Shown piece by piece: positions 1 to 38,319 of a stretch of 38,319 bases of DNA. Source of the DNA: a virus; IMG/VR virus record IMGVR_UViG_3300009285_010828, positions 1-38,319 of that record. One strand, given 5' to 3'. Position 1 is the first letter of the stretch, and every line of letters begins with the position of its first letter. The translations under genes and the position numbers were made by a program. A model generated the notes under the pieces. That model was not told the origin of the DNA. It was given only the letters and a program-made list of their open reading frames with translations, and did not search any database.

Positions 1-291
1 AGTCAAGTTTGTTCATTTTGATTGTTTTTACTTCATCTTCATTCTTTTTATGTTTTATTTTTTTTGATTATAGTCCATAAACTTTTCTTAATCTTGGCTG
101 AAGTTTTGTAAACCGAATTTTCTCTTCTTTTAAATCTAATTGAACTCTTTGCAAAGCGGCACGCCTTGCCTTGTCAGTCAAATCTGGTTGTGAGCCAGAA
201 TATTTATAATAATTTTAAACAAAAAGTTAATTTTGATAAAGAAGCTGAAATTTTAAAACTCTTTATTGACAATTTGATTTAAAAAAGTGTT
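1..291. other. Window-edge region without a confident gene
   Basis: This stretch has no ORF with a usable start. Two short open frames overlap on opposite strands. On the minus strand, 68-214 is open for 48 codons with good amino-acid composition (it includes LTDKARRAALQRVQLDLKEE) but has a stop just upstream and no ATG. On the plus strand, about 109-282 is open and ends ...EAEILKLFIDNLI* ten bases before the homing endonuclease. These look like remnants of genes joined or broken at this place, possibly by the neighbouring mobile gene, but chance is not excluded. Confidence 0.5.
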
Positions 292-912
292 ATGGATACT
301 AGATTTAAAAAGGGTTGTGTTAAATCAAAGAATTGGTATAAGTCAATGGAAAAAAGAAAAGGTAATGGTCATTCGTTATGGAAAGGTGGTCAAAAGACCG
401 AGATAATCAAATGTTCTTGTGGGTGCGGAAAAACTTTGAATAAATTTGATTCAAGAAATAGAGTTCGTTTGATAATTAACGGCCATCAGGAAAGTAATTA
501 TTGGTTGGGGAAGAAACGATCTTCTGAAACTAAACAGAAAATAAGTAAGACTAATTCTGGTCGTATATTGACCGTAGAGCATATTAGAAAAAGTCTTAGG
601 CGAAGAGAAATGTCTTCACTTGAAAAGAAAGTTAATAATGTAATCGAGGAACATAGATTGCCTTATAGATTTGTAGGGAATGGTGATTTTTTTATTGAAA
701 GAAAGAACCCCGATTTTATAAATACTAATGGTAAAAAAATTGCTGTTGAAGTCTTTTATAGAAGGCATAAAGACGAATTCAGGGGTGGTTGGCAAAACTG
801 GCTAAAAAAAAGGCTTGACACTTTCAAAAAATATGGATATGCTATTATTAGTATTGATGAATCTATGAATAATGAGCAGATTTTAAATCAATTAAGAGAG
901 GAAGGGTACTAA
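292..912 (+). CDS. Putative homing endonuclease (NUMOD3 plus Vsr-like nuclease domain)
   Basis: This 206-residue protein is probably a site-specific DNA endonuclease that spreads its own gene. The N-terminus is basic and has a GHSLWKGG motif (residues 26-33), a C-rich CSCGC knot (41-45) and a NUMOD3-like DNA-binding segment (GKKRSSETKQKIS, 73-85). The C-terminal half looks like the small Vsr/EDxHD nuclease fold: SSLEKKV (E111), NPDFI (D141), AVEVF (E153), HKDEF (H159, D161) and a final strand YGYAIISIDE. The HNH protein at 13409 shares the NHxWKGG-type motif. It sits directly before a virion gene whose reading frame continues upstream without an ATG, so it may have inserted at that gene's start. 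The family call rests on motifs only. Confidence 0.7.
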   Translation: MDTRFKKGCVKSKNWYKSMEKRKGNGHSLWKGGQKTEIIKCSCGCGKTLNKFDSRNRVRLIINGHQESNYWLGKKRSSETKQKISKTNSGRILTVEHIRKSLRRREMSSLEKKVNNVIEEHRLPYRFVGNGDFFIERKNPDFINTNGKKIAVEVFYRRHKDEFRGGWQNWLKKRLDTFKKYGYAIISIDESMNNEQILNQLREEGY

Positions 913-934
913 AATCGCTACATATACTTGGTAT

Positions 935-1480
935 TTGCAGGGAGCCACTCCGACAACTATTGAAGCAACGGATATTGTTCAATTCGCGGCCGCAACTTTT
1001 GATTCAGCCATTACAGTCGGTGCCTATAACGATTCTACCCATGTCGAAAGTTCAGTCGGTAATGATGATTCTGCCGCCAATACTCCTAAAAATTCTAAAT
1101 TTATTTCACAAACAGGCGGAACGGGTGGCGATTCTCAATGCGATATAGGCGCGGGTACGGTCGATATTGATTCAGTCACTACCGCTAATTGTCCACTCAA
1201 AATTAATTTTTCCGATGCTTCATCAGTCACAACTACTGGACATATTTTTTATGCCTATGATGGCTCTACAACTACAGATCCACCAACCGGAGTTACTTTT
1301 GTAGCCGCAGAACAAAGTGATGCGAACTTTACTGCCGCCGAAGGATCAGCCGCCGCCGTTTCCGTTACAGACGATACCGCCGGAACTTCACATGACTTTT
1401 ATTTCTTAATCAGTGTAAGTCCGGATTCAGTTGGTGAGAAAACAGCATTTAAGTTGCGCGATGAATTAACTTACAGTTAA
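935..1480 (+). CDS. Putative virion/tail-associated protein
   Basis: The product is about 181 residues, acidic and rich in T, S, D and A, as secreted beta-structured virion proteins often are. No catalytic motif is visible and I do not recognise the family with certainty. The given start is a TTG, but the frame stays open back to 896 and reads KIATYTWYLQGATPTTIEAT, which looks like a genuine N-terminus of a phage structural protein. There is no ATG in that extension; an ATC at 914 or the TTG at 935 would have to serve, with AGGAAGGG at 899-906 as a possible ribosome site. The original start may have been lost when the homing endonuclease gene arrived. Confidence 0.65.
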   Translation: MQGATPTTIEATDIVQFAAATFDSAITVGAYNDSTHVESSVGNDDSAANTPKNSKFISQTGGTGGDSQCDIGAGTVDIDSVTTANCPLKINFSDASSVTTTGHIFYAYDGSTTTDPPTGVTFVAAEQSDANFTAAEGSAAAVSVTDDTAGTSHDFYFLISVSPDSVGEKTAFKLRDELTYS

Positions 1481-1490
1481 AATATAAAAT

Positions 1491-1838
1491 ATGAAAGCAA
1501 ATACAAAATATACAGCCTTAGAAATCTTAACCGAAGCCGGAATTGAAACACCGGAAGAAAAAATCGGTTCAATGCGTGTCAGGATTGGCGGGATTTCCGG
1601 AATTGTAAAACCCGACCATCTAATTAGAATTCCAACCGGTACAAAAGAGATTGATATAATTGTTGGTCAAGAAACGGTAACAATTCCTATTGATTCTGAA
1701 AATGAAGAAATTGTAATTAGTGAAGGCGCACAAAAAGCTATTGAAGCAAAAGGTGTTATTGCAACTGAAAATGCTCTTGCTTTAGCAGAAGCAAAAGCCG
1801 AGGCAACAAAACTGGACGAGGCAAAAGTTATTAAATAA
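1491..1838 (+). CDS. Hypothetical protein, likely virion-associated
   Basis: This 115-residue protein begins with an ATG 11 bases after the previous stop. The first 80 residues alternate short strands (VRIGGISGIVKPDHLIRIP), suggesting a small beta domain. The C-terminal 35 residues are a charged alanine-rich helix (ALALAEAKAEATKLDEAKVI) that could form a coiled coil. It lies between virion genes and is probably transcribed with them. The function is unknown and I cannot assign a family. Confidence 0.6.
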   Translation: MKANTKYTALEILTEAGIETPEEKIGSMRVRIGGISGIVKPDHLIRIPTGTKEIDIIVGQETVTIPIDSENEEIVISEGAQKAIEAKGVIATENALALAEAKAEATKLDEAKVIK

Positions 1839-1877
1839 GGCTCTTAATTGGGACTTATTACTTGAAAGAGGCCAACT

Positions 1878-2324
1878 ATGGACTTAATAAAAAATGTATT
1901 CTGGCAAGTTTCCTTATCAAATGGGGAAACTTTTTTTGAAAATAAAGGCAGATTTGTAGAGATTCCAAACGAATTATCCCCTTGGCAAAAATTATATAAA
2001 TATATTGCTGAAAATAAACTTCTAATTACTTCTCTCTCACTTTATACAAATGATGGCAGGACTTTTAATTTGCCTAGTGCCGGCAAAAATCCTAAATTTA
2101 AACCATTTAATGATGCCCCGAAACCAATTGATTATAATTTCTTCCGAGCTATAGCCAGAGAATTTACCGGAATGCAGGAAGGCAATAAAGCAACTATTAT
2201 CAATACTAAAATCTCTGATTGGTTTACTATTATTGAAGCGAGCTACCCCTCGTATAAACTCCAACTCTGGGTAGACAACCGAAACACTAAGAATTGTTGG
2301 GTTTTGGTTGTAAAAAATGACTAA
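1878..2324 (+). CDS. Hypothetical protein upstream of a large fibre-like protein
   Basis: The 148-residue product has no signal peptide, membrane segment or known motif. It is rich in aromatic residues (ending KLQLWVDNRNTKNCWVLVV), suggesting a compact beta-rich domain. GAAAGAGGCC lies 6-15 bases upstream of the ATG as a modest ribosome site. Its last eight bases overlap the start of the 590-residue virion protein, so the two are translationally coupled. A role in tail or fibre assembly is inferred from position only. Confidence 0.55.
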   Translation: MDLIKNVFWQVSLSNGETFFENKGRFVEIPNELSPWQKLYKYIAENKLLITSLSLYTNDGRTFNLPSAGKNPKFKPFNDAPKPIDYNFFRAIAREFTGMQEGNKATIINTKISDWFTIIEASYPSYKLQLWVDNRNTKNCWVLVVKND

Positions 2325-4089
2325 ACTCGATTTCAACAATAATACCTATTTCGCTATTCCCAAAGACAACCCAAAAGATAAAATCTCGGTTGAAATAGGG
2401 GACTCCAAAGAACCCGATATTATTTTACCTCAAGAGAAAATATGTCGTTGGGATAATGAATCTAATGTTTCGATTAGGTTACTAGACTTTGACGAATACT
2501 CGGTTTTTCAGGATAAAGATAAGATTATTTTTGGCAACGAGAAACTGGAAGCCCATTTTTATCCTATTACCGAAGGAGAAGGTGGACAGGAACTTGAAGT
2601 TATTCTCAAAGAAAAACCAATTACAAACAAAATTGAATTTTTCTTAGTTGATAAAGACGTAGATTATTTTTACCAACCAGAACTTACTCAAAAAGAAATA
2701 GACCAAGGTACTTCAAGGCCAGAAAATGTAGTTGGTTCTTATGCGGTTTATGCTAAGTCAAACAAAGTAAATTACGTAGATAGTAAAGAATATAAATGCG
2801 GTAAGGTTGGACATATTTACCGACCAAAAATCATTGACGCAGAAGGAACGGAAGTCTGGGGAGAACTTTTAATTAAAAATGGAATACTCTCGGTCACTAT
2901 CCCACAAGAGTTTTTAGATAAAGCAGTATATCCAGTTAGAATTGATCCAACTTTTGGATACGATAGTATTGGTGTATCAAATAATCAGCTTGCATGGACT
3001 AATTTCAGCTCTTTTACTAGTTACAGACAAGGATATTATGATTATATCAATAATGTACCTTCTCAATCAGGCACATTAGATAAAATAACGATTGCCTTGG
3101 TAGCTCAATTGGCATCAGAAAGTATTGATGTTAGTGTTTTTCTAAATACACATGATAGTGGTGGTACTGGAATCCATAATCAAATTGCAACTATAGAAAG
3201 AACGAATTTAAGTATTACGACTACTGCGGCATGGTTTGATTTTACAGCGGCATCAGAAGAGATAACACCTTCAAAATATATTTTATCTGCCTCAGCAAAT
3301 CCTGATGATATTACCACTATTTATGACACAATAAATGTAAGATATGATGCTATTGAAAATTATTATGATTTTTCCGAGGCATGGCAAACTGGTAATGAAT
3401 ATATTGACTCAAAAGAATCTCCATGGACAAAAACAGAATATTCTGATTGGCAAATATTAACAGGCTATGAAATTGAAGATATAAAGAAACACAATGGAAA
3501 ATATTATGAGTGTATCGCTCAACATACATCAAGTTCTGATGATGAACCTGGTATTGGTCAAAATTGGGAAGATTATTGGGAACAATATCTTGGTAGGAAA
3601 AATTCCATCTATGCTACCTATACAGCAATTCCTACTGCTAATTCCGAACGTGCCGCAAAAATCACAGGTGAACTTGGAGATATTTATAATAAAGCCCATG
3701 AAGTAAATTTGCCTACGACTGATGCAGATTTAGATATAAATTATCAAGCTGACGAAATCACAGATGTCGGTACAAGTGACGACCAGCGAGTTATTCAAAA
3801 AGGGCAAGTCGCAGGATACATTTTGCACCAATGGAAAAAATTAAATGATAATAACACAGATCAAATAAATGCCACAATTGAACTTCAAGTCACAAGATCT
3901 CCTAGTGCCGCCACAGTCTATCTTCAAATATACAATTATGATCTTGCCGCATGGGAAAATTTAGATAGTGATAATTCCTCTGCCGCAAATACTGATTTTA
4001 TTCTCACAGGTTCTATTTCTACCAATATTGCAAATTACTATGATGCCAACAATTTTGTAACCTTAAGAGTTTATCAACAAATAGAATAA
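2317..4089 (+). CDS. Large virion/tail fibre protein with a chitin-binding-like module
   Basis: This 590-residue protein is probably an external tail or fibre protein. Residues 1-210 form a beta-rich region ending in a YPVRIDPTFGY segment, a motif I associate with phage and surface proteins carrying repeated sandwich domains. Around residues 370-425 a Trp/Tyr-rich stretch reads NGKYYECIAQHTSSSDDEPG followed by NWEDYWEQY, resembling small carbohydrate-binding modules of the CBM5/12 type. At residues 442-451 (3640-3669) there is a single NSERAAKITG unit, the motif repeated 26 times in the next protein. The last 110 residues look like another jelly-roll domain. It starts inside the preceding gene and ends one base before the next ATG. 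Confidence 0.7.
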   Translation: MTKLDFNNNTYFAIPKDNPKDKISVEIGDSKEPDIILPQEKICRWDNESNVSIRLLDFDEYSVFQDKDKIIFGNEKLEAHFYPITEGEGGQELEVILKEKPITNKIEFFLVDKDVDYFYQPELTQKEIDQGTSRPENVVGSYAVYAKSNKVNYVDSKEYKCGKVGHIYRPKIIDAEGTEVWGELLIKNGILSVTIPQEFLDKAVYPVRIDPTFGYDSIGVSNNQLAWTNFSSFTSYRQGYYDYINNVPSQSGTLDKITIALVAQLASESIDVSVFLNTHDSGGTGIHNQIATIERTNLSITTTAAWFDFTAASEEITPSKYILSASANPDDITTIYDTINVRYDAIENYYDFSEAWQTGNEYIDSKESPWTKTEYSDWQILTGYEIEDIKKHNGKYYECIAQHTSSSDDEPGIGQNWEDYWEQYLGRKNSIYATYTAIPTANSERAAKITGELGDIYNKAHEVNLPTTDADLDINYQADEITDVGTSDDQRVIQKGQVAGYILHQWKKLNDNNTDQINATIELQVTRSPSAATVYLQIYNYDLAAWENLDSDNSSAANTDFILTGSISTNIANYYDANNFVTLRVYQQIE

Positions 4090-4090
4090 A

Positions 4091-5995
4091 ATGGCACTTT
4101 CATTTTTACAGGCGACCACTAGTACCACAGATACAAACCAATATACATTTTCCGCCCAAAGTTTAGGTGCCGCCGCCGCCGACCGATATATTATAGTAAC
4201 CGCAGTCGCAAGAAAAGCCGGAGCGGCATTTACATTAAGTGGTATTACCATTGGTGGAGTAGCGGCCACAATCGTCAAACAGATTACCAATAATATAACT
4301 AATAGCGATTGTGCCGCAATGGTTATTGCCGCCGTTCCGTCCGGTACGACTGGAGACATTGTTGTTACATGGAGTACCACAGTTTTACGTTGTGCCATTG
4401 GAGTTTGGAGAGCCGATAATCTCGCAAGTGCTACCCCAAGCGATTCGGATTCAAGCACAGCCGCAGATCCAACAGTCAATCTTGATATTCCAAATAATGG
4501 ATTTGCAATTGGTGGTGGGCTTACTGCCGCCGCTTCTACTGCCGCATGGACAGGATTAACAGAAAAATATGATGGGGTATTAGAATCTTTTGTTACTTAT
4601 ACAGGAGCAAGCGATGAATTAGTATCTGGTCAATCGGGGCGAACAATTACAATTGATTTTGGTTCTTCTACGGAATCCGCAGGAGTATTTGTTTCATGGG
4701 CTTATGTAAGTGGAACATCTGTAAATTCCGAGAGAGCCGCTAAAGTCACAGGAAAATCTACTTCAAATTCTTCGAGATCAGCAAAAGTCACAGGTGAACA
4801 TTCAATAAGCATTGATTTAGTTGATATTACTTTTAGTGCCGGAACGCCAATGAATTCCGAGAGATCCGCAAAACTCACTGGTATTGCAACTACAGATTCA
4901 GAAAGATTAGTAAAAACTACAGGTAAGTTAACTGCAAATTCAGAGCATGATGCGAAATTAACTGGAAAAGATACCGCAAATTCAGAACGATCTTCGAAAA
5001 TCATTGGTACTGCGACTGCAAATTCAGAGAGATCAGCTAAGCTAATCGGTTCTATTGATGTAAATTCCGAGAGAGACGCAAAATTAACTGGTCAAAATCA
5101 AGCCAATGCCGAACGATCAGCAAAAGTAATTGGTGAATCAACCTCGGATTCTGAGCGATCAGCAAAAGTTATCGGTATTTTGGGAAGTAATAGTGAACGG
5201 TCAGCTAAGGTTACCGGCATTGCTTCTATAGATTCTGAAAGATCAGCCAAGATTATTGGAAAATTAACATCAAATAATGAGAGATCCGCAAAAACCACAG
5301 GGCAAGTTGCTATCTCAAATGAACATAGTGTCAAGGTTACTGGAAAAGCGGCTACCTATTCAGAGCGGGAAGCAAAAACTACCGGTAAAATAACATCTTC
5401 TGATGAGAGAGCCGCCAAATTAACTGGAATAGCCGGTTCTTCCAGTGAAAGATCGGCAATTGTTCAAGGCAAGGCTACAGAATCGACAGAGAGAGCCGCA
5501 AAAGTACATGGACAGCAAGATACATTCTCTGAAAGATCAGCGACGTTACAAGGGCAATCAAGCGCTTCTAGTGAGAGATCTGCTAAAACTATAGGTAAAA
5601 TTAGCGTTTCTAGTGAAAAATTTGCAAAAACAATCGGAAAAGCCGCGACATCAACAGAACGATTCGCAAAAGTCACTGGAACTTATCGTAGCAATAGTGA
5701 ACGGTTTGCCAAAGTCACTGGTGAAAATATTGCTAATTCTGAAAGATTGGCCAAAGTTACTGGTGGTTTGACTAGCAATTCCGAACGAGGTGCCAAAGTT
5801 ACCGGTGGTGCAATTAGCAATTCCGAACGAGGTGCAAAAGTCGTAGGTACTGGAAATTGGTATATTCCCGATCCTAAAGATTTATCTGATGAAAATCAAC
5901 CGGATTGGCAAGATCCAAATATTCCAGATTGGCAAGAAAATAATCCTATAGATATGTTCGATCCAGTGACGAAAAATTGGTATAAGAAGTATTAA
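4091..5995 (+). CDS. Repeat-containing tail fibre protein (26 SERxAK units)
   Basis: The 634-residue protein has three parts. Residues 1-211 are an Ala/Thr/Gly-rich beta domain typical of phage structural proteins. Residues 212-590 are a tandem array of 26 units of 14 residues with consensus NSERSAKVTGxxTS, interrupted once after unit 2 by a 15-residue insert. The last 44 residues are Trp- and Pro-rich with repeated DW (DWQDPNIPDWQ). The strict period suggests a fibrous stalk with one turn or hairpin per unit. DNA copies have diverged strongly, so the array is old and selected at protein level. It follows the previous gene by one base. A role as an elongated receptor-binding or decorating fibre is inferred. 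Confidence 0.8.
   Translation: MALSFLQATTSTTDTNQYTFSAQSLGAAAADRYIIVTAVARKAGAAFTLSGITIGGVAATIVKQITNNITNSDCAAMVIAAVPSGTTGDIVVTWSTTVLRCAIGVWRADNLASATPSDSDSSTAADPTVNLDIPNNGFAIGGGLTAAASTAAWTGLTEKYDGVLESFVTYTGASDELVSGQSGRTITIDFGSSTESAGVFVSWAYVSGTSVNSERAAKVTGKSTSNSSRSAKVTGEHSISIDLVDITFSAGTPMNSERSAKLTGIATTDSERLVKTTGKLTANSEHDAKLTGKDTANSERSSKIIGTATANSERSAKLIGSIDVNSERDAKLTGQNQANAERSAKVIGESTSDSERSAKVIGILGSNSERSAKVTGIASIDSERSAKIIGKLTSNNERSAKTTGQVAISNEHSVKVTGKAATYSEREAKTTGKITSSDERAAKLTGIAGSSSERSAIVQGKATESTERAAKVHGQQDTFSERSATLQGQSSASSERSAKTIGKISVSSEKFAKTIGKAATSTERFAKVTGTYRSNSERFAKVTGENIANSERLAKVTGGLTSNSERGAKVTGGAISNSERGAKVVGTGNWYIPDPKDLSDENQPDWQDPNIPDWQENNPIDMFDPVTKNWYKKY
4724..5860 (+). repeat. 42-bp coding tandem repeat, 26 units
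   Basis: Twenty-six in-frame units of 42 bases encode NSERxAKxTG-type 14-mers; one 45-base insert follows the second unit (26 x 42 + 45 = 1137 bases). SER and AK are the most constant positions; units 14-22 drift most (for example SNEHSVKVTG and STERAAKVHG). The codons differ between copies, so recent duplication is limited to a few pairs near the end (units 24-26). Confidence 0.9.
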
Positions 5996-6012
5996 CCTAA
6001 TTAGCTCAAATA

Positions 6013-6021
6013 TGCTACACT
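6013..6021 (+). promoter_or_regulatory. Extended -10 element directly before gene at 6029
   Basis: TGCTACACT fits an extended -10 hexamer (TACACT with an upstream TG). It ends 7 bases before the ATG at 6029, and no Shine-Dalgarno sequence lies between. Transcription from it would give a leaderless or nearly leaderless mRNA. Closely similar elements stand at 12987 and 25603. Confidence 0.45.
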
Positions 6022-6028
6022 AATTTTA

Positions 6029-6727
6029 ATGGGTGTAGATTCCAATTTACCGACAAGCCGAAGAGGATATTTAAGCCAAAACGAATTAAAACAATTCGCC
6101 AATATTACTATCAAAGATAGTGATGAAGCCGATGATGTAATTTCCCAAGCCGAAGAAATGATCGATGCTTTTATAGGTATTCAGCCAAAATTTATGGGGC
6201 ATATAATAATTGGTAAGGCGGTAGGGGGTGGATCTACCTCACTTATTCTTCAAAGTGACCAGCAAAATATTTATGATATTGATTATTTCAAATGGTGTGA
6301 AGTAGAAATTATTGGCGGATCCGGCATAGGACAAAGACGAATTTGTACCAGTAATACCAAGGCTGGTGTATTATCAATGGTAACTTGGACAACAACGCCG
6401 GATTCAACCAGTTTCTATAAAATCTATCAGCTTGGTAAATTCCCAAGACAAGAAGATACTCATTTTGATGGTGTAAATTCTCCATATACTTATTACAAAT
6501 CAATTCCGGAAAATCTAAAACGTGCAGTCGCCGCCCAAGTCGAATTTATAATCGAGATGGGAACCAATTATTTTGCAGGCGATAAAAGTGCAAAACAAAG
6601 TGAAAGTATAGGGGATTATTCTTACAGTAATGCCGAGGGGGGCGCTGGATTGGCTAAATTGATAGCCCCGAAAGCAAAATTGCTTTTGCGCGGCCTAATT
6701 AACCGCACCGGCGTTATTGTTACATGA
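6029..6727 (+). CDS. Head-tail connector (adaptor) protein
   Basis: This 232-residue protein resembles head-tail adaptor proteins (gp6/gp15-like) that dock under the portal ring. The N-terminus (GYLSQNELKQFANI, then an acidic helix EEMIDAFIGI) matches the typical start, where a small helical domain follows a conserved DA..I motif. Between the helices a beta insertion (about residues 50-140) replaces the usual short loop. The C-terminus SIGDYSYS...LIAPKAKLLLRGLINR is characteristic of the family. Four connector and terminator genes follow with overlaps (the next ATG lies inside this gene's end), giving the usual order adaptor, stopper, neck, terminator. Confidence 0.75.
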   Translation: MGVDSNLPTSRRGYLSQNELKQFANITIKDSDEADDVISQAEEMIDAFIGIQPKFMGHIIIGKAVGGGSTSLILQSDQQNIYDIDYFKWCEVEIIGGSGIGQRRICTSNTKAGVLSMVTWTTTPDSTSFYKIYQLGKFPRQEDTHFDGVNSPYTYYKSIPENLKRAVAAQVEFIIEMGTNYFAGDKSAKQSESIGDYSYSNAEGGAGLAKLIAPKAKLLLRGLINRTGVIVT

Positions 6728-7047
6728 GCCTTGCAGGATTATTAAATCAGACAGTTACAATCTATAATAAATCCAGTTATGATGCTTATGGCCATGAAGT
6801 TGTTGGATCAGGAACTAGCGTAAAAGCCCGATTCCAAGAAACTACCAAACGGAAACTTCTGCCAAACGGCAATCTTCTAACAATTGATGGAATTGTTTAT
6901 GTTCCTTCGGATACTTTGGTCAATACCGATGATCGGCTGGATTATAACAGTACCAAATTTAAAGTCTATGGGAAATATAGTGCTATCGAAGGCAATGGAC
7001 AGGTCAATCATGTCAAACTGGAAGTTATTAAATGGAAGGAAACTTAA
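6724..7047 (+). CDS. Head closure (stopper) protein, gp16-like
   Basis: The 107-residue product has the length and strand pattern of SPP1 gp16-type head-tail joining proteins, which close the connector after DNA packaging. It begins LLNQTVTIYNKSSYDAYGHE, a common opening of this family, and ends in a beta strand (NHVKLEVIKW). Its ATGA start overlaps the TGA of the adaptor gene and it abuts the gp10-like gene. The assignment rests on size, order and strand pattern, as sequence conservation in this family is low. Confidence 0.65.
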   Translation: MSLAGLLNQTVTIYNKSSYDAYGHEVVGSGTSVKARFQETTKRKLLPNGNLLTIDGIVYVPSDTLVNTDDRLDYNSTKFKVYGKYSAIEGNGQVNHVKLEVIKWKET

Positions 7048-7401
7048 ATGAGTGTAACATTCGATACTTCGGATTTTGATAAAAAAATTAAAGATCTTGG
7101 CAAAAGGGTTGAAGATCAAAGCAGAAAAATAATTGGGGAAATTGCCGATGAAGTTTTACGTCTTGGCTCTTTTGAGGTACCGCATGATAAGGGATTATTG
7201 CAGGCCAGTGGCCATTCAGAACCGGATGGTGATGATCGGATAGTCGGTTATAATAAAGTTTATGCGGCAAGACTTCACGAACATCCGGAATATAAATTTC
7301 AAAAGGGCAGAAAAGGAAAATATCTGGAAGATCCTATGAAAAATAATGCCGGAGTATTTCTGAATTTTTATAAGGAAGGAATGGAAAGTCTTTTAAAATG
7401 A
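7048..7401 (+). CDS. HK97 gp10-like neck/tail-completion protein
   Basis: This protein of 117 residues looks like the HK97 gp10-like family. It has a helical N-terminal part (DFDKKIKDLGKRVEDQSRKI), the family signature VPHDKGLLQASGHSEP at about residues 46-61, and GYNKVYAARLHEHPEYKF at about 68-85, where gp10-like proteins have the Y-A-xxE/H motif. A good ribosome site (GGAAGGAA, 7034-7041) precedes the ATG. It lies between the stopper and terminator genes, as expected, and its last four bases overlap the next start. Confidence 0.75.
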   Translation: MSVTFDTSDFDKKIKDLGKRVEDQSRKIIGEIADEVLRLGSFEVPHDKGLLQASGHSEPDGDDRIVGYNKVYAARLHEHPEYKFQKGRKGKYLEDPMKNNAGVFLNFYKEGMESLLK

Positions 7402-7772
7402 GTTTGATTGATGATATAGCAACTCAATTGCAAACAGCCGGAATTGGTACGGTTGGTACCGATATTTTTAAATCCTATCTGCCGGATAATGTAACCAATA
7501 GTATGGCAGTTTTGGATACCGGCGGTACACAGCCGGATCCGGATATTCCAACCAAAGAACCGACATTCCAAATAGTCATAAGGAATGCTACCTATTCTGC
7601 CGGCAAAACACTTTTAGATGCGATTCGTTCTGCCTTGCATCAAAAGGCCAATGTTACTTATGGAAGTACCTATTTTTATTTTATTCTGGCAATTTCGGAA
7701 GGTGGCCATCTTGGCAGAAATGATAATGGTTTTGACGAATTCTCTATAAATTTTAGAGCGAGGATCAGATAA
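7398..7772 (+). CDS. Tail terminator / minor capsid-like protein
   Basis: The 124-residue protein has the expected size, fold pattern and place of a tail terminator that caps the tail tube and binds the neck. A short helix (LIDDIATQLQTAGI) is followed by strands and the central FQIVIRNATYSAGKTLLDAI segment typical of minor capsid/DUF3168-type proteins. It ends in FSINFRARIR, a last strand that runs into the stop. Its ATGA overlaps the gp10-like gene, and its TAATG stop overlaps the next start. Confidence 0.7.
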   Translation: MSLIDDIATQLQTAGIGTVGTDIFKSYLPDNVTNSMAVLDTGGTQPDPDIPTKEPTFQIVIRNATYSAGKTLLDAIRSALHQKANVTYGSTYFYFILAISEGGHLGRNDNGFDEFSINFRARIR

Positions 7773-8002
7773 TGGCAAATGAATTTGCAATCAAAATAGA
7801 CGGAAATGTAATAAAAGAACTTCGTTGTAAAAACGATTCTTGCAGAAGGCTGATTGGATATGAAAATATCAAGGTCGGACTTTTTATATTTGTTTGCCCT
7901 AATTGCGGAACTATCAGCACTTTTAATATGCGCTATCGGGAAATGGGTAAGGAATTTATGGAAGATTTACAAAAGAAATTTTCAACGAAAGGAGGTGAAT
8001 AA
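7772..8002 (+). CDS. Com-like zinc-ribbon protein
   Basis: This 76-residue protein carries four cysteines in the order C19-x4-C24 and C42-x2-C45, with LRCKNDSCRRLIGYENI resembling the Mu Com family (small zinc proteins that bind mRNA; in Mu, Com activates translation of the DNA-modification gene mom). The spacing differs slightly from Com (CxxxxC rather than CxxC in the first knuckle). No mom-like gene is seen in the window. It sits inside the tail operon, starts on the previous stop (TAATG), and its end carries the strong ribosome site AAGGAGGTGAA of the next gene. Confidence 0.6.
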   Translation: MANEFAIKIDGNVIKELRCKNDSCRRLIGYENIKVGLFIFVCPNCGTISTFNMRYREMGKEFMEDLQKKFSTKGGE

Positions 8003-8006
8003 ATAG

Positions 8007-8516
8007 GTGGGTGATATAACGAAAGTCAAAGTTGGAGTATGTAGCGTCACTTTTAATTCGGCAGATCTTGGCCACACAAAAGGTGGAGTCGAGGTTAGTT
8101 ATGAGCCAGTTTATAAAGACGTAGCGGTTGACAAATATGGTGAAACGGTTGTTGAAAAATATCTTATTGGTGAAAAATTAACAGCCAAAGTTCCCCTTGC
8201 GGAATTCACTATAGCCAACCTCAAAGCCGCAATTCCACAAGCCAGTTATGCGGGTGCCGCTAACACTAGAATCACAATTGGTGCTAGTGCCGGCCAAGCC
8301 GCTAAAGTCGATTCTGCTCAACTTGTCCTGCATCCTATCGGTGAAGGTACCAGAGCATTCGATGTGGTATTACATAAGGCTTATGTTGCAAGCCAGATAA
8401 CCCTTGCTCACAAAGTTGATGATGAGAAGGTTATCGAGGTTACGTTCGAAGCACTTTTGGACGAAACTAAGTCTGATGGTAATTACCTTGGTTTGATAGG
8501 TGATTCCGGTACATAA
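8007..8516 (+). CDS. Major tail tube protein
   Basis: At 169 residues this is the probable tail tube subunit. It begins with strands (VKVGVCSVTFNSADLGHTKG) followed by a G-V-E-V-S-Y-EP segment, a typical opening of siphovirus tube proteins in which the first strand pair precedes a conserved (D/E)xG motif. The rest alternates strands with an Ala-rich loop and closes with VIEVTFEALLDE. The start is GTG at 8007, placed after a near-perfect ribosome site at 7989-7997. It stands between the terminator/Com genes and the tail assembly chaperones, exactly where a tube gene belongs. Confidence 0.75.
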   Translation: MGDITKVKVGVCSVTFNSADLGHTKGGVEVSYEPVYKDVAVDKYGETVVEKYLIGEKLTAKVPLAEFTIANLKAAIPQASYAGAANTRITIGASAGQAAKVDSAQLVLHPIGEGTRAFDVVLHKAYVASQITLAHKVDDEKVIEVTFEALLDETKSDGNYLGLIGDSGT

Positions 8517-8565
8517 CTTCGACTTGTTTTGGCAATCGTGGTTTTTATAACCCGCCATTTCAAGT

Positions 8566-8943
8566 TTGAAAAACTCAAAAGAAATTATTTTAGATTCAGG
8601 CAAAAAAGTAGAAATAAAGAAATTACCTCTTAAAAAATACGCCGAGCTTTTACAGGCAATTCAAGAATTACCCAAACATATTGGGGATTTAGATAAATTA
8701 ACACCAACGCAAATACTTGAGAAATTACCCTTTTTAATTGGTGTTGCTTATCCGGATATTGTTCAAGTCACAATTATTGCCACTGATCTTCCAAAAGAGG
8801 AAGTGGAAGAATTGGGATTAGATGAATTGACAGATTTATTCGGAGCATTTTTTGAGGTCAATAATTATTCAAAAGTTATCGATAATTTAAAAAAAATGTT
8901 CGCCCGTCCGACGGCGCCGGCACAAATTCAAAAGACTTCTTAG
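8566..8943 (+). CDS. Tail assembly chaperone, short form (gpG-like)
   Basis: This 125-residue protein corresponds to gpG of lambda, a chaperone that coats the tape measure protein before tube assembly. It has a strand-helix opening (EIILDSGKKVEIKKLPLKKY) and a helical body. The annotated start is TTG at 8566; the frame opens at 8551, and an ATT at 8557 (reading M-SSLKNSKEII) is also possible. No clear ribosome site is present for either. Most ribosomes should end at 8943; a fraction should slip at 8886-8892 into the frame of the following ORF. Confidence 0.7.
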   Translation: MKNSKEIILDSGKKVEIKKLPLKKYAELLQAIQELPKHIGDLDKLTPTQILEKLPFLIGVAYPDIVQVTIIATDLPKEEVEELGLDELTDLFGAFFEVNNYSKVIDNLKKMFARPTAPAQIQKTS

Positions 8944-9254
8944 ATTTATACTGGTGGGCAGTAGATCTTTTGGCAAGTGAGTATGGATGGGCAAAAAATG
9001 AGATAGAAAATCATGTCTATTTCGATGAACTTGTTTATCTTGTTGAAAAAATAAATAGGCGCAAACTTCGGGAATATAAAATGCAACTTGCAATTTCCCA
9101 AAATGCTTGGGTAGAAAATCCAAAGGAATTATGGAGAATTTTAGAATCCGAAACATCAGAAGAATCAATAGACGAAAAACTTGATAAAGCAGGATTTGAA
9201 GCATTCAAACAAAAATTAAGCACAAGCAAAAATATTAGTGTAAAATCAAAGTAG
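8566..9254 (+). CDS. Tail assembly chaperone, frameshifted long form (gpGT-like)
   Basis: Slippage by -1 at the TTTAAAA heptamer (8886-8892) joins the first 109 codons to the -1 frame, which is open from 8886 to 9254, and yields about 229 residues. The extension reads DFLDLYWWAVDLLASEYGWA and later YLVEKINRRKLREYKMQLAI, similar to T-domain extensions in other siphoviruses. The -1 frame has a stop (TAA, 8883-8885) immediately before the slip site and no good start of its own, since the TTG at 8970 would cut off the conserved WW segment. The tape measure ATG follows the stop directly. Length ratio and gene order match lambda G/GT. Confidence 0.75.
8886..8892 (+). promoter_or_regulatory. -1 ribosomal frameshift slippery site
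   Basis: The sequence T TTA AAA is a canonical X XXY YYZ heptamer in the zero frame of the short chaperone. It lies in a run of eight A residues (8889-8896), so A AAA AAA is a second possible slip site. GC-rich sequence follows at 8901-8921 with pairing such as CCGTCCGACGG, a candidate stimulatory hairpin in an otherwise AT-rich gene. Confidence 0.75.
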
Positions 9255-11075
9255 ATGGCATTTGACGTTGGTTCAGTTATCGGTCATATAAAAGCAGATA
9301 TTTCCAATTTCCAAGAGGGAATGGGGAAGGCTAAGAGCGCGGCAGATGGCCTAAAAGACCGTGTAGGGGCAGTAGGCGGGGCAGTAGAGGATTTTGGCAA
9401 GAAGGCCGCAGTTTTGACCGCAGTAGTTGGTGGTGGCGTAGTTCTTGCTCTTAAAAAAAGCATTGATGCCTATAAAGAAAATCAAGATGCAATTGCCCAG
9501 CAAGAGGCAGTTTTAAAATCTACTGGTTTTGCGGCAGGATTATTTACTGAAGATTTACAAGATCAAGCTAAGGCACTTCAAAGAGTAACTCAATATAGTG
9601 ATGAAGCAACAATGGGCGCCCAGAATCTTCTTTTGACATTTACCAATATTAAGGGTGCTACTTTTCAACAGGCGACAGATGTAGTTCTTAATATGAGTAC
9701 TGCACTTGGACAGGATTTGAAAAGTTCGGCAATCCAAGTCGGCAAAGCATTACAAGATCCAATTTTAGGAGTTACGGCACTTCGTAGAGTTGGTGTCAAT
9801 TTTAATGAAGAGGCCAAAAAAACAATTGAAAATTTAGTCAAAACAGGTCATGCCGCAGAAGCCCAACAATTTATTTTAAAAGAACTCAATACGGAATTTG
9901 GCGGTAGCGCAGTTGCCGCCGGCAAAACATTTTCCGGTGCATTGGCAATTCTTGGAAATCAATTTGGAGAACTGCAAGAATCGATTGGTAAGGGAATTAT
10001 TAATGGGATTACACCTTTTGTGCAAAAGATTGTTGAATTTGCAAATAATGAAAATGTAATTGCCTTTTTTGACCGATTAGGAATTGTAATTAATGCATTT
10101 TTTAGTGCATTTACAGATTGGGATCCGGTTGCTCTTAGTGAAGTTTTCCCGCCAACAGTTATAGATATAATGCAAAAAGCCCATGATATTTTTGTGGCTT
10201 TCGGCAATTGGATTAAAGAAAATCAAGAATTAGTATTGACTTTTTTAAAAGGTTTAGGGATTGCACTTGGAGTCCTTTTGATTATCGGTACAATTACTAT
10301 TTTGCTTGGCGCACTTCTCAATCCGCTTGTTTTAGTTGGTCTGGCAATTGCCGCACTTTATACAGCATGGCAGACAAACTTTTTGGGATTTCGAGATATT
10401 ACCCAAGCAGTTGTTGGTGAGATTGTCAATTTTTTCCAGAATTATTTAATGCCGCTTATTCAGGCTTTTGTAGGTTGGTGGAAGGAACATTGGGATACTA
10501 TTTCACTTATTTTAAAAGGTGCTTGGGATATTATTAAAGGAATTATCCAAATTGCTTGGTCGATTGCTTATGGCATTATAAAAGTTGGCATTGATCTTTT
10601 AACAGGTAAATGGGGTAAGGCTTGGGAAGATATTAAATCGATGCTTGATGGAGCATGGGAAGGTATAAAAAGCGTTTTTAAAGGCATACTTGAATTTATT
10701 GCCGGTTGGGCTGGGACTGTTTTCCATGATCTAGTTAAACCATTTGAAGATGCTTGGAATAAAATCAAAGAATATGTCGAAAAGATTAAAGAAAAATTGG
10801 ATTTTACAAAACGAAGTTCACCTTCAGTAGTTGATATTGTTAGACAGGGAGTCGGCGAAGTTAATAAAGCCCTATCCGGTTTAGAATTTAATACAAATCT
10901 AACTCCAAAAATGGCCGCCATGAGTATTTCAAATGCCGGCCAAAGCACTAATATAAATCAGATCCATGTAAATTTAGCAGGAGCCGTTATAGCTGATGAA
11001 CAATCTGCAATGAGAATTAGTGAAATAATCGGGGATAATATAATTCAAAAATTAAAATTAAATGTTAGAGCATAG
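9255..11075 (+). CDS. Tape measure protein
   Basis: This 606-residue protein sets tail length and is threaded through the tube. Residues 1-60 are an Ala/Gly/Lys-rich helix (ISNFQEGMGKAKSAADGLKD), a common tape-measure opening. Residues 85-240 match the conserved TMP domain (EATMGAQNLLLTFTNI, SSAIQVGKALQDPILG, GKTFSGALAILGNQFGELQE). A hydrophobic block near residues 325-375 (GIALGVLLIIGTITILLGAL) gives membrane segments used at DNA entry. Trp-rich helical repeats (W..IK, GAWEGIK) fill residues 395-510. The ATG follows the chaperone stop without a gap. About 600 residues would fit a tail near 90 nm by the usual 1.5 angstrom per residue rule. Confidence 0.9.
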   Translation: MAFDVGSVIGHIKADISNFQEGMGKAKSAADGLKDRVGAVGGAVEDFGKKAAVLTAVVGGGVVLALKKSIDAYKENQDAIAQQEAVLKSTGFAAGLFTEDLQDQAKALQRVTQYSDEATMGAQNLLLTFTNIKGATFQQATDVVLNMSTALGQDLKSSAIQVGKALQDPILGVTALRRVGVNFNEEAKKTIENLVKTGHAAEAQQFILKELNTEFGGSAVAAGKTFSGALAILGNQFGELQESIGKGIINGITPFVQKIVEFANNENVIAFFDRLGIVINAFFSAFTDWDPVALSEVFPPTVIDIMQKAHDIFVAFGNWIKENQELVLTFLKGLGIALGVLLIIGTITILLGALLNPLVLVGLAIAALYTAWQTNFLGFRDITQAVVGEIVNFFQNYLMPLIQAFVGWWKEHWDTISLILKGAWDIIKGIIQIAWSIAYGIIKVGIDLLTGKWGKAWEDIKSMLDGAWEGIKSVFKGILEFIAGWAGTVFHDLVKPFEDAWNKIKEYVEKIKEKLDFTKRSSPSVVDIVRQGVGEVNKALSGLEFNTNLTPKMAAMSISNAGQSTNINQIHVNLAGAVIADEQSAMRISEIIGDNIIQKLKLNVRA

Positions 11076-11077
11076 AG

Positions 11078-12511
11078 ATGGGCGCATTATATAGTGTCAC
11101 AATTGATGGTGTTGAGCGGGTTGACGATATTCTAGCCAACACTATAGTTATTGAGGATAATTTAAACGATCAGCAAAATATTTGTAATTTCAGATTAATA
11201 GATCGAAGTGGAAATGGGATCCCTGCAAGTGACCAAGAAATAATAATTACCCTTGATGATGCCACTGTTCTTTTTGCCGGCTACATTGTAAATGTTAAAT
11301 ATCAAAGTGTTGGTGCAACCGAAGTAACCATAAATTGTATAGATTATGCCCGACTCCTAGACCGGAATTTAGTCCATAGAACCTATGAAGATGCAACTGA
11401 CAAAGAAATTATTGAAGATATAGTTTCCAGATATTGTGCAGGGTTTGGAATTACTACTGTAAATGTGACAGAAGCCGTTACAATCAGCCAAAAAGCCTTT
11501 AATTATATCCAGCCTACACAAGCATTAAAACAATTAACCAAACTGACAAACCGGAATTGGTATATAGATTACAACAAAGATATTCATTATTTTGCCATAA
11601 ATGATGAATCGACGCCTTTTGATATTGATATTGCCAATGATGATTATATTAATCTGAATATTTCCAAAGATGCCAGCCAATTAAAAAACAGAGTCTATGT
11701 CAGGGGCGGTACTAAACTTTCGGATGCAACAACCTATTCTACAAAAGGCGATGGTGTTAAAAGACAATTTGTTTTACCGGATAAACCACATGATGTCACA
11801 ATAAAAGTAAATACTATTACCAAAACCATAGGTATTAAAAATATTGATTCTTCCGGCTATGATTGGTATCTGAACTTTCAGGAAAAATATTTAGAACAGG
11901 ATGATGGTGGATCTGTTTTAACCAGTTCCGATACTTTAGAAATAACCTATAAATACGACATTCCGATTTTGGTTGCAGTTGAGAATACAGCCTCTATTTT
12001 GGAAAACGGAAGTAAGGAATTTGCGATCTTTGATAAATCTATTGCCACGACACAGGCCGCAAGGGATCGGGCAACTGCCGAACTGACGGATTATGCCGAT
12101 AAATTAATAACCGGATCCTTTCAAACATTTATAGCCGGTTTTCATTCTGGACAAACCATCCATATAAATCTTGCAAATTATGAAATTGATGATGATTATA
12201 TCGTGCAAAAAGTAACTTGCACGGCCTTTGGAAACGGCAATTATATCTATACAATTTCGATAGCCAGTGCAAAAACGCTCGGCATAATTAGATTTTTGAT
12301 AGAATTATTAGAGGCGAATAAAAACTTAATTGAACTAAGCGATCAGGAAGTAGTGGACGAATTGTTAAATTTGAGCGATAGTTTACTTAGTGACAGTTTA
12401 ATAGATAGCTTAACTACCGACAGCGCCGGCGCTTATGCTACTTGGTGTACGGATAGCGTTCAGAGTTCGCCATCAACAAGGGCGCGTTGGGGACTTTTTC
12501 AGTGGGGTTGA
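11078..12511 (+). CDS. Tail hub / baseplate protein (gpD/gp27-like)
   Basis: The 477-residue product resembles tail proteins with the hub fold (gp27, late control D, or ReqiPepy6 Gp37-like). Residues 1-90 contain the first barrel (VERVDDILANTIVIEDNLND ... VLFAGYIVNV), where an IxDxLN-type motif and a FAGYI strand are typical. The middle (TISQKAFNYIQPTQALKQLT, about 143-162) is the segment where the hub domain binds the tube tip, followed by NWYIDYNKDIHYF. Residues 300-410 form the last barrel. The C-terminus is acidic and Ser-rich. It begins two bases after the tape measure stop, the usual place for distal tail and hub genes. Confidence 0.75.
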   Translation: MGALYSVTIDGVERVDDILANTIVIEDNLNDQQNICNFRLIDRSGNGIPASDQEIIITLDDATVLFAGYIVNVKYQSVGATEVTINCIDYARLLDRNLVHRTYEDATDKEIIEDIVSRYCAGFGITTVNVTEAVTISQKAFNYIQPTQALKQLTKLTNRNWYIDYNKDIHYFAINDESTPFDIDIANDDYINLNISKDASQLKNRVYVRGGTKLSDATTYSTKGDGVKRQFVLPDKPHDVTIKVNTITKTIGIKNIDSSGYDWYLNFQEKYLEQDDGGSVLTSSDTLEITYKYDIPILVAVENTASILENGSKEFAIFDKSIATTQAARDRATAELTDYADKLITGSFQTFIAGFHSGQTIHINLANYEIDDDYIVQKVTCTAFGNGNYIYTISIASAKTLGIIRFLIELLEANKNLIELSDQEVVDELLNLSDSLLSDSLIDSLTTDSAGAYATWCTDSVQSSPSTRARWGLFQWG

Positions 12512-12514
12512 GAT

Positions 12515-12982
12515 ATGAAAAACGAAATAAAAAATGAAGGAATAAAAATAACCGGCCATATTCGTATGGACTTTTTTAATATTATTACTAGAAAACATAC
12601 GATAATTGAAAAGGATAATTTAGTCACCACAATAGGCAAGGAATCCATAGCACATGGAATTCGCGGCAATACGGCCAGAGGATTTATAACCTATTGCGCC
12701 CTAGGTACAAATGCTATAGCACCGGCTTTGGGTAATATCAAATTAGGGACTGAAATTATCAGAAAACTTATTTCTGTAAGAAATACAACCAATAATATTG
12801 CCAATTTTGAAACATTCTTTACAACCGCAGAAGGAAACGGATCCTTAAAAGAAGCCGGACTTTTTGGCGATGATGCAAGCGCAGTAGCCGATTCCGGAAT
12901 CTTGTTTTGTCATGCGGCAATAAATAGGGTTAAAACCATAAATGATACTTTGAGTTTGGTTTGGACAATAGCAATTGGGTAA
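12515..12982 (+). CDS. Tail-tip or fibre-associated structural protein
   Basis: This 155-residue protein has a pattern I associate with small phage tail proteins: a charged strand start (IRMDFFNIITRKHTIIEKDN), then FITYCALGTNAIAP with a following KLGTEIIRK, where such proteins read alGtg...p..t.L..E..R. It closes with SLVWTIAIG. No enzyme motif is seen. It sits between the hub and the 13002 fibre-like gene. A baseplate or fibre-linker role is inferred from position and pattern. Confidence 0.55.
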   Translation: MKNEIKNEGIKITGHIRMDFFNIITRKHTIIEKDNLVTTIGKESIAHGIRGNTARGFITYCALGTNAIAPALGNIKLGTEIIRKLISVRNTTNNIANFETFFTTAEGNGSLKEAGLFGDDASAVADSGILFCHAAINRVKTINDTLSLVWTIAIG

Positions 12983-12986
12983 AAAA

Positions 12987-12995
12987 TGTTAAACT
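12987..12995 (+). promoter_or_regulatory. Extended -10 element directly before gene at 13002
   Basis: TGTTAAACT (TG-N-TAAACT) ends 6 bases before the ATG at 13002, with no ribosome site between. It matches the elements before 6029 and 25621 in sequence and spacing, again pointing to a leaderless transcript. Confidence 0.4.
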
Positions 12996-13001
12996 AAATA
13001 T

Positions 13002-13406
13002 ATGGCTATTTCAACACCAGTAACCGCCGGCGTAAATGCAACAGCCGGACAACATAATGATGTACGGACAGACGCCATAACCCGCCAGACAATCTATGTT
13101 TTTGAAGTAAAAGGAACGCTAGTAACCGGTGATGGTCAAGGAGCAACCCATATTATTAAAAAGACTGGAACCGTCACGAAGATTAAACATATTATTAACA
13201 ACGGAACTGGCACAGCCACCATCGAGATTGCAAAAAGCGGTGCCACAGTTGATTCCGGAGTTTTAGTAACAACGACAGCCGCAGACGATAGTTCTATTTC
13301 CAGCCCTGCAGTAACCGAAAATCAGCTTTTAACTCTTAATATAGATGCTGTGGGATCAAGTGCCGCAAATTTGGTTGTGCAAGTTTTTGTAGATGAAACA
13401 TTATAA
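13002..13406 (+). CDS. Virion/fibre protein with GQHNDVRTDA motif
   Basis: The 134-residue protein starts with a short linker (TPVTAGVNATAGQHNDVRTDAI, about residues 5-26), a motif I know from small phage structural proteins in metagenomes where GQxNDLR..A precedes a beta sandwich. The remainder is strand-rich (TIYVFEVKGTL, GTATIEIAKSG, ANLVVQVFVDE). It resembles decorating or fibre-tip domains rather than enzymes. It is separated from the glycine-rich fibre protein by an HNH endonuclease gene, which probably inserted between two formerly adjacent genes. Confidence 0.55.
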   Translation: MAISTPVTAGVNATAGQHNDVRTDAITRQTIYVFEVKGTLVTGDGQGATHIIKKTGTVTKIKHIINNGTGTATIEIAKSGATVDSGVLVTTTAADDSSISSPAVTENQLLTLNIDAVGSSAANLVVQVFVDETL

Positions 13407-13408
13407 AT

Positions 13409-13918
13409 ATGAGGGACTCAAAAGGCAGATTTATTAAAGGGCATAGTCTTGGGTTAAGATTTGGTGTTGGACAGAAAATGTTTGTACCTAAAAAAGGGCA
13501 ACATATGAGTCCACAAACTGAATTTAAAAAGGGACAAATAGCACCAAATAAAGATAAGTCAATGTGGGCTGGAAGAAAACAAAATCTTAAAATTAAACAT
13601 TTTTCTGGAGAAAATCATTGGAATTGGAAGGGCGGTATTACTCCTATAAATGAGAAAATTAGAAGAACTATTGAGTACGAAGAATGGCGCAAAGCCGTTT
13701 TTGAAAGAGATAATTATACTTGCCAGCTTTGTGGAGAGATAGGTGGAGTACTTCACGCAGATCATATAAAGGACTTTTCTTCTTACCCAGAATTTAGATT
13801 TGAATTAAGCAACGGTCGTACTCTTTGTAAAAATTGTCATTTAAAAACTGACAATTGGGGTATGAGAGGAAAGGAGAAGAAAAATGTCCCAATTTCTGGG
13901 CTTCGGATCGGGAGTTGA
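13409..13918 (+). CDS. HNH homing endonuclease
   Basis: This 169-residue protein is an HNH nuclease. The N-terminal half is basic, with repeated KKGQ motifs and FSGENHWNWKGGITP (residues 65-79), typical of phage HNH homing endonucleases. The catalytic part holds a zinc pair CQLC (105-108), LHADHI (H116, D118, H119), N135 and CKNCH (140-144). It begins two bases after the previous gene. Its last 35 bases overlap the start of the glycine-rich protein, whose ribosome site AAAGGAGAAG (13870-13879) is embedded in it. Free-standing HNH genes like this cut alleles that lack them. Confidence 0.85.
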   Translation: MRDSKGRFIKGHSLGLRFGVGQKMFVPKKGQHMSPQTEFKKGQIAPNKDKSMWAGRKQNLKIKHFSGENHWNWKGGITPINEKIRRTIEYEEWRKAVFERDNYTCQLCGEIGGVLHADHIKDFSSYPEFRFELSNGRTLCKNCHLKTDNWGMRGKEKKNVPISGLRIGS

Positions 13919-14969
13919 CGGAATAGCCACTTTAAGTGGTACAGATGCACCTATTGATTCTTCTTGTTCTGGAATTGCCGCCGCAATTTCTTTAAGTGCC
14001 ACAAATGCTTCTTTTGCCGCAGGGCAATTAATTTTAATTCACCAAACACAAGGTACCGGCTTTGGACAATGGGAAATAAACCGTATTGCTTCCTATGTTG
14101 CCGGGACAATAACAACGGCCGTACCTCTTGCTTTTACATATGTTAGTGGCGCTCAAGTCTTAGTTTTACCACAGTATTCGAGTGTTACCGTTTCTGGCAC
14201 TTATACCGTTAAACCTTGGGATGGGGCAGTTGGCGGAATAATGGCCTTTTTATGTAGCGGCTTAACCAATATCACTGGAACGATTACGGCAAACGGAGCC
14301 ATTAGTGGTGTTGATACTGGCGGATATGTTGGGGGCGCACCGGGAACAGCCGGTAATGGTGGTACGCAAGGTGAAAGCGGAACGGCAGTGGGTTCGGTTT
14401 CTTCGTTGGCTAATGGTTCTGGTGGTGGTGGTGGCAACGGCGGTGGTAACACTGGCATAAATGGTACTGCTAATGCTGGGGGCGGCGGTAACGGATCGGC
14501 TGGTAATGCCGGCGGTAACGGAAACGGTGGCGCAGGGGGCGGAACTTCGGGTTCGGCTGACTTGGTAACCATGACATTCGGTGGTGCTGGCGGGGGTGGT
14601 GCTTTCGCTGACAGTATCGCAAGTGACTTTGGTGGCAATGGTGGCGGAATTATCTTTATTTGTTCAAATAGATTTACCGTTAGCGGTGCTATGAGAGCAA
14701 ACGGTGGGCATATTCAAAACGTCGGTGGTGGTGACCCCGGCGGGGGTGCTGGCGGATCAATTCTTATCAAAACAGTTACGGCAACCCTTGGTTCCGCTTT
14801 AATTACTGCAATAGGTGGTACTGCCCCCAGTGAAGGTAATGGTTTTGGCGGAAGTGGCAGAATCAGAGTTGAGGCTTGTACTTTGACCGGAACTACTAAC
14901 CCTTCGGCAAATGAATCAGTTGGCGGCCACAATTTTTGTTCGATCAGTGGCGGAATTTTTAGCGAATAG
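13884..14969 (+). CDS. Glycine-rich tail adhesin-like protein
   Basis: The 361-residue product begins with a beta domain (about 1-130), followed by a glycine-rich domain (about 131-260) with GGGGGNGGGN and GNAGGNGNGGAGGG stretches, and ends in a mixed domain with further Gly clusters and three Cys. Glycine-rich blocks of this sort occur in phage adhesins (polyglycine helix sandwiches, as in S16 gp38) that bind host receptors, so a receptor-binding tip is a fair inference. It starts within the HNH gene with ribosome site AAAGGAGAAG. A long proline-rich ORF on the other strand is merely the antisense of the Gly codons. Confidence 0.65.
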   Translation: MSQFLGFGSGVDGIATLSGTDAPIDSSCSGIAAAISLSATNASFAAGQLILIHQTQGTGFGQWEINRIASYVAGTITTAVPLAFTYVSGAQVLVLPQYSSVTVSGTYTVKPWDGAVGGIMAFLCSGLTNITGTITANGAISGVDTGGYVGGAPGTAGNGGTQGESGTAVGSVSSLANGSGGGGGNGGGNTGINGTANAGGGGNGSAGNAGGNGNGGAGGGTSGSADLVTMTFGGAGGGGAFADSIASDFGGNGGGIIFICSNRFTVSGAMRANGGHIQNVGGGDPGGGAGGSILIKTVTATLGSALITAIGGTAPSEGNGFGGSGRIRVEACTLTGTTNPSANESVGGHNFCSISGGIFSE

Positions 14970-15000
14970 AATTGACTTTTAGGACAAAATAAATGCAAAA

Positions 15001-15006
15001 TAGAAT
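15001..15006 (+). promoter_or_regulatory. Possible -10 element before the endolysin gene
   Basis: TAGAAT lies 6 bases before the ATG at 15013, and no ribosome site stands between. The spacing resembles the leaderless promoters at 6013, 12987 and 25603, but the TG extension is absent and no clear -35 is visible, so it is a weak call. Confidence 0.3.
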
Positions 15007-15012
15007 TATATT

Positions 15013-16095
15013 ATGAAATTGAATATACCAGTAATTTATAGCCAATGGGATTCACGCTGGGCAAGTATTTTACTTGGTTTTTCTACAATTGCTACCAGCA
15101 ATATTTATAATTATGGTTGTTTAATTACCTGCCTTGCAATTGTTGCCAGATATTTTGGTAAACAAGTTACCCCTGCCGACATTAATGATAAACTCAAGGA
15201 GAAAAAAGGATTCAAAGGGAATCTTTATCTTTGGGGATTTCTGACTCAAGTTTTTCCGGATATTAAGGAAATTAAAACAGAAACACCGGATCTTCTGACT
15301 GATGCCCAGATCGGTGAAATCAAAGGCGCTATCGATTCCGGTTATCCGGTAATGGTGCAAATTGATGTAAATCCCAGAACGGTTGAAGCCGATATGCACT
15401 TCGTTTTGATTACTGGCTATAATCCAAGTGATGAAAATGATTTTACAATTGCGGATCCCTTGGGCGGTTTATTCAGATCCCTAAAAGATTATCTTGGATG
15501 GTTCAGGCCATCGGCAAGAAAAACAATAGAACGCTATGTTATTTATGAAGGAAAAGCCCAGCCGCCAAGTGCCGAGAATGAAACAATGCCGGTACCCAAA
15601 AAAGATTTTGAAAATCTAGTGCATGGATCTGACCAATGGGATAAAACAGTAGATGAATATTTGCCCGATGGCACCGACCCCAAACATACCCAATTCGATG
15701 TAGTCCAGAGGGTAGTATCGGGTTTCAAAAGTCGTGTAACTGACCTCGAAAACCAGTTAAATGAGAAAAATAAAGATCTGGCAGTAGCCAATACCGAGAT
15801 TGATAATCAAAAGGATAAGATAGCAAATATTGAAAAAGAGTGCCAAATACAGCTTAAAACACAGAAGGACTACTACGAAGGCATAATCGCTAACACTCCA
15901 AATATCGAAAAATTGAAGGGGCAATATGAGGGTACAATAGAAGATCTCAATGAAGAGCTAAAGGAAGCTAAAAAACAAGGTGGACTCAAAGATCTGGAAA
16001 TTGCAAGTCTTGAATCAGAACTTGATAAAACCCAAAAAAGCCTTGGACTTTTGAAATCTATTTTTTTGCTCTTAAAAAAACTTTTTAAGAAATAA
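15013..16095 (+). CDS. C39-like cysteine peptidase, putative endolysin
   Basis: This 360-residue protein has an N-terminal papain-like/C39-like domain (about 1-180): YSQWDSRWA is the usual start, NYGCLITC carries the predicted nucleophile C36, ADMHFVLITGY the histidine H129 and FTIADPLGG the aspartate D148. A linker (HGSDQWDKTVDEYLPDGTDP) leads to a coiled coil at about 235-345. The C-terminus (LGLLKSIFLLLKKLFKK) is an amphipathic, strongly basic helix that could bind membranes. It precedes three small membrane proteins, so it likely cleaves peptide cross-links of peptidoglycan at lysis. A virion-borne or other protease role is possible. Confidence 0.7.
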   Translation: MKLNIPVIYSQWDSRWASILLGFSTIATSNIYNYGCLITCLAIVARYFGKQVTPADINDKLKEKKGFKGNLYLWGFLTQVFPDIKEIKTETPDLLTDAQIGEIKGAIDSGYPVMVQIDVNPRTVEADMHFVLITGYNPSDENDFTIADPLGGLFRSLKDYLGWFRPSARKTIERYVIYEGKAQPPSAENETMPVPKKDFENLVHGSDQWDKTVDEYLPDGTDPKHTQFDVVQRVVSGFKSRVTDLENQLNEKNKDLAVANTEIDNQKDKIANIEKECQIQLKTQKDYYEGIIANTPNIEKLKGQYEGTIEDLNEELKEAKKQGGLKDLEIASLESELDKTQKSLGLLKSIFLLLKKLFKK

Positions 16096-16104
16096 TAGAT
16101 TGAG

Positions 16105-16233
16105 ATGATTATGACTTTTATACTTTTGACTAATATACTTTATTTTTTATTAGGATTGATTTGTGGTTTTGCAGCTAGAGATGCTGAAGATTTTGTCAGG
16201 GATATACTTAAAAAAAGGAAAATTGCAAAGTGA
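16105..16233 (+). CDS. Small single-span membrane protein
   Basis: The 42-residue ORF (ATG 16105, or the in-frame ATG at 16111) has one strongly hydrophobic segment (ILLTNILYFLLGLICGF) followed by a charged tail ending DILKKRKIAK. Its stop overlaps the GTG start of the next membrane protein (GTGA), which supports translation as a coupled unit. The position between the endolysin and the two following membrane proteins suggests a holin or spanin-like role in lysis, not proven. Confidence 0.6.
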   Translation: MIMTFILLTNILYFLLGLICGFAARDAEDFVRDILKKRKIAK

Positions 16234-16460
16234 AAGAAAAAAGAGAATATAAATGGATACAATTAGTTTTAGATTTAAAAACCGTTGTCATTTTAATGTT
16301 TATGATAGTCTGGACTATTATAACTATAGAATCCTGTTTGAATCCTAATTATAAAGTTCCGGAAACAGTTAATCTATCTTTAGGCGGAATAATCGCCTAT
16401 TTCACAGCTTCTAAATTGAAAGAATATCACGATTTAAAAAATGGAAAATTAAAAAAATAA
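16230..16460 (+). CDS. Small membrane protein, holin candidate
   Basis: This 76-residue protein starts with GTG overlapping the previous stop. A basic N-terminus (KEKREYKW) precedes a membrane segment (VVILMFMIVWTIITI, about residues 18-32) and a second, weaker one (LSLGGIIAYFTASKL), followed by a Lys-rich tail. Two spans with charged ends in a lysis cassette suit a class II holin, but the family is not recognised. Confidence 0.6.
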   Translation: MKEKREYKWIQLVLDLKTVVILMFMIVWTIITIESCLNPNYKVPETVNLSLGGIIAYFTASKLKEYHDLKNGKLKK

Positions 16461-16471
16461 GGGGGTGAAAA

Positions 16472-16780
16472 ATGGAATTTGTTAGTGGAATTGTTATATT
16501 GATACAAAATTGGGTTGGTATAGGATTACCAGTAGTTATTGATTTTGTAAATGCCAGAGTCGCAAATTCAAAAATCCGGTTTGTTTTAAGTGTTGTTATT
16601 TGTGCGGTTGTTGCTCTTGCCCTTAATTTTAATAAAGTCTTAGAAGTAAATAATTGGCAGGATGCCGGCATTTTGGCTGGTCAAGTATCCTTTATTTTTG
16701 CCCAAGCCCAGATAGTCTATAAGTTATATTGGGAAAAGAATCCGCTTAGAACAAAGATAATAGGACAACCAGTGGTTTAA
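16472..16780 (+). CDS. Membrane protein, holin candidate
   Basis: The 102-residue product shows three hydrophobic stretches (residues about 3-25, 37-52 and 66-86: FVLSVVICAVVALALNF is the clearest) and a charged C-terminus. A strong ribosome site AAGGGGGTGA precedes the ATG. Three spans and about 100 residues fit class I holins. With the two preceding membrane proteins it forms a compact lysis cassette behind the endolysin; which one is the true holin and which an antiholin cannot be told from sequence. Confidence 0.6.
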   Translation: MEFVSGIVILIQNWVGIGLPVVIDFVNARVANSKIRFVLSVVICAVVALALNFNKVLEVNNWQDAGILAGQVSFIFAQAQIVYKLYWEKNPLRTKIIGQPVV

Positions 16781-16783
16781 ATC

Positions 16784-17011
16784 ATGGGTGAAAGATTGGT
16801 AAATTCTTTGGTAGTTTTAAAAGATAATACTTGGTGGTCAGGGCAAATACCTTGCGGTACGGTTGATGCTATCTGCAGGGCTTCTCAAGAAGGTGGGCAA
16901 TGGCATGGAACGGTTATTCTCAAAAAGATTGAACATTTTGGTGAAGGTGAGAAAATCTATATTAAAGATCTTTTAATCGAACATAACGGCAGACAGCAAA
17001 GCAAAAATTAG
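16784..17011 (+). CDS. Hypothetical protein at the end of the lysis cassette
   Basis: The 75-residue protein contains CGTVDAICRASQEGGQWHG and strands around it (VILKKIEHFGEGEKIYIKDL), a small beta fold with no membrane segment. It starts three bases after the previous stop, without a clear ribosome site, so it depends on coupling. It is the last gene before the gene-poor region. No function can be assigned. Confidence 0.5.
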   Translation: MGERLVNSLVVLKDNTWWSGQIPCGTVDAICRASQEGGQWHGTVILKKIEHFGEGEKIYIKDLLIEHNGRQQSKN

Positions 17012-17033
17012 GGCTTGACAGATCATCTCGCGA

Positions 17034-17062
17034 TTGATTATTGTTAAAGTTGAGGGTATAAT
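17034..17062 (+). promoter_or_regulatory. Sigma70-type promoter before a hairpin terminator
   Basis: TTGATT (17034-17039), a 17-base spacer and a perfect TATAAT (17057-17062) form a good promoter. The start point would fall near 17068, only about 12 bases before the terminator hairpin at 17080. The -10 and start overlap TGCAAACACA (17062-17071), whose exact inverted copy TGTGTTTGCA lies at 17111-17120, so protein binding or DNA-level pairing may control it. The product would be a short RNA of about 80 bases, or a controlled readthrough transcript. Confidence 0.55.
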
Positions 17063-17079
17063 GCAAACACAGTAAAGAG

Positions 17080-17148
17080 CCTATTGGCGGGGCTTAAAAC
17101 CCCTTAAAATTGTGTTTGCAGTTTTAAGCCCTACCAGTAGGTTTTTTT
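17080..17148 (+). terminator. Long hairpin terminator / attenuator
   Basis: Arms 17080-17100 and 17121-17141 pair over 21 positions with one mismatch and two G-U pairs, followed by seven T residues (17142-17148). This is a strong intrinsic terminator for the lysis operon. The loop contains the 10-base inverted copy of the promoter-overlapping sequence, and the left arm contains a competing small hairpin (GGGG-cttaaaa-CCCC), which suggests alternative folds and possible attenuation. Confidence 0.75.
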
Positions 17149-17183
17149 AATGCAAAAATTATCTCAAAACATATTTGAAAACA

Positions 17184-17418
17184 AAATAAGTCTGGTAGCG
17201 GTGAAGACTATAAATTAGACCGCAAGGGGGTACGCTACGGCCGCTAAAGGAAGTGCCGAATAGCGACGGAAAAGAGAAGAACCGTTAGTTCTTCTAAAAA
17301 GTGACGCGTCCATTATAAAAATTCTGAAAGCACCTTTTTAAAAGGTTAATAAAAACACGCTCTAAGCGTTGGGGGAAACCAACGGAAGGGGGTAAGATAG
17401 CTCTGGAAAAGAGTTAAG
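17184..17418 (+). ncRNA. Candidate structured noncoding RNA
   Basis: No ORF of useful length lies here, but short stem-loops follow one another: GTAGCG/CGCTAC (17195-17200 with 17233-17238), CGCTA/TAGCG (17242-17246 with 17261-17265), AGAAGAAC/GTTCTTCT around a CGTTA loop (17275-17295), ACCTTTT/AAAAGGT (17332-17346), CGTTGG/CCAACG with a GGGAAA loop (17367-17384) and CTCT/AGAG with a GGAAA loop (17401-17413). Some helices are alternatives: GCGGT/ACCGC (17198-17223) excludes the first. GNRA-like purine loops are typical of folded RNA. I do not recognise a known class. RNA character is inferred from structure only. Confidence 0.5.
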
Positions 17419-17489
17419 TAAAAAAACTGTTCTTAATACTAAGGTGTTACAAAAAAAAGAGAATTAGTTATTAGCTTTAAGTTGATTGC

Positions 17490-17520
17490 TTGACAAACAT
17501 ATTACAAGTATGATTATAAT
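17490..17520 (+). promoter_or_regulatory. Promoter with shared operator-like spacer (copy 1 of 3)
   Basis: TTGACA (17490-17495) and TATAAT (17515-17520) are separated by 19 bases. The sequence from the -35 through AACATATTACAAGTATG is identical to copy 2 at 18737 and differs at two positions from copy 3 at 20160. Spacers are normally not conserved, so a regulator probably binds here. It should drive the genes from 17653 on. Confidence 0.7.
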
Positions 17521-17652
17521 AAATAGATGGTTACAAACTATCTGCCTAGTGCCGTTTAGCGGTAGAAGAGCAAAAGAGAAAAGAAGAACAAAAGTTTTTC
17601 GAAGTATTTATACCTTACCTACACGGATTCGGCATAGGGCATTAAATTTAAA
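17521..17652 (+). promoter_or_regulatory. Structured 5' leader
   Basis: Downstream of the 17490 promoter lies a leader of about 125 bases. It holds a small hairpin (AGATGG/CTATCT, 17525-17543) and a longer-range helix in which GCCTAGTGCCG (17544-17554) pairs with CGGCATAGGGC (17630-17640), with one mismatch and two G-U pairs. Inside are CCG-ttta-CGG type pairing and an A-rich purine stretch. The ATG at 17653 follows 12 bases after the closing helix. This may regulate translation of the first gene; there is no recognised riboswitch class. Confidence 0.45.
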
Positions 17653-17832
17653 ATGAAACCAAAAAAAATATATACAGTTTCGACCTTCATTTTTAAGTCA
17701 CTTGCGGAAGCGGAAAAACAAATAAAAAAATGGAACGACCAACACGATCTTGATGGCGAAACGAAAGTCTTTGAAATTACAGGCAAAGTTTACGAGCCAG
17801 TATTAAAATTACAACCCACTAAATTAAAATGA
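17653..17832 (+). CDS. Small hypothetical protein
   Basis: This 59-residue ORF starts with ATG after the structured leader and is basic (MKPKKIYTVSTFIFKSLAEA then EKQIKKWNDQHD). A helix-strand pattern with an acidic middle and EITGKVYEPVLKL end suggests a small folded domain. It overlaps the next gene by ATGA, so the two are coupled. The function is unknown. It is probably the first gene of the early/middle operon served by the 17490 promoter. Confidence 0.6.
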   Translation: MKPKKIYTVSTFIFKSLAEAEKQIKKWNDQHDLDGETKVFEITGKVYEPVLKLQPTKLK

Positions 17833-17993
17833 TTGACCACGACTTGGAAATAGAGCGACAAGCACACCCAGAGAACTTCGAGCGAAGAGCCGAAGACAAT
17901 ATACAGCCGCCTATTATTCGTTACGAAACAGTGGACGAAGTGATGGCTCTTTTAAGACCGCGTTGGGAAAAATGGCAGAGGTTAAATGAATGA
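17829..17993 (+). CDS. Small hypothetical protein
   Basis: The 54-residue product is highly charged (DHDLEIERQAHPENFERRAE) and ends VMALLRPRWEKWQRLNE. It overlaps both neighbours by ATGA junctions (17829 and 17990), strong evidence of real translation. Its codon use is somewhat more GC-rich than its neighbours, which may mark recent arrival. No family is recognised. Confidence 0.6.
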   Translation: MIDHDLEIERQAHPENFERRAEDNIQPPIIRYETVDEVMALLRPRWEKWQRLNE

Positions 17994-18595
17994 AAGACTA
18001 CATTAGAACCAGATATATTCCTAAATGGCAAAAATTCCCTTGGACATTTAAAACTTGGCTAGAAAATAACTGGTGGGCGGTAATCATTGCTCTACAAATT
18101 GTAATCATTGGGCTTATTCTTTTTGACCATAGAGTAGCGGCAAAAATAGAAATAGCCGCGCCAATTCCGGATAGCCAAATAATAAAGCCTTCGCCTTCGC
18201 CGGATCCATCACCGGAAGTAAAGATCGAATCATATAAAGTAACAAAGCCGGAAACTAAAACATCAGAAGTCAAAACTAATTGGACGGGTACGGCCAGTTA
18301 TTATAGCCGCGCCGGTTGTGTCGGATGTAAATATAGGAATGGCAAAGAGGGTTGGAATTTATATATGCACAATGGGGAAGTTTTAGACGATACAAAACTA
18401 ACGGTTGCTTTTAACTGGCTACCGCTCAATTCTATGATTAAGGTCACAAACATAGATACTGGAAATCATATCAATGCCAAAGTAGCAGATACCGGCGGAT
18501 TTAACAGGCTTGGCCGGATTGTAGATTTAGGTTTGGCAGTAAAAGAAGCCATCGGATGCAATCATTTATGCCAAGTGAAAGTAGAAAAAATATGA
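17990..18595 (+). CDS. Membrane-anchored RlpA-like (double-psi beta-barrel) protein
   Basis: At 201 residues it has a basic N-terminus, one membrane span (about 29-46, WWAVIIALQIVIIGLILF), a Pro/Ser linker (SPSPDPSPEVKIE) and a C-terminal double-psi barrel. TGTASYYSRAGCVGCKYRNG (about 98-117) with LTVAFNWLPLNSMIKVTN and VADTGGFNRLGRIVDLG resembles RlpA/MltA-like enzymes and the 3D domain, with the conserved aspartates and the DTGG loop. Family members cleave or bind glycan strands of peptidoglycan, so this may act outside the membrane on the cell wall. The four cysteines (CVGC and later CNHLC) are extra. It overlaps the preceding gene (ATGA). Confidence 0.75.
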   Translation: MKDYIRTRYIPKWQKFPWTFKTWLENNWWAVIIALQIVIIGLILFDHRVAAKIEIAAPIPDSQIIKPSPSPDPSPEVKIESYKVTKPETKTSEVKTNWTGTASYYSRAGCVGCKYRNGKEGWNLYMHNGEVLDDTKLTVAFNWLPLNSMIKVTNIDTGNHINAKVADTGGFNRLGRIVDLGLAVKEAIGCNHLCQVKVEKI

Positions 18596-18740
18596 GTCAA
18601 AGTATTATTTATAAATATGTTTGTAGAGAATGTGGTAAGAAAAGACAATCTGTTAAAAAAACAATTGCAATGGGGGGGGGCTTTGTAAGAAATGCAAATT
18701 CCCAAAAGTAGTGAAAGGACAAATAACTTTAATCACTTGA
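18592..18740 (+). pseudogene. Zinc-ribbon gene interrupted at a G-run
   Basis: From ATG 18592 the frame reads a zinc-ribbon start (YKYVCRECGKKRQSVKKTI), then hits a run of nine G residues (18672-18680) and stops at 18709-18711 after 39 residues. In the +1 shifted frame the sequence continues LCKKCKFPKVVKGQITLIT and ends at 18738-18740. The pair CREC and CKKC would complete a zinc ribbon of about 49 residues if the run had ten G. So it is a frameshift, a sequencing error in the homopolymer, or phase variation. The stop lies inside the next promoter. Confidence 0.6.
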
Positions 18741-18766
18741 CAAACATATTACAAGTATGTTACAAA
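18737..18766 (+). promoter_or_regulatory. Promoter with shared operator-like spacer (copy 2 of 3)
   Basis: TTGACA (18737-18742), then AACATATTACAAGTATG exactly as in copy 1, and a weaker -10 TACAAA (18761-18766) at 18-base spacing. The direct repeat TTACAA occurs in spacer and -10. It should serve the HTH protein at 18778 and the RecT operon. Confidence 0.65.
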
Positions 18767-18777
18767 TAAAGGGATGA

Positions 18778-18972
18778 ATGGAAATACAAATGCAGGGACA
18801 TTCGAAAGTCAAAAAGGAATCAGCAAAATTCTGGTTTAAGGTTCTGGGAGATTATCACGAAGGTTTAAGCGCTGATGAAATAGCTTTGAAATATACAAAT
18901 CCTAAGACCGGAAAGCCTTATACCAGACAACATATTTACTGGATATTAAGGCAAATAAGAACTAAATTTTAA
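18778..18972 (+). CDS. Small HTH DNA-binding protein
   Basis: This 64-residue protein has a helix-turn-helix pattern: a first helix (KFWFKVLGDYHEGL), then SADEIALKYTN with the turn at NPKTGKP and a recognition helix YTRQHIYWILRQIRTKF. This looks like the small homeodomain-like proteins that phages use as regulators or terminase/replication helpers. It stands directly behind the shared promoter copy 2 and before the recombinase, so it is a candidate for the regulator of that promoter set. AAAGGGA (18768-18774) ahead of the ATG can serve as ribosome site. Confidence 0.6.
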   Translation: MEIQMQGHSKVKKESAKFWFKVLGDYHEGLSADEIALKYTNPKTGKPYTRQHIYWILRQIRTKF

Positions 18973-18992
18973 GTAAAGCAAAGTGAGTTAAA

Positions 18993-19961
18993 ATGAGCGA
19001 ACCAATTAAAAAAGCAGAAGTTATCAAAGAAGTCGAGGCTACCAAAACATTAAAAGTAATTCAAGAAGGCAAGAATAAAAAACTTCTTGAACTTATACCG
19101 GAAGGCCACAGTCCCAAATTATATCTTGATCTTATTAAAGAACAAATATTTATTCCGGATAGAGCCGGTAAACCGCGCCGCGATGAAGATCTACTCCTCT
19201 TTTTATATGTCTGCAAACGAACTGGTTTGGATCCACTGACAAAACAGGTTTATGCCGTTTTCCGATGGTCTACCCGCTATGGTCGTGATACGATGGTAAT
19301 CCAGTCAGGGATAGATGGAATGCGCTTAGTTGCTCAAAGAACTGGCCAATATGCCGGCTCAGATGACATCAAATACACTCCGGAAGATGAAATAGCCAAA
19401 TACCCCATTAAAGCCACAGCAACCGTTTATAAGATCATTAGCGGTGCTAGAGTGGCATTTACGGCAACGGCACGGTGGATAGAATATGTCCAGACTGATA
19501 ATAAAACTGGCAAGCCAAATGATATGTGGGAAAAGATGCCTTATAATCAGCTTGGTAAATGCGCAGAGGCATTGGCACTCCGCAAAGGATTCCCAAATGA
19601 ATTATCCGGAATTTATAGTGATGATGAAATGCAACAGGCAAATAATATCCTTGGCGATCTGACTGCCCCAGATCGCTTTAAAAAACCGGAAGAATCGATA
19701 GAAGTAGTGCATGGGGCGCCAGAGATAGAAAAACCGGTTGAAGATAAACCAAAGGAAATAGGCAATCCAGAAGCCGCCAAACAGCCCAAGAAGCCGGAGA
19801 AAATAGAAGAACCGAATGTGGAGCAAGTTGAGCCGGATCTTGGAGCTATGCAGGAAAAATTAAAAACTCAAAGCAAACAAAAAACGATTGAAGGCCGTGA
19901 AGCTATTATTAAAAGAGTAGCACAATCAAGGCAATTGGCAAAAGAGGTGAAAGCAGAATGA
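18993..19961 (+). CDS. RecT/Bet-family single-strand annealing protein
   Basis: The 322-residue protein matches the phage recombination protein Bet/RecT family. The core (about 55-205) holds LFLYVCKRTGLDPLTKQVYA, VIQSGIDGMRLVAQRTGQYAG and QLGKCAEALALRKGFPNELS, which are the family hallmarks. The C-terminal 110 residues are a charged, Pro/Lys/Glu-rich tail that probably is disordered. Such proteins anneal single strands during recombination-dependent replication or repair. No partner exonuclease or SSB is obvious in the window. It precedes small genes in the same direction, and its last bases overlap the next start (ATGA). Confidence 0.85.
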   Translation: MSEPIKKAEVIKEVEATKTLKVIQEGKNKKLLELIPEGHSPKLYLDLIKEQIFIPDRAGKPRRDEDLLLFLYVCKRTGLDPLTKQVYAVFRWSTRYGRDTMVIQSGIDGMRLVAQRTGQYAGSDDIKYTPEDEIAKYPIKATATVYKIISGARVAFTATARWIEYVQTDNKTGKPNDMWEKMPYNQLGKCAEALALRKGFPNELSGIYSDDEMQQANNILGDLTAPDRFKKPEESIEVVHGAPEIEKPVEDKPKEIGNPEAAKQPKKPEKIEEPNVEQVEPDLGAMQEKLKTQSKQKTIEGREAIIKRVAQSRQLAKEVKAE

Positions 19962-20155
19962 AATCATATAAAAAACAAGAATATTATTTTGTTTTAGTTT
20001 GCAATGTTTTAGCACAAATACATACTACATTACTTGAGATTATGCAAAGAGTTGGAAATGGAAGTGCGACGATAGAAACTCACAATGAAACTATAAAAGA
20101 ATTACAAGAGGAACAATCAGAAACTATAAGAATGCTCAAAAAGTGCAAGACTTAA
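19958..20155 (+). CDS. Small coiled-coil protein
   Basis: The 65-residue product is helical throughout: KQEYYFVLVCNVLAQIHTTL, then an acidic heptad-like part (TIKELQEEQSETIRMLKKCK). It overlaps the recT-like gene by ATGA and ends just before promoter copy 3. It may be an accessory of the recombination protein, but this is only suggested by position. Confidence 0.5.
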   Translation: MKSYKKQEYYFVLVCNVLAQIHTTLLEIMQRVGNGSATIETHNETIKELQEEQSETIRMLKKCKT

Positions 20156-20159
20156 TTAT

Positions 20160-20189
20160 TTGACAAACATATTACAATAATGTTACAAA
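20160..20189 (+). promoter_or_regulatory. Promoter with shared operator-like spacer (copy 3 of 3)
   Basis: TTGACA (20160-20165) followed by AACATATTACAATAATG, two bases different from copies 1 and 2, and -10 TACAAA (20184-20189). The ATG at 20196 is only 6 bases downstream, without a ribosome site, so the transcript would be nearly leaderless. Confidence 0.65.
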
Positions 20190-20195
20190 TGAGAT

Positions 20196-20555
20196 ATGCA
20201 AATTGATATAGAAAAACTGAAAAAGTTAAAAGCGGAATCCGATAAAATCTTCTTGGAGCCGGAAGGTGAAGAGATTTTAGTAGAACTTTTGGAACTTCAA
20301 GAACAAGTTGAGGAAGCAATCAAAGCGGCCAAAGTAAAATTAGAAGAAACAGCCCTTAAATTAAATCCTTTATTTTCCAGTATTCAGGCAGATAAAATAA
20401 AAGTTTTTTATCGGGCTTATGGTACTAAATATATAATTGATGAATCCAAAATACGATTTATACCCAAAGAGCTTTATACTTCAAAAACTACTTATACTCC
20501 GGAATCCGATGCAATCGATAAATTTATAGACCAAAACCGAGATTTACCGTTATAA
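20196..20555 (+). CDS. Hypothetical phage protein with coiled-coil N-terminus
   Basis: At 119 residues it has a helical, acidic N-terminal half (KLKAESDKIFLEPEGEEILV ... EEAIKAAKVKLEETALKL) and a strand-rich C-terminal part (IKVFYRAYGTKYIIDESKI). I recall similar small proteins near recombination genes of other phages but cannot name the family. It is the first gene behind promoter copy 3, and the end of the gene overlaps a possible further ORF in another frame (20542). Confidence 0.55.
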   Translation: MQIDIEKLKKLKAESDKIFLEPEGEEILVELLELQEQVEEAIKAAKVKLEETALKLNPLFSSIQADKIKVFYRAYGTKYIIDESKIRFIPKELYTSKTTYTPESDAIDKFIDQNRDLPL

Positions 20556-20730
20556 TCCTGCAAAAAAACAATCTGATGTTTCTATTGTTTGGATTACAAA
20601 AAGACTTTTAAATGATTCTTTTAACTGGATCGAAACAATAGCCTCTGAAATGCATGATTATTTTGAAAGTAATAATCTTTATGAAAAATATGGTGGGAAT
20701 TTGATAGGAAGGGTGGTGCAAAATGGATAA
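20542..20730 (+). CDS. Possible small protein without a standard start
   Basis: A frame open from 20534 to 20730 reads YRYNPAKKQSDVSIVWITKR, then LLNDSFNWIETIASEMHDYF and YEKYGGNLIGRV, which looks like genuine protein. There is no ATG, GTG or TTG early; the first candidate is ATT at 20542, inside the previous gene, and the first ATG comes far downstream. It overlaps the next gene by eight bases. Either a rare ATT start with coupling, a +1 shift from the preceding gene, or a sequence error is needed. Without it, 20556-20722 would be a gap in a packed operon. Confidence 0.4.
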   Translation: MYRYNPAKKQSDVSIVWITKRLLNDSFNWIETIASEMHDYFESNNLYEKYGGNLIGRVVQNG

Positions 20731-20998
20731 AAATAAGCCCAAAAATCAAGGGGATCCGATAACCAAATTAGATGTTTTATATGCCCTTTATAATGAAAAA
20801 CTTGATTTTCTAGTACGAAATGAATGTGATTTGGATTATTATACTTATCTTTGTATTGCCTTCCCGAATGATAAAGAAGCCGTACAACAAAAAGTTGAGG
20901 TTCAAAATAGATTGCCCAAAATCCGCAAGATGGTTGAAATAATAAGAAAACATATTCAAGAAGAAAAAAATCCAAAAGTGTTGGGGGGCGAATCTTAA
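20723..20998 (+). CDS. Hypothetical helical protein
   Basis: The 91-residue protein is mainly helical (ITKLDVLYALYNEKLDFLV, IRKMVEIIRKHIQEEKN) and has no recognised motif. AAGGGTGG lies 7-14 bases before the ATG. It shares one base with the start of the next gene (TAATG), so it belongs to the same operon. The function is unknown. Confidence 0.55.
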   Translation: MDKNKPKNQGDPITKLDVLYALYNEKLDFLVRNECDLDYYTYLCIAFPNDKEAVQQKVEVQNRLPKIRKMVEIIRKHIQEEKNPKVLGGES

Positions 20999-21183
20999 TG
21001 TTTAGTGTTAAATGTCCGAAATGCGGAAGTCACAATATCAGGAGATCCGGTGAAACTTTTATCGGAAGATTTTTTAGAAATTTAAAATATGCAATGTTTT
21101 TGCCTTTGATATTTTTTGTCAAAAAACCACCGACATTTTATTTCTGTTTAGATTGCGACTTTGAATGGAATGTTAGGGGGTGA
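20998..21183 (+). CDS. Small zinc-ribbon protein
   Basis: This 61-residue protein opens with a zinc knuckle (KCPKCGSHNIRRSGE) and closes with a second (FYFCLDCDFEWNVRG). Between them a hydrophobic stretch (YAMFLPLIFFVKKP) may contact a membrane or pack the fold. The start overlaps the previous stop, and the C-terminus provides the GGGGGTGA ribosome site for the RRM gene. It could be a nucleic-acid binder. Confidence 0.6.
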   Translation: MFSVKCPKCGSHNIRRSGETFIGRFFRNLKYAMFLPLIFFVKKPPTFYFCLDCDFEWNVRG

Positions 21184-21189
21184 TATTTG

Positions 21190-21450
21190 GTGAATAATAA
21201 AGTATTTGTGGCAAGTCTGGCCTTTACCGCTACCAGTCAGGATTTATCAGTTCATATGGCGCAGGCCGGAATTGTAAAAGATGCAAAAGTCATTATGGAT
21301 AAAGTATCCGGAAAAAGCAGAGGATTTGGTTTTGTAGAATTTGAAACGCCGGAAGCGGCTCAAGAAGCTATATCTCAATTAAATGGAACTCAACTGCTTG
21401 GTCGGGCAATCGTCGTAACACAGGCCAGAGATCGGATAGAGAGGAAATAG
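21190..21450 (+). CDS. RRM-type RNA-binding protein
   Basis: The product of about 86 residues is a single RNA recognition motif. RNP2 is KVFVASLAF (residues about 4-12) and RNP1 is KSRGFGFVEF (about 42-51), with the two helices TSQDLSVHMAQAG and TPEAAQEAISQLNG in their places and a short basic tail. I chose GTG 21190 because it lies 7-8 bases after GGGGGTGA; a TTG at 21187 would add one residue. RRM proteins of this size occur in some bacteria (for example cyanobacteria), and bind single-stranded RNA. In a phage it may steer host or phage mRNA. It sits among zinc-ribbon genes. Confidence 0.85.
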   Translation: MNNKVFVASLAFTATSQDLSVHMAQAGIVKDAKVIMDKVSGKSRGFGFVEFETPEAAQEAISQLNGTQLLGRAIVVTQARDRIERK

Positions 21451-21454
21451 AAAT

Positions 21455-21946
21455 ATGAGCGAACCAATGAAATGTCCGTATTGCGGGGCTTCGATGAAGG
21501 CATATTGGCATACTTTGACGCCAATACTTATTCGCGCTTTAATAAAATTCCGGCAGGCAGTTTTTGATAAAGGGGAAAATAAAATTCACCTTATTAAAGA
21601 TATGCAGAAGAAATCCTATCAACTTGAACCTTATGAATGGAAAAACTGGACTAAGGTTAGATTTCATGGACTGGCCGCAAAATATAAAATAAATGGCAAA
21701 TGGAAGCGAGGATATTGGTTGCTCACTGCAAGAGGCGCGGAATTTTTAAACGGCAAAATTCAGATTCCGGCAAAAGTCAGAACTTATCATAATAAAGTAA
21801 CTGCCCATGATGAAGTCCTTGTAGCTGTCAAAGACGTGATTGGTTCGATACCTTATGTTGAAACCGAAAAAGATATTGATTTTGATGTTATGTCGATAGA
21901 AGAGGAAATTAATTTTAATGCTCAAGGACAGGGGGTGTTAATTTAA
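21455..21946 (+). CDS. Zinc-knuckle protein with winged-helix-like body
   Basis: The 163-residue protein starts with CPYCGA (a half zinc knuckle, no second pair close by). It continues with AYWHTLTPILIRALIKFRQA, KVRFHGLAAKYKINGKW and GYWLLTARGAEFLNG, a pattern I know from hypothetical phage proteins that look like winged-helix DNA-binding folds. The last 40 residues are acidic. It lies four bases behind the RRM gene and overlaps none. A regulatory or replication-related role is possible. Confidence 0.6.
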   Translation: MSEPMKCPYCGASMKAYWHTLTPILIRALIKFRQAVFDKGENKIHLIKDMQKKSYQLEPYEWKNWTKVRFHGLAAKYKINGKWKRGYWLLTARGAEFLNGKIQIPAKVRTYHNKVTAHDEVLVAVKDVIGSIPYVETEKDIDFDVMSIEEEINFNAQGQGVLI

Positions 21947-22120
21947 ATGATTGAACAAATAATTTTGGTTCTTGTAATTGGAATCTATATAAGTATTTTC
22001 CTTTTAGCATGGCGCCTTAATCAAATTTTTAAACATTTTGATAATGGCGAATTGCATAGGACACTTGCCGGATTACAACAAAGAATGACAAAAGCAAGAA
22101 AAAGAGAAAATACAAAATGA
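21947..22120 (+). CDS. Small membrane protein
   Basis: This 57-residue ORF begins right after the previous stop and has one membrane span (IILVLVIGIYISIFLLAW, residues about 4-21) followed by a basic tail (KARKRENTK). Its TGA overlaps the ATG of the methionine aminopeptidase gene (ATGA at 22117), strong evidence for coupled translation. No family is recognised. Confidence 0.65.
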   Translation: MIEQIILVLVIGIYISIFLLAWRLNQIFKHFDNGELHRTLAGLQQRMTKARKRENTK

Positions 22121-22878
22121 AGGCTTGGGAAATAACATCGGAAGTTTTAAAAGCAATGGTCAAAATGGCCGAAAAGGGTGGTATCAGTCCTATTGAAATT
22201 GATAAAATGGCCGAGAAAAAAATTATAGAGTTTGGCGGAAAAAGCATCAATAAAGGCTATAAGCCGGAATGGGCAAAATTTCCATATCCTAGAGTCAGTT
22301 GTATAGGTATAAATAACGTAATTACACACGGTATTCCAAATGAAGTTCCGATAATAGATGGTGATATTGTAACCTTCGATTTAGGAGTCAAAGATAAAGA
22401 AGGCAATTGTGGCGATGGTGCAATCACTATTCCTATTGGTAATGTCGAACAAAAGAAAGCAAGGCTTGTTTATTATGCAAAAAAAGTTCTCTTTGAAACT
22501 ATAAAAGAAATTAGAGCCGGTGTTGATACTCAAGATCTAGCGCATTTTATACAGCGTTGGGTTTGGGATCGTGGATTTAAGGTAAACCGAAAATATGCCG
22601 GTCATACCATAGGAAAAGAAATGCATGAAAAACCTGCTATATATAACACACTCGAACCGACTCATAAATATACAAAATTGGTCGAAGGCCAGCAAATTTG
22701 TCTTGAAATCATGCTGACTTGCGGGACTGATGATATAGGAGTGCTTGCACCCGATGGCTGGACAATAATTACCAAAGACAGTGAACCAAGTGCCTATTTT
22801 GAACATCAACTGGAAGTTACAAAAGAAGGTTGCAAAATCCTAACTTCGCATATAGATAATAATTTCGACTATTATTAA
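22117..22878 (+). CDS. map: Type I methionine aminopeptidase
   Basis: At 253 residues it matches cytosolic type I methionine aminopeptidases, which remove the initiator Met. All active-site residues can be found: H71 (ITHGIP), metal ligands D88 (VTFDLG), D100 (NCGDGAIT, one residue further than usual), H163 (AGHTIG), E197 (CLEIML) and E229 (YFEHQLEVT). The usual EP at the fourth ligand is EI here and the GHGIG loop is GHTIG. Phage-encoded versions are rare; it may serve to mature phage proteins or replace a host enzyme. It starts inside the small membrane protein gene and is the last of this operon. Confidence 0.9.
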   Translation: MKAWEITSEVLKAMVKMAEKGGISPIEIDKMAEKKIIEFGGKSINKGYKPEWAKFPYPRVSCIGINNVITHGIPNEVPIIDGDIVTFDLGVKDKEGNCGDGAITIPIGNVEQKKARLVYYAKKVLFETIKEIRAGVDTQDLAHFIQRWVWDRGFKVNRKYAGHTIGKEMHEKPAIYNTLEPTHKYTKLVEGQQICLEIMLTCGTDDIGVLAPDGWTIITKDSEPSAYFEHQLEVTKEGCKILTSHIDNNFDYY

Positions 22879-22883
22879 AAAAT

Positions 22884-22892
22884 TGGTACAAT
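22884..22892 (+). promoter_or_regulatory. Extended -10 promoter for the packaging operon
   Basis: TGGTACAAT has the TG-N-TACAAT form. It lies directly behind the aminopeptidase gene and 34 bases before the start at 22927, with ribosome site AAGGGGGTGA between. No clear -35 is visible. Confidence 0.45.
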
Positions 22893-22926
22893 AAAAAATA
22901 AGTATCGAAAGGGGGTGAATAAAATT

Positions 22927-23064
22927 ATGGATGAAGATCAAAACAAAGCTCCTGCAAACGGCGATCAGCCGGCTGAGGGTGAAAATGCACCTGCAACCGA
23001 CGCGCCTGCCGGAGATGCACCCACAGGGGAAGCTCCTGCAAACGGCGATCAGCCGGCCGCATAA
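22927..23064 (+). CDS. Acidic Ala/Pro-rich small protein
   Basis: This 45-residue ORF has one of the best ribosome sites in the window (AAGGGGGTGA, 22909-22918). The product is acidic and low in complexity (KAPANGDQPAEGENAPATDA and again EAPANGDQPAA). A 28-base direct repeat (22946-22973 and 23030-23057) encodes the KAPANGDQPA/EAPANGDQPA pair. No fold is expected; it may be a scaffold-like or charge-based binding peptide. It is first in the packaging operon. Confidence 0.6.
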   Translation: MDEDQNKAPANGDQPAEGENAPATDAPAGDAPTGEAPANGDQPAA

Positions 23065-23171
23065 TGTAAATATAGGGGAAAGCAGAGTATTATATGCAAA
23101 TTCAACAGGCAAATAACATGCAGGCAGACCATAACTTTGCTTTTCCCAAATATCTATATTATGATTGATTT

Positions 23172-23354
23172 ATGAGCGAACAAACCGCAGGCACGGTGAT
23201 ACCACCAACGAATAGCAAAGAAAAAATAGAATTTGAGGTGGAAGTTTCCCCAAAAGGTGTAAAGTTTATGCGATTGAATCTAAAGAAATTTATTTTAGTG
23301 GAGCAAACACCATTCGAAATCGTTTATAGAATAGTGGAAGAAAAAAATGGCTAA
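23172..23354 (+). CDS. Small hypothetical protein
   Basis: A 60-residue protein with a disordered start (SEQTAGTVIPPTNSKEK) and a beta-rich end (VKFMRLNLKKFILVEQTPFEIVYRIVEE). It overlaps the following gene by eight bases. Function unknown. Confidence 0.55.
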   Translation: MSEQTAGTVIPPTNSKEKIEFEVEVSPKGVKFMRLNLKKFILVEQTPFEIVYRIVEEKNG

Positions 23355-23517
23355 TTGGCATGTTGAACCGGTTAATGATTTAATTCCGCATAATACAAAT
23401 GATACTTTTTGTAAATGTAAACCAAAAATCAAAATGCAGGAAAACGGAAATTTAATAATAATGCATCATTCTTATGACGGGCGGGAAGAATTACAAAAAA
23501 AGAGGAAGGAAAGTTAA
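23347..23517 (+). CDS. Small phage protein with PVNDL..H..C.C motif
   Basis: The 56-residue ORF reads WHVEPVNDLIPHNTND then FCKCKP and ends HHSYDGREELQKKRKES. This composition (VxPVNDLxxH ... CxC ... DGRE) is common in small proteins found near packaging genes of many phages, with unknown role; the Cys and His residues could bind zinc. It overlaps the previous gene by eight bases and shares one base with the terminase small subunit start. Confidence 0.65.
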   Translation: MANWHVEPVNDLIPHNTNDTFCKCKPKIKMQENGNLIIMHHSYDGREELQKKRKES

Positions 23518-24119
23518 TGGCTAAAGAACCTTTGAAAACCGAACAAAAAAATAAAACAGGTAGGCCGGAATATTCCGATGGGCAATACCAAGAATGGTTA
23601 AAAGACCTTAAGCCGCACCTAGAATTAGCTTGTAGTTTATATCGGGCTTGTATAAAGGCTGGACTTGAATATCACTATAAAGCGATTTCTCGAAAGTACA
23701 ACCTAAATGATTGGTTTTGTCAAAAAGTTAATGCCTACCGCGCAAGTTTTGGTGAAGATATAAATGAGGCATTGGCAAAAGAAACTGAAAGAATTTTAGA
23801 AAAAGCAAAAAGACAGGATGTTTTGACCAGAGAAGAAATAGACATCTTGAAACATATGAGCGAAAAACACCGGACTGCTCAACCATTTTTTGTGACCAGA
23901 TTTGAAACTGCCGAGGCAAAAGATGAAGATATTGGTAAAATATTAGATACTATAGAAGCGAGCGATTACGAAAATGTTGGACAACAGGCTAAAGGACAAA
24001 TGGTGGCGACTAACGCACCTATACAAAATCAAGAACAAACAGGGGAAGATAATAACATTCAAACCGAATCAACCCCAACTCAAGTACCTAGCCCAGAAGG
24101 GGATCCACCGGTACAATAG
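23517..24119 (+). CDS. terS: Terminase small subunit
   Basis: The 200-residue protein precedes and overlaps the large terminase and has the expected architecture. A DNA-binding helical N-terminus comes first (GRPEYSDGQYQEWLKD, then LYRACIKAGLEYHYKAISRK as the HTH), followed by a helical oligomerisation part (EDINEALAKETERILEKAKR). The C-terminal 60 residues are acidic and Gln/Pro-rich and are encoded in the region that overlaps the large subunit gene. It recognises the packaging site and regulates the large subunit. Start ATG shares its first base with the previous stop. Confidence 0.75.
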   Translation: MAKEPLKTEQKNKTGRPEYSDGQYQEWLKDLKPHLELACSLYRACIKAGLEYHYKAISRKYNLNDWFCQKVNAYRASFGEDINEALAKETERILEKAKRQDVLTREEIDILKHMSEKHRTAQPFFVTRFETAEAKDEDIGKILDTIEASDYENVGQQAKGQMVATNAPIQNQEQTGEDNNIQTESTPTQVPSPEGDPPVQ

Positions 24120-25578
24120 GCTGGTTAAACCTCGACAATTCGGATTTACCACTTTGCATGCTATTGATTTGTTAGACGAAGCCCTTTGGGTTTGTGGTAT
24201 GACTTGTGGAATTATTGCCCATGAACAAAAAAAACTTCCAGAATATTTCTCTATTGTTAAAAGGGCATATACAAATCTTCCGCCCCAACTTGTGCCTCGG
24301 ACAAAAACCGACACAAAATATATGTATGAATTTACCCATCGTTTTGATGGTGATATTTTAGATTCCTCAATTTATGTAGCGACCAACCTTCGGGGCGGAA
24401 CTGTCCAAAAATTACATATTACGGAGATTGCTTATATTAAAAATTATCAAGAATTAAAGACCGGATCAAAACAAGCAGTTCCATTGACCGGTACAATCAC
24501 CGAAGAAACAACCGGTAATGGTTTCAATGAATTTTATGATGATTATATAGATGCCCTAAATAATCCGCACCCGACTGAAATGGATTATAAATGCTATTTT
24601 TATGGTTGGATCGAAAATCCAGAATATACCTTGCAAGGAATTTTAGATAAATATACTCCGGAAGAATCAGAGATTAGAAAAATTGGAAAAGAACAATTTG
24701 GAATGGAAGTTACTGATGGCCAATTACTTTGGCGCCAATGGAAAATGCGTGAATTGGCAAGAGAAAAAGGTGGCATTGGTTTAACCGGTTCGCAATTATT
24801 TAAACAAGAATATCCGCTTACTTTATCTGAGGCTTTTCAATCCGGTGTCGGTAATGTTTTCGATGGTGCAAAAATGGATCTGCTTATTCCCTCTGAACCA
24901 ATGCCCAAAGATTTTATTTCTTTAAAAATACAGGGAATGGATATTGACGATCCGGCCAAAGAGGAAATGGTTCGGAATGCCCATTTCCTCTTTTCCCAAG
25001 GCGTCTGGTTTTGGGATCTGCCGGTTCCAAATATCGAATATGTAATCGGTGTTGATCCTTCTGATGGCGAAGGTGCAGATTTTTCCTCAATCAATGTTTG
25101 GATAAAAGAATCAACCGAACAAGTGGCGCAATATTATGGCAAATTACGCCCCGATGAATTGGCAGACCTAATAAAGTATATTGCCGAGTTTTACAATAAA
25201 GCATTTGTCGGTGTCGAAAATAATATGCTGACCACCATCCTTATGCTCTCCAAAATTTATGATAATTATTTCTTCGAAACAAAGATCGATGAACGGACTT
25301 TCAAACGGACAAAAAAATTAGGCTGGAATACAAACAGCAAAACCCGCGATGTAATGATTGATGAATTTATAATAATGTTTGAGGAAGGCCATCTCAAAAT
25401 CCGGTCGAAAAAAACAATTGGTGAGATGAAAACTTTTGTCAAAAAAGATAATGGTAAAAGGGAACATGCCGATGGGAAACATGATGATAGTTTATTTGCA
25501 GATTTCATTGCGATCCAAATGGTAAAATTGGCAAGACAACGACCGAGGATCTTTGCACAAAAACCAGTCGGATTTTAA
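23974..25578 (+). CDS. terL: Terminase large subunit
   Basis: At 534 residues this is the packaging ATPase/nuclease. The N-terminus (KDKWWRLTHLYKI, FKPNQPQLKYL) has the normal terminase opening, so the ATG at 23974 is credible though it overlaps the small subunit by 146 bases. The Walker A-like motif is VKPRQFGFTT (51-60), Walker B is LHITEIAYI (E151). The nuclease domain shows VIGVDPSDGEGADFSS (D361), FVGVENN and HDDSLFADF (D504, D505). It motors DNA into the procapsid and cuts it. Portal follows after 42 bases. Confidence 0.9.
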   Translation: MLDNRLKDKWWRLTHLYKIKNKQGKIITFKPNQPQLKYLAQKGIHRYNRLVKPRQFGFTTLHAIDLLDEALWVCGMTCGIIAHEQKKLPEYFSIVKRAYTNLPPQLVPRTKTDTKYMYEFTHRFDGDILDSSIYVATNLRGGTVQKLHITEIAYIKNYQELKTGSKQAVPLTGTITEETTGNGFNEFYDDYIDALNNPHPTEMDYKCYFYGWIENPEYTLQGILDKYTPEESEIRKIGKEQFGMEVTDGQLLWRQWKMRELAREKGGIGLTGSQLFKQEYPLTLSEAFQSGVGNVFDGAKMDLLIPSEPMPKDFISLKIQGMDIDDPAKEEMVRNAHFLFSQGVWFWDLPVPNIEYVIGVDPSDGEGADFSSINVWIKESTEQVAQYYGKLRPDELADLIKYIAEFYNKAFVGVENNMLTTILMLSKIYDNYFFETKIDERTFKRTKKLGWNTNSKTRDVMIDEFIIMFEEGHLKIRSKKTIGEMKTFVKKDNGKREHADGKHDDSLFADFIAIQMVKLARQRPRIFAQKPVGF

Positions 25579-25602
25579 TCATGTTTGCAAGGCGAGTAAA
25601 AA

Positions 25603-25611
25603 TGCTATACT
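25603..25611 (+). promoter_or_regulatory. Extended -10 element directly before the portal gene
   Basis: TGCTATACT is a good extended -10 (TATACT). It ends 9 bases before the portal ATG at 25621; no ribosome site lies between. The only -35 candidate is a weak TTTGCA at 25584. It resembles the elements at 6013 and 12987. Confidence 0.5.
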
Positions 25612-25620
25612 AAATTTAAG

Positions 25621-27207
25621 ATGGCAGACAGCCAAGAATCCCAAAGAGAGGAATGGGAAAAAGTACAACCACCGCAGGGCGTTACAGTAGGCCAGAATTT
25701 ACAGACCCAAGTTGACGCATCCAAAAAAGACGATACGATTTTCCCCTATTATCAAGATCAAGGCCGGTTGACGGAATATGAATATTTCGGCCGGCTTTTC
25801 ATGGGAAATCATTTTAGTGCTTTTAATATCCGGATTTCAGATCAATATTATAACCGCGCCCATGCAAAACTCCGTTATGTAATGGTCAATTTTGCCGGCC
25901 TTATTTCCAAGATTTGTGCCGATATGCTTTTTGGTGAACCTCTAACTGTCAAAATGCCGGAAGGCGATCAGAAATGGATTGATGCGTTGTGGCGGGAAAA
26001 TAAAATGGATGTGCAATGTTATGAATCGGCATTGTCAAATTCTTATTGTGGTGATGCAATCTTTAAAATAAGGGCGGGCAAACGGCGCCCTTATGATACT
26101 GACTCAACGGTAATAATTGAGGATATTACGCCCTCAATCTATTTTCCTAAAATAAATGGTTTCAATGTTCGGGAAGAACCAAATGAAAAAGAATTGGCTT
26201 GGACATTTAAAAAAGGCGATAGAACCTATCTTCGAAAAGAAGTACATACCCAAGGTTTAATTACCAATGAAGTTTGGTTAATGGAGGGCACTAAAATAAT
26301 GGGAAAAGAGCCTCTTGAAATTTTGGATTTACCGGATCTGGCTGATATGGTGCCGACCGGAATAAATGAATCATTAATTGTTCATATTCCTAATTGGAAA
26401 ACCGGAAACCGCTATTTTGGGATCTCCGATTATTATGATTTGGATTCCCTATTTTTTGCAATTAATAATCGAATGACCAAAAACGATAATATTTTAGACA
26501 AACACTCTGATCCGATATTGATGGTGCCGCAAGGTGTTCTTGATGAAAAAGGCCGAGTCAAAAAAGGCCAGCTTGGAGTCATTGAAATTGTTGAAGGCGA
26601 AAATCAAAAGCCGGAATATATAGTCTGGGATGCCTCATTGGAAAATGCTTTTAGACAAATTGAAAAACTGGTTGAATTCCTTTATTTATCCGGCGAGATC
26701 TCACCAGATCTGATTGGAATGGGTAAAGGCCAAAGTGATTCCGGAAGAGCGTTAAAATTTAAATTAATGCGGACTATCTCTAAAATTGCCCGTAAAAAAC
26801 TCTATTATGATATGGCAATTAAAGAAGTTATTTATATTGCCCAAATATTTGCCAAAGTTCATAACCTAAAAGTGGATGGTAAAACCCTACAGGGTAATCC
26901 GGAAAAACCGGAATTAAAATGGCAGGATGGTTTGCCGGTTGATGAAGTAGAACAAGCAGATGTCGAAACCAAAAAGATCGATGCCGGTATTCAAAGTAAA
27001 AAGGATGCAGTTATGAATATAGACCAGATTGATGAAAAGGCCGCTGAGGAAAAATTGGCAGAAATTGAAAAAGAAAAACCTAAAGTCGAACTACCAAAAG
27101 CAAATTTTGGTGGTGATGGCGGTGGCACCACTAATGGTGGCGCTACCGGCAATACGCCCAAACCTATAATTGGCAAAGGCCAAATGCCTAATATGCCAAT
27201 GAAATAA
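25621..27207 (+). CDS. Portal protein
   Basis: This 528-residue protein is the probable dodecameric portal (SPP1 gp6-like). It has the typical pattern: an N-terminal region ending NRAHAKLRYVMVNFAGLISK, then FGEPLTV, a wing region with beta strands, NRMTKNDNILDKHSDPILMV and a long helix with SGRALKFKLMRTISKIARKK, which matches the stem/crown transition. The C-terminus is Gly-, Lys- and Pro-rich (GGDGGGTTNGGATG). Portal follows terminase and precedes the minor head protein, the standard order. No ribosome site precedes the ATG; see the promoter element at 25603. Confidence 0.85.
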   Translation: MADSQESQREEWEKVQPPQGVTVGQNLQTQVDASKKDDTIFPYYQDQGRLTEYEYFGRLFMGNHFSAFNIRISDQYYNRAHAKLRYVMVNFAGLISKICADMLFGEPLTVKMPEGDQKWIDALWRENKMDVQCYESALSNSYCGDAIFKIRAGKRRPYDTDSTVIIEDITPSIYFPKINGFNVREEPNEKELAWTFKKGDRTYLRKEVHTQGLITNEVWLMEGTKIMGKEPLEILDLPDLADMVPTGINESLIVHIPNWKTGNRYFGISDYYDLDSLFFAINNRMTKNDNILDKHSDPILMVPQGVLDEKGRVKKGQLGVIEIVEGENQKPEYIVWDASLENAFRQIEKLVEFLYLSGEISPDLIGMGKGQSDSGRALKFKLMRTISKIARKKLYYDMAIKEVIYIAQIFAKVHNLKVDGKTLQGNPEKPELKWQDGLPVDEVEQADVETKKIDAGIQSKKDAVMNIDQIDEKAAEEKLAEIEKEKPKVELPKANFGGDGGGTTNGGATGNTPKPIIGKGQMPNMPMK

Positions 27208-27212
27208 TATGT

Positions 27213-28094
27213 ATGTACCCAAAACAAGTCGAAATAGATCCAAAAAATCTCGCTAAATTAACTACTATTCTGCAAGGTGCTTATTCTGATATAGTTTCCG
27301 AAATTACTACAGCCACTGATTTTGGAGTGGCTAATAGGAAAGCCATCCTTGCTCAAATTGAAGCCATTTTGGAAGAAACAGGTCAAGATCTTAGTAAGTT
27401 TCTGGAAAAGGAAATGCCGGTCTATTATAAAGACGGTGCGGCCGAAGGAATAAAACAGCTTAAAAATATTGATGCTCCGATTCAAATTCAAACCGGTTTT
27501 AATAAAATTCATTTGCAGGCAATAAACGCCTTAGTAGACGATACGGCCAAGGCCTTCGGTGAATCATTAACCGGTGTTAGCAGAAGTGCAACTCAACTTT
27601 TAGGTAAGGCAGTTAGGGAGCAATTAACCCAAAAAATTGCAACCGGCCAAATATCCGGTGCGGCACTTCGGGAAGTTAAATTAACCATAAAAGGTGTTTT
27701 GCATGAACAAGGATTGGATGCTTTGATTGATAAAGGCGGTCATACTTGGACTTTGGATAGGTACTCGGAAATGCTTTTTCGCAGTAAAGCCGTAGAAGCC
27801 AGAAATAGGGGTCTTTTAAATAGGCTTGCCGAAAATGATTATGATCTGGTGCAAGTTTCAGAACATAGCGGATCTTGTCCTATTTGTGCTGATTGGGAAG
27901 GAAAAATTTTATCAATTACCGGTCAGACCGATGGTTATGAAACAGTTGATACGGCTGAAGCAGATGGACTCTTTCACCCTAATTGCCGGCATGCTCTAAA
28001 TGCTCTAACCCCTTCCCTTGCCAATAAAACCAGAGCTTATGATCCGGAAACCGAAACGCTCTCTCCGGAAGAGGCAGATATTACAAACATTTGA
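27213..28094 (+). CDS. Minor head protein (phage minor capsid 2/MuF-like)
   Basis: At 293 residues it matches the minor head morphogenesis proteins that follow portals. The N-terminal 170 residues are helical. The C-terminal part contains SEHSGSCPICADWEGKI (about residues 215-231) and GLFHPNCRHAL (about 251-261), the conserved Cys/His segment of phage minor capsid protein 2 and MuF-type domains. The role is probably to link portal and capsid or to be injected with DNA. It starts 5 bases behind the portal stop. No toxin-like extension is present. Confidence 0.8.
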   Translation: MYPKQVEIDPKNLAKLTTILQGAYSDIVSEITTATDFGVANRKAILAQIEAILEETGQDLSKFLEKEMPVYYKDGAAEGIKQLKNIDAPIQIQTGFNKIHLQAINALVDDTAKAFGESLTGVSRSATQLLGKAVREQLTQKIATGQISGAALREVKLTIKGVLHEQGLDALIDKGGHTWTLDRYSEMLFRSKAVEARNRGLLNRLAENDYDLVQVSEHSGSCPICADWEGKILSITGQTDGYETVDTAEADGLFHPNCRHALNALTPSLANKTRAYDPETETLSPEEADITNI

Positions 28095-28119
28095 CAAATT
28101 AAAGGTCTTTATCTATACT
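28091..28119 (+). promoter_or_regulatory. Sigma70-type promoter for scaffold and capsid
   Basis: TTGACA (28091-28096), a 17-base spacer and TATACT (28114-28119) form a strong promoter. It overlaps the stop of the minor head gene and lies 57 bases before the scaffold ATG at 28177, giving extra transcription of the scaffold and major capsid genes, which are needed in large amount. Confidence 0.7.
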
Positions 28120-28176
28120 CGAATAGATAGGCGTTTGTTGGGTGGGCTTACCACTTAAAAAAACGAATCAAACAAA

Positions 28177-28908
28177 ATGCCAGAAGAAAATAAAGGTACC
28201 GAAGGTGCCGACGACCAAACTAAAAATAAAAGTGAGGATGGCACCGGAGATCCGAACCTTAAAAAAGAGGGTGGCGACCAGAGCGGGACTGACCCGAACA
28301 AAAAAACTGTCACTGGACAGCCAGAAGCGTTTGATCCTTCCAAAGTAGGCGATGAAGATTTTGAAAAAGTCTTTGACGACCCTAGAGTTTGGAAGCACCC
28401 ACGCTTTAAGAATCTAAACGATCGTGCTAAAAAGGCCGATGAATACGAGAAGGCTGAAGAAACCCGCAAAGCCGAAGAACTCAAGAAAAAAGGTGAGTTC
28501 GAAACCCTCGCAAAACAAGAAGAGGAAAAACGGAAAGCGGCCGAATTAAAACTCCAAACAGCCCAAATCGATAATCAAATTCAGCAAATAGCGGCCAAAG
28601 TAGGCGCAGTCGACTTAGAGGCAGTTACAAAGCTGATTGACCGTTCCAATATTAAAGTAAATGACGACGGTACAGTGACCGGCGTTGAGGAAGCGGTAAA
28701 TGGACTTCTGGAAGCGAAATCCTTTTTGAAAGGAACTGGCCAGACTACCAATATAGGATCGGGTACAAACCCTTCCGGTGATGGCAAGAATGCCCCAAGA
28801 AGATTTAAACATTCAGAAATTCAAGATCCGGTATTCTTCAAGGAACATGAACAGGAAATACAAGCGGCCATGAAAGCTGGTTTGATTGAACAAGATCTGC
28901 CAATGTAA
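28177..28908 (+). CDS. Scaffolding protein
   Basis: The 243-residue protein is highly charged and helical, as expected for a capsid scaffold. The start is disordered and acidic (EENKGTEGADDQTKNKSEDG). The middle (about 85-130) is a long coiled coil rich in K, E and A (KADEYEKAEETRKAEELKKK). The end has a short basic helix near APRRFKHSEIQD, where scaffolds contact the capsid protein. It resembles GP20-type minor structural/scaffold proteins and stands directly before the capsid gene. No ribosome site is clear. Confidence 0.75.
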   Translation: MPEENKGTEGADDQTKNKSEDGTGDPNLKKEGGDQSGTDPNKKTVTGQPEAFDPSKVGDEDFEKVFDDPRVWKHPRFKNLNDRAKKADEYEKAEETRKAEELKKKGEFETLAKQEEEKRKAAELKLQTAQIDNQIQQIAAKVGAVDLEAVTKLIDRSNIKVNDDGTVTGVEEAVNGLLEAKSFLKGTGQTTNIGSGTNPSGDGKNAPRRFKHSEIQDPVFFKEHEQEIQAAMKAGLIEQDLPM

Positions 28909-28986
28909 TCCTCTAAGCACAAATTAGATTCCCCTATTTCCCAAATTAAATAAGTTTAACCCTAAAAAGAGAGGGGGTGAAAATAT

Positions 28987-29904
28987 ATGACCGAAAATGT
29001 TTTGAATAATACCACTAATGCGGTATTTATACCTACAATTATTGCCCAAAAATGTCTACAGCGCTTTCCGGCATATTTGGATCTTGCTAAAACGGTTGCA
29101 AGGGATAGTGATTATGTTACTGCAACTTTTGGTGAGGTTATTCGAGTTGGCAAGACCGGTGCAGTTACAGCAAATGATAAAACTGCCGGTAGCAATTTCA
29201 CCAAGCAAAATCCGACTGGTACCGATGTTTATGTAACACTCAATCAGCATAAAGAAGTTACATTTACGATCGACGATGTTACCAAGGTTCTTGAAAATCA
29301 AGATACCCAAATGAAATATGCCAATGATGGCGCTATAGCATTGGCGGAAGCAGTTGAAAGTTCACTTTTGGCTTTGCACCCTTCGATTTCAAATACTATT
29401 ACTTGGAGTCGTACAAGTGCAACGACAATTGATGCTTCCATGCTCGCAATCCGAAGTTTTTTTACGACCCAAAAGGTACCGAAGCTAGAACAACGATATT
29501 TTTACGTTGATAGCACTATTTATAATGATCTTTTGGGAACGGATAAATATTCGAGATACGATGCAAGAGGTACCGGACAAACGATTCAAGACGCTCAAGT
29601 AATCCGTACTTATGGACTTGAAACACATGAATCACAGTTGATTCCGACTTCCGGATCGCCAGTTGCTTACCACAATTTGGCCTATACCCGCGATGCCTTT
29701 ATACTGGCCACGAGGCCGCTACCAAGGCCGGCCGCAGGTACCGGTGTACTTTCGTCTGTAATTAATGACCCGACGAATTCCGTTGCCCTAAGAACACTCT
29801 TTTGGTATAACGGAGATCTCGGTGCGCATCAATTGACTCTTGATTTGCTTTACGGCGTTGCTATCCTCGATCAGAGGAGAGTCGTAGAGGTCGAGAGCTT
29901 CTAA
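28987..29904 (+). CDS. Major capsid protein (HK97-fold, P22 coat-like)
   Basis: At 305 residues it is the predicted main shell protein. The N-terminus (NVLNNTTNAVFIPTIIAQKC) and the G-x-x-I/V-x-V pattern after it (FGEVIRVGKTGAV) resemble P22-coat-like capsids, with a long helix KYANDGAIALAEAVESSLLA in the axial position, and the C-terminal LRTLFWYNGDLGAHQLTLDL typical of the fold. A strong ribosome site AGAGGGGGTGA precedes the ATG. It follows scaffold after 78 bases. No sign of a protease or delta domain is present, consistent with the separate scaffold. Confidence 0.85.
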   Translation: MTENVLNNTTNAVFIPTIIAQKCLQRFPAYLDLAKTVARDSDYVTATFGEVIRVGKTGAVTANDKTAGSNFTKQNPTGTDVYVTLNQHKEVTFTIDDVTKVLENQDTQMKYANDGAIALAEAVESSLLALHPSISNTITWSRTSATTIDASMLAIRSFFTTQKVPKLEQRYFYVDSTIYNDLLGTDKYSRYDARGTGQTIQDAQVIRTYGLETHESQLIPTSGSPVAYHNLAYTRDAFILATRPLPRPAAGTGVLSSVINDPTNSVALRTLFWYNGDLGAHQLTLDLLYGVAILDQRRVVEVESF

Positions 29905-29991
29905 TCTAACGGTTCGCTCGATGCAAAAGGGTTTGACCACGACGTTTGACTGGCCAAGCCCTTTTTGCTATCGTAAATAAAGACCGTTAGA
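29905..29991 (+). terminator. Nested inverted repeat with long hairpin behind the capsid gene
   Basis: TCTAACGGT (29905-29913) and ACCGTTAGA (29983-29991) are perfect inverted copies. Inside lies a longer hairpin: 29919-29939 pairs with 29951-29973, including GCAAAAGGG against CCCTTTTTGC and TTTGACCA against TGGCCAAG with one mismatch, and an 11-base loop. It may be a terminator (T5 in the right arm) or a processing site behind the capsid transcript. The right outer arm serves at the same time as the 9-base element in front of the next gene. Confidence 0.6.
29983..29991 (+). repeat. ACCGTTAGA element, copy 1
   Basis: This 9-base element lies 3 bases before the ATG at 29995. The same element precedes three more glycosylation genes at the same distance (31477, 34698 and 36719), replacing the usual ribosome site. 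Confidence 0.65.
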
Positions 29992-29994
29992 AAA

Positions 29995-31212
29995 ATGTCT
30001 TATTATCTTATTAATCCTTTTGGCAGAGTTGTTGCTATCGATGATAAAAAAGAATATGAACGCTTCCTCAATACAGAAGGATTTGTTAAACCTACCCTAA
30101 AACAAGAACAAGATTATATAAACGAACGGATGCGGATCATCGCAGGTATGCGCAATCCACAATCAGAAAAAGAAGATAATCAAAAGGGTGTTTATTTTGC
30201 TACAGTTTCCCAGACAAAAAAGGATGGTTATAGTAATGCCAGTTTGGCACTTATCGAAGAATTAAAAAATCTTGGTATTAATGTTTCTACAGCAAATCGG
30301 GGACAAAAAATAGCGCTTTTATTTCATAACCCCTATTCGATTTTGAGTATCGAATCCCCTTTTCGGTTAATTTTTACAATGTTTGAATCCGATAAAATAC
30401 CCGATGATTGGCATGACTATTTAGAGGCCGCAGACTTGATTATTGTACCTAGCAAGTGGTGTTCATCAATATTTGAAAAATCGGGGTTTAAAACAACGGT
30501 AGTGCCTTTAGGTTATGACCATAAACTCTTTAAATTTGTAAAACGCCATAATAAAGCCCAAAAACATGAAGTATTCACCTTTTTGCATTATAACGCTTTC
30601 AATATTCGCAAAGGATTCACCGAAGTTTTGCAGGCATTTATAGAAGAATTTGATAAAACGGAACCGGTAAAAATGATTTTCAAAACAGTACTTGAACATC
30701 CGCCATTACAGATTCGTAAAGAAATGTATCCGAATATTGAAGTAATTGCCGGCGAAACTGATAATGAAGAACTTGTGGAAATTTGTAATAGATCGGATTG
30801 CTTTGTTTTTCCAAGTCGGGGTGAAGGTTTTGGGATTCCGCCACTTGAAGCAATGGCAACTGGAATGCCGGCGATAGTCCCTAATGCTCATGGAATAACT
30901 GAATATTTTAATAAAAATTATATGTATGAAGTAAAAATAGAGGGCAACTGCCCTGCCCTCTATAGCCGGTATAAAGGTGTTGATGTTGGCAAAATGATCG
31001 TATGTGATATGAAAGATTTAAAACGCCAAATGCGCTGGATCTATGAACATCAAGATGAAGCATTCAAAATGGGTGAAAAAGCCGCTAAATATGTCCAGAA
31101 TTGGACATACGAAAAAACAGCCAAAGCCCTAAAAGAAATTATCGATGAATATATGATGAAAGAAATAATAGACCGGCCGCTTAGAAATTCTCTGACACTT
31201 GAGGTAATATAG
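29995..31212 (+). CDS. GT-B glycosyltransferase (GT4-like) with extra N-terminal domain
   Basis: The 405-residue protein has a GT-B fold transferase domain from about residue 65. A first Rossmann half (GVYFATVSQTKKDGYSNASL) is followed by VPLGYDHKLF and the nucleotide-sugar site SRGEGFGIPPLEAMATG (274-290), with E277 and E285 as the EX7E pair of GT4-type enzymes. The first 60 residues (YYLINPFGRVVAI, VKPTLKQEQDYINERM) form a small domain I know from other phage proteins, perhaps a virion-binding tag. It most likely transfers a sugar from a nucleotide donor. It starts the island behind the capsid gene. Confidence 0.8.
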   Translation: MSYYLINPFGRVVAIDDKKEYERFLNTEGFVKPTLKQEQDYINERMRIIAGMRNPQSEKEDNQKGVYFATVSQTKKDGYSNASLALIEELKNLGINVSTANRGQKIALLFHNPYSILSIESPFRLIFTMFESDKIPDDWHDYLEAADLIIVPSKWCSSIFEKSGFKTTVVPLGYDHKLFKFVKRHNKAQKHEVFTFLHYNAFNIRKGFTEVLQAFIEEFDKTEPVKMIFKTVLEHPPLQIRKEMYPNIEVIAGETDNEELVEICNRSDCFVFPSRGEGFGIPPLEAMATGMPAIVPNAHGITEYFNKNYMYEVKIEGNCPALYSRYKGVDVGKMIVCDMKDLKRQMRWIYEHQDEAFKMGEKAAKYVQNWTYEKTAKALKEIIDEYMMKEIIDRPLRNSLTLEVI

Positions 31213-31230
31213 AAGGTGGGGGTGAATAAA

Positions 31231-31473
31231 ATGGTTAAAATTAAAGAAAAATTAGAAACTGAAAACATCACAAAACCGGTCAAACTTTTATGGCGTTATT
31301 TTTGCGATGCCTGTACTGGCCGTGCCACTTATGCCTCTGAACCTTATAATTTTAAAAGTATAAATTGCGGAAATTGTGGTGCAGTTTGCAGTTATAAACC
31401 GGAGAATTGGATCAAGATAACCAGTAAAGAAGAATTGGCCAAGATCAATCAGCCAATTGAGAGCGAAATCTAA
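31231..31473 (+). CDS. Small zinc-ribbon protein in the glycosylation island
   Basis: The 80-residue protein has two cysteine pairs (CDAC at about residues 25-28 and CGNC at about 46-49, with another C near) inside YFCDACTGRATYASE and SINCGNCGAVCSYK, a zinc-ribbon pattern. The ATG at 31231 follows the ribosome site GGTGGGGGTGA; the frame opens 15 bases earlier with a GTG that would sit inside that site, so I prefer the ATG. It may bind nucleic acid or be structural. Confidence 0.65.
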   Translation: MVKIKEKLETENITKPVKLLWRYFCDACTGRATYASEPYNFKSINCGNCGAVCSYKPENWIKITSKEELAKINQPIESEI

Positions 31474-31476
31474 AAA

Positions 31477-31485
31477 ACCGTTAGA
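31477..31485 (+). repeat. ACCGTTAGA element, copy 2
   Basis: An exact copy of the 9-base element, 2 bases before the ATG at 31488. No GGAGG-like sequence is present for this gene. Confidence 0.65.
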
Positions 31486-31487
31486 TT

Positions 31488-32621
31488 ATGAAATTAAAGT
31501 ATTGCGGTACAGCCCGCGACTATTCCGGATACGGCGAAGCGGCAAGGCATGATATAGGTGCTTTAGTTCAGACCGATATAAACTTAACTACAGAAATCCC
31601 CTCTTATTGTTTAGAAATTGCAGATTTTGGAAGGCTTGGCGAAATAGCCTTGGCTTTGGAAAATAAGCCAATTGGCTATAAGATCAAAATCCTGCATACT
31701 ACCCCGAATGTTTATGGCCAATTTTTTGAAGAGGGCAAATACCATATAGGCCGTGTTTTTTGGGAAACTGATAAATTACCCTTGGATTTTGCACTTAATG
31801 TTCAGAAATGTGATGAGATCTGGACTGGTGCTAAATTCAATGAACAAGCAATTAAAAATGCCGGTGTTACTAAACCGATTTATATAATTCCGGAAGCAAT
31901 TGATACCGGAGTAACCCGTGATGATTTTAAACCTTATGCTATACCGAATAAAGATGATTTCAAATTCTACTCGATATTTGAATGGACAGAACGCAAAAAC
32001 CCGATGGCTCTTTTGGAAGCATTCTGGCTGGAATTTGAAAATGATGAGCATGTAAGTCTTACAATTAAAACTTATGTCGATAATTTCACACCTAATAAAA
32101 AAGAGGAATTGAATCAAAATATTAAAAGAATCAAAAAAAGATTGGCTTTAAATAAATATGCACCGGTCTATTTATATCGGAATCTTATGGATAGAAATCA
32201 GATCTATAGATTCCATGCAACTTTTGATTGTTTTGTTTCAACCCATCGGGGCGAGGGGTGGGGTATTCCACAAATGGAAGCACTCTTAATGGGCAATCCA
32301 ATAATTTCGACTAATCTTGGTGGAATCCATGAATATTTGGAAAATAATAAAGAAGCCTTGCTTTTGCCTTATGAGATGATTCAAATTGTAGAAAATAGCC
32401 GGAACCAACAATGGTATACCAGAGATCAAAAATGGGGTGATGTTAAAATTCCGGAAGCAAGAGAAGCAATGCGTTGGGTTTTTAATAATAGAAATTTGGC
32501 AAAAGAAATGGGATTGGCCGGCAGAAAAAAAGTAATTGAGAATTTCAGCTTTAAAATAATTGGCGGTAAAATGTATCAAAGATTGCAAGAGATCCAAAAT
32601 AGTTTTATTAATCTCGACTAA
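31488..32621 (+). CDS. GT-B glycosyltransferase (GT4-like)
   Basis: This 377-residue enzyme begins KYCGTARDYSGYGEAARHDI, the glycine-rich acceptor loop of GT4-type enzymes. The middle has IIPEAIDTGVTRDDF and FYSIFEWTERKNPMALLEAF, the typical linker and second Rossmann start, and the donor site reads STHRGEGWGIPQMEALLMG with E256 and E264 as EX7E pair. It thus likely uses a nucleotide sugar. It is followed by the next transferase with the stop and ATG overlapping (TAATG), so they are coupled. Confidence 0.8.
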   Translation: MKLKYCGTARDYSGYGEAARHDIGALVQTDINLTTEIPSYCLEIADFGRLGEIALALENKPIGYKIKILHTTPNVYGQFFEEGKYHIGRVFWETDKLPLDFALNVQKCDEIWTGAKFNEQAIKNAGVTKPIYIIPEAIDTGVTRDDFKPYAIPNKDDFKFYSIFEWTERKNPMALLEAFWLEFENDEHVSLTIKTYVDNFTPNKKEELNQNIKRIKKRLALNKYAPVYLYRNLMDRNQIYRFHATFDCFVSTHRGEGWGIPQMEALLMGNPIISTNLGGIHEYLENNKEALLLPYEMIQIVENSRNQQWYTRDQKWGDVKIPEAREAMRWVFNNRNLAKEMGLAGRKKVIENFSFKIIGGKMYQRLQEIQNSFINLD

Positions 32622-33631
32622 TGAGAATCCATTATGTAAGTTGCCATAGTGTTTTGGAATATGATGAACTAAAACTCTTCACAGAGATGGGTGTAGAAGT
32701 ATTTTCAAATGGCGCTTATCGGGATCCAAAAGGTGCCTATACTCTACCCCGCCCTGCCGTTGAAGGCGCCCCATTTTTTGAACAATTCAGTGAACTTGCG
32801 GCAATCTACCCAAAAACAGATTTGCCGGAGAAACTTATAGATCCATTTGATGCCATTATGATAATGCATTTGCCGGAAGCATTATTTAGTAATTGGCCAA
32901 AAATCAAGCATAAAAGGATTATCTGGCGTTCAATTGGGCAATCTACACCGAGTCTTGAGAGCCGTCTAAAGCCCCTAAAAGATGAAGGATTACAAATAGT
33001 GCGCTATAGCCTTAAAGAAAAAAAACTACCTAATTTCGCTGGTACAGATGCCATAATTCAATTTTATAAGGATCCGGACGAATATAATGGTTGGATTGGC
33101 GATAGTGATGAAGTAGTTAATTTTACCCAAACTCTTCTTGGCCGCCGTTATTTCTGTCATTATGACGAAGTGATGCGTATAGGTGAAGGTTTTAATTTCA
33201 AAGTTTATGGAACCGGCAATGAAGATCTTGGCAAATTAAATGGTGGCGAATTACCTTTTGAACTTTTGAAAGATAAAATGCGCAAAGCTAGAGTTTTTAT
33301 TTATGCAGGAACTTGGCCGGCACCCTATACTCTTTCAATAATCGAGGCTATGATGATTGGGATTCCAGTTGTGGCAATTGGTAAGAAATTGGCAGAGGAA
33401 GTACCAAATACTGAAAAATTGGATTTTTATCAAATACCAGAAATAATTACAAATGGACTCAATGGTTTTATTAGTGATGATATTGGTGAATTGCGTCAGG
33501 GAATCCGTTATTTATTAGACAATTACGAATCAGCAAAAAGGATTGGACAGGCAGGGCGTGAAACAGCAATAAAACTTTTTAATAAGAATCTGGTAAAATC
33601 AAAGTGGGCAAACTTTTTAAGTCTAAAATGA
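32621..33631 (+). CDS. GT-B glycosyltransferase-like protein
   Basis: The 336-residue protein has a GT-B layout: an N-terminal half (IHYVSCHSVLEYDELKLFTE, IIWRSIGQSTPSLESRLKPL) and a C-terminal half with FKVYGTG, ARVFIYAGTWPAPYTLSIIE (E242 in the place of the second EX7E glutamate) and GIPVVAIG. The first glutamate of the pair is replaced (W/P in TWPAP), so donor use may differ from its neighbours. It is joined to both neighbours by overlapping stop and start codons (TAATG at 32621 and ATGA at 33628). Confidence 0.7.
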   Translation: MRIHYVSCHSVLEYDELKLFTEMGVEVFSNGAYRDPKGAYTLPRPAVEGAPFFEQFSELAAIYPKTDLPEKLIDPFDAIMIMHLPEALFSNWPKIKHKRIIWRSIGQSTPSLESRLKPLKDEGLQIVRYSLKEKKLPNFAGTDAIIQFYKDPDEYNGWIGDSDEVVNFTQTLLGRRYFCHYDEVMRIGEGFNFKVYGTGNEDLGKLNGGELPFELLKDKMRKARVFIYAGTWPAPYTLSIIEAMMIGIPVVAIGKKLAEEVPNTEKLDFYQIPEIITNGLNGFISDDIGELRQGIRYLLDNYESAKRIGQAGRETAIKLFNKNLVKSKWANFLSLK

Positions 33632-33852
33632 AATCTCTATATGGGCGGATTATTAAAAAGATCTGTAAAATTCATTCTATCCAGTATTGTAAAGAACCGG
33701 AAGCGAATTTGAATCCGGTATGGGAAAATGGTTTTTGCGATATTTGTGAAGTGACCGGTGCGCCGAATGTACCCCAAAGTATAACCAAACCTTCTTTTTT
33801 CCGAGGACTTAGAATAGAATTATTTGAAGAAATGCAGGTGCCTAATCCATGA
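33628..33852 (+). CDS. Small cysteine-containing protein
   Basis: The 74-residue product starts at ATG 33628, overlapping the transferase stop (ATGA); a GTG 24 bases earlier is less likely. It is basic at first (KSLYGRIIKKICKIHSIQYC) and later has GFCDICEVTGAPNVPQ. The C-x2-H ... C ... C-x2-C arrangement could hold zinc. It overlaps the methyltransferase start by four bases. Its function is unknown. Confidence 0.55.
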   Translation: MKSLYGRIIKKICKIHSIQYCKEPEANLNPVWENGFCDICEVTGAPNVPQSITKPSFFRGLRIELFEEMQVPNP

Positions 33853-34541
33853 ACATTACGGATCGGCTAATAGCTTTAGATCCGACCCTAGAACGCCACA
33901 ATGAAGGTTTTTGGAATGAACCATACGATCCGCAAAAAGGCGGATTTTCTTCTTTTAATGATGCCGGTGTAGAATGCGAAGTCGGCGAATTCCTTTACTC
34001 TTTAATTCGACTTTTAAAACCAAATCGGGTTTTGGAAACTGGTACTCATATTGGAGTCGGTGCGGCCTATATGGGCATGGCTTTAAAGGATAATAATTTT
34101 GGAACGCTTGATACAATTGAATTCTTATTAGAACTTCAGGAACAAGCAATTAAAAGAATCCAAAAACTTGAATTAATGAATAGAGTTAATATTAGATTTG
34201 GTGATGTTAAAAATTTTGAGCCTATTAATTTTGGTCTTGGCAACAAAGATATTTATCAATTAATATTTTTAGATACGGAACCGCAAACCCGCTTCCGCGA
34301 GATGGTTCGTTTTAGCGGCTATCTGGCAAGGGGCGGGTTTTTATTTATCCATGATTTGCACCGGCATATGGGACAAAATTCCCATAATCCAGACCATCCG
34401 GAAGATCCACATTGGCCTTGGGGTGCAATACCGGAAGAAATGAGAAAACTTGTTATTGAACAATTCAGACCATTCCACTTCAAGACTCCAAGAGGACTTA
34501 CCGGATTTTATAAAACCGCAGAAGAGGATTATATTTGGTAA
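33849..34541 (+). CDS. Class I SAM-dependent methyltransferase
   Basis: At 230 residues it has the Rossmann-like methyltransferase fold. Motif I is RVLETGTHIGVGAAYMG (60-76), the acidic end of strand 2 is TLDTIE (D88, E91), strand 4 is YQLIFLDTEP, and GGFLFIHDLHRH follows with several His residues. It resembles methyltransferase family 24-type/O-methyltransferases used in polysaccharide biosynthesis, so O-methylation of the sugars added by neighbouring transferases is a reasonable guess. The ATG overlaps the previous stop region; the ribosome site is AGGTG (33836-33840). Confidence 0.75.
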   Translation: MNITDRLIALDPTLERHNEGFWNEPYDPQKGGFSSFNDAGVECEVGEFLYSLIRLLKPNRVLETGTHIGVGAAYMGMALKDNNFGTLDTIEFLLELQEQAIKRIQKLELMNRVNIRFGDVKNFEPINFGLGNKDIYQLIFLDTEPQTRFREMVRFSGYLARGGFLFIHDLHRHMGQNSHNPDHPEDPHWPWGAIPEEMRKLVIEQFRPFHFKTPRGLTGFYKTAEEDYIW

Positions 34542-34542
34542 T

Positions 34543-34698
34543 ATGCCATACGAAGTAATAAAAGTTGTTGAGGGTGTTTGGGCGATCAAAAATAAACAGA
34601 CCGGTAAAATAGTCGGCTATTCTGATACCAAAGAAAAAGCGGAAGCATCCGTAAGAGCGCGAATGGCCGGAGAATACGGAAATAGACAAAATAAATAA
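34543..34698 (+). CDS. Small phage protein (KAEASVRAR motif)
   Basis: This 51-residue protein reads YEVIKVVEGVWAIKNKQTGK followed by VGYSDTKEKAEASVRARMAG. I recall this pattern, two strands with a K-T-G-K turn and a helix S-x-x-K-A-x-A-x-x-R, from many small phage proteins of unknown role. I chose ATG 34543, directly behind the methyltransferase stop, because the longer frame from 34450 lies inside that gene. Confidence 0.6.
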   Translation: MPYEVIKVVEGVWAIKNKQTGKIVGYSDTKEKAEASVRARMAGEYGNRQNK

Positions 34699-34706
34699 CC
34701 GTTAGA
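34698..34706 (+). repeat. ACCGTTAGA element, copy 3
   Basis: An exact copy of the 9-base element, 3 bases before the ATG at 34710, directly at the stop of the preceding small gene. Confidence 0.65.
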
Positions 34707-34709
34707 TTT

Positions 34710-35681
34710 ATGAGTAGAGCCGTTTTAGTGCCATCAATTGGTGATCCATTCTTAATAAATCTCTGGTATAAACTTTGCCATCATTATTGGATAAAAGAAG
34801 TCGATAAAATCTATATTTCCATAGATTCCCATAATGAGCCTCTTTTTGGCGAAACCGCAAAATATTTTGATACTTTAGCCGAAGATAAAAAATTCAAGAT
34901 TATTTATAACGATGATCGAGGAATGGCTACTAATTTTGAAAAAGTATTTAATGCCTGCCAAGAGAATTATTTTGCATTTGTCCAAGAAGATGCTTTTATT
35001 TTTAAATCTGGCGAACTTGACCGGCAATTTAGAAAATTAGAAATTGGCATTGTTGATGTTATTGGAACACCAATGCAGGATTATACTTCTTTTCTTTCAA
35101 ATGATTTAGCCGAGCAATTTAATATACATAATAGATTTCTTTTGGAGCGGGGTTTATCACTTTGGCAAAATTTCCTTTTTGGGAATTGGAAAATGTGGTC
35201 TTTAGCTAAACCCCAGTTTGCACCTATAAGTTGGAAAAAAGGAACAAAAATTGAATGGCTTGATAATTATAAATTACCGGAAGATGCCAATTTGGATATT
35301 TTAGTTGAAACGATTTTTAAATTGCGGAAATATAATGCAAAATTCAGTTATGTAGCCCAAACTCTTATGGTTACTATTGATGCTTTCAGATATTTAGATA
35401 TTAATTTTTGGATCCACGTTAATAATCTTTCATCGATCATGGGTTTTATAGTCGGTGATTTTGGTGAACTTAAATTTAGCGACGATATAAGACATGAAAT
35501 GATCCGGCGGGTATCTTGGTGGTGTTTTGCCTATAAAAGTTCATTAGATTTAAAACAAATTATTCCTAATTTCGCCAATGAATATTTAAATGCAATCGAA
35601 AAAGTTAAAGAAATTTTCAGGATCCAACATAGGGATATAGAAAATCAAATGCAAATGATTGGAGATTTATTATGGCAATGA
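34710..35681 (+). CDS. GT-A-like glycosyltransferase, paralog 1
   Basis: At 323 residues it resembles GT-A (GT2-like) enzymes. The opening RAVLVPSIGDPFLINLWYKL is parallel to the next gene's AAILPYPADPFLLNYWLKF, so the two are paralogs. A strand-rich nucleotide-binding half ends in FAFVQEDAFIF, where E93-D94-A95 stands in the DxD position; the missing third acidic residue may alter metal binding. The rest (WIHVNNLSSIMGF, RRVSWWCFAY) is shared in part with paralog 2. It overlaps the next gene by ten bases. Confidence 0.65.
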   Translation: MSRAVLVPSIGDPFLINLWYKLCHHYWIKEVDKIYISIDSHNEPLFGETAKYFDTLAEDKKFKIIYNDDRGMATNFEKVFNACQENYFAFVQEDAFIFKSGELDRQFRKLEIGIVDVIGTPMQDYTSFLSNDLAEQFNIHNRFLLERGLSLWQNFLFGNWKMWSLAKPQFAPISWKKGTKIEWLDNYKLPEDANLDILVETIFKLRKYNAKFSYVAQTLMVTIDAFRYLDINFWIHVNNLSSIMGFIVGDFGELKFSDDIRHEMIRRVSWWCFAYKSSLDLKQIIPNFANEYLNAIEKVKEIFRIQHRDIENQMQMIGDLLWQ

Positions 35682-36733
35682 GAAGCCGAGCCGCAATATT
35701 ACCCTATCCTGCCGACCCGTTCTTATTAAATTATTGGCTTAAATTCTTTGACAATGTTTGGGGTGAGGAAATTGACAAATTATATATTTATATAAATTCC
35801 CCTATTGAAAAAGAAGTTAACGATTATATTATCGAACTTTGTGAGGCACGACCAAAAATCGATTGGATTCTCAACCATAGCCAGATAGATCATGGCGAGA
35901 TAATTAATCAAACGCTTAATTTTGTCAAAGAAGATCTTGTAGTACTTCTTGAAGATGATAGTTTTATTTTCAAAACAGATATAGTCAACAAGGCCTTTAC
36001 TCTCATTGAGAGTGGCGAATATGACATCGTAGGTTCCAAACGTGCTTCTTGCAGTATGGAGATTCTAAAGCGCGCAAAAGAGGTCTGGGGCATAGATTAT
36101 GAAGGTTATGGCGACCAAGGATGCAATTTCTGGCCAAATTGCTTTTTTATTCGAAAAGAATTGCTTTTGGCAACCGATAGGAATTTTTGTGGTAAGACAT
36201 GGCTCAAAGGCGATATTATTGAAGCCTTGGATAATTACATAATCCAAGAAGATATTTGTACTTCTGATACTTTTGTAAATACCAGCCTGCAACTTCGGAG
36301 GCTTGTACCTAGCGGTAGAATTGCTTATTTAAATCAATATCACGGCCATCCAGATGACCCCCAGCATTTTATTGACCATACTTCGTTATTTGATGGTAAG
36401 GCGGCTTGGACTCATGTAGGTAGTTTATCAAGCGGGATTAGCGGGGTTTTAATGGATAATCAAGGCCGGTCTTTGGCAAGAAGACAAATAGATCCGCCAA
36501 AATCAGAAGGGGCAGTTTTAAATCCGGAATGGTGCAAAACTGAAATGGAAAAAGGTGAATGGGAACGAAGAGTTTGTTTTTGGTCTTTATTTTTTGATGC
36601 AAGCAATCCTTCTAAAATAGCAGAATTTAGGCGCCTCTATCATCAGGCAATCGAAAGAATTATAATACAATATAGGTTAAGTCGAAAATCAATAGATCAT
36701 AGAAAATATATTTATAGAACCGTTGGATTATGA
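35672..36733 (+). CDS. GT-A-like glycosyltransferase, paralog 2
   Basis: This 353-residue protein is the fuller copy. DPFLLNYWLKF opens the first Rossmann strand region, VVLLEDDSFIFKTD carries E94-D95-D96 in the DxD place, and PNCFFIRKELLLATDRNFCG resembles the acceptor-side segment of GT2-type enzymes. AYLNQYHGHPDDPQHFIDH has clustered His and Asp that may bind metal. It starts inside paralog 1 with ribosome site GGAG (35660-35663), and its stop overlaps the next ATG (ATGA at 36730). Confidence 0.7.
   Translation: MAMRSRAAILPYPADPFLLNYWLKFFDNVWGEEIDKLYIYINSPIEKEVNDYIIELCEARPKIDWILNHSQIDHGEIINQTLNFVKEDLVVLLEDDSFIFKTDIVNKAFTLIESGEYDIVGSKRASCSMEILKRAKEVWGIDYEGYGDQGCNFWPNCFFIRKELLLATDRNFCGKTWLKGDIIEALDNYIIQEDICTSDTFVNTSLQLRRLVPSGRIAYLNQYHGHPDDPQHFIDHTSLFDGKAAWTHVGSLSSGISGVLMDNQGRSLARRQIDPPKSEGAVLNPEWCKTEMEKGEWERRVCFWSLFFDASNPSKIAEFRRLYHQAIERIIIQYRLSRKSIDHRKYIYRTVGL
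36719..36727 (+). repeat. ACCGTTGGA element, copy 4 (one base different)
   Basis: This copy differs in one base and lies within the last codons of the preceding gene (encoding RTVGL), 2 bases before the ATG at 36730. Its preservation inside a coding region hints at selection for the element or at exchange between modules. Confidence 0.5.
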
Positions 36734-37497
36734 TAAAACCAGATATTATTATTAGCTGGCCTAACAATTATGATTATCCTCTTTGGCGCCAATTTGTAAG
36801 AGATAATCGTGATAAATTTTCCAAAATAATTGTTGCATTTACTCAATCATTTCTTGGTGAAAATTATATAGAATTTATAAAAAAAGTAATGCTTGATGAT
36901 GTTATTTTTTTGGAAACAGTACCAAAAACAGGTCAAGATTGGCGGGATGCCGCCGTTAATATAGCTCTTGAATATTCGGATGCAGAATGGGTTTGGTTTA
37001 CAGAACAGGATTTTATTATTAAAAAAGGCTTTTGGGAAAATATAGATAAAATTTTAGAAGAAAATAAAAAGACTTTAATAATAGCGGCTTATGAAAATAT
37101 CCGAATGCATCCTTGTTGTATTTTTGCCCAGCGTTTTGCAATTAACCAAACAAGAATGGACTTTGGCATAGTACCAAATGAACTGGATCATTTCGGAGTT
37201 TTCCAGCAAGATATAGAAAATAAACAATTTTTGACAGCCAAAATTGATCCCAAAACTTATAATCATTTGGCCGGACTTTCCCATAATATGCGGCTTGTTT
37301 ACGATGGGGTATCACCTAACCATAATCCGGAAGAATTTAAAGAATATATGAAGGCATGTTTTGAAGTAAAAGTGCCATTAGATCCACGTTTTGAAAGCCT
37401 CTTCCAAAGGATAATAAATGTACCCAAAGAGAATAAAGAGGCGATAGGGGAGAGGTCAACTAGCCTCAAAAAGACAGTAGGGGAGTCGATAGGGTAG
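36730..37497 (+). CDS. GT-A-like glycosyltransferase, paralog 3
   Basis: The 255-residue protein is shorter but has the same frame. IIISWPNNYDYPLWRQFVRD opens it, DAEWVWFTEQDFIIKKGFW has E92-Q93-D94 in the place where the other two have ED(A/D), and YNHLAGLSHNMRLVYDG is close to an acceptor-side segment. So it is probably a divergent third member. The last 30 residues are charged and look disordered. It overlaps the previous gene by ATGA. Donor and acceptor are unknown. Confidence 0.6.
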   Translation: MIKPDIIISWPNNYDYPLWRQFVRDNRDKFSKIIVAFTQSFLGENYIEFIKKVMLDDVIFLETVPKTGQDWRDAAVNIALEYSDAEWVWFTEQDFIIKKGFWENIDKILEENKKTLIIAAYENIRMHPCCIFAQRFAINQTRMDFGIVPNELDHFGVFQQDIENKQFLTAKIDPKTYNHLAGLSHNMRLVYDGVSPNHNPEEFKEYMKACFEVKVPLDPRFESLFQRIINVPKENKEAIGERSTSLKKTVGESIG

Positions 37498-37509
37498 AGT
37501 AGGGGATTG

Positions 37510-38319
37510 ATGCAATATAATGTCTTTTCAGATCTTCATCATTTCGGGCTTTTTAACTCTTTAAGACTGCTTTTTGAAAAGCGTTTAGGGGGTAAAATAT
37601 ATCGTCCAGTTGGTGAAGACTGGCTTGAAAAAGGCTATTGGAAAATGGCCGAAATTTACAATAATCACCCTTCAACTGTAGCGCAGTATTTAGGAATTAA
37701 AGATGGCAATAGATTAAAAAATAATCACTACGAGATCTACGAACCGGAACATACTTATTGGCAAAAAGCATTAACACCGGAACAATTTTTTGCAAAGGAT
37801 ATTGATATAGTCATTGCATCAATTCCGGAGCATATCGAGAGTTTTAAAAGGCTCTGCCGAGAACACCCAAATCACCCGAAGTTTATTTATCAGATTGGTA
37901 ATGCTTGGCCGATAGAAGCCGGTACGGCGCCAAATATTATGGCCTCTGCCAAAATTGCCGGCGTTCCGGAAAATATACATTTTATCGAGTACCACCAAGA
38001 GTTTGACACCAGCATTTTCTATCCTACCCCGCCAGATAAATTCGGTAGCCCGTTACACAATATTTACTCTTTTATTAACTGTTTGAATACTGCCGATATT
38101 TATAAAAATGATTGGTCGCTTTTTACAGGATTAGAGGAAAAAATGCCGGACTGGAAATTCAGGAGTTTTGGCGGCAGTTGTCGAGATGGTGTTGCCAATG
38201 GTGAGGAAGGTGTTGCCGAAAAAATGCGGGAAGCAAAATTTATCTGGCAAGTAAAAGCCGGCGGTGACGGATATGGTCATGTTCTCTATAACAGTGCGGC
38301 AGTCGGTCGGCCGGTTATT
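37510..38319 (+). CDS. GT-B glycosyltransferase-like protein, cut by window end
   Basis: From ATG 37510 a frame stays open for 270 codons to the last base. It reads VFSDLHHFGLFNSLRLLFEK at the start, as GT-B sugar-processing proteins do, then DIDIVIASIPEHIESFKRL, FIYQIGNAWP, and near the end KFIWQVKAGGDGYGHVLYNS followed by AAVGRPVI, the second Rossmann half with the donor-site glycine-rich loop. So most of the enzyme is present but the C-terminus is missing. AGTAGGGG (37499-37506) serves as ribosome site. The family is inferred from fold pattern. Confidence 0.6.
   Translation, partial: MQYNVFSDLHHFGLFNSLRLLFEKRLGGKIYRPVGEDWLEKGYWKMAEIYNNHPSTVAQYLGIKDGNRLKNNHYEIYEPEHTYWQKALTPEQFFAKDIDIVIASIPEHIESFKRLCREHPNHPKFIYQIGNAWPIEAGTAPNIMASAKIAGVPENIHFIEYHQEFDTSIFYPTPPDKFGSPLHNIYSFINCLNTADIYKNDWSLFTGLEEKMPDWKFRSFGGSCRDGVANGEEGVAEKMREAKFIWQVKAGGDGYGHVLYNSAAVGRPVI

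Follow-up and report, generated by a model that had tools for sequence, protein, structure and literature searches.

What is the target of the sugar-modifying enzymes that a phage of uncultured origin encodes directly behind its capsid gene? Bacteriophage virion glycosylation is known from few isolates, mostly with few enzymes, and the window analysed here, the whole 38,319-nucleotide stretch of DNA (IMG/VR record IMGVR_UViG_3300009285_010828), is a 38.3 kb phage genome, its genes coherent on one strand, in which such enzymes fill the region from the capsid gene to the end of the record. We consider it probable, on balance, that this island is a phage-encoded glycan-assembly operon, most likely decorating the phage's own head during assembly; gene content and order, folds, capsid linkage, the domain fusion and the hairpin are observed, whereas the acceptor, the sugars, the sequence of reactions and the purpose are what we infer. 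If so, a conserved multi-step glycan pathway would occupy about a fifth of the genome, recur in environmental phages that have no cultured relative and move as a block between unrelated phages, and a domain fusion in its first enzyme would offer a direct, testable hypothesis for the selection of a capsid by a phage enzyme.

Gene content and genomic setting of the island

The island comprises 11 open reading frames (Table 1), all on the plus strand and at the positions given in the original prediction. Genes are spaced at -92 to +14 bases and therefore form one operon. Seven of them encode glycosyltransferase-type proteins (GT4 being only GT-B-like), one an O-methyltransferase and three small proteins. 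The predicted complement of four GT-B-like proteins, three GT-A-like proteins and one methyltransferase held for three GT-B enzymes by Pfam, with PF00534 scores of 62.6 (29995), 44.0 (31488) and 33.2 bits (32621) against a Pfam cut-off of 26.4 bits; for the protein at 35672, which has no significant Pfam match, as GT-A by its structural model; and for the O-methyltransferase at 33849. The remaining assignments are weaker: GT4 (37507), which has no Pfam or PHROG match, is placed with GT-B by a profile alignment that covers the catalytic region and is weak (hhalign E 0.013, probability 3%), and the proteins at 34710 and 36730 are placed with GT-A by sub-threshold PF00535 matches and their relationship to 35672. 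Against PDB sequences, the family profiles of GTa and GT4 gave only weak matches to unrelated proteins. Catalytic motifs are kept across the cassette enzyme families in alignments.

Table 1. Features of the island and its borders in the window (positions in nucleotides).
Feature	Position	Strand	Evidence or occurrence
Major head protein, P22-coat type; directly upstream of island; candidate acceptor	28987..29904	+	phrog_283 E 8.5e-38; PF11651 34.8 bits
Terminator-like hairpin between capsid gene and GT1	29919..29973	+	RNA fold -22.9 kcal/mol, z -3.35
N-terminal domain of GT1, ~residues 1-52, capsid-neighbour domain	29995..30150	+	Capsid-adjacent GT1s; stand-alone ORFs in relatives
GT1, GT-B glycosyltransferase (GT4 family) bearing an N-terminal head-module domain; putative initiating enzyme	29995..31212	+	PF00534 E 4.2e-17
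Small protein, two CxxC pairs (zinc-ribbon-like)	31216..31473	+	Occurs in part of relatives
GT2, GT-B glycosyltransferase	31488..32621	+	PF00534 E 2.3e-11; family alignment
GT3, GT-B glycosyltransferase	32621..33631	+	PF00534 E 4.8e-8; family alignment
Small Cys-containing ORF	33604..33852	+	
MT, SAM-dependent O-methyltransferase; proposed sugar cap	33849..34541	+	PF13578 and PF01596 above cut-off; PDB O-methyltransferase 8c9v E 1.3e-14
Small ORF overlapping methyltransferase end	34450..34698	+	
GT-A-type protein, 35672 paralogue	34710..35681	+	PF00535 E 6e-4, below cut-off; 29% identity to 35672; in some relatives only
GTA, GT-A-fold glycosyltransferase	35672..36733	+	Model pLDDT 92; Z about 16 to solved GT-A enzymes
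GTa, smaller GT-A-type protein	36730..37497	+	PF00535 E 0.0018, below cut-off; hhalign 93.6% probability to 35672 family
GT4, GT-B-like, cut by record end after 271 of ~350 residues	37507..38319	+	Family alignment; weak similarity to GT1
C-terminal codons of GT4	196..281	+	tblastn, best E 7e-8, 1 kb search space

Structure prediction and fold search, suggested in the original prediction as a check, were run for two enzymes and assigned 29995 to GT-B and 35672 to GT-A. The model of GT1 has a GT4-type GT-B fold (pLDDT 87) that aligns to MshA with a Z of 28.7 over 298 residues and to the chlorovirus protein B736L with a Z of 28.3 (sequence E 1.6e-6); both glutamates of its E-x7-E motif, E277 and E285 of EGFGxxPLE, are invariant. 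By domain, fold and motif, GT1 is a CAZy GT4-type glycosyltransferase, predicted to transfer sugar. None of the proteins was recognised by a specific family as an initiating protein glycosyltransferase. The maximum 19-residue mean hydropathy of the cassette proteins is 1.76, and judged by their sequences they look soluble, without membrane segments.

Upstream of the island lie genes for terminase, portal, minor head protein, scaffold and the P22-type major head protein. No terminal repeat was found in the record. The map is permuted, as had been proposed in placing the fibre and connector genes past the join: GT4 runs off the window end and resumes near its beginning, as located by tblastn of GT4 homologues, and a homologue of 935 comes after GT4 in three relatives (L011, L012, L015). 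The first ~195 bases (1-195) do not match the expected GT4 continuation and may be either an assembly end or inserted DNA beside the NUMOD3 homing endonuclease at 292-912. Past the join come a Ser/Thr-rich protein (935-1480); 1491; 1878; a 590-residue protein (2317-4089) with a weak CBM5/12 match, possibly a carbohydrate-binding fibre or decoration protein; a fibre (4091-5995) with at least 19 (loosely 25) SERSAKxTG-type repeats of 14-residue period; the head-tail adaptor; the tape measure; and the baseplate hub. Elsewhere the window encodes an HNH endonuclease (13409-13918), homologues of which lie within the glycosyltransferase cassette of relatives (L014 9413-9886; L032 6439-7089); a C39-type peptidase with a coiled coil (15013-16095) and a lytic-transglycosylase-like protein (17990-18595), each a possible lysis gene; and an M24 metallopeptidase of the methionine aminopeptidase family (22117-22878; PF00557 E 2.4e-31).

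The capsid gene is separated from GT1 by a terminator-like hairpin. The corresponding gaps of relatives differ in sequence and have strong hairpins too, with z <= -2.7 in 11 of 12 gaps, the window included; an Rfam search gave no match.

Linkage to the capsid gene and the N-terminal domain of GT1

The capsid protein, the methyltransferase, GT1 and GT2 served as queries in scans for relatives. Of 55 distinct capsid loci, 50 extend more than 600 bp past the capsid gene. In 42 of the 50, GT1 is present within 470 bp; the remaining eight are distant relatives that lack the cassette. Thus the search for the same cluster in other phages, proposed as a further check, succeeded: in 42 distinct environmental loci this capsid gene is followed by the cassette genes in one and the same order, an identity by which chance clustering is rejected, and phages with other head modules carry the core of the cassette as well (see below). 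The locus L022, with a capsid protein 35% identical, has only GT1 and GT2. No match was obtained for the head module in a DNA-level search of the phage collection, for 35672 as a single sequence against viral contigs, or for 35672, GT3, MT and GT4 against isolate phages by tblastn. A distant capsid relative (L025 10999-12322) carries a different pair of genes downstream of its capsid gene, consisting of a class I methyltransferase and an MptE-like protein.

The extra N-terminal phage-type domain that had been noted on the 29995 protein is indeed present, and it corresponds to a capsid-neighbour gene of cassette-less relatives. In the model, residues 1 to ~52 form a separate unit with a low-confidence linker to the rest of GT1. 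The domain was found in all 43 distinct capsid-adjacent GT1s. About a dozen full-length GT1-like proteins from cassettes at other sites lack it; three further matches in such cassettes are cut at contig ends and stand outside this count. In 21 of 30 distinct loci of cassette-less relatives (first noticed in L042-L044), the domain is a stand-alone open reading frame downstream of the capsid gene, with no match elsewhere in 645 kb. All 12 matches of the first, unbiased profile pass lay behind the capsid gene; the wider profile was retrained on matches in that position, which biases the later passes. The stand-alone protein of L044, used as a query against phages and viral contigs, gave no match, and the domain was subsequently traced via a wider capsid-profile scan. 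Because the domain is constant in capsid-adjacent GT1s, is found in none of the GT1-like proteins elsewhere and has its own reading frame in most cassette-less loci, the simplest history suggested by these sequences is that GT1 arose by fusion of a head-module gene with a GT4-family transferase. Such a fusion can also come from insertion, without meaning docking.

Binning placed close relatives of the window with MAGs of Patescibacteria (two) and Omnitrophota (one). The contig L039 belongs to bin nzgw408, the naming of which, we infer, matches a groundwater study that reports viruses co-binned with Patescibacteria (PMC10980836). Host searches with the capsid profile gave matches in the L037 phylum (4 of 380, three of them weak), the L038 phylum (1 of 285) and the L039 class (2 of 374, one of them weak).

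A portable core in other phages

The genes GT2-GT3-MT-GTA-GTa-GT4, or most of them, are also present without this capsid type (L084, L085, L087, L089, L112, L114-L117, L121, L126, L127, L129-L131). In the unrelated phage L130, the cassette follows a major head protein that belongs to another family; in L115, DNA polymerase and a UvsX-like recombinase flank the core, a layout shared by L112, L117 and L121; in L087, the core follows terminase and one further gene. This occurrence in phages with other head modules indicates, at the level of sequence, that the core moves as a unit. An NDP-sugar epimerase/dehydratase is added in all four of the cassettes elsewhere that were checked (L084, L085, L126, L131), and further methyltransferases are added in L084 and L126, so that the product is probably a sugar chain.

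The presence of the core in such different settings speaks for a common glycan product and makes a target bound to a single gene neighbourhood less likely; since phages with other head modules carry it, one group of them within the replication module, a head target cannot be assumed in every carrier. We tentatively suggest, as a possibility somewhat short of probable, that the portable core gives unrelated phages a common methylated glycan, with the target set by a lineage-specific first enzyme, which would here be docked to the capsid via a captured head-module domain.

Target of the pathway and comparison with known systems

The head is favoured as the target because the cassette is constantly linked to the capsid gene in this lineage and because GT1 carries the captured domain. 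In the proposed mechanism, GT1 would dock on the capsid protein or procapsid via its N-terminal domain, once the product of a separate capsid-neighbour gene, and add the initial sugar; the chain would be extended and branched from host nucleotide sugars by GT2, GT3, the GT-A enzymes and GT4; the methyltransferase would cap a sugar; and the hairpin between the capsid gene and GT1 would hold the enzymes at lower levels than the capsid protein. The purpose may be shielding of the particle or altered surface binding. Against this reading, the core lies in the replication module of L112, L115, L117 and L121 and behind terminase in L087, and capsid linkage is not universal. The virion glycosylation originally suggested is thus supported circumstantially in the lineage of the window, by capsid linkage in 42 loci, the N-terminal domain, the soluble proteins and the DNA supply genes that were not found; a head target need not hold for every carrier of the core.

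The spread of the core among unrelated phages and into non-structural modules is what would be expected if the enzymes instead modified a surface polysaccharide or lipid-linked glycan of infected or lysogenic host cells, thereby blocking superinfection or changing the receptor; multi-enzyme clusters with a methyltransferase look like surface-glycan clusters, and L084 and others carry sugar-nucleotide enzymes. We regard this as unlikely in the face of a cassette without membrane segments or a flippase-like protein, the lack of an integrase among the scanned window proteins, and the location of the cassette downstream of the capsid gene within a structural operon, along with the fusion of GT1 to a capsid-neighbour domain. 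The hydropathy maximum of 1.76 also sets the cassette apart from gtrABC-type serotype conversion, with its membrane flippase and membrane-anchored transferase. Glycosylation of modified bases in the phage DNA, as in T4 and hypermodified-DNA phages, appears very improbable. DNA glycans made by multiple glycosyltransferases have been reported (Pyle et al. 2024, as cited in PMC12619734), and one group of related contigs has the core flanked by the DNA polymerase and UvsX genes, with a C5 DNA methyltransferase nearby; however, this methyltransferase occurs only in that group (L093/L112/L115/L121) and was not found in the window lineage, and no DNA polymerase or nucleotide-metabolism gene was recognised among the scanned window proteins. 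A T4-type dCMP/dUMP hydroxymethylase of the thymidylate-synthase family was found in none of 24 records, some of them possibly incomplete, with controls matched in 9 of 14. A search for Tet/JBP dioxygenases gave no matches, but neither did its controls, so that a TET-type route may still apply.

A tail or fibre protein (4091, 2317 or 935) might be the virion acceptor rather than the capsid. Ser and Thr together make up 26.5% of 935 and 25.1% of 4091, and in L022, with its two transferases, the homologue of 935 comes directly after them and is 57% identical, against 35% for the capsid protein. In L005 and L038, however, the cassette joins the head-tail adaptor directly, without 935 and fibre genes between, and the capsid gene alone is the constant neighbour in this lineage; we find a tail or fibre acceptor highly doubtful. 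The same two loci led us to reject, as the specific acceptor, the Ser/Thr-rich repeat fibre at 4091, originally singled out as a plausible one.

Decoration of the head, the preferred reading, has counterparts in two known systems, and the island may work like both, with membership in neither claimed. Capsid and tail tube proteins carry sugars in mycobacteriophages (PMC12363180; PMC12619734), and Che8 gp110 and Corndog gp38 are cited for virion glycosylation (Freeman et al. 2023, via PMC12363180, PMC11256854 and PMC12619734). The transferases are phage-encoded in both cases, with capsid and tail tube targets reported for the mycobacteriophages; whereas those phages have few transferases, the island has seven and a methyltransferase, set in a cassette of constant order downstream of the capsid gene, and its GT1 bears a capsid-neighbour domain. 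No mycobacteriophage was among the tblastn matches of GT1 and GT2 in 50,697 phage records. Chlorovirus capsid glycans, which have a five-sugar core conserved across viruses, are made by several soluble virus enzymes, one with a glycosyltransferase domain and a predicted methyltransferase domain (PMC5408694, PMC7826918). As in PBCV-1 (A064R, A111/114R, A546L/B736L), several soluble transferases and a methyltransferase function are found here, and GT1 resembles B736L; in contrast to the bacteriophage operon, chloroviruses are eukaryotic algal viruses with N-linked glycans and a different kind of capsid.

Two isolate phages offer partial parallels. The sugar cluster of Flavobacterium phage immuto (MW353176) has several glycosyltransferases, a methyltransferase and a sugar transaminase, but is not adjacent to a capsid gene in the stretch read, and GT3, MT and GT4 have no homology to isolate phage records, immuto included. 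Arthrobacter phage Kitkat has a glycosyltransferase gene in its head-tail module behind the capsid gene, and the product (gp29) is 21% identical to GT2 over 89%, but this is a single enzyme without a cassette. Thus the system is known in kind, from mycobacteriophage capsids and chloroviruses, whereas the putative docking fusion and the portable cassette appear to be new.
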